Below the pieces are notes generated by a model. That model was not told the origin of the DNA. It saw only the letters and a program-made list of their open reading frames with translations, and did not search any database. A stretch of DNA of 64,000 bases from Halichondria panicea (taxonomy: Eukaryota; Porifera; Demospongiae; Suberitida; Halichondriidae), in assembly GCF_963675165.1 (NCBI RefSeq), contig NC_087383.1, forward strand, positions 4,866,979-4,930,978, written 5' to 3'. The position numbers were made by a program, and so were the translations under genes. Shown piece after piece: positions 1 through 64,000 of the stretch (position 1 is the first letter of the stretch; each line of letters starts with the position of its first letter).

Positions 1-3000
1 GATTGGTGTGGATTGAATGGGAACCGCTGTGAATTCGGAGTCATATACATTCCGCCTTGTGCTGTACCACCAATGTTAGTTCCATTCATTAGCTGCAACT
101 GCTGAGCATTCTGAGGTCTGTAGGTATGCAGTGCCGGCATTCGAAGTGCTTCGGTGTTTCCAAGTGATGATTGATTTGCTTCTTGTCCTATTCGCTGTAG
201 CACGTTCATATGTGAGAGTTGCCTATTTACAGGCGGATGTTGGCTGAGCATCTGTTGATGGTAAAGGGCACCCTGCAAACTCTGCTGTGAGAGAGCTGGT
301 GTGTGTGGAGTGTTACCAATAGGATTATGTTGCCGCAAATTGAGCAAGTGTTGCTGTGAAGCTTGAGCCTGAAGCATCTGTTGTTGTTGTTGAAGCACTC
401 GTTGCTGAAAAACAGCTTGCTGTTGTGAGGATGAGAGTGACTGCTGGATTGTGGGATGCTGATAAAAACTGTTTATCTGTGACAGAGCTGGTACAGTCCC
501 CATTTGTTGCTGTTGAATCAACGAAGACCCTGTAGGGAGTGAGACGTTGCTATATTCCTGAGAGGCTTGTCGCACATGGCGCGCCAAGGAACGTGATCCA
601 TCCTGGACAAGGTGTGTTGTATGGTTACCACCCACATTAGACTGGTGGTGAGGAGACAACATAAGTTGATGTTGAGAGTCCTGTGTATTCTCAGGAGAAT
701 GATGCAGCGCAAGTCTAGGGCTCTTGTGCGGGGAGAGAGAACTGACATTCAATTGAGGTGACGGCTGTTTAGTTGGATAAATTGGTGGTCCAGTGTGAGG
801 TGATGGTTGTTTAGTTGGATAGGGTGGTGGTCCAGCGTGAGGTGATGGTTGTTTAGTTGGATAGTTTGGCGGTCCAGCGTGGCTAAGCTGTTGTGGGTGG
901 GACAGGTGATTCGACATATTGTGAGCAGGATGTGGGACGTGGTGGGACATCGAGTGGGGGGAGGGGGAATGAGTGTGGTGGAACCCAGGTGCTGTTAAAT
1001 TAGAATGAGGTGATGAAGTGTTTCTTTGATGTGGAGTCAGCTGTGCTGTTAAGTTCCGTGGAGATATGTGCTGTTGTGAAATTTGTTGTAAGTCGTTAGA
1101 CGGACCATACCCTGGGGTGAACTGCTGCTGACTGGATCCATATTGCAGTGACTGAGACGGACTATTCCAGTGTTGTCCTGATGTGTGCTCATGAGGCATT
1201 CTTGCTGGTGTGTTCGTGTTATCACCTGTTAATGAAGAAGCGTGCATGCTAGTTTCTTTTTGCGGCGGATTTTGCTTAGGTCTAATCTGTTCCCTTAAAT
1301 GTTCATTACCCGTTCTAGATGGTGTTATGTCGAGCTTTTCAGGATTAGTTCTCATCAAAGAATCTTCTAGAGGGAAATTTCTGTTAGATATGGAAATGTC
1401 AGTGGGAGTAACAACTTTTGCTAAGCGAATCTCAGGCGTTTTAGTTAGAGCTAATGGGCTAGACTTAATACTGGTTGCACTGGACTGGTTGTCATTGCGT
1501 TTTAAAGCGACTCGAGGTGAGTTGACCACATTGTGCAGTTTCAGCTCCATATTCCTAATGCTCTGCGGTGTAAGCTGTTCGGGTTGTGAATACCTCTCAG
1601 CCCTACTTTTTTGTGAACTTCTTTGTGAACTCTCAATCTCCATCTTCTCAACAGTAGCATCTTCTTTCGTTTGCATACTATGGTTGACCCTGCCCGGGAA
1701 ATGCTTAGTATCGATTTCAGCACAGTTAACAATCGGTTGGTGTCTGGTAACGGTTTGACTGTTGGTTCTACTTATTGTTGGTGTCGGATGAGGAGTGTGC
1801 ACATGTCTATGAAAGGCGGGGGCAGGATAAGACAGTTTGGGCATCTTGCTCACAGGCCAGTCTCCAACAGTCCACTAAGGAAGGAGGTAGTATGGTATAG
1901 CAAAGGTGAGTACTAAGTAGTGCATGTAGAGTACAGTGTTGCAAGGTACAGGTGATGTACGATGTGTATGCACATTGTACAAATTGTAGTTAATGTTTGC
2001 TGTAAAGTGTATCTCAGGGCAAGCAAGTAATACCATTACCTGGGCAAGCTTGTTGTTGGGTGAATCGATAGCCTTCATCATGTCAGTGTGAACCTCAGAG
2101 GATGTCCGCTCAATCTGCTGTCGAGTTGCCATCTCGTTACTATAGTCACGAACAGAGTGATAGAGATCTGTGAAGGGAAGGTTGGGAAGATTATTGGCCG
2201 AGGACACATTTTTGTTTTGCTGTTATTTTGAATCATAGGGACAGTCGGAAAACGACACATGAATTGCCTGTTCTAAAATTACCCGGACAGTTTTCAAAAT
2301 TAAATTTGGTGTCCGGTACAGATATTAATTGGTACAGATATTAATTTTACAAATACACATGTACATGTAAATGCACAGTTGCGTATACATGGTACTACCT
2401 GCTAGCAGAGAGGCGGCCCAGACTTGCAGTCTCTTATCAGGAATCCTAGTGGAGAGCTGAATCGCTGGGGAAGCCATGTCCTGGGCCTCCTGTGAGCAGA
2501 GCATGTGACGCATAGATAGCACACGTGCATGTACATGTTGAAAGGTGTGTGTAACACTTAATACTACCAACAAATTTAAGTTGTAAGGTACAGAGTACAA
2601 TACGTTAGGCACTACATGTATTATATCTGATTACATGAATTCGCACATGTATGTTATTTGGAAAAGAGAGAAGTTAACAGTGCAACAAGACCGTACACTA
2701 CACAACATTGGTTACAGCTAAACAGTGACTACTAGAGATTTAGATCAGAAAACATGCAACACAGTTGTCAAACAAACGGAAGTGACAGTATTATGTAATA
2801 AAGACTACGCAAGAAACTCGCTAGCCAGCTCTCCTACCTTGACATTTCCCAGGGCCATAAATATCTGTCCTAGGATGATCAGAGAGCAAGATGTCAGTTT
2901 CCCCAGGTCGTGTTTGTTGGCAAGCAGCATGGCCTCCCGTACTTGGCACCTACATGTAGGGTAATGACTGATAATGACGTACAGTACATGCTGAAGTTTA

Positions 3001-6000
3001 CTTAACACACTGCACATGTGTGTATATGACTAATGTACATGTAACTTGAATGTGCATATTTTATTCGCCTAGTTACTTAGACTGCATATACATTGTACAC
3101 TGTACTTCACTGAAAATGTACATATAGGAATTTGAGTGTAAAAGGTAAGAATGGGATATGAGCTGCTTCGAGTTCCTGCTTTAAGGAAGCACTAGAACGA
3201 GTACTGACTAGCCACAGCAAAGAACCTCTCTTCCTACCCTAAAACTACACACACACTCTTTAGCTTCCTCCAGTCATCCTTGTAAAGTCCCTGCCCCCAC
3301 AGACATGCACCCACACATATCCCCCAAATACAAATCTTAAGTATACATCGTACCTTTAGTTAAAGAACAATTCATAAACTGCACACAATCTACTGTGCGT
3401 GCAATTTGCTTACTTTGCGTCGTGTATCTTTCTCCTGGTGAACTTGTAGAGTCCCTGGGTATAGCTGATGGCTGCCTTGATGTGACAATTTGGGGAGTCG
3501 GAGGACAGGGCCTGCAGGGATGGTCACGTTAAAGTACACTGTGAGAAGTCCATGGCATATGCATTCCTCTTTATAATTATGGCTCACAAGAGTGGAAAAT
3601 GATCAACTGGTGAAAAACACGTGTTGGCAGAGCACAGCTTAATAATTATGATAACACGAAGTTGCTGAACATTCGGAAATTACTTAAATGACAGTGTACA
3701 TGTGTACGTACTAAAACTGAAAAACTGAGGTTCAACTATTGACTGCAAAAAAGCATACACTGCGGCCAGTGCAGTAACACTGTAATCATAATACGTACAT
3801 ACATGTACATGGTATGTGTACACACTGTAGACCTAGCATTAAGTATAGACAGGCCTGCATTAGGTTGGTAAGCTCTGAGGTGTGGTCAGAAGTGGACTTC
3901 ATGTACGCTACTGCCAAGTTCACTGAGATGAGCGAGCAGAGGTCTCCATCGTTGGTGTGCTGGTGGTGTGTGGATTGTAATGGGGAGGGGCATAAATCTG
4001 CTCGTCAAAAATACAAAATACAAATATGAAATGAGTATACACGTATAATAAAAGTAAAAGTTACAAGCACATTACCTGTAGCTTTGTACATATGCAAGCT
4101 ACTACAAAATACCATACACACACATGTACATGTACATGTATGCTGGACTAATTACAGCAAGTCTGTACAAGTACCTTTAGCGCAGTTTGGAACTGTTGAA
4201 TGGCTCTGTGACTGTCATCAGTAGCCAGAGCATAGTGGCCCTGGAGCATAAGACAAAGATCATCAAAGCAAGAACTGAATATATATCCTCTGTATACGAG
4301 TCACCACTAGGCCTCACTGAAAACGTAGCCTTAGCCAACACTGATAATCGAATTCCACACTCACCAGTAAGGTGTGAAGGACAGCTTTGTGTGAGTAGAC
4401 CAGCTGAGGGTGACCGTGGCACACGGAGATGACCTCGTGGAGCTGCAGGAAGTTAGTATTGCACCTACTGATTCACTCTACCCGTATTGGCATGTGACTG
4501 TGCGTATGTAGTTTTCTTATCCTTCCCTGCATGGTTACGATAGCCTAGCTCGTGTCATGTACAATTATGTGTTAGTGGCATGCTCATACATGTACAGTAC
4601 GTAATATCCGTCCCTACTCAAAAGTAATGTACATGTGCATGTACAGTCACCTAGCAACACAACATGTGCATGTATTATGGGCACTTTGTCTACTATGAAA
4701 ACAGAAAGTACCCATTATTGAATTCCAAGGTACATGTACTTGTATGTGAAGGTAAAAGATAACCATCCTGACCTTTTCACCAGCTGCTACTGTTTTCCCT
4801 TGCATGAGTAAGCTGGAGATGATATGCTCCAATACATGAGCTCTCAGGATACACATCACACTGGAGTCTGTAGATGAAAGACATTTTGTACTGAGAGATG
4901 TGCTGTGTACAGTTGTGTGTGGATGACGATACTGTTACAGTAGGCAAAATAGAGCACTGTATTAGCTAGTGCTTAACAGTACCAACATTCAATGTGCTTC
5001 TGTTGCGTGCATTTACAAATATACAATTAAAACTTCGAGTCTGAAGTACTTGTACATGCATGTACATCATAAACTAGCACAACTCAATGGCCAAGAGCTG
5101 GTCGAAATGAAGTACCTTCTTTGTGTAGATTGATGAGCTGCAGTGCCTTGTCAGCATATCCAAGAGCCTTGTCGGAGAAACCTCCATAAACGGAGTGCAC
5201 CACACACAACTGGAACAGGGACGAGAACAAGCAATAACGTACTGACATACAAACTTGCCATACTAGCGATTGCACTGCAGAACGCCACAATTTTATGCAA
5301 AAATGATAATGCACCGGCACTCCCACACACTATACATGACTATATAAATGATACATTAATTGTGTACACTTTTTACTACGTACCAGGTACACCATTACTA
5401 AAGTTTGTTCTTTAGTGATCCATTGAAATGAGTCGGGTGATTGAGGGGAGTGACCTGACTGGTCGTTCAGTGGCTCTCTCTCCGAACTAAACACTTTGAC
5501 CTGCTGCTGAAGTTGCTTTAAGTGTGGCTTTGCAGCTTTCATCTAAAAGGAATACATGAACACAATGAAGTGGCCGATCCATGTCCAGACCAAACATGAA
5601 AATACAGTGTACAGCACCTGCACATGTATTATCATTCCATCTAAACAAATTCATGCTACTATCCCATGAATGTATACATTTACACAACTACATGTACAGT
5701 ACATGTACTGTAGTGTACACTGTACGAACCTCACCTGGCCAGCTATTAGTAGATGTGCAACCTGTACAATCTGATAGAAGGCATTTATGATACCCTTGTT
5801 GTTGCCATGGTAACTGTCCTTTAGGGAACTGGTGACGTTTAGTACTTCACTGGCTTCCATGTAGTGGTGGTTTGTAAGGAGAAACTGCACATGAAGTATA
5901 TAATGTAATGATGAGGCAATACAAAGGTTTTATCATAACTACATTGTAAGGTTTATCATAACTAACAAACATGCATGCATTTTTGCGCAAGTTCACTGCA

Positions 6001-8213
6001 CAAGCACAAAGACTACCAGAACTTACCGCTCCCTTGTACAACAAGCACAGCAATCTGTGAAAGGAGAGATGCATTCAATACACCACTTACTGGTACATGA
6101 TATATAATCATGTAGATAGTAGCATTAAGACGAGTGTTGTATACACACAACACTCGTCTTATACAGGCACAAGCCCAAGGGTGTATATACAACACGATAA
6201 TTATGTGTTTTACACGACAACCCTTTTCCAAATTATACTTGCAGGTTATGTGACTGTGTAAAATTAACATTGTAGGCCTGTATGACTTTTATTACAGGCT
6301 TGTTACCTTGACAGCACGAAATACATTACAGTCTACAACTGTACTTGCAGTGTTACAGCAATAAACTCTGACCTTGTGTATGTAGCATTGACTTGACTGG
6401 CATACTCAATACACCTGTCTAAAGTACTCAGGACAGAATTCTCATCTTTCTCTTGCATGTGAATGTCTGCCAATTGAAGAAGGAGCCTGCATGTAAGAGT
6501 GTGCACAAGTGTCTCTTACATGTATACTTACATCTGGACTGTGGGTTCAATTAATTCGTTACACTGCAATACAAGGGCTACGATCTGCTAACACTACATT
6601 GGTCTAGGATTTATTAGGACAACTGCCCTACAATGAACATCCAGGGAAATGTTTGCCAGAACAGTAAGTGGCTTAGCAGAGAAGTTAAACAACTACAGAG
6701 GCTCTGAACATATCTAGAATACATAACTTGTACACATTATAATTACATGTACAGTGTAATGCTGCACGGAGGTAACCAGGGTGTCATACAGGGGAGGGGG
6801 AACTGGCTCCAATCCCCCCCCCCTAAAATGTGCATCCAGCTCCTAGTTGTACGACTGGGTTTCCATAGCTGGCAATGTTACATACTAACAGGGTATCGAA
6901 ATAACAGTTTTAACCTTTTTTTTAGCAAAATGTTCTGGGTTAGCTTCAAAATCTTGTATGACACCCTGGACTAACGATTATGGTTATAGGCTTGTCAGCC
7001 AAAGCAAACAGATACACAATAAATCTAAGCAATACAGTATCGTAACTTACCTAACATTCCAGTACGGGTGTCTGGTAGAAATCTCCAGACGGTTTCGGAG
7101 CAAACTCTTGGCCTGATAGAGACCGTTCTGCTCCACCATGATACGTGCTGCCAGTGAAGAGGCCTCAAATGAGACATCATGGAGGTTGCTAGCTGACTGA
7201 GATATTAGCATCTGAAACGAAGGGGACTGGTAAGTCAGAGCAGTATGTGCATGGTAATATTATTTCTCCTTTCATATATGCGTCACTGTACATGTACCAA
7301 TGCCTACCCCAACCGACACGCACACTCTCACCTGTCAATCACTCCTTCCTCACACTACTACATGCTGTATGTATGTATGTCTGTACACGCTACACCAAAC
7401 CCCCTCCCTACACACTCTCACCCACTATGCCTGTCTGTACACGCTACACCAAACCCCCTCCCTACACACTCTTACCCACTATGCCTGTCTATACACGCTA
7501 CACCAAACCCCCTCCCTACACACTCTCACCCACTATGCCTGTCTATACACGCTCCACCAAACCCCCTCCCTACACACTCTCACCCACTATGCCTGCCTGT
7601 ACACGCTACACCAAACCCCCTATCCACACACTCTCACCCACTATGCTTGTCTGTACACGCTACACCAAACCCCCTCCCTACACATTCTCTTACCGCCCTG
7701 TCAAGGTGCTGCCGAGCTTCTACCACATTATTAGTGTGATGATACAGTACTAGACCTAGTTGCAGTCTGACCCGGGCCTCTATTCGAGTGGAAGGACACA
7801 GAGTGAGGGTTGCTAGGAGACAGCGGACTGATTCAGAGACAAGGGGTGGAGTTTGATGGAGGTGGTGCTCTGAAATGGCCAGTAGCTGTGTGATGGTAGG
7901 GCTGTGAAGGATGTGGATGATGTAGAGAAAGTCAGTGTATAATATGAAGTTTGTGTGTGTTTATAAAAGGAATGAATGTGTAGTAAGTATCATACTATGG
8001 ATCACATAATTATTACAGCTCAACTAATTTTTCTCAGGAAAGGCATGCTTAATCACGAAAATAATAGTGAGAGTTTAGGAATGCATTCATAGCTAGTACA
8101 CAGATAAAATATACTACCCAGTTGGGAAGTACGCCTAGCTACTAGTTGTATGAATATTGACACACAAAACACTAGAACTGGACTTACTCATCATCGAGAT
8201 CCGATTCTGCCAT
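1..8213 (-). CDS. MAU2: MAU2 (SCC4) sister-chromatid cohesion factor, TPR protein with giant low-complexity tail; 3' end beyond window
   Basis: MAU2 binds NIPBL/SCC2 and loads cohesin onto chromatin. Exons I could phase: 8213-8188, 7901-7694, 7211-7051, 6486-6373, 6054-6027, 5884-5735, 5542-5384, 5209-5116, 4867-4773, 4442-4365, 4240-4175, 3959 to about 3822 (this donor is uncertain), 3511-3414, 2949-2838, 2489-2399, 2167-2040 and 1874-1. The first 16 give about 582 residues, close to the usual length of about 610. They contain family stretches such as RIEARVRLQLGLVLYHH, DVSFEASSLAARI, ITKEQTLVMVYL and LTSCSLIILGQIFMALGN. The last exon joins in phase 0 (KLAQ|WTVGDWP, where the family ends around a WTDG-like motif). 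It then stays open for 624 more codons to the window edge, very rich in Gln, His, Pro and Ser. The start was chosen because the short first exon reads MAESDLDD and splices in phase. Neighbour AK6 is divergent. Confidence 0.93.
756..881 (-). repeat. Three tandem 42-bp coding repeats in the MAU2 tail
   Basis: Units begin at 756, 798 and 840. On the minus strand each encodes a 14-residue unit of the type AGPPxYPTKQPSPH, varying at one or two positions. The period is a multiple of three, so the frame is kept. This is visible directly in the sequence. Confidence 0.9.
6776..6969. mobile_element. MITE, CAGGGTGTCATACA family, in a MAU2 intron
   Basis: The left end reads CCAGGGTGTCATACA and the right end TGTATGACACCCTGG, an inverted pair. 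The interior contains a run of C and a stretch near AACAGTTTT...TTTTTAGCAAAAT that recurs in the element at 30804-30966. I see no clear target-site duplication. Confidence 0.7.
7381..7690. repeat. 54-bp minisatellite, about 5.7 copies, in a MAU2 intron
   Basis: The unit starts CTGTACACGCTACACC and ends near CACCCACTATGC, and repeats every 54 bases from 7381 with few substitutions. Because 54 is divisible by three, all three plus-strand frames stay open and give Pro/His/Tyr-rich open frames. These lie antisense within the intron between the 7901-7694 and 7211-7051 exons and are not considered genes. Confidence 0.92.
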
Positions 8214-8715
8214 TATCCTATAAAACGTATCAGCACACGTCTCTGCTGAGCAAGATGGACCAGTCTATGCTGGAACATGTAGCTACACGTACAATTATAT
8301 TTATAAATACTGTTACACACGAATCATGTATGGTGACCCTATGCCTAGCGCCTAGCCTCTATCTGAATGGTGTGCACCATATAAAAGAGCCAATGTAAAA
8401 TTCTATTGTAAACATTTCAAAATAATAATGGACTGCCATCACAGCTAGCTAGACCTACATTCTTATAATTTACCCGACCTTGTCCTGAGAGCTTGGCTGG
8501 CACCTGTACTGTATCTATCCTGTGGCAGCTTTACAGATCTAGTTCAATTTTTCAGATCGAGTTTTTTAAAGTTTTCTGATAAATGGAACATCACAGATAG
8601 TTGAGATCTTTGTTGCCTCCAAACCACGTGGACTAGACTAGCATAAATTACAGTAATTTATAGTATCAAGAACTCTTGAAGTATCTATGAGACTACATGT
8701 AAACTAGAAAAAGAA
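8214..8715. promoter_or_regulatory. Intergenic spacer between divergent MAU2 and AK6
   Basis: About 500 bases separate the two start codons. The genes point away from each other, so this is the likely shared promoter. I see no TATA box at a convincing distance and no open frame with family character. Confidence 0.5.
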
Positions 8716-10566
<1,851 letters not shown>

Positions 10567-12353
10567 TGGTGGTGTGAGTTTGTCAATAATAAATTTATAA
10601 TGGTGTTATAATTATGTGTTATCAAAGTTAGTATATTTTTGAGATTGTTAGTGGAAAATTCTACACCAATTTCGTACCGTGTCTGTTCTTATAGTTAAAT
10701 AAATGCCGTGGTAATTTAAGGTATATAGGTGGTGATGCAATCATGTACATGTACATGTATAAAATCACGGTATAGGAGAACGGTATGTCATTGTTTCAAC
10801 CATAATGTAGTTACTACTCTTAGACTCGAGGTCATTTTTTACTAGGAAAGTTATCGTTAACGGAGTCCACAGTAAATGCAAATTTACTTTCCGCCCCGGC
10901 CTGCCTCCTCTGGCGTATCTACTGCCAACAGTCGGTACGCCATTGCTCTCGCCCAATTGAATCCATGTTTTTAATGGTGTTAAGTGAATAAGCATTTTCA
11001 AAACATCTACGTAGTGCTAGAAATTGCATTTTGGCCAATTTTAAGGTTTTGAAAACCTTGTGCAAGAATTATTTGTTTATGGAGATTACGATTTCAATAA
11101 GGATTGTAAGCCTTGAATTAAGGTTGGCAAACTGCTAAGTAGAATAGCTAACAGAGTTTGAAGAGACTTCAATGGCCAGAGAAAAGTAGAGATAACTCGT
11201 GAACGAAGCTTTATTTTGCAAGTCCACTCATTAAATCAATAAAACTTTGCTATAAGCCTATACAAGTTCTTACCTACACTTTAGTTGGAACTGCTATCAC
11301 GTACCTTGCATGATGGCCATGGTAGTCTCTTCACAAACTCGTGCGTAGCAAAATCTGCTACGTACCTTATTTATAGTGGTGATATACACACAAACACTAC
11401 TTTATACCTCGGTGCGCATGCGCATATCGAGGCATAATAATTAGACTTACAATTAATTGAAGTAATTAGCGTACCCTGCATAGAACGTCTTCTTAGGAGG
11501 GATTTAGTACCTCAAGGAAACTGTTATCACCCATATCTCCTGAACCACGACAGATATTTTGTGGATGTGTTCCCAACCGCACCTGCTACACTCCTCCAAG
11601 CTTTGTGACGTGTCGACTTACCTGGGCATGGTTCCTGTTTACGGGCCAACCATTGGACAGACTCCTCCCATTTCTGGCATCTGTTGTGGTTCGGGAGAGG
11701 GATTGTGTGTAACCTGGGTATACTATAATTATATCCAACCTTTAAAATCATTGTTTAGTTTTATTTTTATTTCCAATAATGCAGCTGAGACACATTGTTT
11801 TTGCTGCTGGCATGCATGACATTCCTCAAATTCAAAAACTATAGATGTTTATGCTTTGTAGCATAGTGAAGTGATTCAGTGTTAGCTAGTACCGTGCGCT
11901 ATCATGCACTGAGTAAGTTAAGTGAGTACAGATATATGTACGTATTGCGGTTTTTCTGTTTTAAGTTGAGCACGGGACTTGTGACACACATTGATTTTTT
12001 GCGATGTCCCACATGAATTTGCTTAATCAATTAGAGTTGGTTATTGTCTGAAAATCCACTGAAGTTTTCAAAATTTATGGGCAGTATAAGTTGTTGTTAT
12101 AATGACAGTATAGTTGCTCATTCCAAAGATGTTGCGAATGTAAAGCAGCAAACAGTAGCCTGAAATACAGTGTTTATAGCAGCTGTGGTTAGCATTCTTT
12201 TGCGTGTATGTTATATTTTATAGGAATTTAAGTTGCCACCAACCCCATGACAAACTGACTGTTCAGTTCTCTATAAGTTTGCAAGAATCTTATAAATATT
12301 ATTATATAGACCTATTAAATAAATAATTTGCATGTAACGATATCTATAGAGTA
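10567..12353. other. Intergenic region without a recognised gene
   Basis: AT-rich spacer between AK6 and the first cadherin-like gene. Short open frames on both strands show no family pattern or plausible splice structure. A weak inverted pair (GTTTGAAGAGACTT near 11155 and AGTCTCTTCACAAAC near 11327) may be an old element. A TATAAATA-like stretch lies about 60 bases before the next start codon. Confidence 0.6.
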
Positions 12354-15219
12354 ATGTTAAGAAGAATCAAAGGCATATACTTGTGTATTCTTGTGACCGT
12401 GATTGGTGAGATCTCACTTGATACTTCTGATTTGTTAATAAACTGTTAAAAATGTGCACAGGTTCACAATGTCTCCAGTTCAATGTGCAGAACACTGGAA
12501 ATGTGTATCAGTTCTATTCTCCTGAAAACACTGGTGGTGATGGAGTATCGCTGGGTGATGTGACATGCACTGAGGATGGTGGTGCTAATCTTACTGGTCC
12601 TGTCACATATGCAGTGCTACAGCCAGTATCCGTACCATTTGTTCTTAATGGTAGTACTGGAATGCTTACTCTTAAAACTGGAGAGATTTTGGACTACGAA
12701 CAAACCCAACAGCATATATTTGACGTATCCTGTTCTTATGATTCTGAATCATCTATCAATGCAACAGCTAGTGTCACGTTCTTAGTTGAACCTGTGAACG
12801 AGTTTAAACCTGTTTTTAGTGATGTCTCTCTTCAAGTTACCGTCACAGAGCTAACCCCAATTGGCATGGTCTTAGTTGCAAGAGATTCTTCCGGTACTAG
12901 ACACTACACTGTGAGTGATGAGGATAGCGGACCAGATGGAGAACTACGATTCTTACCAAGTTCAGCAAACCCACCAGAACTTGATCAAGATTTCAGTTTG
13001 AGTACGAATGGTACGCTAACTCTAAATCAAATAATCGAACTTGATACCGGAGTAACCGCAGTTAGACGTGTGACGTACCAAATAAGGGTTTGTGATGGAA
13101 ACCGTGTGGAAGCAGATTGCCCATCTTTAGATGTTGTATTACTTATCAGATCAGACAATGACAATCTTCCGATGTTTGAGCAAGACGAGTACACTGTTAC
13201 CGTATCTGAGTCAGTCCCCATTGGTACTAGTTTGATCACTGTGGTGTGTACTGATGCTGACCGCAATGGTGTGAGAGAATTTAGTGAGTTTGCCGTTGAA
13301 CAGCCCAATGCCCCAGTACACATACTTATTAATGGATCTATATTTCTCAAAGACAGTCTTGATTTTGAGAATTCTTCTGTTGTGACGGTTACTTTAGTCT
13401 GCTTAGATAGTGGTGGCTTTCAAGATAATGCAACATTGATGATCACTGTAACACCAGAAAACGATGGTGTCCCCAGCTTCAGCAGAACTCTCTTTGAATG
13501 TAATGTTTGTCGACTAGCAATCATTAGCGAAGAAATTTGTGAAGTTCAAGCAATTGACACTGATAATGATGTAATCACTTACACATTATCTGGACCAGGT
13601 AGTGAAAACTTTCAGATCAGGCCAGACGGTGTGTTAGTATTAAATGATATAGTTTTTGTTGCCGAAGGATCTTTCTTTGACCTCACGGTCACTGCAAGCG
13701 ATGGACTATTTAATACCAGCACAAATGTGAGACTTGCTGTCGACTGTTTGCTGTCCATTCCCGAGATCATCATTGTAGCAGTTTGTGGTGTGGTCTTGAT
13801 TTTAGTGGTGATCATTGTCACTGTCATATGCTGCTACTGTTGGTAAGTACTTGATGACTAATTGTGTTAACTTCCTTATTGTGTAAACGGGTACTATTCC
13901 CATGGTTTCAAGCGTTCCATTGTTCCGTGGTTCTAAGCATTCCATGGCTAATTTTAGCGAATTTGTAATTAACGCTAAATTAAGTACGCACTGATAATAA
14001 AACGCATTTATAAATCTCAAAAAACTTGTATAATGTACTTTTGTATGAAACAGAGTATGCTAAGCAAGCTAGCCCTTTTTTCATCTTTATCTGACTCAAA
14101 CTTTCCATTTTTTTTATGTGCTAATGAATTTGCTACAAATCTGCCAAAATTAGTACCTTAAAAATTTGAAAACGCTAAAATTACTACCCGTCTATAATAG
14201 TAGCCAGTGAGCAATCTTATCATAGTTGCCATCTTGTTTAACTTTGCAGGCTCAATATGCACTACAAATCTGAGGACGGACTCTTTGCAAGAAGTGACGA
14301 CATGGCTTCACGCAATCAAGAGCAACTAAATTCGATACGCTCAGTCCCACAGCAAGAAACAATTTTCTCTACTAATGGTCACATACACTTATACACACTC
14401 TGGTTCATGTTTTAATTATGTTCCTCTTTATTTCGTACATACAGATACTATTAAAGAGGTGTCCATCGAAATAGAAAATGTCCATTACTTAAGCGTCCAA
14501 AGTGGTCACACCAAACAAAAATATGTTGAGACTGCAGATGATCAAGAATACACCACTGTGACGTTTAAAAAGCAGAGCGAATACAAGAAAGGTATTTCAA
14601 TGTGTGCATCCATCCTGGGTCGTTCATTGTCCTGTTCTTTATGTTGAGCCCAGCATAAATAATTATTTAGGCAACTGAATACAAATGCAGTTAACAAGCA
14701 GTACTGAGTCAATTTCCATGCATCCCTACAGATAGTGACGGTGACGGTTTGTCAATTGAAGTTGAAAATATAAAGTACGCAAGTTACTCACAAAGTCTTT
14801 CAAGTGAGTGTTGTAGTGCATTGTGCATCTCAATAATACTTAAGTTATTGATTGACTTTGTAAACAATTTCTGAATAGGCAACACCCAGCCGATAGAATT
14901 AGTTGCTTCTGAAGAAGAGAACTCCACTGCAGGTGCTGTCAGTAATTCCAGCGCTAAATGCACTGCTGCTATTGTGGACCTCAGCGACCATGACTATGCT
15001 ACTGTCCTGCCCAAAAATCTGAGGAACTATCGATCCTTTGCCACAGAAGTTGAAGGTGATTTGATGATATCATGCACTTTCCCTGTAGTAATATTTATTC
15101 CACAGTGATGCATTCCCCTGTTATAACAATTTATGTATTATGTCATTGTTGGCATTTCTCTTGTTGCAGAGACCATTGATACTGAAACTAACTTGGAAAA
15201 TGTGACAGTTGTGTGTTAA
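12354..15219 (+). CDS. Cadherin-like receptor 1, tail with multiple YxxV motifs
   Basis: Predicted type I membrane receptor of 668 residues. Exons: 12354-12405 (signal peptide), 12462-13842 (whole ectodomain plus membrane span), then five tail exons 14250-14377, 14445-14591, 14732-14803, 14879-15055 and 15170-15219. The ectodomain contains about four cadherin-type repeats. Linker motifs include DNDNLPMF and the acidic loop SDEDSGPDGELRF, but calcium sites are partly degenerate. A hydrophobic helix (IIIVAVCGVVLILVVIIVTV) precedes a Cys-rich juxtamembrane stretch. The tail carries VHYLSV (fits the ITIM consensus), KYVET, EYTTV and DYATV. The signal exon is almost identical to that of receptor 2, and the ectodomain is almost identical to that of receptor 3. 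Ligand and function are unknown; adhesion or self-recognition is inference. Confidence 0.85.
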
Positions 15220-15586
15220 GATAGCAAGAAGGTGCCAGTTGATTCACAAAGAGAATATTAGTTAATTGCATTGTAGAGTTAGTGTTACAATCACCACGAA
15301 TAATAACTCACACTGTGCTGAGTAATGATATAAATGTGTATTGTTGTCTAGTTATAGAGTATAGCTGTGTTATGTTTTTTTTACATGAAATTTGTCTACT
15401 TTTGAGGATTTGTGTTGTTATAATGACAGTAGTGCATGCATAATTATTTGTTATTATTGATAGTTAACTATTTTTATGCATCAAAATTAAAGAGACCAAC
15501 CCATGAAAAAGCTTACTGCTCAGTAACTTTGAAAGATAAAATAGTGATCTTAATAGTTATCTGCATGCATGTAAAGATCTAGAGTT
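15220..15586. other. Short spacer between receptors 1 and 2
   Basis: Only 367 AT-rich bases separate the stop of receptor 1 from the start of receptor 2, so this must hold the 3' UTR of one and the promoter of the other. No other feature was seen. Confidence 0.5.
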
Positions 15587-18056
15587 ATGTTAAGAAGAAT
15601 CAAAGACATATACTTGTGTATTCTTGTGACCCTCATTGGTGAGATCTCATATGCTTTAATATGCATTTCAGTATCAAACTGTTAAAATGTGCTACAGGTT
15701 CCCAGTGTCTCCAGTTCAACGTGCTGAACAGTGGAAATGTGTATCAGTTTTCTTCTCCTGAAAACACTGGTGGTGATGGAGTATCGCTGGGTGCTGTGAC
15801 ATGTACTGAGAATGGTGGTGCTAGTCTTACTGGTTCTGTCACATACGCAATACTACAGCCAGTATCCGTACCATTTGTTCTTAATGGTATTTCTGGAATT
15901 CTTAGTCTTAAAACTGGAGAGATTTTGGACTACGAACAAACCCAACAGCATATATTTGACGTATCCTGTTCTTATGATTCTGATTCATCTATCAATGCAA
16001 CAGCTAGTGTCACGTTTTTAGTTGACCCTGTGAACGAGTTTAAACCTGTTTTTAGTGATGTCTCTCTTCAAGTTACTATCTCAGAACTAACCCCAATTGG
16101 CATGGTCTTAGTAGCAAGAGATTCTTCTGGTACTGCACAATACACTGTGAGTGATGGGGATAGCGGACCAGATGGAGAACTACGATTCTTACCAAGTTCA
16201 ACAAACCCACCTGAACTTGATCAAGATTTCAGTTTGAGTACGAATGGTACGCTAACTCTAAATCAAATAATCGAACTTGATACCGGAGTAACCGCAGTTA
16301 GACGTGTGACGTACCAAATAAGGGTTTGTGATGGTGACCGTGTGGAAACAGATTGCCCATCTTTAGATGTTGTATTACTTATCAGATCAGAAAATGACAA
16401 TCCTCCAATGTTTGAGCAAAACGAGTACACTGTTACCATATCTGAAGCATCCCCCATTGGCACTAGTTTGATCACTGTGGTGTGTACTGATGCTGACCGC
16501 AATGGTATAGGAGAAATAGGTGGAATTACCATTGAACAGCCCAATCCTGCTGTGTACATACCCGAATCTGATGACGGTAATGGAACAGTTACTGTCTTTC
16601 TTTCGGAGAGGTTTGACTATGAAAATGTTTCAGTTGCCAGTGCTACATTGGTATGTCGAGACACTGGATCTCTTATTGATATGGCGGTTCTAAACATCAA
16701 TGTTGAAGCTGTGAATGACATTCCACCACAGTTTTCTCAGCCTGAATACAAATTTCGCGTAAACAGATTGTCATTAACTGGTTACGAGATTGGACAAGTT
16801 GTGGCTACAGACGGTGATAAAGAATTTGGAAATGATATACTTTACAGGCTAATTGACAATGGATTGCGTAAGTTTATTCTCAAGAGTGATGGAACGCTTG
16901 TTTTGGACAGTTTTGCATTCTTAATTGAAGGATCCACGTTTGATTTGAGAGTGGAAGCAAGTGATGGTGTGTTCAACACTACTGTCGAGGTCTTTATAAC
17001 GATGACAGGCTTGCTTTCAATCCCTGAAATTGTAATTGTAGGTATCTCAGTTATACTGTTTTGCATCATTGTTATTCTTGTGTTTGTCTACTGTTGCCAT
17101 TCCAAGAGAAGGTGAGTATAGGAATTTAAATCGTGCAATAACTGTTATGTGTATATGCAACCAGTAATTGGCTTCTTCCAATGTAGATCAAAGATGGTAA
17201 GACTGGATAGGATGCCGACTAATAGCTCTTCCTTGCCCAACCCACCTAACATTGAGATGTCTAGTCAAAGATTGAACAGCCTCGATCGTGTTGGTTTAAC
17301 ACAAATAGAAACATTTAATGACAATCAACGATACATCAATCGTGAGCTACCTGAGAACTGGAAGGCATCCAACATAATCATTAACGAGCTTGGTCGTTCA
17401 ACTCTCCCAATCGCAAGCTCTCAGGGTGATGCAATTTACTCTGAGGTCAAACCGAAAATACAAGAATCAAACTACGTCCAACTTGGAAGTAGTCAGTTTG
17501 GAAGCACCTACTTTGGGTCAAGTGCGGTTGAAATTCCCATGGTGCCTGAAGCCATCCCAGAAGAGTACAGCGATATTGAGAGTATATATGACGATCCTTT
17601 TATAGATAGCATGGCAATTTCGTGTCCATCTCTTCCAAGCATGCACACAGCGTCAGCAAGCTGTTCCCAGAGGATGTACACCATCAACAAAGGTTGGTCA
17701 ATGAAATACCAGCATTTTTAACACACGCTATTATAATTGTAAATACCGTACCGTATAGAATGGGAAAGCATGTGATATACTGGTACATGGAAGTTCATCC
17801 CATGCAGTTTTAATTTTCGTGTTAAAAACTGCTTTGCCCTAAAAAAAATCCCGCGGTAACTGCTTTAACTGCAAGGTAGCAATGTGAATTTTATAACTTC
17901 TTCCACAGTAGAGAGAATAAACATGCAGATTCGTCACTTACTTCCAAGTGAGTTCCTTTTACACAATTTCTACCTACAGACCTAGATTGGGGCACTATCC
18001 CAGAGTCACAGCTGAAGAAGACCAGATCAGTTGCAGGAAAGATGAGGAGAATGTGA
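15587..18056 (+). CDS. Cadherin-like receptor 2, tail with ITAM-like tyrosine pair
   Basis: Predicted 695-residue type I receptor. Exons: 15587-15638 (signal peptide), 15698-17111 (ectodomain and membrane span), 17187-17692, 17909-17947 and 17980-18056, all in phase. The first two and a half cadherin-type repeats closely match receptors 1 and 3 (SENDNPPMF linker). The membrane-proximal part, membrane helix and tail do not. The membrane-proximal linker reads EAVNDIPPQF, closer to a canonical cadherin calcium site than the equivalent in receptors 1 and 3. The tail has IYSEV then, eight residues later, YVQL, an ITAM-like spacing. SNYVQL also fits the ITIM pattern, and EEYSDI with SIYDDP follow. 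The last exon is basic. Signalling through SH2 proteins is inference. Confidence 0.85.
17437..17484 (+). other. ITAM-like motif YxxV-x8-YxxL in receptor 2 tail
   Basis: Codons for YSEV lie at 17437-17448 and for YVQL at 17473-17484, with eight residues between. The canonical ITAM is YxxL/I-x(6-8)-YxxL/I. The first half has Val in place of Leu or Ile, so this is a near match and not a strict one. Confidence 0.55.
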
Positions 18057-18909
18057 AAAACGTTGGCTAGAATGCATTAATAATATATACTTATAGCTCA
18101 GTACTAATAATTATTCAGTATTACTGACAGTAGGCCTATAACACTTGGGCACGAAAGTAGACAGTATATCATGTATATATTATAATTATATAATTGTAGT
18201 GAGTATGATCGGCAACAAATTTTACCGTGCACTCTTATTAACGATAGATTCATGTTATGAATTACTGAATAATTGCCAGGTGGTAAATTGGTAATTAGCC
18301 TCATTCACAGGCCTTCGAAAAAAGAAGTGCGGCCTGGGATCAACTAGATGGAGACAACACACACAATCCAATCATCCCTGTTTTATAGAGATCCCCCCCC
18401 CCCCGGCAATTACAAGGTTGTGTGAACGCAAAGAAATTAAATTTTAGGTCTAAGAGCTATTGAACATAGTGTTATGAGTGTCGAAAAAATGAACATGGAT
18501 TAGCAGTGCATAGAGCTAGAGATACTATAAATTTATAGTATCTATGAGCAGTGTCTGCTCGTACGCTCTATAGGCTTGGCGCATGTGCCACTTGTAGAGT
18601 ACATGCAGCCCCACCTATTTTATTTTGTAGCGACGAGCCCCGCCCACGTTTGTCTTGTAGTCTACGTGTGTCACAAACTAGAAAAGGTACTACATGTACT
18701 AGGTCCACGAAAGTCACAACTAGGTAAGCCTTTGCGAAGTGCTTAGCTAGCAACAAACTATAGCAGGATATTTTATGTAGTTTAAAAGCCTGACCTAGGC
18801 TTTCAAGTTTGTATACATCATTATCTATGCTATATAAAAGTGGGTGTGGCTGGTTGTAGAGTGATCATTTTCGAATTTCACTACAGACTGCAGCAAGCAG
18901 GAGACTCCC
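18057..18909 (+). promoter_or_regulatory. Spacer and promoter of receptor 3, with TATA box at 18831-18840
   Basis: TATATAAAAG at 18831-18840 lies about 70 bases before the start codon at 18910, as expected for a TATA box with a short 5' UTR. The rest of the spacer is AT-rich, with a poly-C run near 18392 and no recognisable gene. A GCGGCCTGGGATC stretch at 18331 resembles the ends of a dispersed repeat seen near 60890 and 62634. Confidence 0.6.
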
Positions 18910-21900
18910 ATGGATACTATGTCAACCCTATTCACCGGAGTGATACTCTTTTCAATGCTGCTAGGTAATTACAATGTAGACTATCGCATAAAATTAATGT
19001 CAGCACATATTATAGCTATCGGTTTGATTGCAGTATTAGGCCTCAGCACACTTTTCTGGCAAATAACTATGCATGTGCATGTACTCATTGTGGTAACAAT
19101 TATTTCTGTGTTGTTATAGCTAGGCTCACACTTAACATTTCATTATTGGAAAACACATTTTGAAAGTATGACCTCAGAATTAAATGAAGCATGCACTCGG
19201 CAAATAACTGGTAGCATCAATGCCTTCCTAGGATATCGATGAAGTTTCGTTGCCTCACTAAACAACTCTGCCGCAATGGACTGCATAAAGTACTTGCCAT
19301 TTACGCAAAAATCCTAGTGTTGGTTGTCGGACTATGATTATGAGTGTACAGTGGACACATTTATAATGGACGGCATAATCTTATTTTGGAAAATAACTTT
19401 TCGACTGTACTACGATGAGTATGCGCAAAGATATTGGCTTTTATATCACCGTTGGCCCTTCCTATAATCAGAATATCATATAATTATAGTAGCTACTTAT
19501 ATGCATGTGGCAGAGCTAATTTAGTAAGGCAAAAACCCTTAACGTAAGAAAATATTGATGCTACCAGTTATTGGCGTAGGGAGTGCATGCATCATTCTAA
19601 GGGCATATACTCTCAAAATTGTTTTACAATTTTAAAACTCACTAGCTATGAATTTCAAACCACATGCCAATTACATCATTGTTGTGTAGAGGCTGTTTAC
19701 TCTTTGTTACAGGATAATCATAATCATTGCTAATGTTGTGTCGCACACTTTGCAGGTTCCCAGTGTCTCCGGTTCAATGTGCAGAATTCTGGAAATGTGT
19801 ATCAGTTTTCTACTCCTGAAAACACTGGTGATAATGGAGAATCGCTTGGTGCTGTGACATGTACTGAGAATGGTGGTGCTAGTCTTACTGGTCCTGTCAC
19901 ATACACAATACTACAGCCAGTATCTGTACCATTTATTCTTAATGGTAATACTGGAATGCTTACTCTTAAAACTGGAGAGATTTTGGACTACGAACAAACC
20001 CAACAGTACATATTTGACGTATCCTGTTCTTATGATTCTGATTCATCTATCAGTGCAACAACTAGTGTCACGTTTTTAGTTGACCCTGTGAACGAGTTTA
20101 AACCTGTTTTCAGTGATGTCTCTCTTCAAGTTTCCGTCACAGAGCTAACCCCAATTGGCATGGTCTTAGTTGCAAGAGATTCTTCTGGTACTAGACACTA
20201 CACTGTGAGTGATGAGGATAGCGGACCAGATGGAGAACTACGATTCTTACCAAGTTCAGCAAACCCACCAGAACTTGATCAAGATTTCAGTTTGAGTACG
20301 AATGGTACGCTAACTCTAAATCAAATAATCGAACTTGATACCGGAGTAACCGCAGTTAGACGTGTGACGTACCAAATAAGGGTTTGTGATGGAAACCGTG
20401 TGGAAGCAGATTGCCCATCTTTAGATGTTGTATTACTTATTAGATCAGACAATGACAATCTTCCGATGTTTGAGCAAGACAAGTACACTGTTACCGTATC
20501 TGAGTCAGTCCCCATTGGTACTAGTTTGATTACTGTGGTGTGTACTGATGCTGACCGCAATGGTGTGGGAGAATTTAGTGAGTTTACCGTTGAACAGCCC
20601 AATGCCCCAGTACACATACTTATTAATGGATCTATATTTCTCAAAGACAGTCTTGATTTTGAGAATTCTTCTGTTGTGACTGTTACTTTAGTCTGCTTAG
20701 ATAGTGGTGGCTTTCAAGATAATGCAACATTGATGATCACCATAACACCAGAAAACGATGGTGTCCCCAGCTTCAGCAAAACTCTCTTTGAATGTAATGT
20801 TTGTCGACTAGCAATCATTAGCGAAGAAATTTGTGAAGTTCAAGCAATTGACACTGATAATGATGTAATCACTTACACATTATCTGGACCAGGTAGTGAA
20901 AACTGTCAGATCAGGCCAGACGGTGTGTTAGTATTAAATGATATAGTTTTTGTTGCCGAAGGATCTTTCTTTGACCTCACGGTCACTGCAAGCGATGGAC
21001 TATTTAATACCAGCACAAATGTGCGACTTGCTGTCGACTGTTTGCTGTCCATTCCCGAGATCATTATTGTAGCAGTTTGTGGTGTGGTCTTGATTTTAGT
21101 GGTGATCATTGTCACTGTGATATGCTGCTGCTGTTTCATTGGGTGCTACCGGTGGTAAGTGACATTGTGTGTTTATAAATAGACAGTAATCCTTTTATAG
21201 TTGCTGCATGTGGTTGAAAATGTGCTTTTTGTTATCAGTCTACCTGAGAAGAAAAAAAAGAGGACTGATAGCGCAGTGGAAATGATGGACCAACTGGACT
21301 ATTTTCACCCAGCTATGCTACCACCACCAAGCATGTATGATCATGGTAAGCCATTATTATTATGCATTGTAACAGTTCGTCGTTTTGTGTATGTCACTAA
21401 CAAAAATATTGTAACAGTTAGGCCGAGCAAAGTTAATGTTTGTACCTTATATACCAGGTTGTATGCTAGGCATAGAACATGGACTTTGCACATCCAGTCG
21501 CGTGACAAAATTTTGCGGTCAGCAATAAAATTCGAAGGCACATTAGGCTGCAGAGAAACTAACAATTGGCCTCGTATGAGACGGTTGATATAGTGGTGCC
21601 ATGGACTGTTAGACGTATACACTAGCTTATCTCAAGTAGGTGTTACATTTTACTATTTGCCTGAGTTGCAAGCACACAGTATCAGTTACACTTTACAGTT
21701 TACTATGAGATTCACACGCACACACACACACCATGTAGGTGGCCCTGTATACCAGATGGCACAGAACCCTCACCACATGGGTGATGAGTGGCACGGATCA
21801 CAAGACCTATTGACAGAAGAGGGTGAAGACGATATCCCTGACATTGCCCTAGGTTCAAACACTCCCTCCTCTCGCATCTATAATCCCAACACACTAAAAG

Positions 21901-21971
21901 AGATGGTGGACCTATTTCATGAGGGGGACAAGGTACTTGATGGGAAGAAGAAGAAGAAGGACAAAAAATAA
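18910..21971 (+). CDS. Cadherin-like receptor 3, short acidic/basic tail without YxxV motifs
   Basis: Predicted 597-residue type I receptor. Exons: 18910-18964 (its own signal peptide, unlike receptors 1 and 2), 19756-21154 (ectodomain and membrane span), 21239-21345 and 21739-21971. From about residue 130 to the membrane helix the protein differs from receptor 1 at only a handful of positions, while the first repeat carries many substitutions. After the shared helix and a Cys-rich stretch the tail is unrelated: EKKKKR, then an acidic segment LLTEEGEDDIPDI, then YNPNTLKEMVDLFHEGDK and a terminal Lys/Asp run. I do not recognise this tail. The first intron (790 bases) holds a long inverted-repeat element. 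Confidence 0.84.
19151..19628. mobile_element. Foldback element in intron 1 of receptor 3
   Basis: Arms of roughly 75 bases face each other. The left arm (about 19151-19228) includes GCATGCACTC and AATAACTGGTAGCATCAAT. The right arm (about 19552-19628) includes the reverse complement, ATTGATGCTACCAGTTATT and GAGTGCATGC. The interior has no coding potential. Ends are approximate. Confidence 0.6.
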
Positions 21972-22645
21972 CAGCACCGTAGAATATTTCTCTGCTTCTA
22001 TTGCATGTCAGCATATTGTACTGTATAGCCTTAGCCTTACCATGCATGCAATAGTTATACTTCTTTTTAGACAAGTTATGTTATGTACAATTTACTATAT
22101 TAATTTGTTTTTATGCCATGTTGATGAACCAGCCCCGCCCCTCTTTTGCAAGGTGGACTAGCCTTCCACTATTCATTCATGGTGTCAAGAGTACATGAAT
22201 ACATGCTACTCCTGATGTTGTTATTAAATAGAATTGGTGGAATCCTACACAGCCATTGGACCACTATTGTAGCATTTATACTACAATCAATAGCTGGCTG
22301 GACAGAGGTGTTTGCAGGAACTATAATTTTAGTCACTGGAAATATGAAAATCTATCTGCAGGCAATTCTATCAACTCTATTCATTGGTGAGTGAACTTGA
22401 CTATTCATGCATTCTAGATTTAGCTATAATGTCGCCCAAAACCTTCGATAATTATGGATTCACTTATAGGCTACGACAGTCTGTCTAAGCGAACCAAACA
22501 TGCTATGCACTAGGGCTTGGCAAAATTAATTATGCTAACATAATTTTTGGAATAATAAGGAGAATTCTAGAAACTAGCATAATTGAGCACTGAACTAACA
22601 TAATTTGACCCTTAGAGTCTGGATACCTAATTTCACTTGGTTCTA

Positions 22646-22814
22646 CAGTGGAACCGTACCCCTCTATATAAACAGACACCTTTGGGAAACTATGTTTTGG
22701 ACTTTATACAGAGGTGGCCTTTGTTGAGAGGTTGTTTTGACAAACTGTTCATTTGGGTGCCTGGCCGTTATAATTATAGCAACTGGCCTTTATTCGGAAG
22801 TAGAGGTTCCACTG
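22646..22814. mobile_element. TA-flanked MITE with CAGTGGAACC ends
   Basis: The left end CAGTGGAACC and right end GGTTCCACTG are inverted and flanked by TA on both sides. This fits the TA target preference of Tc1/mariner-type transposases. It is 169 bases long and non-coding. Confidence 0.75.
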
Positions 22815-23176
22815 TATCTTATAATGTAGTTAGACATCTATTACAATACATCTGTACTGTAAGCACTAGCCACTAGGTGGCAGACATGGAAGAGTATTTT
22901 CTCTTCTAAAACCTTTTGCAAAACTCAGCACCAGAGGATTATATTTCACCTGTTAATGCTACAATACAATTTTTTATCTTTTCAGAATGAGAGTGATGCA
23001 TGTCTGGAATAATGGGTACACCAAACTGGAATTATAGGCTCAAAAGAATAATAGGCACACAAAAAGCATAATAATTATTTGTCAAGGCCTACTATGCACT
23101 GCATGAGCATAGATACAGTTAGTAGAAGGTCACAATCGTGATGTGCACATGTTTCTTGTGTGATAAGGCAGGCAGT

Positions 23177-23307
23177 CAGAGGAGGTACGACAGGCGCGGT
23201 GCAGCTCAGGCAATTAACAATAATTATCCGCCCACGTCGTATGTTTTTGTTGAGAGTAATCAGAGGCTAATTACTTGAGCTGCACCGCGCCTGTCGGACC
23301 TCCTCTG
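23177..23307. mobile_element. Foldback MITE with 9-bp target-site duplication
   Basis: Left arm CAGAGGAGGTACGACAGGCG and right arm CGCCTGTCGGACCTCCTCTG form a near-perfect hairpin with a short loop. GCAGGCAGT occurs immediately on both sides (23168-23176 and 23308-23316). Duplications of 9 bp point to a Mutator-like transposase; that assignment is inference. Relatives are at 27106-27233 and 51550-51702. Confidence 0.85.
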
Positions 23308-23488
23308 GCAGGCAGTCATGCCCTGCAAAAATTACATGTACATAGGTTCCATTTCTATTGCCTGCATTTTTCTAATAATGTTGACAAGCTCCTTTGGTGT
23401 AAGACTACATGGTATTTAGAATTGTATAACACCTCTTGAGAATTGTCTTAGACTAAACAACTGTCAAAAGCGCATACCACCCTGGTGC

Positions 23489-26400
23489 ATGAGTAATTCC
23501 GTACACACTGTCTGGCAATACGATATCATATTAAGGCATGTAAATACCTGTGATGCCAATGGGACGGGTCAGAGGCAATGGTCCATTATTGTAATTTTAT
23601 CAACGTGTTTTTTTCTTGTATATGTAAACAAAGGATGCACCTGGGGAGATGTACGATTCACTCGAGACACTTACTTGGCTTCTGTTAATGAGACAGCAGT
23701 AAACTCCCCTCGACCACTGCCAGGCTTTGTCACTGTGGCATGCACACATTCTTTAGACAACAGCACAAGCAATATTACGTATCAGCTCTTAAATAGCAAT
23801 AACACTTTCACTATTAACATGAACACTGGGGAGTTGACGGCAATATTGGACCTAGACTATGAAACTACTACTTTCTACCACATTCTCGTGCAATGCTGTA
23901 GTGAGTTGAATGTGACTTGGTCTGCTGAAGCACAACTAAACATCACTATTCTGCCTATAAATGAGTACAGACCAACTGTGTCTACTAAAACTGAGCAAAT
24001 ATCTATCCCTGAAGGAACACCTATTGGAACAGTGATAATTTCAACTATATCAGATGGTTTTGCAAGGACGTACAGTGCTTCAGATCTCGATGCTGGACCT
24101 CATGGAAATATTTACTATAGTATTGTGTTCACCACAGATAATAAAACGTTTGAATTCAACTCGACAGTTGGAGCACTTTACTTAGCGAGTGATTTTGATC
24201 TGGATGCTGACAGAATAACATTCAGGAGAGAGGTGATAGAAATAACAGCGTGTGATTCAGAGCCTCCCACACCTGATTGTCTAAACATTATTGTCACTGT
24301 GTTCCTCTCTACTGGAAATGATAATGCTCCAGTATTCATCTCATCGTTATTAAACGTCTCATTCCCAGAATCACTTGTTATCGGGACAACTATTGCCGTT
24401 GTTGAATGTATCGATGAGGATTTTTCTAGAGGGGTATTAGATGGGTATGAAATCATGTCTGTTTTCCCGTCCCAAACACCACAAGAAACGTTTACAGTTA
24501 CTGAATCTGGAAATATTACGATAGGTGAGACATTGGATTTTGAGTTAACAGATTTGTACGAAGTGCGAGTACGTTGTTTTGATTCTGACTTCGAGGATTT
24601 TGCTACTGTTCGAGTGAGCATCAGCGCAGTTAATGACAATACACCAAGGTTTGTTGAGTTGTCACTAAATGTGTCATTTCCTGAATCAGTTAGGCGTTTC
24701 ACAACAATTGCACAAGTTACCTGCAATGATGATGATGTGTTGATAGGGGAGTTATCAGGTTACGAAATAATATCACTCGATCCTCCACAAGCACCAAATG
24801 ATACTTTCTCCATCAACAGTACAGGGACAATCAAATTAGCTTTGTTTCTTGATTTTGAAATGGTACAAGTCTATGAGCTTGAAGTGAGATGCTTTGACTC
24901 TGGGACTCCAATAAAGGAAAGCGTTAGCGTTGTGACAGTTAATGTCATTCCTGTTAATGAACATTCACCGAAATTTCAAAATTCATCTTCAAAGAATGTG
25001 TCCGTCTTGGAATCTATAAATGTAACTACTGTTGTTGCACAAGTTGAGTGCTCAGATCGAGACCTTTCACAAGGTGCATTTGCGGGCTATGAATTGGTAT
25101 CAATCTCTCCACCTCAAACACCACAGGAAACATTTGTGATAAGCAGCACAGGGACCATTGTAGTAGGTTTGCCATTGGATTCGGAACTAATCGACTCATA
25201 CGAGCTACAAATTAGATGCTATGATTCGGGATATCCAGTGATGGAGGATTTCACTGCTGTTCGAGTGAGTCTAATTGATGTGAATGACAACAGCCCACAG
25301 TGCTCTCAGGTGCCTATCCACTACTTGCCCACAGGCACACATAGTCACAAACACATTTTAACCATAAACTGCACCGACGAGGATAACGGCCTGAACGGTA
25401 AATTAAGGTACACACTCGGCACTATCAGCCCTTTACTGAGTAGTGGATCTGTTGCAGTCAATCTACACACAGGTGAAAATACCTTCATTGGAACGATTAA
25501 TGAGAATGTGAATTACACAATAGTCATTCTAGTATCCGACCTTGGCACACCTTCACGCTCAACTAATGTGTCATTTGTAGTTAGTATTGTGGGTGTGGTT
25601 CCACCAATGACGCACTTATTCCCTCTGTGGGGAATTATTCTGATTGTAGAGGTAGGATTGTTGTTGGTATGCTGCTTGTTGATAGGCTTGATGTGCTGTT
25701 ACTATGGCAACTTCCTACGAAAAAGAGCCAAGCAGTACTTGATCAGGTAATCGAGTAAATAATACACCCATGCATGCATGCATGCCAATCGCTATGTATG
25801 CATGTATTGCATGATTTTACTTACATTTAATAGTTAGTGTCGTTCCCAGGCTGATTTTTCTCTAACGTTCTATTAGGGCCTGGGAATGAAGCTAACCATC
25901 TATACACATTAATTGCTTTAAATAATTTGTAGCGAGACAGTATCTGAGAATGCGACTGACGATTTTGGATTTGTAATAGCCCAATACCCTCTTGATAGTA
26001 AGTCGACCCACACACATCACATGCAACTATCTGAATCACCTATTTTTTCAATTCAGGAAAATCTCCTGATTTTCGAAGTGATCCTTCAATTGAGAGTGTG
26101 AGTAAATACATGTATGAAAGTGTGAGTAAATTTAGGCCAACTATCCGTAACACCGATATTTACAAAAATTAAACATGCACATGCATGCACAGAATATCAG
26201 CTACAAGGACTATGTACTTCAATTCAAGACTACATCCTTTAACAATGGCTCAGCCAGTCCAAAAACGCCTACCAGTGTTTCCTCTGTAACCTCTGAGGAA
26301 GAAAGTGAAGGACTCGTCTACACAACTTCCACGGAGTTTATCCTCAACCCAGCGACCACTGAACAAGAGCCGGCCCCGTCCTCTTGCGAAGATGAGCACA

Positions 26401-26507
26401 GCCCTCCTGAGGTGTCAATCACTGTTGAAACTGCTGTAGATGTTGGGATGGACCACAGTAGGGACATACTGATCCCTAGGGATGAAAACAATGGAGAAGA
26501 AATATAA
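23489..26507 (+). CDS. Cadherin-like receptor 4 (protocadherin-like, about six repeats)
   Basis: Predicted type I receptor of 892 residues, or 900 with the alternative donor. Exons: 23489-25746 (signal or anchor, ectodomain and membrane span), 25933-25997, 26057-26097 (or to 26121) and 26193-26507. Cadherin linkers are clearer than in receptors 1-3: GNDNAPVF, AVNDNTPRF, PVNEHSPKF and DVNDNSPQ. Repeats 3-5 are alike, each with FPES or a similar strand, a DRE/DED-like acidic site and a CFDSG or CYDSG strand. The helix GIILIVEVGLLLVCCLLIGL is followed by CYYGNFLRKR. The tail has SYKDYV and LVYTT tyrosines and long Ser/Thr/Glu-rich stretches. The start codon is uncertain: the first Met gives a long pre-sequence before the hydrophobic segment near residue 35, and an upstream exon could exist. 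Confidence 0.82.
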
Positions 26508-26895
26508 TAGACTTAATTATACGTAGCCTTATCACTTCAAACTTACATGATTTTGATGCACATTGTAGCTGTTTACCCCCCCATATAACACTTTATAATT
26601 TGTTTGCATACTTCTATATAATCGTTCCATTGATTGTATGAATGTAATAACCAGTACACCATGAAACTCTATCTAAATGCATGCACACTGTATTACTTCA
26701 ACTGAACTCTAGCAATTAGTGCACGTAGAAATCACAGGAATAACTTGAATGAAGATTCCAAGGTTGTTGTTTTTCTGTGTATTATTATAATAAAATTATA
26801 TGTGTCTAAGCTGCTTGCCTATAATAACTAATAATATTATTACTGAACAATGGCAAGTAGATTTGTTCCACGGTTGCACACACAAACTACAACAG
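26508..26895. other. Spacer between convergent receptor 4 and NDUFA6
   Basis: Tail-to-tail spacer with only 3' UTR-like AT-rich sequence, including AATAAAATT near 26789. No other feature was seen. Confidence 0.5.
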
Positions 26896-27725
26896 TTATG
26901 ATTGGTCTTCATAGAATTTGGTGAGAAAATCAGAGGGCTCAGTGCTAGCAGTCTGATTGAAGTACCTCAAGATGTGTGTCTTCTGCTTCCAAAGTTTAAT
27001 AGTTTCCTCCAGCTCCATTTTACCCTGCAGGGTTTAACCGACAGAGCATGACACGAATTTTACTTCATCCTACGACAGATATAAGGTTTTGTGTATAATT
27101 ATACACGGAGGAGGTCAGTACCTCAATTAGGCTAAAGTGGGGTAATTGGTCACATGCAACAATGACATTATTGTTGAATTTGCACATGACCAAGCATAAT
27201 CGAGGTACTCGTGTCGTGTCGTACCTCCTCTGAAGTTATCGATTAACTTTATAACAGTTCTCGCACAATCCATGCACAATCCATGCACAAGGTACACAAA
27301 TGATCTTTGATAACAGTTTGTCTACAAATTTCTCAAACAACGTGGGATGACTATAATTACCTTGATGACCAACATGTCGATAACCCTTGGGTCCCTCACA
27401 TGTGAATGCTTGTAAAACTCTTCTCTCAGTTTCTGTCTGGCTTCAATTGTGGATAAGTCCAGTAGGTACATCTTTATGGTGTGGGGAATCTGAGTGTAGT
27501 GTATAAGCTTTCAGTAAGCTAGTACATAATTAAATGGTAAGCTAATGCATTGCATACAATTGTACAAGCACATTTTTACTCAGTACAGCCTACGAGTACG
27601 ATAAGTACCTCCCTGTACCAGGCTCTGTAGAGGTTCAGCGCTCTTCTCCTGGCCTCAGGATAAGATGAAGATAAAATGGGCTTGGAAATAGCACGTAAAA
27701 CCTGAGGTATCTGAGCTGCTGCCAT
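26896..27725 (-). CDS. NDUFA6: Complex I subunit NDUFA6 (B14, LYR-motif protein)
   Basis: Accessory subunit of mitochondrial NADH:ubiquinone oxidoreductase. This LYR protein binds the mitochondrial acyl-carrier protein on the matrix arm. Exons 27725-27609, 27489-27361 and 27024-26896 join in phase to give 124 residues, as expected for the family. The LYR motif is in [13 protein letters not shown]. Other family blocks are [29 protein letters not shown], split over exons 2 and 3, and [12 protein letters not shown] followed by [11 protein letters not shown] at the C-terminus. The start is the first Met after an in-frame stop. The next gene upstream on the same strand is another complex I subunit, NDUFA13. 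Confidence 0.95.
27106..27233. mobile_element. Diverged foldback MITE in NDUFA6 intron 2
   Basis: The left end CGGAGGAGGTCAGTACCTC and right end GTGTCGTACCTCCTCTG are inverted and match the GAGGAGGTACGACA family at 23177 and 51550. The left arm is more eroded. Target duplication not clear. Confidence 0.65.
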
Positions 27726-27877
27726 GTTTTTTTAGTAGTATAGTCAGTACGAAGATTAATTAATTAAGATCCCAAAAGGTTAAATATTCATAATTATGCG
27801 TAATGTTTCTAACACAGCAAGTGAGTGACAAACAAACACTAAAATCTAGGACAGAACAACACTAAAATTGTAATGGT

Positions 27878-29128
27878 TCATTTATCCAAATCTTTTAGCA
27901 GAGCAGGGTGGGGTGGTAGCCATTTTTTAGTATGGTACACACTATCACCAGGAGTCCAGCCTGGGACATCCTTCATTATTTGAGCCTCTTCCTCCTCAAA
28001 GGCCTTCATTGCCCGCAGCACTCTGTAGGTATTGTGATAGATAAATTCAATTCCTGTGTACAGTGCAACTTTCATTGTAAACACTAGTTGGATTGGAGAG
28101 AGGGAAGCAGGGCTCAGTAAACTAAACATTTGACTAATCATAGATTGAAGAGAGTGTGGTTCACGTGATGCTTCTACATTGAAGTCTATAATTATTGTGG
28201 CTCTGAACAATCCCTGTTTCGCTTTTAAAATTGCTAATACATGCTTCTCAAAGACCCCTACAACACTTATTATGCCCCAGATGGTGAGTATCATTTGGAA
28301 AAGAAGAAGATCCTTAGCTGCATTAACAGGGCCGTAGCCAGGGGGGGTGCTAGGGGTGCTCGAGCACCCCTCGAGCACCCCACCCAGCCTGTCAAGTACA
28401 AAACACAAAGAAATGAATCTGATTATCCAGCTGAGCACCCCTTCTCTTCCAGATCTTGCTGCAGTTAGCTAGCTAGTAGGCAAGAAAAACGAATTCAGTC
28501 TCTAAACTGTGAACTATTCTGGCTTAAATCTATAACTAGTTATCTACGAAATTAATAGGCTCTTTTCTATGCAAATAGAAGATTGGGCCACGCCCAACTA
28601 GGCAAATAAGTAAAATTTAATTATGACGACACTAATAAGAGGTGTGGCTTCTGGTCAACCAACTTTCGGTGCTAAAAATCGGACGCTTCGCGCCCTCTTT
28701 TCTTTATCTATAATAGCACTCCCTTCCTCAAAATCCTGGCTAAGCCCCTGATTAATGTAGGGTGTAAACTGCTTACTTTCTGTCTTCCTCTGCTTGCAAT
28801 AGTGGTAAAAGTGCTAGTCTGGCTCTCAGCTGGTACTTTGTGTCCTCCCTGCAGGTAAATAAATTCTCACATCAACCTGTAATCACACAGTTTAGGTATG
28901 AAAGAAGATCCACCATAGGTAGATCTACTGAACAGAGGGAAAGACCACATTAAACTACCTTCTTTTCTTGTTTGTTAGCTTTATCCCATAAAATCCAATA
29001 GCCATTGTTGCCACACCTCCCAACATAATAACCAGACCAGACGGCCCTTTTTTAGGAATGTTCTTGGCGTATGTAATACCAGGGTAGCCTCCTTTAGGAG
29101 GCATATCTTGCTTGACTGCAGTAGCCAT
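27878..29128 (-). CDS. NDUFA13: Complex I subunit NDUFA13 (GRIM-19)
   Basis: Accessory subunit of mitochondrial complex I with one membrane helix; in vertebrates it also takes part in cell-death and STAT3 signalling. Exons 29128-28959, 28848-28777 and 28022-27878 are in phase and encode 128 residues. Family signatures: VKQDMPPKGGYPGITY at the N-terminus, a helix around VIMLGGVATMAIGFYGI, RLALLPLLQAEEDRK, then EEEEAQIMKDVPGW and SVYHTKKWLPP. The C-terminus stops soon after this, so the last dozen or so residues of vertebrate proteins are absent. Intron 2 carries a transposon-like insert. It shares its upstream region with the divergent CSNK1G gene. Confidence 0.95.
28327..28750. mobile_element. 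Non-autonomous DNA transposon in NDUFA13 intron 2
   Basis: The left end CAGGGCCGTAGCCAGG and right end CCTGGCTAAGCCCCTG are imperfect inverted repeats, flanked on both sides by ATTAA. Inside the left end a local palindrome, GGGGTGCTCGAGCACCCC, repeats. No transposase frame was seen. The family assignment is open. Confidence 0.7.
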
Positions 29129-30634
29129 TTTTTAACAACTCTCTAAATAACGCCCACCTGGTGATGGCCCTGCCCACTTAAGGTCAGTATTGTCATGTGA
29201 CAGGTCACATGGGTTGGGCGAGTCTTTCGATAACGCTTACACACTTTTTGTCTGCCAATTAGGATAGCTATAGTATAGTATAGTATGGGCTTACTGTACA
29301 GTTTCAAGTAACTTTTGTGTGTGTATAGGGACAGAGCAACTACGCAACAGATCTATAAGAGACGTTAACCTACTGTAAATTCTGTCAATCAACTCAAAAC
29401 TGCCTACCTAGTACCTGTACTGCAATCACACATTATTGTATAATACTTGGAAGTCAGAGTCACACAAAGTGAACATGTGAGTTGAAGAGAAAGTCTTTGC
29501 ATCTGGTTATATTTGTTTGATTAGGAAGTAAAGAGTAATGTTAAGGATGTAATAATTAAAGTCGAAGATATAAACCTATAAAAAGTGTTTGGGTGTGGTA
29601 TGTGGTTTTCCGATACAGATTGAAGCAGTAGTATTATGAACTCTGTAAAGGTTCCACTGGACTATGTCTGTTCTTAACTCTTCCTTACTCTCCGCTTTAT
29701 AGATTTATATATAGCAGCTGTTGAGCTAGCTGTTCTTGTTTAAAGTTCCGTACCGGAACAGTTGTCACAACGTTATTTATTCCTAGCTACATTGTAGAAA
29801 CCCCAATCAGCCTTTGTGAGTATTGATCTTCCTGTTTCCAACAACCGTTTGATACGCCTAAATTGATAAATTGAGAGACAGATTCTCACAAGAGTTTCAC
29901 CTGTTAATAAGAAAATGTGCATGTCATCCAATCAACACTACCAGGTTTGTTGCTGCTCAGTTTATGCACAACCAGCAGCATAGAGTTACACAATCGTAAT
30001 ATTGTTTGTAGTGCCAGTAATAGTAATCTGTTGATTGTGATGACCTCATCCATGACCAAAACACACTGATCACTTAATTCCCGTATTACAGTCATAAAAA
30101 TTATTGGTTCCACAGTGCTATGTTCACCTTACTGCTTAGGTCACTATTAAGGACAATGTGTGTGTCATTGCAGCTTGTGTAGGTTCATTGTACATTGCCT
30201 GCTGAATCGTTGTGCATTGTTAATGTCTATAAGTAGTGTTGGTTGGTTACTAAAAATAGATATGGTTTGTGGTCTGGCTCGAAATGTGTATGAAGCCTGT
30301 CATCAATCATTTGTCGGCGTATAGTGGCTGCATATACGCCCTATGAAATAGTGTACACTGTAAACACATACATATACGCTAGGTTTTTCGGTATTTTGCA
30401 ATGATCAAACAACTTGCCAATTATTTTTTATTATAACTATGTACTGTATATGTACATGTACATGTAAGTAGTTTATTTTTTAGAGGTTGGTCTCAATGAG
30501 TTGAAGCTAGTCTTGTGGTTTTGTTTGATGTTGTCCTTCTTCACAGACCTTCTAAGACCGTACGCAGACAACCAGCATCAGCCTTTGGCTATCAATTGGA
30601 CCACTTGCTCATTCCTGGTAAAGAAATCAGGAAT
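29129..30634. promoter_or_regulatory. Spacer between divergent NDUFA13 and CSNK1G
   Basis: About 1.5 kb, probably containing both promoters and an untranslated first exon of CSNK1G. A CTTCACAG acceptor at about 30540-30547 could open the coding exon of CSNK1G. No other gene is supported. A TACATGTACATGTA-type run lies near 30450. Confidence 0.45.
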
Positions 30635-33253
30635 ATGGACCCACGAAGAGTTTCCCGACCCAGTACCAACAGTAGAACCAGTGGGATGAGAACGTCTACC
30701 TCTTCCACAGGGCATGCAGGGGTGCTAATGGTTGGCCCAAACTTTCGAGTAGGGAAGAAGATTGGGTGTGGAAACTTTGGAGAACTGAGATTAGGTGAGT
30801 GTGCAGGGTGTCATACAGGGGGAAAGGGGGGATATCCCCCCTTTTTATGTATGACTGAGTGTCCATAGCTGGGTATTGAAATAACAGTTTACCTTTTTTT
30901 TAGCAAAATTTTCTGGTTACTTTTCTCATTTCTCCCCTCTACTTCAAAATCCTGTATGACCCACCAGGTACGACTATGGCTAGTGCAGGGTTTTATCCAG
31001 ACATTTTGAGAAGAGGGGGGAAATTAAAGTATTGGGGGGGTCAAGCTGTAGAAATTTACCCCCCCCCTCCTAAATGAAACCCTGACTACCTATCGTGCGT
31101 GTTTTGTTTGTGTTGTAAAAAGAATGTGTTGCGTGGTGATGTAGGATGTATGGAGGCCCTCAGGCTTTGGTTGTGATTATTGCCATGCTTCCTCAACTAG
31201 TTCCTGCATGCTAACTTTCAGTGTGTACACTATTTATATGAACCAAGCATCTGGTACTACAACCAACTCATCTGACCCTAGTGTCTGTTAGTCGCTTTAA
31301 TCTGTTGTGTGCTGTATTTTAAGGAGTGATTTTTCACTGTTGAGATATAGTAGTTGGTTCCAAATTCTTCATTAGTGTAATTATTCATCAATTTTGTCTT
31401 TGTGGCCAGTGTTCTCATATCCTCACTCTATGACAGTGTAATGGGTCCTACTTTGCAAAACTGGTGAATGTAGTACACGACACACACACACAGCTGTACA
31501 CTGATTCAGAATATGACGTGTGCATGTATGGTGTGTGGTCTGTTATGTAGCGGTCTGTCAAGTAGCATTGTTCCGAGCATTATATTCTGTTGTTGTTGGT
31601 GGTGACAGGGAGGTAACCAAACCATCTGTAGTTGCAGTTAATGAATACCGTATAGCATGTAATTTTCGTTTGTGCAAATTTTCGTGCATGTATGAATAAC
31701 TCACTTAAATATTTGTACAGTTCGTGGTAGAATTTAATTCATAATTATGATGCTCTTCAATATAAAATAATAATACGAAAATTTCCACCATACGAAAATA
31801 ACCCGCTATACGGTATCAAATTAATAATTGTAGAGAGCTGTACTTTACGACTTCTACTGGTAGTATTTTGTGGTTACATCAATTTTGCTGTATAGCGGGA
31901 CCGGGGTATTATTTCGAGGGTATAAACTTTCACGGAAAGACCGTTACAAAAGTTTTCACACAGAATAGCAGCCTTTTTCAGCATGCATGCATGCAGTATT
32001 AAATCCGTGGATGTAAATATTCCCGGTATGCTTAATCGGCGAAAACCGCAAAAATTTTTACCCTTGAAATAATTATTATACCGGTAGCTCATTGGAGATG
32101 GTAGGCAGCCAAAGCAGTGGTAGTGGTGGCCAAGTGGTGTGGCTATTTGTTTGTGTTGTGTCTCTTACTGTAGCTAGCATTGGCTCACTGATCAAATACA
32201 TTCCCAGTACAACTCTATTGTATTACCGTATAGGCGTGCATTGTACAACTGTCTCCTGCAGCTCAAATGACAATTTAATTATGATCAGATTATCAATACA
32301 AACATTGCGTGTTCACCACTCTTATTCATGATTGTTACAAACTGAATGTTGTGTCAGCAAATTCCTCTTGTGATTACTTCAACCAATTCTTACATGTATG
32401 TTGTGTCAGCTGACTGTGGATACTTTTAAAAACACTGTAGACATCAACTGTAGGCTACATACTGTGTGTGTGTCAGTACCACATGTAATTGTTATATCTC
32501 TACACTAGCACGTGTATTTACTGCATCTTAGGGTGCACGTGATGTGTGTGTGCATGCATGCATACTAATCTTTAATGCAAAATAGTTATGTGTCAGTGTT
32601 CTAGTGAAAGCTGTTCAGTCGGTTACTTGTTGTTAAATGAATGGTTTTCTGTACATGGCTGTTCATGTGATCTATTCCTGCAGGAAAGAATTTGTACAAC
32701 AATGAGCATGTAGCTATCAAGTTGGTAAGTGATGACAATAAATTATTGGCTATCTATGTGCACGTGTGCATTTACTGTACATACTGTACATACATGTACA
32801 TGTAATGAATCTATTGCGTCACATACTATACTATGCCAAAACCATTATCTCCAAACACGCACATACTTACATGTAGGAACCCATGAAAACAAGAGCACCT
32901 CAACTTCATTTGGAGTATAGGTTTTATAGAGCACTAGGCAACTCAGGTACGTTGTTCAACACGTCAGTACTGCTTGTTATACTCGTGTGCACTGATGTGA
33001 TGTCTATGTAGAGGGAGCTATAATATTATGTACCATTTATCGTTAAGTAGAGCCTTTTCCCTAAGGAACTGCTAACACAGAAACCTTGCACATACATGTA
33101 ACATGCACCACAGGCTTTACATACGTACATGTACTTGTAAGACTAACATAACCACACAATAATGTGCATTGGTTTCTAATATCATTCTTTTTTTGTTTCA
33201 ACACTCTACAATTAACGCTGAAGGCACAAGTCTACACCTTAATCCACACACAC

Positions 33254-33319
<66 letters not shown>

Positions 33320-35957
33320 CTCAGGTGGCATTCCACAGGTGTACTACTTTGGCCCTTGTGGCAAGTACAATGCCATGGTGCTGGAGCTCCTAGGACCCAG
33401 TCTGGAAGACCTGTTTGACCTCTGTGACAGATCGTTCTCACTCAAAACCGTACTAATGATAGCTATTCAGTTGGTAAGTGATTTTGCTTGATTGCTGGGC
33501 TACTAATACATACATGTACGTTTCTATGTTTGTGCAATAAGATAATTATTATTGTGGCCCTTTGCTTTGTTGCCTTCCTGCTCAGTAACCTCTCTAGGGA
33601 TACGAGCTCTCTATTGAAACCACTTTGTTCTGTCCCCACAATGCTCACACTATTGACCTCCTCACAGATAAATAGGGTTGAGTACGTCCACACCAAACAC
33701 TTAATATACCGGGACATCAAACCTGAGAACTTCCTCTTGGGTCGATACAATGGAAAGAATGAGAAGATAGTGCACATAATCGATTTTGGACTTGCCAAGG
33801 AGTTTATTGACCCCGAGTCTGGTCGACATATTCAGTACAGAGAGCACAAGAGCTTGACGGGCACTGCAAGATATATGAGCATCAACACTCACTTGGGGAA
33901 AGGTGAGGTTTTAGGTTTTGTGTATTATCTGTAGCAAATGAGTGTTACTGTTCAGAGTTAATAATTATTTGGACCGGATTTACATTGTAAATGTTACATG
34001 TACTCGTAGGTGTGGTTCAATGTAGAAAACCTGTATTGTATATGTGATTTTGACACAATCCTCCTCAAACAAGAAGTACGCTCTTTTATGGCTAAGTCTG
34101 TAAGTACCGTATAGCGAGTATATTTCGAGGGTATAAATTTTCGCGGATGGACCTCTACAAAGGATTTCGCGGATTTTATTTTCGTGGTCTCAGTTCCAGC
34201 CTTTTGGCGCATGCGCACATCAACATGCAGCTGTACCTCCACACCGTTAGCCTCGAATCCAGGCCTAGCTTCTTTCAGCCTTTTCCCCCCTTTTTATCGA
34301 TAGGTGTGGTCAATAATACTGAACACGCCTACATTTTAATAAGATATAAATTTTCGTGGGTATAAATTTTCGCGGTACAGGCTCAATCCGCGAAAACCGC
34401 GAACGTTTATACCCTCGAAATATACCCGCTATACGGTAGTGAGTTTGTTGCATTGCTCTGCTTCTACATTTACATGCATATTATAGTACATGTATGAAGA
34501 CACACTGTACCCATACCACAGAGCAAAGTCGCAGAGACGACCTGGAGGCCTTGGGACACATGTTTATGTATTTCCTACGGGGGAGCTTACCGTGGCAGGG
34601 ACTGAAGGCTGACACACTCAAAGAGCGGTATCAGAAGATTGGTGACACCAAAAGATCAACACCAATCGAAGTACTTTGTGAAAACTTTCCAGGTACAAAT
34701 GTATGCTGTAACAACATGCATGTACATGTTATTGTGGATGATTCATTCTCTCAATAAACATGGATTTAACATGCCTTGTGTACCATTTTTCTTACACAGA
34801 GGAGCTGGCAATGTACTTGCGGTATGTGAGGAGATTAGATTTTTTCGAGAAACCAGACTACATCTATCTCAAGAAGCTCTTTCAAGACCTCTTTGACAGA
34901 AAGGGCTATGTAGAGGATGGTGTGTTTGACTGGACAGGCAAAGAACAGGTAAGTGTGTTGCTGTATGCTCATTGTAGGTGCATCACTCCTCTTACAGGTG
35001 CATGCACGTCTTATTTATAATGTCTGTGTAGGCATTGCAATGCTTCCTGAACATGAGTAGTTAGGTCATTACATTATTGCAGTGACGCATGTTATAAATT
35101 GTGCCTGTACATGTATGTAATAGTTAATGCTACATTGTAAATGCTACCCTGTACCAATGTCAATGACCCCTTTACTTATCCAGAATGCTCCAATCTCACA
35201 ATTGACCTCTGAGAGTGCTACACATGCAGTCAGAGACGTGCATAGACCAAAGGTATAATAATTATTATAACACACCGTAAAATTATTTACACGAACATGA
35301 CAATAATGTGTACATGTAGCTAGAGATGTACATTGTACGTGTATTAACGACTTTGTTATTAATGAACTGACTTAAGCTTTCACTCATTAAATCACCTCTT
35401 TAAATTATTGTATAATTATGGGAGACTGCATGTCTACATGTGCACCTGTGCCTGGTAATTACATGCCTGGAACATAATTATTTTTCAGACAAGCACAATG
35501 GACAGCACTCAAGCAAACGCTCGCAGTCATATGGACAGCAGTCGAGCGAATCAGTTCTCGTCAATGGATAGACTGGGTCCCTCTACTCCCAACAATGGAG
35601 AGTCACCCAATGATGTGTCAAGAGTTAGAGACATTCCCCAACAAAGAGTAGTACCCACACAAAGCCCCGAAGTAGTTGAAGAGACAAGGTAACTTAATGC
35701 AGTTATCCGTGCATATTGTGCTGTTCGCTGCATGATTATCGTTATATTTATAATCACATTATTCTATTTATGTGACTGTATGTACGGCTTTACCTGATGA
35801 GGGTACCCAATATTAATCTAGACAGTAATTTGCACCACTAGCTATTCTTAATCGTGACTATAAAATTAATCTTCCACTCACCCACCCACCACCCACTTGC
35901 AGGTGCTGTTGTTTCCGTAGACGGAGGACAAGTAAAGCTCCAGCTGCCACGACATGA
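30635..35957 (+). CDS. CSNK1G: Casein kinase 1 gamma-type Ser/Thr kinase
   Basis: Membrane-associated CK1; the family phosphorylates Wnt co-receptor LRP6 among other substrates. Ten exons: 30635-30794, 32684-32724, 32877-32946, 33325-33473, 33668-33902, 34522-34692, 34800-34948, 35184-35252, 35489-35688 and 35903-35957. They encode 432 residues in unbroken phase. Visible kinase features: glycine loop KIGCGNFGE, Lys in HVAIKL, catalytic loop [19 protein letters not shown], and the CK1 signature [16 protein letters not shown] with [13 protein letters not shown]. After the kinase core (about residue 350) comes a low-complexity linker and a C-terminal RCCCFRRRR. This fits the palmitoylated Cys cluster that anchors gamma isoforms to membranes. 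The frame is open upstream of the chosen Met, so a longer N-terminus is possible. Confidence 0.95.
30804..30966. mobile_element. MITE, CAGGGTGTCATACA family, in CSNK1G intron 1
   Basis: Starts CAGGGTGTCATACAGGGGG and ends CCTGTATGACCCACC, imperfectly inverted. Its interior resembles the element at 6776-6969 (AACAGTTT..., TTTTTTTTAGCAAAAT). It lies only nine bases from the exon 1 donor. Confidence 0.65.
30983..31086. mobile_element. Small MITE with CAGGGTTTTATCC ends
   Basis: The left end CAGGGTTTTATCC and right end AAATGAAACCCTG are imperfect inverted repeats around a G-rich then C-rich interior. About 100 bases; a different family from its neighbour. Confidence 0.5.
31648..31813. mobile_element. 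TA-flanked MITE, CCGTATAGC family (copy 1)
   Basis: CCGTATAGCATG at the left and CCCGCTATACGG at the right are inverted and flanked by TA dinucleotides. The interior is AT-rich with paired TTTTCG and CGAAAA blocks. It lies in CSNK1G intron 1. Confidence 0.75.
31886..32086. mobile_element. Degenerate CCGTATAGC-family MITE (copy 2)
   Basis: The left side reads CTGTATAGCGGG followed by TTTCGAGGGTATAAA. The right side reads ACCCTTGAAATAATTA then TATACCGG. The pairing resembles the copy at 34107 but the ends are eroded. Boundaries are approximate. Confidence 0.5.
33246..33315 (+). repeat. (CA)n microsatellite abutting a CSNK1G splice acceptor
   Basis: About 35 CA units, with two CG interruptions, occupy the place of the polypyrimidine tract of the acceptor used by exon 33325-33473. 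The acceptor itself reads CACCTCAG. Open frames across it are simple-repeat artefacts. Confidence 0.9.
34107..34436. mobile_element. TA-flanked MITE, CCGTATAGC family (copy 3)
   Basis: The left end CCGTATAGCGAGTATATTTC and right end GAAATATACCCGCTATACGG are inverted and flanked by TA (34105-34106 and 34437-34438). Subterminal blocks TTTTCGCGGA and TCCGCGAAAA also pair. It is closely related to the inner element at 55617-56049 and lies in a CSNK1G intron. Confidence 0.85.
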
Positions 35958-36607
35958 CCCCCACCGCAGCCAGAGCTATTCTAAACTAGTCTTTACAACT
36001 CTATATCATAAGTTTATGTTGTATGTACGGCTAATGATACCGTGAAAATCATTTTTTGCAAGTTTTAGATATAATGACTGCACCTAAAAAATGTATTGAA
36101 ATCCGTGCATATTGTGTTTTCTTTTGTGTGCATAATTCTATTCTTACTATAATGTTAGTGTGTCATAACATTGTACAGTCATGTATGTTCGTGTAGTACG
36201 TGTAGTCTATTATTAACATTGTCGGCACATAAATTATTTATCATCCCCAAGGCATAGTCGACTCATTTTCTGCAGTCTCTACAATGTCATTGTATTATTG
36301 ACTTTCAAAAACAAAATTGAAGTAAGATAACGCCGACATATTAATTTTATTATAATTATTGCCAATCTTGATATTTAAATCAGGACCTTACATGCATGCA
36401 TGGAAGCTATAGTGGCTGGACATAATAATTGTACTGTAATTTAATTATTATAAAACGATCATTATTACACTCGTAGATCTGTATTAATTAATACGCAACT
36501 GTGCAATCAGCGGTACTGTAGACAGAAAATAATCAACAACCAAAAAAATAGTCAGAATTTTGATTCACAGAAATGATAGATGCATGCATGACTGGACCAC
36601 AGCTAGT
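35958..36607. other. Spacer between convergent CSNK1G and GK5
   Basis: AT-rich tail-to-tail spacer, presumably both 3' UTRs. Nothing else recognised. Confidence 0.5.
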
Positions 36608-38170
36608 TTAGTTCTCGTCTCCATTTTCAATCTGATCGTACCACTCCAGTGATCGTTCCACTGCTTTCTGCCACAGCCGATACTGTACACTTGTAGCGCG
36701 TGTGGCGTCTTCAGTCTTAGGTACAAAGCATCGATCCAACTTCCATAGGGACTTGATTTCATCACGGCTCTTCCAAAATCCAGAAGACAAACCTGCTATG
36801 TAGATAGCACCGTAAACTGTCATGTCCACATCAGTTGGCCTCTCAACGGTTTTCCCCAACAGATTGCTAATTGTCTGCAACACAAAATTGTTCTTCGTAA
36901 CACCACCGTCAACTCTGATCTGCTTTATCTTCACACTGAGCTCACCCTGCGCCACGTCGTAAATCTGCTTGAAAGTGAACGCAAGAGATTCTAGCATTGC
37001 ACGTACAAGATGTTCTTTAGTTGTGCTGTGAGTTATCCCGATGACACTAGCTGTAGCTCGAGGGTCGTTGTAAGGGGCTTGAATACCATCAAAAGCTGGT
37101 ACAAAACAAACACCGTTCGAATCTTGAACTGATTCTGCAATGGCTTCTGTTTCTGATGGATCAGAAAACAAACTAAATCTTGCTCCCCATTCACAAACAC
37201 TGCCGCTGCTTGGAAAATTTGCCTCAGCAAGAAAAATCAACTCGCTCCCGATCTTCCAGCCTACAACCGGATACATACCCGTCAAAGAAGCATGAGGTTT
37301 GCTCCCAGTGTTGATGCACATAAACATACCTGTGCCCAGCGTACACTTCAGATCTCCAGGCTCCCAGCATCCTTGGGCAAAAGTAGCACTTGTTTGATCT
37401 GAGATGACACCAGTTATCGGAATTGCAGCACCGAAATGTTCCGCTGCCACATGCCCAAAGAGACCACCAGTGTCTTTAATCTCTGGAAAAATGGAACGAG
37501 GGAAACCCAGCACATTAATGATTGTGTCACTGTACTTCATTTGAAATGGATCAAACAGCAGAGTAGGTGAAACATGCGAGTAGTCAGTGGCATGCACAGA
37601 ACCGTTGGTTAGCTTCCATAGGATCCATGTATCGACTGTACCATAACACAGATTTTCTTCGTTGGCGAGTTTTTTGGCTCCTTCGACGTTGTTTAGAGCC
37701 CAATACAGTCGGGGTGCCACCTGTTGAGTGGTGAGAGTGACAATACTGGCTGCAAGGAATCGCTTACTTCGCGAGATCAAATGAAGGAATCCTCCTCCGA
37801 GTTTCAAGAACTTGAACTGCATTGACGAGTTCCACAACTTGCAAACTTCGTCTGCACGACGATCCTGCCATGTGATCAAGTTGCACAGAGGTTGACTGGT
37901 GGATCGATTCCACAACAGGAATGTGTTTCTTTGACAGGTAATTCCTAAGCAAGATGCTTGGGATGGATCAAGATGACCACTGCCAATAGTTGTGGAGACA
38001 ACATCTTTGAATCCTTGCCAAAGACACTCGGGGTCAATTTCCGAATAACCTGGCTGAGGATGTAGAACCTCGACTCCAGTGAAATGTGAGGATAGAGACC
38101 TTCCCTCCTTGTCAATAGCAAAACAGCGAATCCGTGTTGTCCCTACATCCACTCCCAGTACGTAGGCCAT
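36608..38170 (-). CDS. GK5: GK5-type glycerol kinase (FGGY family), intronless
   Basis: FGGY-family carbohydrate kinase, closest to the GK5 branch. The classic reaction is ATP-dependent phosphorylation of glycerol to sn-glycerol 3-phosphate; the physiological substrate of GK5 is less certain. A single 520-codon frame matches family length. Visible motifs: N-terminal phosphate loop GVDVGTTRIRCF, LITWQDRRADE, TLTTQQVAPRLYW, YGTVDTWILWKL, adenosine-region SDQTSATFAQG, TLGTGMF, FVPAFDGIQAPYNDPRA and the C-terminal DGGVTKNNFVLQ. The FITWQD/LITWQD and SRSKRFLAAS stretches are GK5-like and unlike classical GK. Unlike its multi-exon neighbours it has no introns, which suggests a retrocopy or intron loss. 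It is divergent from the UBE2U-like gene 470 bases away. Confidence 0.92.
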   Translation of the reverse strand: MAYVLGVDVGTTRIRCFAIDKEGRSLSSHFTGVEVLHPQPGYSEIDPECLWQGFKDVVSTTIGSGHLDPSQASCLGITCQRNTFLLWNRSTSQPLCNLITWQDRRADEVCKLWNSSMQFKFLKLGGGFLHLISRSKRFLAASIVTLTTQQVAPRLYWALNNVEGAKKLANEENLCYGTVDTWILWKLTNGSVHATDYSHVSPTLLFDPFQMKYSDTIINVLGFPRSIFPEIKDTGGLFGHVAAEHFGAAIPITGVISDQTSATFAQGCWEPGDLKCTLGTGMFMCINTGSKPHASLTGMYPVVGWKIGSELIFLAEANFPSSGSVCEWGARFSLFSDPSETEAIAESVQDSNGVCFVPAFDGIQAPYNDPRATASVIGITHSTTKEHLVRAMLESLAFTFKQIYDVAQGELSVKIKQIRVDGGVTKNNFVLQTISNLLGKTVERPTDVDMTVYGAIYIAGLSSGFWKSRDEIKSLWKLDRCFVPKTEDATRATSVQYRLWQKAVERSLEWYDQIENGDEN

Positions 38171-38640
38171 TGCTATTAAAGATTCAAAGGATCAATGTAA
38201 AAATGTATGATGCTAATCATTTTTATTTACTTTTTATTTACAAGACAAGACAGATAGACTACTTCATAGTAGTAGACTTGACTAATCCACTAGATATATC
38301 TACCACCCATGCATGCACCATGTACCAGTACATAATTTTATATAATTATACGTACATGTACGTATACTGTAGAGTACGTGTACAGTACGGTACACTAGAC
38401 TTTACTTAACATTAAAGTCTCACCTTGATGAGCTATTACAGTGTGTATCTATTTTGATATCACGTACATAAAGCTAGCCATAATTATTTAAATTAATTTT
38501 AATTACTGCAAAATAAAAAAATGACCTGATTTTTTCCGGGTGTGTTGACCTTTGCCTGGGAGGTCACCGCTCTAATAGAGCGAATTAAATAGATCTAGGT
38601 CACTATAGAAACAAAATTTTAAAATAGATACCCTGCAAAA
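38171..38640. promoter_or_regulatory. Spacer between divergent GK5 and UBE2U-like gene
   Basis: 470 AT-rich bases between two start codons on opposite strands; likely a shared promoter. No TATA box at a convincing position. Confidence 0.45.
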
Positions 38641-41600
38641 ATGGCGATTCACTCTCGTGCTTTTTTGCTTTTAAGAAGAGATCTTGTGAACCTTCAAAGG
38701 TTCCCTTTAACTGTAAGTTCCAACTAAAGTAACTAGTGACTGTTTTGACTTGTAGATCTAACTGAAATGCATTCTAAATTGGGTAATGATTGCCTCTTTT
38801 AGAAGTAAACTGTAAAAACATACATAGTGCAGGAGCCTAAAAAGAGAAGGAGCGGCTAACTTCAACGTATACCGTATTACTAACATTTGCAAACTTTGCG
38901 ATGATTAACTATTAGGTAACTATTGCGCGAACACGCGCAATAGTTAGATCGCAAAGGGTCAAATTTTCTGCTGATTTGGCTCATTCGCAAAGGCTTTTCA
39001 CCTGCTAGTAATACGGTACTCGGGGATCACGTTTTGTAATTGCCCGTGAAACCGCACTTCCTTGCACCGCACTTCCTTGTATGGAAGCGACTAAGTGCTT
39101 GCAAACCGCAGCCCTGCATTGTGTATAACACGTGTACAAAAGAACGTGTAGGGATTCAACCACTTAAGTGACTCTGTCATAACCACTTACGAAACGTGAT
39201 CCCCGTAGTCAACCGCTCCTTCTCTTTATGGGCTCCTGTACATAGCAGGAGCCCATAAAGAGAAGGAGCGGCTAACTTCAACGTATACTCGGGATCACGT
39301 TTCGTAATTGCCTGTGAAACCGCACTTCCTTGTATGGAAGCGACTAAGTGCTTGCAAACCGCAGCCCTGCATGGCGTATAACACGTGTAGGGATTCAACC
39401 ACTTAAGTGACTCTGCATATATGGAAATGCGATCATAACCACTTACGAAACGTGATCCCCGTAGTTAGCCGCTCCTTCTCTTTATGGGCTCCTGTACATA
39501 GTAAGTCAACAATTCGTAAATATTGCACTGGTTTACAATGCAACGTTGGCAACATGTACGTACATGTACGTAGCATGGCATGCAGTGGAGTTGTAAATAT
39601 AATGTAGGGTATCTCAGCATCTCCAACTGACTCGTTCGACCTTTTTAATTGGACAGCTAAAGTTGAAGGTCTCTCCGGGACAATATGGGAAGGTACGTGC
39701 ATTCATGTCTGGATCAAAAGCCATCACATTGTCACAGATATTGATTGTGGCATCACATAAAAAGTTAGTAGCAGCGCACTGCTTTGTTACTATTTTCAGC
39801 TTATTTTTACCGTATTACCTTGATTTTAGGCGACCCTCCAAGCTTATAGGCTACTTTCTGATCTCTAAAAGTAGCGACAGCTGCGTTTACAAAATTTCGT
39901 GTCCTGTAAATGTAGCCACACCCTAGCCTTGATTCTAGCCCTAAAAATAGTAGTTTTAAGTGGCCTGAAATCGAGGCAAGTAGACTAGGTAGAGCTACTC
40001 CAATTAGATGCGACGCCAGGAACACAACACAATTTTCAACCTCCAAAGAAGCGACCTCTAGCATCTAATAGTGTCACATATCTTACGGTACATACATGTA
40101 CTGTTTTGCAGGTGGAGTGTTTCAAGTGAAGCTGGCCTTCACTGATGATTTTAACTACGTACCTCCTGTCATAAACTTCATAACTGTACCGTTTCATCCA
40201 AATGGTAAGATACTTGAATGTTCTGCTTATTAATTTGATTTGCAAATCACGAATCGAGTGACTATTTTGCATTGTGCAGTGGACCCAAGTAATGGTAGTC
40301 CCAGCTTTCATCTTCTAGCTGAAAATGGATGGCATTGCATTAATGAATCCACTGAAGACATCACTGTGGCATCAATATGTCTGCGCTTACAGGTACATGT
40401 ATGGTAATTAGGGTGCTCTAGTTGTATCAGAGCCACACACTAGGAAAGTTTCAGGCAATTCATTGCCTAAAATATACAATGGTTGTGTGTTACTGTACTC
40501 GTATAGTAAGTTTGATACTCTTCCTTTATTACATGTATGAACTCTCTTATGGATATACATTACATAATTATGCTATGCACACACAATGTATGCTGTGTTA
40601 CCACAGACGTTGCTCAGTAACCCTGAACTGGATGATGGTTGTGTTCTTAATCCGTCAGCTGCTCACTTACTTCGGGAAGCACCACACACTTACAAGCAAA
40701 TGGTGTTGGATTGTGTTACCACCAGTTTGAGAATTGATGGTAAATACTTGCGTACATGTACGTGACCATTATTAAGAGAATGAAGTGCCCCGATTTCATT
40801 CCGATGCCGTCTTGATTGATTATCCCACTGTACTAACACAAACCACCCCTGGCTCACTCAACATTTATTATTAAACTTTGGTTGCTCGGTGCTCAATGGA
40901 GTACTACATGTAACTCTTTGCAGTACGTAACTGAGTTTATGTTGGCGCACTGACCTCATTATCGTTATAGATTGTCCATTAAAATTGTACACTGTAGCTG
41001 GACTGACTCCGTTTGAACCGGACACACCTCCACAATCTCCGCATCATACTGTTGTTGAAAATGAATCTTCTGTCAGTAGACAGGGGAAACCAATGAAACC
41101 TGTTTCGTATGATAACTATCATATCCTATGGAAAGGAATTGCTACTTCTATAACTGATTATAAGCGAACTAATCAGTGTAAGTCTCTCCTCATCCATAAT
41201 ATTCCTTATAGTGTGTACTCCCTGTGGTTGTTTACAATTGTTGCCCATGCAGTCACTAGGCTATTGGATGCTGACACTAAACTTGGTCGTGTTCACCATG
41301 AGCAAATAAGAATCCTAGAAACAAAGTTGGAGCAGTAAGTTATAAAATCATAATGATCATTGATTATGTGCTCAATGTTTAGGCATTCTGAAATGAAGTA
41401 TGGTAAGCCACCCAGTAATAAAAAAGCCACCCGAAAAAGTTCAGTTGGAAATGCCAAGTCCCGTCTAAAGCGAGTTGAAGAGCTACGGTCATTGTACAAG
41501 AATGCTACAGATACTGAAAAAGGTAACAGCTTAAAGTCAGTATAATAATTATTGTATATTTTACAATGATGTCATTGCACAAATCATAGCAGGATAACAC

Positions 41601-42171
41601 AGATACTTGCAACATTTATGGCCTAGACTAGTGACTAGTTTTGCTCTTCTGCTTTTTGCTCACGCTCTCTCCAGTGTTGAAAGTCAGGGTTGCTCTCACC
41701 ACAGAGACATCCGGTTGCTGTGTGGGGCTCGAAATGACTGCATTATAGGTGCATTCTTGAATAATGTATAGAGCTCTGCTATTGACCCCAAAAGCGCATG
41801 CGCTAATAATCCAGTTTCTACAGTATTGTAACTACTTCTACAGAAAGTTGCGTGGGATTTATTGTCTGTTTTGCTCTTACATTAAGTTGATTATAAATAC
41901 ATGTGCTTTATGCAGATACATGTTATAGCTTTTACACTCTGAACTGACATTTATTTCTAGAGCTGTCCCTGTTGCTCAAGCGATAGGCATAGTCTTCACT
42001 GTTTCATTTACAAATCTGACTTGTTGCACCAAACATGTAGGTGATGCTTCATGTGTTCCATTGATCCTACAAGAACGACCAGTCAGTGTCTTAGCTGATA
42101 ACTCAGAAGAAGTAGAACATTTAGTTCAATGGACGAAGGATTTAAACGAACTACAGCTGCTGTCACAATGA
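38641..42171 (+). CDS. UBE2U: UBE2U-like E2 fold protein lacking the catalytic Cys (copy A)
   Basis: Ubiquitin-conjugating-enzyme fold, UBE2U branch, 351 residues. Exons: 38641-38712, 39608-39692, 40112-40204, 40280-40392, 40607-40739, 40971-41177, 41253-41334, 41383-41522 and 42041-42171, all in phase. N-terminal family blocks: RAFLLLRRDL, GISASPTDSFDLFNWTAKVEGL and NFITVPFHPNVDP. The family active-site cysteine would sit in the next residues (consensus type GxPC), but here they read GSPS, with a Cys ten residues later in GWHC. Downstream, VSYDNYHILWKGIATSITDY fits the UBE2U-specific extension, followed by a Lys-rich and then an acidic helical C-terminus. It may be a non-catalytic, UEV-like E2, or it may use a displaced Cys. 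Exons 3-9 are duplicated at 46922-49124. Confidence 0.85.
38830..39238. mobile_element. CAGGAGCC-type inverted-repeat element, copy 1, with nested MITE
   Basis: The left end CAGGAGCCTAAAAAGAGAAG and right end CTTCTCTTTATGGGCTCCTG are inverted over about 35 bases. It lies in intron 1 of the UBE2U-like gene, directly before copy 2 at 39246. It contains the insertion at 38872-39016. Confidence 0.8.
38872..39016. mobile_element. MITE nested in the CAGGAGCC element
   Basis: Ends CCGTATTACTA and TAGTAATACGG are inverted and flanked by TA on both sides. The neighbouring copy at 39246-39494 reads CAACGTATACTCGGG across the same point, which is the unfilled target site. The interior has paired CTATTGCGCG and CGCGCAATAG. 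Confidence 0.85.
39246..39494. mobile_element. CAGGAGCC-type inverted-repeat element, copy 2
   Basis: Same ends as copy 1 and in the same orientation, seven bases downstream of it, without the nested insertion. TACATAG flanks both sides of copy 2. Open frames in this region are repeat artefacts. Confidence 0.8.
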
Positions 42172-43850
42172 CATACAATGTACATGTACATGCAGTGTCA
42201 TAATTAATTTTTAACGTTTACTATAGTCACAAAAATAATCTTAATGAGCTCTGCATATATGCAAGGGTCAATGTCTATTTATTATTTAAACACATTTAGC
42301 TTTGTAAGGTATGCCTTAGCGCATACAAAATGTACACATTGTTGTGATTTATCAGGGTGGTCTCGTAGATAATCGTTCAAGGCAATGCTTTGAAAATGTC
42401 CTCCTCCAACCAGTATCAGGCATTTCGATCTACTGGCAATGGTTCTTTGTAGTGCTGCAATGTAGCCAGGGTTTGTGTTACCTTCTGCTGCATGATTCAA
42501 ATTTGACTCCCATGTTTTATAACTCCATTCTCCATTGAATATTGTAGAAAGCGTTTTCTTTGTTTTAGCTATTAGGTCAGTTAAATTTAATCCAAAATGT
42601 GATGTAGTAGTAGCCCATGAAATGCTTCCAGAATCCCCAAAATCAAGTGTTACAAATGGTTTGCTGAATTTAGGGTCGTGTTGTTTTCCTATTGTATCAC
42701 TTAATGCGATCACTTCTGTCATACATTTGTCAACATCCATTTGGTGTGAGTCATGTAAAAATTCCACCATTCTTTCCAGTCGGAACATAATTGATAGAGC
42801 TACCTTACCACCGAGGAATTGACGCTCGTACCATTTCACTTGATCAACAATTTTTTGGCTGGGTTTATAAAGATTTGTTGTAGGACACTCGGAAATATTT
42901 ATGCTTTTGCTTGTCAATGGTGTATACCATTTTCCCCTCCACAAAGTAAATACCGTAGTTACTTCAATTGGCGACCAACTTCCATAAATTGCATCTCTCG
43001 CCTCTTCCTGAGAAAAGATCTTCCTCCTGGCTAGAGAGAATGGTGCTTGTACAACCTTCACGATACAGTAACCAGCTTCCATAGAAAAGCTCCGTATGTG
43101 CTTATGCCATCCACTTGGTGCCTTTTGTGGATCAAGACATTGGTTTGATCGTGTGTGTGTTATTTCTGGCCAAAGCACTTTTAATTGTCTTTCTTTTTCT
43201 GGTACGCTCCTTGTCACCAACACCAACACAATCTTCTTTGAAGCGTGTTCAAAGAAGTAGTCTCGAGTTGCTAGCTGTGACTAAGTTATTTTCCCTTGCC
43301 ACTTTGTTGAAAAAACTAGTGTCAAACAGGTTAGTTAGTGTTATGTGGGAGGAATTGTTGCTTGTTCCAGTACTTGTTATGTCAGATACCAGTACACCAT
43401 TGGCTATCGTTGGCTCTAGAATTATCATTGGCACACTTAGGGTACTTGCCCAACATTGCAGAGATTTTAATGCCTTTATCCCTGAACCTTGTTGACCACT
43501 GTACCGTAATGCTGTCACAAATCCTTCTTTCATATCCTTTGTAATTTTGTGGGAAGTTGAAGAGTGGATGCCAAGTTGTGATGTCAAATGATCCTGTTTG
43601 ATTGACTCCATAGTTGTATCTCGGACATTTAGCCACTGATAAAATAATACGGCAGCTACTGTAGAGAATACTACTAGCAATAGAAACAACCTATGATTTC
43701 TAACTAAGCAACCCATATGTACGTTTAACTTGTATGTGTAGGACATCTAAATCGATTTGCACGACAACTGTGGAATTTGTGTGAAGCCATTCACATTTAG
43801 TTAAAGTACCAGAAACCATTCTTTTGTTATGTTTTAGCTAGATTGTTTGC
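39962..43850. repeat. Segmental duplication unit A
   Basis: From about 39962 this unit matches 46747 onward (unit B), and from about 41560 it also matches 51995 onward (unit C). The match includes introns and spacers, so it is a DNA-level duplication. It covers exons 3-9 of the UBE2U-like gene and the convergent membrane-protein gene. Unit A also shares right-hand flanking sequence with unit C (43865 onward resembles 55256 onward). Confidence 0.85.
42282..43716 (-). pseudogene. Frameshifted copy (A) of the type II membrane-protein gene
   Basis: Same gene as the intact copies at 49235-50677 and 52730-54175. Relative to them it has one extra base at 43280, which shifts the frame and brings a stop at 43249. 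It also has a nine-base in-frame deletion near 43210 and an eight-base deletion just upstream of the Met at 43716, which would disconnect any longer N-terminus. The downstream frame (43229-42282) is otherwise intact, so the break is recent. A sequencing error is possible for the single base. Confidence 0.8.
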
Positions 43851-44062
43851 TGACACATTTTTTTTTACTGCGCACAATAAGTTCTGTCATAATACTTAAT
43901 GCATGCAGGCTATCCCAGCTGTATGCGCAAGTAAGACTGATGTGATTGTGAATGAAAAGTATGATATAATTATAGCTCGAGAGAAATACTTTCACAAAGT
44001 TCAAAGGTAGCTGTTCCCATTTGGACACGATAGGATTTGTCCTTGAATAATTCCTTGAATTA

Positions 44063-44265
44063 TCGTATAGAGGGTAATTTTCGGGGGACAAAATATTCGT
44101 GGTTGAGCAGTATTTAGTCATTTTGTGGATATTATTTTCGTGGTTGCTTGCACTGCTGGTAAAGGTAGGCAAGGTCGCTTCATTCGTGGGTAAAATTTTC
44201 GTGGTCAGACCTTCAACCATGAAAACCACGAATATTTTGCCCCACGAAAATTACCCTCTATACGG
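44063..44265. mobile_element. TA-flanked MITE, CCGTATAGC family (copy 4, uninterrupted)
   Basis: The left end TCGTATAGAGGGTAATTTTC and right end GAAAATTACCCTCTATACGG are inverted, with TA on each side. Subterminal AATATTCGTGGTT also pairs. This is the uninterrupted relative of the nested element at 55567-56202. Confidence 0.85.
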
Positions 44266-44682
44266 TACGGTAATTAAGGACAATTAGATTTTTAGTGAAA
44301 TAGAATAAACATGTATTACAATGTATGTGCTTGATTCAAAAGGTAGAGTGCGAATTGGAGAATAGCTTAAACAGAAACTAGATGTCTTATAATAATGATT
44401 ACAAATGGGTGATAACAAACACTGATTGCCCACACTGATAGTTTAAAAGCAGTGTTGATTTTTGTAACTATACAGGACCAAAGCTAATAACATAAAAATT
44501 CCTTATCTCCAGGGTTATCACAATTGTTGGTCTCACATTGCATACAGAGGTGTTCAGGTGGGTTGAGGGAATGCTGCAAGGTATAAAGGTACTCATGCAA
44601 CTAGTGGATGTAGGAAATAGCACAGCACATAAAAATTGGATTTGATCTTGGGGGAAGGTATAGAGAATTGCCTTCATGGTAC

Positions 44683-44685
<3 letters not shown>

Positions 44686-44718
<33 letters not shown>

Positions 44719-45972
44719 TATGGTTTCTCAGCATACATACAGGTGATTACAAAAAAACAGGACAATATAGTGAGTGTACAGCTGAAGGCTAATCTGAAAC
44801 TAGTCAGATTTCCCAGTGTGAGAGATAGATTATAGAGAACAAGTGATTCACAAACGAACACTAATGACCATTGTGGAGCATTTACTGCAGGGGGACAGAG
44901 AAAATGAAAGGAACATGTGTTGTAGGGGTCGAAATGAGTTACAAAGTGGGACCATAGAAATCGGTTGATCAGTGTCCTTTATGCATTGAGATGATAGAGA
45001 CATATCAATGGCCGGTAGGCAGTTCCACAGTCTGGGCAGACGGTTAAAATAGAAATGACGGTGTTGATTGTGGCTTGATCTGGTGTGACGGAGGGTGAGC
45101 TTGTCAGATGAGATATTGAGACGAAATCTGTAATGCAGAAGCGATTTGTTTTGCTTTTAAATGAGTTAACAAAGAACATTATGTCTGCCAGCTCGAAGGA
45201 GTACATCAGAGGAAGTAACTTTAACTTCACTAGTCTTTCCTTGTAGTCACCATCAGAGTTGCCTAGGATAAACTTTGTTGCTCTCTTCTGAATACGCTCC
45301 AGAGCTTCAGTATCTTTGACTAGCATTGGTCTCCAAAGGTGTGAGCAATACGACAGCTGTGAGCGAACCAGTGACAGGTATAGCTTCTTCTTGGTATATA
45401 CTGAGTTGGATGATGAGAAAGTACGGCGGAGTAAACCTAAATGTCTGTATCCCTTAGCAGAAATGCTGTCATAATGCTTGTGCCAGCCCAGATCCTGTTG
45501 CAGTATTATCCCCAGGTCTCTGTGACTCTCCTTTGGTGAGATCGGCCTCCCCGAAAGGAAGTAAGAGGAGTTCATAAAGAGTGAGGGGTTTTTAGAGAAT
45601 TTCAACAACACACATTTTTGAGAATTAAAAGAGAAGTTCCATTTGTTGCTCCAATCATTCAGCATATCAAGGTTCGATTGTAGTTCAATTGTATCTGAGG
45701 TTGATTTCATCTGATGAGAGCATTTGGTATCATCTGCAAAGATATGAATATTAGAGAAGTTAATGCTAAGAGGAAGATCATTGATATAAACCAGGAAAAG
45801 CATAGGCCCAAGGATGCTTCCTTGCGGAACTCCAGAAGATACCGGTAGGAGAGTTGAGTGGTGACCATTGATGGATACCATTTGCCGTCTAGAAGTAAGG
45901 TATTCTTTAAACCATCTCCATAGTGCGCCGGAAATCCCCAGATCATGGAGTTTGAAGAGAAGTTCCTTATGG
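44686..45972 (-). mobile_element. 5'-truncated non-LTR retrotransposon (LINE) with reverse transcriptase C-terminal part
   Basis: The minus-strand frame 45972-44979 encodes the palm and thumb region of a LINE reverse transcriptase. It contains the GVPQGSILGP motif, the catalytic-box variant FADDTK, then RDLGIIL, LVRSQLSYCSHLW and ERIQKRATKF blocks. The 3' end (44718-44688 on the plus strand) is a run of AAT units, as in CR1/Jockey-group elements. GGTACATA flanks the insertion on both sides (44678-44685 and 45973-45980). The unfilled site is visible at 56635 in the duplicated flank. The element lacks its 5' half and is presumably inactive. Confidence 0.88.
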
Positions 45973-46099
45973 GGTACATACAATGTAGAAGAGGTTACTA
46001 GAGCAGGGATTGGAACGGAAGTAATATTTTACAATGAAGTCCACGTACAGTGCATCCAATCTATAGAGAGTAGATTACCACAAATGTGTGAGTAGTTGT

Positions 46100-46745
46100 A
46101 CTTATTTAAATATCTTATGAGATTAGAGCATTTCTAAGAAAATCTACTTATACATGTACCATTGTGAAGGTGAGTGAAGCTAAACTAGTTTGGCTATCTT
46201 ATGAAAGGTTCCTTAAATATCTACACATCCTCCGCAGTGCTCAAAATTGCTAGTTTTTAGTGCCGTTTCAGTTACAAGTATGAAGAGTACCTCTAGCTAC
46301 TTCACAACAATCGAGATTAAATTTTCTTTGTTACCTACCATCAGACGCATGTGATTTAGTAATAGGAGTAGCTCTGAGATGTATGCAATAAGTTTCCCGG
46401 GCTTTTGTGGAAGTTGTGAAGAGATACAAGGATGGTCCCAGAGCCACTACAGTGCATCCAGAGTAGAATACCAAAATAGGTGAGTACTCAAATCTAAGAA
46501 ATTGTGCTGATACCATTGTATAGGTGAATGAATAAGCTACACATTATTCAAAAATATTTCCCCAAAAGTTGTTGTAGTGGGAAATAATTTTAGGTGAAAA
46601 TGGGGTGATTGTAAAAGAATGTATGTCACATCAATTTAACTCCGGCTAAAGTATTTCTGGACAAAATTTTCTTATCAGAATTAGACAATTTATTCAAACT
46701 TACTCCGTGTAATTTTTAGATTCTAAGATTTTCTTAAAATCTCTC
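46100..46745. repeat. Dispersed repeat, present inverted at 57300-57720
   Basis: Sequence from about 46356 to 46735 recurs as its reverse complement at about 57300-57720. It includes the stretches CTGATACCATTGTATAGGTG and ACTCCGGCTAAAGTATTTC. A piece of it also interrupts the UBE2U copy B at about 47025-47175. Short open frames here are not gene-like. Confidence 0.75.
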
Positions 46746-46921
46746 CCTGAAATCGAGGCAGGTAGACTAGGTAGAGCTACACCAATTAGATTAGATGCGA
46801 CACCAGGAACACAACACAGTTTTCAACCTCCAAAGAAGCGACCTCTAGCATCTAATAGTGTCACCTTAAATCGAGATCTTACAGTACATATCTTACGGTA
46901 CATACATGTGCTGTTTTGCAG

Positions 46922-49124
46922 GTGGAGTGTTTCAAGTGAAGCTGGCCTTCACTGATGATTTTAACTACGTACCTCCTGTCATAAACTTCATAACTGTACC
47001 GTTTCATCCAAATGGTAAGATACTTGAAAATGGGGTGATTGTAAAAGAATTGTATGTCACATCAATTTAAGAATGTATGTCACATCAATTTAACTCCGGC
47101 TAAAGTATTTCTGGACAAAATTTTCTTATCAGAACTAGACAATTTATTCAAACTTACTCCGTGTAATTTTTAGATTTGCAAATCACAAATCGAGTGACTA
47201 TTTTGCATTGTGCAGTGGACCCAAGTAATGGTAGTCCCAGCTTTCATCTTCTAGCTGAAAATGGATGGCATTGTATTAATGAATCCACTGAAGACATCAC
47301 TGTGGCATCAATATGTCTGCGCTTACAGGTACATGTATGGTAATCAGGGTGCTCTAGTTGTATCAGAACTATAAAGGCCACACACTAGGCAAGTTTCAGG
47401 CAATTCATTGCCTGGTTGTGTGTTACTGTACTCGTATAGTAAGTTTGATACTCTTCCTTTATTACATGTATGAACTCTTGATATTATCTTATGGATATAC
47501 ATGTACATAATTATGCTATGCACACACATTATTTTACAATGTTATCCACAGACATTGCTCAGTAACCCTGAACTGGATTGATGGTTGTGTTCTTAATCCA
47601 TCAGCTGCTCACTTACTTCGGGAAGCACCACACACTTACAAGCAAATGGTGTTGGATTGTGTTACCACCAGTTTGAGAATTGATGGTAAATACTTGCGTA
47701 CATGTACGTGACCATTATTAAGAGAATGAAGTGCCCCAATTTCATTCCGATGCCGTCTTGATTGATTATCCCACTGTACTAACACAAACCACCCCTGGCT
47801 CACTCAACATTAATTTTATTATTAAACTTTGGTTGCTCAGTGCTCAATGGAGTACTACATGTAACTCTTTGCAGTACGTAACTGAGTTTATGTTGGCGCA
47901 CTGACTTCATTATCGTTATAGATTGTCCATTAAAATTGTACACTGTAGCTGGACTGACTCCGTTTGAACCGGACACACCTCCACAATCTCCGCATCATAC
48001 TGTTGTTGAAAATGAATCTTCTGTCAGTAGACAGGGGAAACCAATGAAACCTGTTTCGTATGATAACTATCATATCCTATGGAAAGGAATCGCTACTTCT
48101 ATAACTGATTATAAGCGAACCAATCAGTGTAAGTCTCTCCTCATCCATAATTATTCCTTATAGTGTGTACTCCCTGTGGTTTGTTTACAATTGTTGCCCA
48201 TGCAGTCACTAGGCTATTGGACGCTGACATTAAACTTGGTCGTGTTCACCATGAGCAAATAAGAATCCTAGAAACAAAGTTGGAGCAGTAAGTTATAAAA
48301 TCATAATGATCATTGATTATGTGCTCAATGTTTAGGCATTCTGAAATGAAGTATGGTAAGCCACCCAGTAATAAAAAAGCCACCCGAAAAAGTTCAGTTG
48401 GAAATGCCAAGTCCCGTCTAAAGCGAGTTGAAGAGCTACGGTCATTGTACAAGAATGCTACAGATACTGAAAAAGGTAACAGCTTAAAGTCAGTATTATA
48501 ATTATTGTATATTTTACAATGATGTCATTGCACAAATCATAGCAGGATAACACAGATACTTGCAACATTTATGGCCTAGACTAGTGACTAGTTTTGCTCT
48601 TCTGCTTTTTGCTCACGCTCTCTCCAGTGTTGAAAGTCAGGGTTGCTCTCACCACAGAGACATCCGGTTGCTGTGTGGGGCTCGAAATGACTGCATTATA
48701 GGTGCATTCTTGAATAATGTATAGAGCTCTGCTATTGACCCCAAAAGCGCATGCGCTAATAATCCAGTTTCTACGGTATTGTAACTACTTCTACAGAAAG
48801 TTGCGTGGGATTTATTGTCTGTTTTGCTCTTACATTAAGTTGATTATAAATACATGTGCTTTATGCAGATACATGTTATAGCTTTTACACTCTGAACTGA
48901 CATTTATTTCTAGAGCTGTCCCTGTTGCTCAAGCGATAGGCATAGTCTTCACTGTTTCATTTACAAATCTGACTTGTTGCACCAAACATGTAGGTGATGC
49001 TTCATGTGTTCCATTGATCCTACAAGAACGACCAGTCAGTGTCTTAGCTGATAACTCAGAAGAAGTAGAACATTTAGTTCAATGGACGAAGGATTTAAAC
49101 GAACTACAGCTGCTGTCACAATGA
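46922..49124 (+). pseudogene. Partial UBE2U-like copy B, frameshifted
   Basis: Carries counterparts of exons 3-9 of copy A but no exons 1-2. The exon 5 counterpart has an extra T giving an in-frame TGA at 47579-47581 (CTGGATTGATGG here, CTGGATGATGG in A). The intron after exon 3 has gained a dispersed repeat. The later exons (for example 47936 onward and 48336 onward) are nearly identical to A. The Ser in place of the catalytic Cys is also present here, so that change predates the duplication. Confidence 0.85.
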
Positions 49125-49234
49125 CATACAATGTACATGTACATGCAGTGTCATAATTAATTTTTAACGTTTACTATAGTCACAAAAATAATCTTAATGA
49201 GCTCTGCATATATACAAGGGTCAATGTCTATTTA

Positions 49235-50677
49235 TTATTTAAACACATTTAGCTTTGTAAGGTATGCCTTAGCGCATACAAAATGTACACATTGTTGTGA
49301 TTTATCAGGGTGGTCTCGTAGATAATCGTTCAAGGCAATGCTTTGAAAATGTCCTCCTCCAACCAGTATCAGGCATTTCGATCTACTGGCAATGGTTCTT
49401 TGTAGTGCTGCAATGTAGCCAGGGTTTGTGTTACCTTCTGCTGCATGATTCAAATTTGACTCCCATGTTTTATAACTCCATTCTCCATTGAATATTGTAG
49501 AAAGCGTTTTCTTTGTTTTAGCTATTAGGTCAGTTAAATTTAATCCAAAATGTGATGTAGTAGTAGCCCATGAAATGCTTCCAGAATCCCCAAAATCAAG
49601 TGTTACAAATGGTTTGCTGAATTTAGGGTCGTGTTGTTTTCCTACTGTATCACTTAATGCGATCACTTCTGTCAGACACTTGTCAATATCCATTTGGTGT
49701 GAGCCATGTAAAAATTCCACCATTCTTTCCAGTCGGAACATAATTGATAGAGCTGCCTTACCACCGAGGAATTGACGCTCGTACCATTTCACTCGATCAA
49801 GAATTTTTTGGCTGGGTTTATAAAGATTTGTTGTAGGACACTCAGGAATATTTGTGGTGTTGCTTGTCAATGGTGTATACCATCCTTCCCTCCACAAAGT
49901 AAAGACCGTAGTTACTTCAATTGGCGACCAACTTCCATAAATTGCATCTCTCGCCTCTTCCTGAGAAAAGATCTTCCTCCTGGCTGCAGAGAATGGTGCT
50001 TGTACAACCTTCACGATACAGTAACCAGCTTCCATAGAAAAGCTCCGTATGTGCTTATGCCATCCACTTGGTGCCTTTTGTGGATCAAGACATTGGTTTG
50101 ATCGTGTGTGTGTTATTTCTGGCCAAAGCACTTTTACTTGTCTTTCTTTTTCTGGTACGCTCCTAGTCGCCCATTCCATCAATACCAACACAATCTTCTT
50201 TGAAGCGTGTTCAAAGAAGTAGTCTCGAGTTGCTAGCTGTGCTAAGTTATTTTCCCTTGCCACTTTGTTGAAAAAACTAGTGTCCCACAAGTTATTTAAT
50301 GTTATGTGGGAGGAATTGTTGCTTGTTCCAGTACTTGTTATGTCAGATACCAGTGCACCACTGACTATTGTTGGCTCTAGAATTATCATTGGCACACTCA
50401 GGGTACTTGCCCAACATTGCAGAGATTTTAATGCCTTTATCCCTGAACCTTGTTGACCACTGTATCGTAATACTGTCACAAATCCTTCTTTCATATCCTT
50501 TGTAATTTTGTGGGAAGTTGAAGAGTGGATGCCAGGTTGTGATGTCAAAGGATCCTGTTTGATTGACTCCATAGTTGTATCTCGGACATTTAGCCACTGA
50601 TAGAATAATACGGCAGCTACTGTAGAGAATACTACTAGCAATAGAAACAACCTACGATTTCTAACTAAGCGACCCAT
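49235..50677 (-). CDS. Type II membrane protein, possible Golgi glycosyltransferase (copy B, intact)
   Basis: Intronless, 480 residues from the Met at 50677. A longer frame starts at 50788, but the shorter start puts a short basic tail (MGRLVRNRR) right before the hydrophobic anchor LFLLLVVFSTVAAVLFYQWL, the usual layout of type II Golgi proteins. The lumenal part has several NxS/T sites, FGDSGSISW, SIMFRLERMVEF and, near the end, KCLILVGGGHFQSIAL. The RLER and GGGHFQ blocks loosely resemble O-fucosyltransferase-type GT-B enzymes. That is inference, and I do not recognise the family with certainty. It is convergent with the UBE2U-like copy, with about 110 bases between the stops. Confidence 0.7.
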   Translation of the reverse strand: MGRLVRNRRLFLLLVVFSTVAAVLFYQWLNVRDTTMESIKQDPLTSQPGIHSSTSHKITKDMKEGFVTVLRYSGQQGSGIKALKSLQCWASTLSVPMIILEPTIVSGALVSDITSTGTSNNSSHITLNNLWDTSFFNKVARENNLAQLATRDYFFEHASKKIVLVLMEWATRSVPEKERQVKVLWPEITHTRSNQCLDPQKAPSGWHKHIRSFSMEAGYCIVKVVQAPFSAARRKIFSQEEARDAIYGSWSPIEVTTVFTLWREGWYTPLTSNTTNIPECPTTNLYKPSQKILDRVKWYERQFLGGKAALSIMFRLERMVEFLHGSHQMDIDKCLTEVIALSDTVGKQHDPKFSKPFVTLDFGDSGSISWATTTSHFGLNLTDLIAKTKKTLSTIFNGEWSYKTWESNLNHAAEGNTNPGYIAALQRTIASRSKCLILVGGGHFQSIALNDYLRDHPDKSQQCVHFVCAKAYLTKLNVFK

Positions 50678-51378
50678 ATCGGTACATGTACGTTTAACTT
50701 GTATGTGTAGAACATCTAAATCGATTTGCACGACAACTGTGGAATTTGTGTGAAGCCATTCACATTTTGTTAAAGTACCAGAAACCATTCTTCTGTTACG
50801 TTCCAGCTAGATTGTTCGCTGACACATTTTTTTTACTGCATAATTGTTAATGCTGTAATTTGTGTGCATGGTTTACATGTAAGCTGCTCAACATTCACCC
50901 ATTGCTTACTTCCATACAATCATATGAGAAGCCCACTTATTTTCAGTATCAACAGCCCAAGTCACTATCTACATGTATACCACGGGGCAAGTCAAAGTGT
51001 CTAAGTCACCTTCATAGAAAATACAGCACCCCGACGCTGATGCTATGAGACTGAGAGTGGACAAATCGACAGCAATTGGTAGCTAGTGGCCTAAGTATCC
51101 AATTGAAATGTACAATAGCGACAATTAAGTCACTGCATAAAGCTGCCAATGATTGAATATTTGGCGTTCCGCCTATCACCTTATCCAGTAAATTCCATGA
51201 CCTAGACAAGATAACTCATGCAAGAGGGATGTACAGGTAATACAACTCGAGCCCGGCAATAAGGCCGTATAATAACACTGCACTGTCATGGGAAAAACCT
51301 TACTGCTATGTGCCTTGTGACAGGAGAGTGCGAGTCTTATAATTTTGTGTATGAAGTTGGTATATAGCAACCAATCTG

Positions 51379-51474
51379 CGTGCACGAATTACTACAAGTT
51401 CAGTGCATTTGGCCTGGACGTTATCACGTGACCGCAATGACATCAATGCACTGAACTTGTAGTGATTCGTGCAC
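51379..51474. repeat. Inverted repeat with 31-base arms
   Basis: The left arm (51379-51409) contains GTGCACGAATTACTACAAGT. The right arm (51444-51474) contains ACTTGTAGTGATTCGTGCAC. The arms pair almost perfectly around a 34-base loop. Probably a foldback element or part of one; it continues into GTCGGACCTCCTGAG, which resembles the end of the GAGGAGGTACGACA family. Confidence 0.75.
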
Positions 51475-51549
51475 ACATGTCGGACCTCCTGAGATCATAA
51501 TTTCGTCCTAGCCCACGAAATTTATTATGAAGTGTACTCAGATCACGTC

Positions 51550-51702
51550 CAGAGGAGGTACGACACACGTACCTCGATTTAGCAATTAGCCTCTGCAATA
51601 ACATTGAGCGTGGGCGGAATTATACCTCGATTATCCGCCCACGCTCAACGTTATTGCAGAGGCTAATCGCTAAATCGAGGCACGCGTGTCATACCTCCTC
51701 TG
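51550..51702. mobile_element. Foldback MITE with 9-bp flanking duplication
   Basis: The arms CAGAGGAGGTACGACACACG and CGCGTGTCATACCTCCTCTG extend inward over more than 60 bases, giving almost a complete hairpin. Flanks GATCACGTC (51541-51549) and GATCATGTC (51703-51711) form a nine-base duplication with one mismatch. Same family as 23177-23307. Confidence 0.88.
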
Positions 51703-52487
51703 GATCATGTCCATGTTTGACTGGAGCGTACCACGGATATTCCATTTCCTTCTGATCACCCATCTTTTACTTTCACTACTATCTTGACAGTAAGTTTCAA
51801 CTTCTTTTTTTTAAAGTTTTACTTTCATTCCAATAATTCCTTTACGGGGCTACAAAAAGACATGCAAGTTAATATTGCGATACTACACACCCGCTTGTAG
51901 GAGCACAAATAATAATTAATACTTCCACAACACTCTACGTGATACTCTCCTTTATAATTATATGTATTATTTTTGTGGCTTTAATTTATTTCCCCATATT
52001 TTACAATGATGTCATTCCACAAATCATAGCAGAATAACACAGATACTTGCAACATTTATGGCCTAGACTAGTGACTAGTTTTGTTGTGGTGGCTTCTACT
52101 TCTCTTCTGCTTTTTGCTCACGCTCTCTCCAGTGTTGAAAGTCAAGTTTGCTCTCACCACATAGACATCCGGTTGCTGGGTGGCTCGAAATGACTGCATT
52201 ATAGGTGCATTCTTGAATATAGGCGTATAGAGCTCTGCTATTGACTAATAATCCAGTTTCTACGGTATTATAACTACTTCTACAGAAAGTTGCGTGGGAT
52301 TTATTGTCTGTTTTGCTCTTACATTAAGTTGATTAACTATAAATACATGTGCTTTATGCAGATACATGTTATAGCTTTTACACTCTGAACTGACATTTAT
52401 TTCTAGAGCTGTCCCTGTTGCTCAAGCGATAGGTACAGTCTTCACTGTTTCATTTTACAAATCTGACTTGTTGCATCAAACCTGTAG

Positions 52488-52621
52488 GTGATGCTTCATG
52501 TGTTCCATTGATCCTACAAGAACGACCAGTCAGTGTCTTAGCTGATAACTCAGAAGAAGTAGAACATTTAGTTTAATGGACGAAGGATTTAAATGAACTA
52601 CTGCTGTCATAATGACATACA
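52488..52621 (+). pseudogene. Orphan last exon of the UBE2U-like gene (copy C)
   Basis: Only the final exon is present. A C-to-T change creates a stop at 52574-52576 (GTTTAATGG here, GTTCAATGG in A and B), and a small deletion follows. No upstream exons exist in this unit, so it cannot be expressed as a UBE2U-like protein. Confidence 0.8.
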
Positions 52622-52729
52622 ATGTACATGTACATGCAGTGTCATAATTAATTTTTAACGTCCACTATAGTCACAAAAATAATCTTAACGAGCTCTGCAT
52701 ATATGCAAGGGTCAATGTCTATTTATTAT

Positions 52730-54175
52730 TTAAACACCATCGTTTAGCTTTGTAAGGTACACCTTAGCGCATACAAATTGTACACATTGTTGTGATTTAT
52801 CAGGGTGGTCTCGTAGATAATCGTTCAAGGCAATGCTTTGAAAATGTCCTCCTCCAACCAGTATCAGGCATTTCGATCTACTGGCAATGGTTCTTTGTAG
52901 TGCTGCAATGTAGCCAGGGTTTGTGTTACTTTCTGCTGCATGATTCAAATTTGACTCCCATGTTTTATAACTCCATTCTCCATTGAATATTGTAGAAAGC
53001 GTTTTCTTTGTTTTAGCTATTAGGTCAGTTAAATTTAATCCAAAATGTGATGTAGTAGTAGCCCATGAAATGCTTCCAGAATCCCCAAAATCAAGTGTTA
53101 CAAATGGTTTGCTGAATTTAGGGTCGTGTTGTTTTCCTACTGTATCACTTAATGCGATCACTTCTGTCAGACACTTGTCAACATCCATTTGGTGTGAGCC
53201 ATGTAAAAATTCCACCATTCTTTCCAGTCGGAACATAATTGATAGAGCTGCCTTACCACCGAGGAATTGACGTTCGTACCATTTTGCTCGATCAACAATT
53301 TTTTGGCTGGGTTTATAAAGATTTGTTGTAGGACACTCAGAAATATTTGTGCTTTTGCTTGTCAATGGTGTATACCATCCTCCCCTCCACAAAGTAAATA
53401 CCGTAGTTACTTCAATTGGCGACCAACTTCCATAAATTGCATCTCTCGCCTCTTCCTGAGAAAAGATCTTCCTCCTGGCTGCAGAGAATGGTGCTTGTAC
53501 AACCTTCACGATACAGTAACCAGCTTCCATAGAAAAGCTCTGTATGTGCTTATTATGCCATCCACTTGGTGCCTTTTGTGGATCAAGACATTGGTTTGAT
53601 CGTGTGTGTGTTATTTCTGGCCAAAGCACTTTTACTTGTCTTTCTTTTTCTGGTACGCTCCTAGTCGCCCATTCCATCAATACCAATACAATCTTCTTTG
53701 AAGCGTGTTCAAAGAAGTAGTCTCGAGTTGCTAGCTGTGCTAAGTTATTTTCCCTTGCCACTTTGTTGAAAAAACTAGTGTCCCACAAGTTATTTAATGT
53801 TATGTGGGAGGAATTGTTGCTTGTTCCAGTACTTGTTATGTCAGATACCAGTGCACCACTGACTATTGTTGGCTCTAGAATTATCATTGGCACACTCAGG
53901 GTACTTGCCCAACATTGCAGAGATTTTAATGCCTTTATCCCTGAACCTTGTTGACCACTGTATCGTAATACTGTCACAAATCCTTCTTTCATATCCTTTG
54001 TAATTTTGTGGGAAGTTGAAGAGTGGATGCCAGGTTGTGATGTCAAAGGATCCTGTTTGATTGACTCCATAGTTGTATCTCGGACATTTAGCCACTGATA
54101 GAATAATACGGCAGCTACTGTAGAGAATACTACTAGCAATAGAAACAACCTACGATTTCTAACTAAGCAACCCAT
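52730..54175 (-). CDS. Type II membrane protein, possible Golgi glycosyltransferase (copy C, intact)
   Basis: Intronless, 481 residues from the Met at 54175 (MGCLVRNRR before the membrane anchor); a longer frame opens at 54289. Nearly identical to copy B. It differs by an extra Asn codon (GWHNKH), a few substitutions and a changed C-terminus (KLNDGV in place of KLNVFK, caused by a small insertion before the stop). The same NxS/T sites, SIMFRLERMVEF and KCLILVGGGHFQ blocks are present. Function is not known; glycosyltransferase activity is inferred only from the topology and the two loose motifs. Confidence 0.7.
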   Translation of the reverse strand: MGCLVRNRRLFLLLVVFSTVAAVLFYQWLNVRDTTMESIKQDPLTSQPGIHSSTSHKITKDMKEGFVTVLRYSGQQGSGIKALKSLQCWASTLSVPMIILEPTIVSGALVSDITSTGTSNNSSHITLNNLWDTSFFNKVARENNLAQLATRDYFFEHASKKIVLVLMEWATRSVPEKERQVKVLWPEITHTRSNQCLDPQKAPSGWHNKHIQSFSMEAGYCIVKVVQAPFSAARRKIFSQEEARDAIYGSWSPIEVTTVFTLWRGGWYTPLTSKSTNISECPTTNLYKPSQKIVDRAKWYERQFLGGKAALSIMFRLERMVEFLHGSHQMDVDKCLTEVIALSDTVGKQHDPKFSKPFVTLDFGDSGSISWATTTSHFGLNLTDLIAKTKKTLSTIFNGEWSYKTWESNLNHAAESNTNPGYIAALQRTIASRSKCLILVGGGHFQSIALNDYLRDHPDKSQQCVQFVCAKVYLTKLNDGV

Positions 54176-54339
54176 ATCGGTACATGTACGTTTAACTTGT
54201 ATGTGTAGAACAACATCTAAATCGATTTGCACGACAACTGTGGAATTTGGGTGAAGCCATTCACATTTAGTTAAAGTACCAGAAACCATTCTTCTGTTAT
54301 GTTCCAGCTAGATTGTTCGCTGACACATTTTTTTTTACT

Positions 54340-55566
54340 GCATAATTGTTAATGCTGTCATCTGTGTGCATGGTTTACATGTAAGCTGCTCAACATTCAC
54401 CTATTGCTTATTTCCTTACAATCATATTAGAAGCCCACTTATTTTCAGTATCAACAGCCCAAGTCACTATCTACATGTATACCACGGGGCAAGAACAGTC
54501 AAAGTGTCTAAGTCACCTTCATAGAAAATACAGCACCCCGACGCTGATACTATATATGAGACTGAGAGTGGACAAATCGACAGCAATTGGTAGCTAGTGG
54601 CCTAAGTATCCACTTGAAATGTACAATAGCGACAATTAAGTCACTGCATAAACTGCCAATGGTTGAATATTGGGCTTTCCGCCTATCACCTTATCCAGTA
54701 AATTCCATGACCTAGACAAGATATGTATATTACTCATAAAGAGGGATGTACAGGTAATACAACTCGAGCCCGAGGGCAAGAATTGTATTCGCAGTGTACA
54801 GCACGAGGGCATGACGTAATAACTTAACTTATTGCTGATTGTGTAATAATTTAAAGGATCATTACCTAATGGATCTGCAGGATTCTACCCGACTGCATTG
54901 AGATTCGCCATGCACCAATGCACTCCAGTTTTTATAAAGCAATGCAAGCTAATAGAGTGCTGGGTGGTGCTTTACACAGCCAAAAATCCACGGGGCGTGT
55001 CATGTCCGTTCACATCCTGACACGAGTTCGTTCACAAGCCTGAAAAATTATATCTTTATTGCGTCTAAGGCAAGTTGAAGTGACATAATTTCTCCCACTA
55101 GTCCTAAGCTCGCTATAACGTGTTCGAGTTCATTTTCACTTCATATATTCTGGATACTGAGCATTATAGGCACTGGATGATATCCAACAATTCAATCGTT
55201 CTTTTGCACCTTTTCGTTCAGAATTAAACTCGTAACTCCCTCCGGCCTCTCTATGCACAATAAGTTCTGTCATAATACTTAATGGCAAGTAAAAGCTTGC
55301 TGACTGATGTGATTGTGAATGAAAAGTATGATATAATTATAGCTCAGCTATTTGCTTGTAAATGTACAAGCTCTTGTAGATCAGCAATAAGGCTTAGTGT
55401 TGCAAGGGGTACCGGTTATTATATTTGTTGATGATATTCAACCGGTTTCACAGTTGAATGACAAAAAAAAATACATTACCTACCTGTATATAATTTGGCA
55501 TGAGAGAAATACTTTCACAAAGTTCAAAGGTACTGGATTTGTCCTTGAATAATTCTCCTTGAATTA
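54340..55566. other. Spacer with no recognised gene
   Basis: The first 440 bases repeat the flank of unit B, and the stretch from 55254 repeats the flank of unit A. The middle is unique AT-rich sequence without open frames of interest. Confidence 0.55.
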
Positions 55567-56202
55567 CCATATAGCGGGTAATTTTCAGGAGACAAAATAT
55601 TCGTGGTTGCACAGTACCGTATAGCGGGTATATTTCGAGGGTATAAATTTCGCGGATGGACCATTACAAAGGATTTCGCGGATTTTATTTTCGTGGTCTG
55701 AGTTCCAGCCTTTTGGCGCATGCGCACATCAACATGCAGCTGTACCTCCACACCGTTAGCCTTGAATCCAGGCCTAGCCTATATAATAAATCGGTGAGGC
55801 ACTACGTCCTCCACCTCTAGCAGAACGTTTGCTGTGCAGGCCATGGTCAACAGATACAGTAGACGTAGAGCAAGCTAGCTAGCTGGCTATACCAGCGTCC
55901 TTGTCTTTGATTCCTTTTTCTTTCCTCTTATTGTCGATAGGTGTGGTCAATAATACTGAACACGCCTACTATTCAATAAAGAGATAAATTTTCGCGGTAC
56001 AGGCTCAATCCGCGAACATTTATACCCTCAAAATATACCCGCTATACGGTATTTAGTCATTTTGTGGATATTATATTCGTGGTTGCTTGCACTGCAGGTA
56101 AAGGTAGGCAAGGTCGCTTCATTCGTGGATAAAATATTCGTGGTCAGACCTTCAACCACGAAAACCCGAATATTTTGCCCCACGAAAATTACCCTCTATA
56201 CG
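55567..56202. mobile_element. CCGTATAGC-family MITE interrupted by a second one
   Basis: The outer ends CCATATAGCGGGTAATTTTC and GAAAATTACCCTCTATACG match the ends of the element at 44063-44265. The outer element is split at 55616 by the inner insertion. Confidence 0.85.
55617..56049. mobile_element. Inner MITE nested in the element at 55567-56202
   Basis: The left end CCGTATAGCGGGTATATTTC and right end AAAATATACCCGCTATACGG are flanked by TA. The uninterrupted relative at 44106-44116 reads GCAGTATTTAG across the site, so the inner copy inserted at TA and duplicated it. The interior is related to 34107-34436 but carries extra sequence near 55790-55920. Confidence 0.9.
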
Positions 56203-57966
56203 TTAATTAGATTTTTAGTGAAATAGAATGAACATGTATTACAATGTATGTGCTTGACTCAAAAGGTAGAGTGCGAATTGGAGAATAGCTCAAACAGAAA
56301 CTAGATGTCTTATAATAATGATTACAAATGGGTGATAACAAACACTGATTGCCCATACTGATAGTTTAACGCCATAATTGATAGAAATCACGTCATAGGT
56401 ACAAGCAGTGTTAATTTTGTGACTATACAGGACCAAAGCTAATAACGTAAAAATTCCTTATCTCCAGCAGGGTTGTCACAATTGTTGGTCTCACATACAG
56501 AACTAGAGGTGTTCAGGTGGGTTGAGGGAATGTTGCAAGGTATAAAGGTACTCATGCAACTAGTGGATGTAGGAAATAGCACAGCACATGATTTGATCTT
56601 GGGGGAAGATAAAAATTATAGAGAATTGCCTTCATGGTACATACAATGTAGAAGAGGTTACTAGAGCCATAGATAGGGATTGGAACGGAAGTAATGTTTT
56701 ACAATGAAGTCTACGTACAGTGCATCAAATCTAGAGAGTAGATTACCACAAATGTGTGAGTATTGTACCTATTAGTCTTTAATTCTTACCAATTAATCTT
56801 TAAGTATTACCCATTAGTCTCAAAATCATCAACGAGAATTATACTGCAACATCACAGACGCTTCTATATAATCTTCTAAAGAAATATTATTGGTGAAAGA
56901 AATCTTAGAAAAAAGTCAACTGATCTAGTAGTACTATACTAGCACCTTCCATACGTATATACTCAGTCTAATAGGTACAATGCATGAGACTTGGAGACTA
57001 GACTAATAGGCAACATTTTGAGCATAATTGGGCAAGGCCTAATCATATCCTCCTGAATGTGGTACATGTATTGTTGTGAACAATACAATAGGATCTACCA
57101 CTAATTTCACTTTGGATGTATGTAGCCCACAATAGTTGTCCCCTTAGCCCAAGGGGGCAACTAACAGCATGCCACAAAAATCATTTGAACCATACCTTAT
57201 TAGGAATTGTGTTTCATGAGCCAGAGAGACCTGAACTAGTCTCGAATACCGCCTCTACAATAATTATAGATCGAGGCGGATATTCGAGTGAACTACATGC
57301 ATTTTAAGAAAATCTTAGAATCTAAAAATTACACAGAGTAAGTGTCTAATTCTGATAAGAAAATTTTGTCCAGAAATACTTTAGCCGGAGTTAAATTGAT
57401 GTGACATACATTCTTTTACAATCACCCCATTTTCACCTAAAAATTTAATTATTTCCCACTACAACAACTTTTGGGGAAATATTTTTGAATAATGTGTAGT
57501 TTATTCATTCACCTATACAATGGTATCAGCACAATTTCTTAGATTTGAGTACTCGCCTATTTTGGTATTCTACTCTCGAGACTGGATGCACTGTAGTGGC
57601 TCTGGGACCATCCTTGTATCTCGTCACAACTTCCACAAAAGCCCGGGAAACTTATTGCATACATCTCAGAGCTATACTCCTATTACTGAATCACATGCCT
57701 CTGATGGTAGGTAACAAAGAAAATTTAATCTCAATTGTTGTGAAGTAGCTAGAGGTACACAGAACGCCTCTTCATACTTGTGTTCCTATATAGTACCTAT
57801 GATATAGCTAAGACTGTGTAACTAAGTAGTACGCTGTGTCCCAAATGGCCTCAAGTATGAGATAAAAGAAAAACTGCTCTTGGACTTTTTACAGACAGCA
57901 AAACAATTATTCATGCCCTCATGTTGTAAAAGTAAGCTTTGATTAAAACCACGGAGATACACAGAT
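56203..57966. repeat. Repeat-rich spacer, duplicated flank of unit A plus inverted repeat
   Basis: 56203-56720 matches 44280-44690 joined to 45973-46090, that is, unit A's flank without the LINE. 57300-57720 is the reverse complement of 46356-46735. No gene is supported. Confidence 0.7.
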
Positions 57967-58890
57967 GGTACTTCGAGGGTAATTCCGTTTCCAATCCCTC
58001 TTCTACTTCTATCTATGCTAGAGCCCTGTATGACTATGTTAGTCTGTTGAAAGATTTGTACCAGTTGAGATATTTGTACATCTCTCTACTGCTACTTTCT
58101 GTTTATGTACATGTACATGATTACACCTGCATGAGTATAACTTTATACACTCTGGCATTAATTCCCTCAACCTATATATGACGTAACATACTATATGTAT
58201 TGTATTATATCCTACTGAATGTGGTACATGTATTGTTGTATAATAGGATCTACCACTATTTTCACTTTGGATGTATGTAGCCCACAATAGTTGTCCCCTT
58301 AGCCCAAGGGGGCAACACTAGGCCTTGCCCAATTATGCTCAAAATGTTGCCTATTAGTCTAGTCTCCAAGTCTCATGCATTGTACCTATTAGTCTTTAAT
58401 TGTTACCAATTAATCTTTAAGTATTACCCATTAGTCTCAAAATCATCAACGAGAATTATACTGCAACATCACAGACGCTTCTATATAATCTTCTAAAGAA
58501 GTATTATTGGTGAAAGAAATCTTAGAAAAAAGTCAACTGATCTGATCTAGTCATACAGGGCTCTAGCATAGATAGAAGTAGAAGGGATTGGAAACGGAAT
58601 TACCCTCGAAGTACCATAATTGGGCAAGGCCTAATCATATCCTCCTGAATGTGGTACATGTATTGTTGTGATCAATACAATAGGATCTACCACTAATTTC
58701 ACTTTGGATGTATGTAGCCCACAATAGTGGTCCCCTTAGCCCAAGGGGGCAACTAACAGCATGCCACAAAAATCATTTGAACCATACCTTATTAGGAATT
58801 GTGTTTCATGAGCCAGAGAGACCTGAAAACTAGTCTCGAATACCCGCCTCTACAATAATTATAGATCGAGGCGGATATTCGAGACTAGAC
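56764..58890. repeat. Cluster of direct and inverted local duplications
   Basis: A block starting GTACCTATTAGTCTTTAAT occurs at 56764 and again at 58384 in the same orientation. A block starting GTGGTACATGTATTGTTGT occurs at 57058, 58218 and 58651. A palindrome CTAGTCTCGAATAC...GTATTCGAGACTAG-like with GCCTC/GAGGC stems occurs at 57236-57290 and 58835-58889. Confidence 0.75.
57967..58617. mobile_element. Element bounded by about 58-bp inverted arms
   Basis: The left arm begins GGTACTTCGAGGGTAATTCC (57967) and the right arm ends GGAATTACCCTCGAAGTACC (58617). Both arms continue through TCTATCTATGCTAGAGCCCT. The interior holds one copy each of two blocks repeated outside the element. No protein-coding frame was seen. 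Confidence 0.7.
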
Positions 58891-59389
58891 CTGAACTACA
58901 TGCATGTACCCAATATCCATAACTTTCGTCAGGAGATTGTGGGAATGGGCTAAGAGGTTCGGCATTTCTGGCTGAACAAAGTGATCAAGTCAAGCCGAAA
59001 TGAAACCCTGATATGATGGAGGTGCTATGTGGTCAGGACTGATCAAGGTTCAGGGATGCAGAACTTGTGAACCGGCCAACCAATTTATCACACATGACTG
59101 GAAGAAAAAGGAAGTGAATGGTTTCCTGTCTAATTAGGTATATAGTCTACCACAGAGACATTAATGTGGCAGTTTCCTTGTTTTTGCTGTGCAAGTTTGC
59201 AGTTGTTGTCCAAGTCCACCAAGTCTTATCAAATTCTGACACTGAACTAGATCTGGTGAGATCAGAGCTATATAAATATTTGCTATATTTGCTATAAAGT
59301 GGACTATTTTGCAACATAGCCAGATCAATTTCTTATTTATAGAACTTTAATACTACTCATTTTACATTTAATAACAGATCTACTGCTGA

Positions 59390-61243
59390 GTGATTCAACA
59401 CAGCATGCCGATCAGTGCTGATCAGTGGAGAGTGGTGATTGGCTGCAACAATGTCAGGAGGCATCGTCAAATTGATTTGAAACAATTCTGCTTGGAAAAG
59501 ATGATTTTGGGGGGAAGCAGTATACAGTTGGATCTATCCGATCTATCTCAGCTGGACGCAGTGGTGCAAGAAGTACGGAAAGATGCTGAAACAAGCCATT
59601 CTGCGACACTTAATGGTAAATTATATATACTGGTATCAGAGGAATGATTGTCATATTCCTGCCTAAGGTAACAGGAGTAAGAACTTGATGAATCCCCCTA
59701 GCTAGATCGTTAACCGCATGCGGGTTTAGCCTTGTGGCAAACGTTGCACGAGTCTCTACACGGAGTTTGACTAGTCTTTTTTCACATGCAAAAAGTGCTG
59801 GCTTGCAAGTCTAGCGTTACATGCATGCTTCGACGATTGACTGTTTTCATTATAAAGTACAAGCCATCATGAGAACGGTCAAGGCTAGCTATAGTAGCAA
59901 GGTAGCAAGCTAGCTACATGTACATGTAGGTTAGCCTTGCCATTGCTTGTTACTCGTGCTATTAATCCCATATTGCACTCTATTAATTGTAGTCTCATGA
60001 ATCAGCCGCACCTCTCGGTATCCGTTTTACATGAAGTCATTGCACAATGGAATGTATTACGTCACTAGCACTAACAAAACTATAAAAATGCAACCACACC
60101 CGCTATCTCTGCTCAGCCACATCACTGCTTGCTGCTCAACCGCATGTAAAGTTTCACTATTTGCTGCCTCCTATTCAAGTCACCTGATGCTTGTGAGCAA
60201 TCTCATTGGTCACATTGGAAATCCACCGTGGCCCATGAGTTCACTTAAAGAGTACTCAGACGGACACCGAGAGGTGCGGCTGATTCATAATACTACTATT
60301 AATTGTACATTAATACACTGGTAGCTGCTTTGTAGCATGCAATTAGGGTAATCTCAGTAGAGTGCAGAGGAGTTACTTGTAGAATGCATGTAGCTTCGGT
60401 TACAATTAAGCTTATAGCACACCTGTTGTTTGTGCCACTGCATGAATATCAACGTGATCGTGAATACATTTATTGCTGGTCTGATCACCCCTTTTTGAGG
60501 TTTGAGGCTGAGCGTTCACCATTTGAGGTGGTACGTTATCATTGGCACTATAATTGGTATGTGACGCTACTGCTAGGCACAGTAGATCAAGTAAGTATTA
60601 TGATGATACAATTCCTCTTGGCATTAAAAAAGGGGGTGTGTCCTAAAATGTTCGGACCTTCTATCATTTTGCTACCCCTGTAAACCTACGCTATCTACGA
60701 CCCTGATCAGAACAACTATAGATCCGAAGTGAATGTGCAATGAAGCACATCGATCGTATAAAAGAGATTCCTTGGTTCTGAAAAAGCACTTGTAAAAGTG
60801 ATGCCTCATTTGATTGATAATACTGTAACAGCTGGTGAGTGGCTGTTGCATGCGTATGAAACTATAGATCTCTAGCATTATCTTAGCCTCGATCCCAGGC
60901 AAATTTTTTTAAATAGAACGAAGTTGAAAAATACGGCCTGGTATTGATTGTATCTGGGCGTGGCAGGAACCGGAAACCAAAGCAGAGATTCTTCACACTT
61001 CGTTTCCTGTCATATTTCCCCGTGTAAGTTTAATACCGTAATTTAGCTCCGTGTATGCTCTGAAGTAACTAAAATCTAGCCATGGATTATCTAGCTAGCT
61101 AGCTAGCTACTGCAAGTTTAAGTTGTTCAGATTAACGTACACATTGTCTGCTTCACAAAAACTTTAAAAGGCCCCACTCTCATTGCAGAACAGGCCCAGC
61201 TCTTGTCAGAAGGAAGAAACGTTTTTGCCATGGTTTTCAACAT
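59390..61243 (+). other. Weak exon candidates of an unrecognised gene
   Basis: Three stretches look exon-like. 59390-59616 is an open frame beginning MIQHS and ending at a GGTAAAT donor-like site. About 60400-60591 is an open frame with EYQRDREYIYCWSD and YHWHYNWYVTLLLG, ending before GTAAGTA. About 61187-61243 follows a good CTCTCATTGCAG acceptor. I recognise no family, the phases cannot be verified, and a MITE separates the first two. Confidence 0.25.
59989..60296. mobile_element. MITE with 8-bp target-site duplication (hAT-like)
   Basis: The left end GTAGTCTCATGAATCAGCCG and right end CGGCTGATTCATAATACTAC are inverted over about 37 bases. TATTAATT flanks both sides (59981-59988 and 60297-60304). 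Eight-base duplications fit hAT transposases; family is inference. The open frame inside is not considered a gene. Confidence 0.88.
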
Positions 61244-61455
61244 GGTATGGCAAATCTCTTGCTTTCACTCACTGCCCTTTGTGATGGACTACAAACTAGT
61301 AGGTGTAGGACCAACACTACCGGCCCTTCTTGCAAATCTCTCTGCTTCTTGTTTATTGGTTCCTAACCACGCCCAGATACACGCCCAAATACAATCAACA
61401 CCAGGCCTAGTTGTCGGCCTAGCTAGAAACAACTCTGCCTGGAATCGAGACTAGC
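60884..61455. mobile_element. Possible non-autonomous transposon with CTCGATCCCAGGC ends
   Basis: The left end TTAGCCTCGATCCCAGGCA and right end TGCCTGGAATCGAGACTAG are imperfect inverted repeats. The same terminal motif recurs singly at 18331, 34246, 55757 and 62634, suggesting an abundant family. Boundaries are tentative. Confidence 0.45.
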
Positions 61456-61636
61456 ATTGTCTAGGACCACTTTTTTCAGGAGGAACTGGTCCGGAGAAAC
61501 AAACGTTTCATTCCCTGACAGAAACGTTGGTGTACCAACATTTAAGTATTAGTTTATTGCCCAGCCAGGCGCTTGCAATAACTAACTTGTTGCCCAATGA
61601 CGTTAAACTCTCGTCTGACTGGTCATATAAGTCGTA

Positions 61637-61853
61637 ATAAAAGACATGTGTTTTGAAGGAATTTAGTGTTTTGAAGGAATTTAGTGTGTTTGCTGAATTC
61701 CATAGTAAATTTTTAGGTTTTCTTACCACTTCTAGTAGTAGCCTATAATAAAAGTCATAATAAAAGACATGTGTTTTGAAGGAATTTAGTGTGTTTGCTG
61801 AATTCCATAGTAAATTTTTAGGTTTTCTTACCACTTCTAGTAGTAGCCTATAA
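61637..61853. repeat. Tandem duplication of a roughly 100-base unit
   Basis: A block beginning TAATAAAAGACATGTGTTTT and running through TACCACTTCTAGTAGTAGCC occurs twice in tandem. The first copy has an extra short internal repeat of TTTTGAAGGAATTTAGTG. Confidence 0.85.
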
Positions 61854-63125
61854 ACCGGACCAAATGAGTTATTGGGTGGGATGGTGGGGAAGTCCCAAAT
61901 GGATATCTCTTAAACAAGTGATAGTTAGGCCTTCTAAGCAAAATTAGCCATAGTTCCCCACAAAGCACTATTTTGCAAATCCCCAAATTGAGAAAATAAT
62001 GACTAAAAGCGTCTTCATTGATCATTTATTGAGCAGCTAGTCTACAAAACAAACACATGCACAAACACACCGAGGCTAGGCATAAATGTAGACATGATAA
62101 ACTGGCTATAATTATAAAAGGGAATTAGTACTAGGGAAGCATTGTCGAAGAGAAGTTGTAGTGATCGAGTTCATCACTTGTTCGACTTGCTGTTTCTATA
62201 TAGGCTTAGTAGGATCCGTCTCCAGCTTATCTTATATAGGCTAGTGTCAGCTTTACTCTGTTCAGACGATTGTCATCCACACTGTTGCAAGGCTGTGAGT
62301 ATTTTGTGAGCATATATATAAGCTACGGGTAGCTATCAGAATGCTATCATGATGGGCTAGAAACCTTCAATCGAACGTTCTATCTACATTTACTTCCTTC
62401 AATCCACACTTCCGTTCGTTGTGACGTCATTGTTTTACTGAGCATATAGATCTACGTTGTTATCCTGCGTTAGCCGGTATTTGGCTAATGGTTAGCGCAT
62501 GCGCAAGCAGTCGATACCAGGCCCACAATGTAGCGTTATAATCATTATTTTTACTACTTGTGTTACTCGTATACAGGTTTACTGTTTATTGTTTGTGCTT
62601 TGTGCAAAAAAAAAAAAACTCTTCGAGAAATTGCGGCCTGGGATCGAGGCTAGGGCTATTTGTTTAAGAAAGAGAAAGGAGCCATACTTGACGGTACTAA
62701 GACTCAAAGCGACGGCAGAAACACGGAAGCTGCTCTCCAACAAGATGGCTAAGCCTCAACGGGTCCATGGGCGTGGTTTAGATACATTTTATCCAAGAAG
62801 AGCTTGCAACTCCATGAGGGACGTGTCGAATGGTCAACGCTTGTACCAAGGAAGCTCTTGAGCCTCTGTAGGAGTCGACGTATTGCTCAACTAGCTCTTT
62901 GACGGCTGTAAAATCCGGCATATCCTTTTCTTACGTGTGGTATATCCTATACTTTACTGTTATTCAGCACCCACAATATATACCCACGACAAGTATAAAA
63001 TGGCCTGGATCTGCAGCTGCTCGTGACAGTGCATCACTTTATTTACAAAAGTAATAATGGCAATAAAGTATTAGGCTGCATACGTTTTGGCCAAGCTCTA
63101 AGGCTCCAAAAATAGCGTGCGATAT
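61854..63125. other. Intergenic region, no gene supported
   Basis: Contains a GCATGCGC motif, a poly-A run near 62607 and a copy of the GCGGCCTGGGATCGAGGC repeat end at 62632. The 120-codon frame at 62499 crosses these repeats and shows no family character. Confidence 0.5.
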
Positions 63126-63346
63126 CAAGAGTCCATAATACGAGAGAGAGAGTATCGAACGAAACCTTGTCTTGCATCGGAAAGCGTTTAATGACAATTT
63201 CCATGGCAATGACATATTGCTGTCTCAAGGCAAGTGGCTGCTTCAGGCGCTCAGATTAGTCAGTTAGCAAACAAGAAGTCAAGTTAATTTCTGATGCAGG
63301 GCTAAGCTACGTTCGATACTCTCTTCTCTTCTATTATGGACTCTTG
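63126..63346. mobile_element. Foldback MITE with CAAGAGTCC ends
   Basis: The left end CAAGAGTCCATAATA...AGAGTATCGAACG and right end CGTTCGATACTCTCTTC...TATTATGGACTCTTG pair over about 35 bases. GCGATAT flanks both sides (63119-63125 and 63347-63353), a seven-base duplication. Confidence 0.85.
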
Positions 63347-63592
63347 GCGATATTTACAGGGTCCTGTGTATAATCGTTGTAATCATTACACCCCCCCCTC
63401 CAAATGTTCTTGTGTGTAATTATTACTTTAGTTGATTCTTGTATGAATTGTGTGCCTCGTGGTTTATCAGATAAGTCTCTAATTGCATGCACGGTATTGC
63501 ACACGCATGTGTATTATACCAAACATAATTGTCCATTATACTGAATTGTTTGTACAGATTTTATCTTGGATGATTCCCTCGACGAATTATCG

Positions 63593-64000
63593 ATGATATT
63601 GATGACTGTATGTTGTCACATATTATGTGTCGAGGTGCTTCAATGCTTCCTATCCATGGTCAAGTTGCAACTCCTTCAATTGGCTGGAGATGTGGAAACA
63701 AATCCTGGTCCTGGTAAATTAAATATGGAACTTTTATTTATCCAGGCATTGAAATCAATTTGTACAGAGACCCCTGAGTACAGGACAATGGTATCGTGCA
63801 TCAAGGAGTTGACTGATACAACTGCTCGTGGTGTCTCTGGAATCAGTGATGTTTTATTCGCGAGATCGCTTATGTCAGATGAGATTCATCGAAAAATGAT
63901 GGACACTTATCTAGAAGACCATAAAAAAGCTTCGATACTGATTAAAGACGTCTCTGGTCAAATCAAGTTGAATCCTGAAAAATTCCTCGTCTTTGTTGAT
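63593..64000 (+). CDS. 2A-peptide-led protein with CARD-like domain (N-terminus only)
   Basis: The frame opens at the first Met after an in-frame stop (63542) and runs 136 codons to the window edge. A hydrophobic, Cys-rich leader of about 30 residues leads into LQLLQLAGDVETNPGP. This ends in the invariant 2A core D(V/I)ExNPGP (63689-63712). There the ribosome releases the peptide after Gly39 and resumes at Pro40 without a peptide bond. About ten residues later begins a helical region with ISDVLFARSLMSDEIHRKMM, then KKASILIKDVSGQIKLNPEKF. The spacing resembles CARD/death-fold domains of invertebrate NLR-type proteins. N-terminal 2A leaders that double as signal peptides are known from sea-urchin NLR genes. 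An upstream exon is possible through the TTTGTACAG acceptor at 63549-63557, but the frame already has a Met. Confidence 0.7.
   Translation, partial: MILMTVCCHILCVEVLQCFLSMVKLQLLQLAGDVETNPGPGKLNMELLFIQALKSICTETPEYRTMVSCIKELTDTTARGVSGISDVLFARSLMSDEIHRKMMDTYLEDHKKASILIKDVSGQIKLNPEKFLVFVD
63689..63712 (+). other. 2A-like recoding motif (DVETNPGP)
   Basis: Codons GAT GTG GAA ACA AAT CCT GGT CCT give an exact match to the 2A core, preceded by a Leu-rich helix-forming stretch and Gly, as active 2A sequences require. This is seen directly; activity is inferred from the conserved core. Confidence 0.85.

Follow-up and report, generated by a model that had tools for sequence, protein, structure and literature searches.

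A stretch of 64,000 nt from the sponge Halichondria panicea (C7:4866979-4930978, referred to here as the window) ends inside a gene that carries a 2A (StopGo) core, which raises the question of what protein follows this core and how it would be made. The exact core DVETNPGP, which the preliminary description had placed after a Leu-rich stretch, is indeed present at 63689-63712 on the forward strand, immediately after an L-rich stretch ending in LLQLAG, and it is the sole match to [DGCN][VI]ExNPGP in all six frames of the window. The window copy has both sequence features of 2A/StopGo elements, the core (D/G/C/N)(V/I)ExNPGP and an L-rich motif ending in (A/S/C)G, which the accessible part of Li et al. 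(2026, PMC12846837) gives for viral StopGo sequences.

The gene around the 2A core

For the gene model, we examined 34 kb of the contig, starting 1.7 kb 5′ of the 2A. Joining seven exons gave a 695-aa protein for the window copy, all six introns being GT-AG, and a tandem paralogue 24 kb downstream fitted the same seven exons in a 703-aa open frame, its boundaries being set by homology. In this model the gene encodes, in this order, the 2A leader, a CARD, a death-like domain, a linker and an astacin-like metalloprotease, and then stops. Its features are as follows.

59405-59615, forward strand: probable first coding exon with ATG, MPISADQWRVVIGCNNVRRHRQIDL...SATLN; phase-1 donor G/GTAAAT; putatively assigned to the 2A gene
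59616-63557, forward strand: probable intron of 3.9 kb; phase-1 donor at 59616 and acceptor ttgtacag at 63550-63557; presumed, and may contain further exons
63558-63713, forward strand: 2A leader exon, FILDDSLDELSMILMTVCCHILCVEVLQCFLSMVKLQLLQLAG-DVETNPGP; phase 1 at either end, with a hydrophobic stretch
63689-63712, forward strand: 2A/StopGo core DVETNPGP; expected break between Gly and Pro
63714-63767, forward strand: 54-nt phase-1 intron, GTAAAT...ACAG; its 52-nt homologue in the paralogue breaks the frame
63768-64000, on to C7:4931057, forward strand: CARD-like exon, about the first 78 residues inside the window
C7:4931120-4931524, beyond the window: death-like exon
C7:4931598-4931717, beyond the window: linker exon
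C7:4931772-4932465, beyond the window: astacin-like exon
C7:4932529-4932719, beyond the window: last exon

The 136-aa frame that had been taken for a single continuous exon had to be rejected, as it is interrupted by the 54-nt intron after the 2A. This intron is open by chance and the 18 residues following NPGP in that frame (GKLNMELLFIQALKSICT) are its translation; the reading of the paralogue can go on only if the 52-nt homologue there, which shifts the frame, is spliced out. Apart from the putative first intron, the introns of the window copy are 54-73 nt long.

The 5′ end was revised as well. The 2A had been located 39 residues from the first Met, which would make it N-terminal; this Met (63593) is GTG in the paralogue and was rejected as the start codon. 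The 5′ edge of the 2A exon is a conserved splice acceptor (ttgtacag/ATTTTATC) at 63558, so that the 39-residue leader is probably not the true N-terminus. A candidate first exon, 4 kb 5′ of the 2A exon, starts with MPISADQWRVVIG... (also given as MPISADQWRVVIGCNNVRR...), and the paralogue carries the same first exon 3.7 kb before its 2A exon. Its phase is compatible with the acceptor of the 2A exon and leads into the open 695-aa frame. Leaders that we read on C1, C4, C5 and C10 carry, contiguous with their 2A, related but not identical starts of the form M(P/G)I(S/T/G)..E.WRxR(I/T)G, and 25 of the 27 matches to E..WR(A/V)RIG in the genome stand 252-377 nt before a 2A; exon 1 of the window gene (DQWRVVIG) is related to these starts and falls outside the searched pattern. 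Together, the upstream MPIS exon and the acceptor point to a leader that is probably about 121 aa long and spliced from an exon 4 kb away, as against the 39-residue signal peptide proposed before.

Translation could instead start at a Met inside the 2A exon (63602 or 63656), which would give a short leader like that of sea urchins, with the MPIS exon belonging to another gene. Both of these Met codons are kept in the paralogue, a hydrophobic stretch (Kyte-Doolittle maximum of 2.14 over 19 aa) lies immediately 5′ of the 2A, and 3.9 kb is long for a first intron where the others have 54-73 nt. However, a phase-1 acceptor at the 2A exon is conserved together with a phase-1 donor at exon 1 in both copies, and the leaders on C1, C4, C5 and C10 have the related N-terminus contiguous with the 2A. 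We consider an internal start unlikely, although of the alternatives it fares best.

Domains after the 2A and divergence of the paralogues

Of the death-fold-like helical region that had been described as running directly on from the 2A, the fold was borne out by modelling while the uninterrupted frame was not, an intron lying in between. The AlphaFold model of the CARD exon, built with an alignment of 15 sequences, had a mean pLDDT of 88.3 and a pTM of 0.76; the modelled chain ended in ~20 low-pLDDT residues of the translated next intron, outside the aligned part. The best Foldseek match was the Apaf-1 CARD (probability 1.00, TMt 0.81 for 1cy5, E 0.25-0.33), with no match at E 0.001 or better, and Apaf-1 CARD was also the best match in VIA (Z 12.6, rmsd 2.3 over 93 residues, residues ~1-100), where the rows were mostly CARDs down to Z 6. 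DSSP assigned seven helices, the first two of which may equal the kinked first helix of CARDs. Pfam named no CARD in the window protein or in the spliced protein at the thresholds used, and our local CARD profile gave weak and mixed matches to PDB sequences (ICEBERG best, at 0.013, then mostly unrelated proteins). Because Pfam, the PDB profile search and the Foldseek E values are all weak, the CARD identity rests on the fold, and the model argues for a CARD-like helical bundle in the exon after the 2A.

The second domain resembles a death domain. Its Pfam Death match (E 0.0077, 16.8 bits) lies under the cut-off of 22.6; in its model of medium confidence (pLDDT 71.2), the top three Foldseek matches and the first 16 VIA rows were death domains, RAIDD being the best in VIA (Z 8.1). 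The third part is a predicted astacin-like zinc metalloprotease, with a Pfam Astacin match of 30.9 bits against a cut-off of 22.5 over profile positions 79-143 of 189, and myroilysin as the best phmmer match (1.2e-5). It carries HEFGHALGMEHEHQR and SVMHY, which match the astacin zinc motif HExxHxxGxxHxxxR and the Met-turn. A hydrophobic 2A leader stands before the CARD and death-like domain of an astacin-like protein, and the earlier proposal, that an immune-type gene here carries a 2A leader ahead of a CARD-like domain, is supported.

Between the two paralogues, dS was 0.16-0.22 in the 2A, CARD, death-domain and protease exons and 0.26 in the last exon. The dN/dS was 0.12 in the 2A exon (3 nonsynonymous and 6 synonymous, 9 changes only), 1.15 in the CARD exon (49 nonsynonymous and 12 synonymous), 1.29 in the death-domain exon and 0.70 in the protease exon; for nonsynonymous changes in the 2A exon versus the CARD, Fisher p was 1.6e-6. 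The 2A exon is conserved while the adaptor domains, CARD and death domain, diverge fast, the counts in the 2A exon being small. Exon 1 is 97.6% identical between the paralogues, and we dropped this as a sign of selection because its upstream flank shares the low divergence (99.0% identity); gene conversion may be responsible.

2A sites across the genome

The 131-Mb genome holds 91 DVExNPGP and 25 DIExNPGP sites and 0 matches to the reversed patterns, and the core motif is therefore not due to chance. The class counts given here rest on the 91 DVE sites, all of which were read; four of the 25 DIE sites (L109, L112, L113 and L114) were read as DNA. A G directly precedes the core in 91/91 DVE sites, at a position outside the searched letters, and A, S or C precedes that G in 90/91. 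A strong splice donor, always in phase 1, was found within 45 nt of the 2A in 80/91 sites, a count that includes L099, where the frame runs on for 293 aa and the donor may be spurious; donors further downstream were spread over the three phases (135/156/123).

The preliminary description had guessed at a wider system, and the genome agrees with this: 77 of the 91 DVE sites were followed by a death-fold exon on the same strand within 880 nt, against 0 on the opposite strand and 0 in shuffled DNA. This count was obtained with two profiles made here from 17 death-domain and 15 CARD sequences, drawn from 27 of the 91 loci; among the 64 sites outside the training set, many of them paralogues of training loci, 51 also had a death-fold exon. 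Against PDB, the death-domain profile had 14 matches at E 1 or better, all of them death-domain proteins (PIDD, FADD, CRADD). Pfam at 0.01 named Death in 3/91 downstream ORFs (one ORF per site, taken as the first to reach 85 aa or, where none did, the longest), and since it is nearly blind to these domains, we used local profiles, PDB searches and structure. The 91 sites are not independent, because their clusters are close paralogues; mechanical clustering divided the leaders into 21 clusters, which are probably over-split.

No death-fold match was found at 14/91 DVE sites. Five of these (L041, L046, L047, L053 and L054) make up a single family whose coding continues past the 2A, L045 is LINE-like, L016 has a death-like ORF farther away than 880 nt, L044 and L097 have relatives with death-domain matches in their leader families, and L052 and L101 have no death-fold match within 880 nt. 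At L043, L098 and L099 (C6 and C16), the 2A leads without interruption into an ORF that has a polar stretch and a CxxC...SHxxP domain common to the three sites; the continuation of L098 (L110) had no Pfam match at 0.05.

Within a C14-type family of 46 copies (43 on C14 and one each on C6, C13 and C16), counted at up to 3 mismatches from a 39-nt consensus so that copies decayed further lie outside the search, the core residues E, N, P, G and P were unchanged in 46/46. The changes found were V to I (3), D to N (2) and changes at the free x position (2), all of them within the viral StopGo motif as worded in the accessible part of PMC12846837.

These counts also bear on whether the 2A-like exon is a mere signal or anchor, or a fossil 2A that is read through to give a single membrane-bound protein. 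Many leaders are hydrophobic, although only 57/91 reach a Kyte-Doolittle value of 1.6 or more in the 45 aa before the core, a copy on C2 with internal stops has the decayed core DVKPNPGP, and phase-1 introns are common after signal peptides. For a plain signal, however, one would not expect the core to be retained together with (A/S/C)G at 90/91 sites, and the absence of change at E, N, P, G and P in the 46 copies (at 3 mismatches or fewer), like the dN/dS of the 2A exon, also speaks against it. We regard a read-through anchor as improbable.

We then scored 102 of 265 candidate NACHT matches. Thirteen of the 102 lay within 8 kb of any 2A, and 13/13 of these, spread over five contigs, stood on the strand of the 2A, 1.1-5.5 kb downstream of it; the other 89 had no searched 2A within 8 kb. 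The NACHT ORFs that we read 3′ of 2A sites, L102 (C14), L103 (C15) and L106 (C1), were 963-1063 aa each. On C10, the 2A site L046 is followed on the same strand by a death-like ORF, which had no Pfam name and was 21% identical when aligned with the window death domain, and by a Roc-COR ORF (L108). Going by order and strand, we infer that these NACHT and Roc-COR ORFs are transcribed together with the 2A exons before them, and if these exon chains hold, 2A leaders would serve at least three effector types. As predicted from sequence, several kinds of death-fold immune-type genes have this leader in front of them, an L-rich stretch with (A/S/C)G-DVExNPGP that in most cases has a phase-1 donor just after it; the combinations are CARD/death domain with NACHT, death-like with Roc-COR, and CARD-death domain-metalloprotease.

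Although NACHT ORFs follow other 2A sites, it is very improbable that the window gene itself is an NLR with its NACHT and LRR part beyond the window, as had been expected: the 32 kb downstream contain not one of the 102 scored NACHT matches, Pfam named no NACHT, LRR, endonuclease or RT in the spliced 695-aa protein, and the CARD, death-like domain and astacin-like metalloprotease are found there instead, followed by a stop. The assembled exon chain led us to reject the NLR structure for this gene, unless it has alternative 3′ exons.

2A sequences of LINE type also occur in this genome. At least 4 of the 25 DIE sites had an RT 1.72-1.74 kb downstream on the same strand; RT proximity was scored on 26 of 150 listed RT matches, picked by eye near 2A sites, and other LINE 2As may be missed. 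At the DVE site L045, a PHD- and endonuclease-like ORF follows the 2A and is LINE-like, and the Pfam scan of the 91 ORFs had one member each for PHD- and endonuclease-like families, the site not being named. In the LINE sites read (L045, L112 and L113), the sequence after the 2A starts with W(K/R)YP, and no WRxRIG leader was seen. Despite such LINEs, origin of the window 2A from a non-LTR retrotransposon, or recent capture of one by the gene, is the least credible of the alternatives, as reading the downstream contig for the endonuclease or RT that the preliminary description had named as counter-evidence found none in the gene, its exons close with a metalloprotease and a stop, and its leader is not that of the LINE sites; LINE origin of the locus was rejected.

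The 2A core was absent from the examined stretch upstream of at least four CARD-like exons (L003, L005, L006 and L008, on C8, C3, C9 and C5). In C8:4824911-4830463, a CARD-like exon with no 2A core in the 1.5 kb upstream is followed on its strand, 3.5-5.3 kb away, by two astacin matches, linked to it by proximity only. Because such 2A-less CARD-like relatives exist, the leader is common and not obligatory. The region after the death-domain or CARD exons at L105, L107, L108 and L006 had no Pfam name where scanned, and in three of these it starts with CxxC or CxC and then has an FP(Y/K)L stretch; our guess is that it may be a TRADD-N-like unit as in Amphimedon.

Known systems, proposed mechanism and neighbouring features

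The arrangement is of a kind already known from sea-urchin NLRs. In the accessible part of Roulston et al. (2016, PMC4981915), one NLR 2A leader of Strongylocentrotus purpuratus gave ~80% recoding and dual targeting, a Pro mutant moved the cargo mainly to the Golgi, and a 26-aa 2A leader was present in 14/87 NLRs. As there, a hydrophobic 2A leader would be N-terminal to NACHT-type immune genes here. Differences from what this part of the paper describes are the number of sites (91 + 25 core sites here, a few of them in LINEs, against 14/87 NLRs), the greater length of the leaders, which in several families have related starts of the form M(P/G)I(S/T/G)..WRxR(I/T)G, the phase-1 donor usually found just after the 2A, and the non-NLR partners, Roc-COR and metalloprotease. 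The window gene differs further in having an astacin-like domain where a sea-urchin-type NLR would have a NACHT in the same gene.

The sites share the core and the L-rich (A/S/C)G motif with viral StopGo sequences as given in the accessible part of PMC12846837, which treats cellular use of 2A as very rare; here they stand in cellular, spliced genes. In the part of PMC11512398 that was available, the only non-viral places named for 2A are non-LTR retrotransposons and NLRs, with Odon et al. (2013) referenced for 2A in APE-type non-LTR retrotransposons. In APE-type LINEs the 2A is followed by endonuclease/RT, of which the window gene has none in frame downstream, and the LINEs of this genome that we read lack the WRxRIG leader.

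Lineage-specific expansions of death-like/TRADD-N proteins in Amphimedon have 1-3 N-terminal death-like domains and variable, often fast-evolving C-termini (PMC8195603, accessible part). The window gene likewise has N-terminal death-like domains; a 2A leader and an astacin effector are not mentioned in that part. The astacin family is described as extracellular, with a signal peptide and a prodomain (PMC9848320, accessible part). Our protein has the zinc motif, the Met-turn and a Pfam Astacin match over the cut-off in common with it, and differs in that this domain stands behind a 2A, a CARD and a death domain. Among the matches listed, the open-access literature held no 2A leader in sponge or death-fold genes beyond sea-urchin NLRs and no CARD-astacin combination. 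Relative to these matches, the scale, the occurrence with partners other than NLRs, the related leaders with their greater length, the uniform phase-1 donor and the CARD-death domain-metalloprotease would be new.

We consider it likely that the window holds a cellular gene with a 2A/StopGo leader, which would yield an upstream protein of ~121 aa and then a protein of ~574 aa composed of Pro, CARD, death-like domain, linker and astacin-like protease. This builds on the motif, the open exon chain in two copies, the CARD-like fold, the catalytic motif, the genome-wide association and the low dN/dS of the 2A exon; recoding activity, targeting, the immune role and the place of exon 1 in the window gene are what we infer. 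The upstream protein would consist of MPIS...WRVVIG... and a hydrophobic segment ending in ...LLQLAGDVETNPG. By skipping the Gly-Pro bond at NPG/P, the ribosome would free this leader and go on to make a cytosolic CARD-death domain protease that begins with Pro. Where skipping fails, the hydrophobic leader would be retained and the protein might be sent or tethered to membranes, by analogy with the sea-urchin NLR leader (PMC4981915).

CARD or DED prodomains recruit caspases. In the window protein, the CARD and death domain might in the same manner recruit the protease to an oligomeric signalling platform; the protease would be a zinc metzincin, whereas that of the CARD/DED caspases is a cysteine protease. 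Since a death-fold prodomain is joined to a protease, as in these caspases, activation by proximity is plausible.

Going further, we tentatively suggest, as a possibility somewhat short of an even chance, that the phase-1 2A exon is a shuffled module marking a large class of death-fold immune genes (NACHT, Roc-COR and metalloprotease), in which StopGo efficiency would set, for each molecule, whether a sensor or effector is free in the cytosol or tethered to membranes, with the CARD-death domain-metzincin as a caspase-like zinc branch. The sequences would then point to wide use of 2A recoding in animal immunity, and with death-fold exons after 77 of the 91 DVE sites, StopGo would be systematic in an innate-immune gene set of an animal. 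If so, translational stress in infection could by itself determine where the immune machinery is localised and at what dose, and many natural leaders would be available for testing dual targeting and stress control. The CARD-death domain-metalloprotease, for its part, suggests a non-caspase protease effector wired to death-fold signalling.

Elsewhere in the window, long forward-strand ORFs lie at 12431-13843, 15643-17112, 19734-21155 and 23420-25747. The first and the last, which were the two scanned, have cadherin domains, with six stretches in 23420-25747, and the first three have a common stretch like SGNVYQFSSPENTG; from these sequences, the ORFs appear to be a tandem cadherin-like cluster. 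On the reverse strand, closely similar ORFs at 42285-43746, 49238-50806 and 52733-54307 have a common hydrophobic stretch, RLFLLLVVFSTVAAVLFYQ, and the second of them had no Pfam match at 0.001. The reverse strand also carries an FGGY-family carbohydrate kinase at 36611-38191 and a reverse transcriptase fragment at 44982-46028. Beyond the window, GTPase-like ORFs adjoin both copies of the 2A-protease gene: C7:4937344-4938687, which Pfam named Dynamin_N, next to the window copy, and C7:4958091-4959305, read as an ORF only, next to the paralogue.
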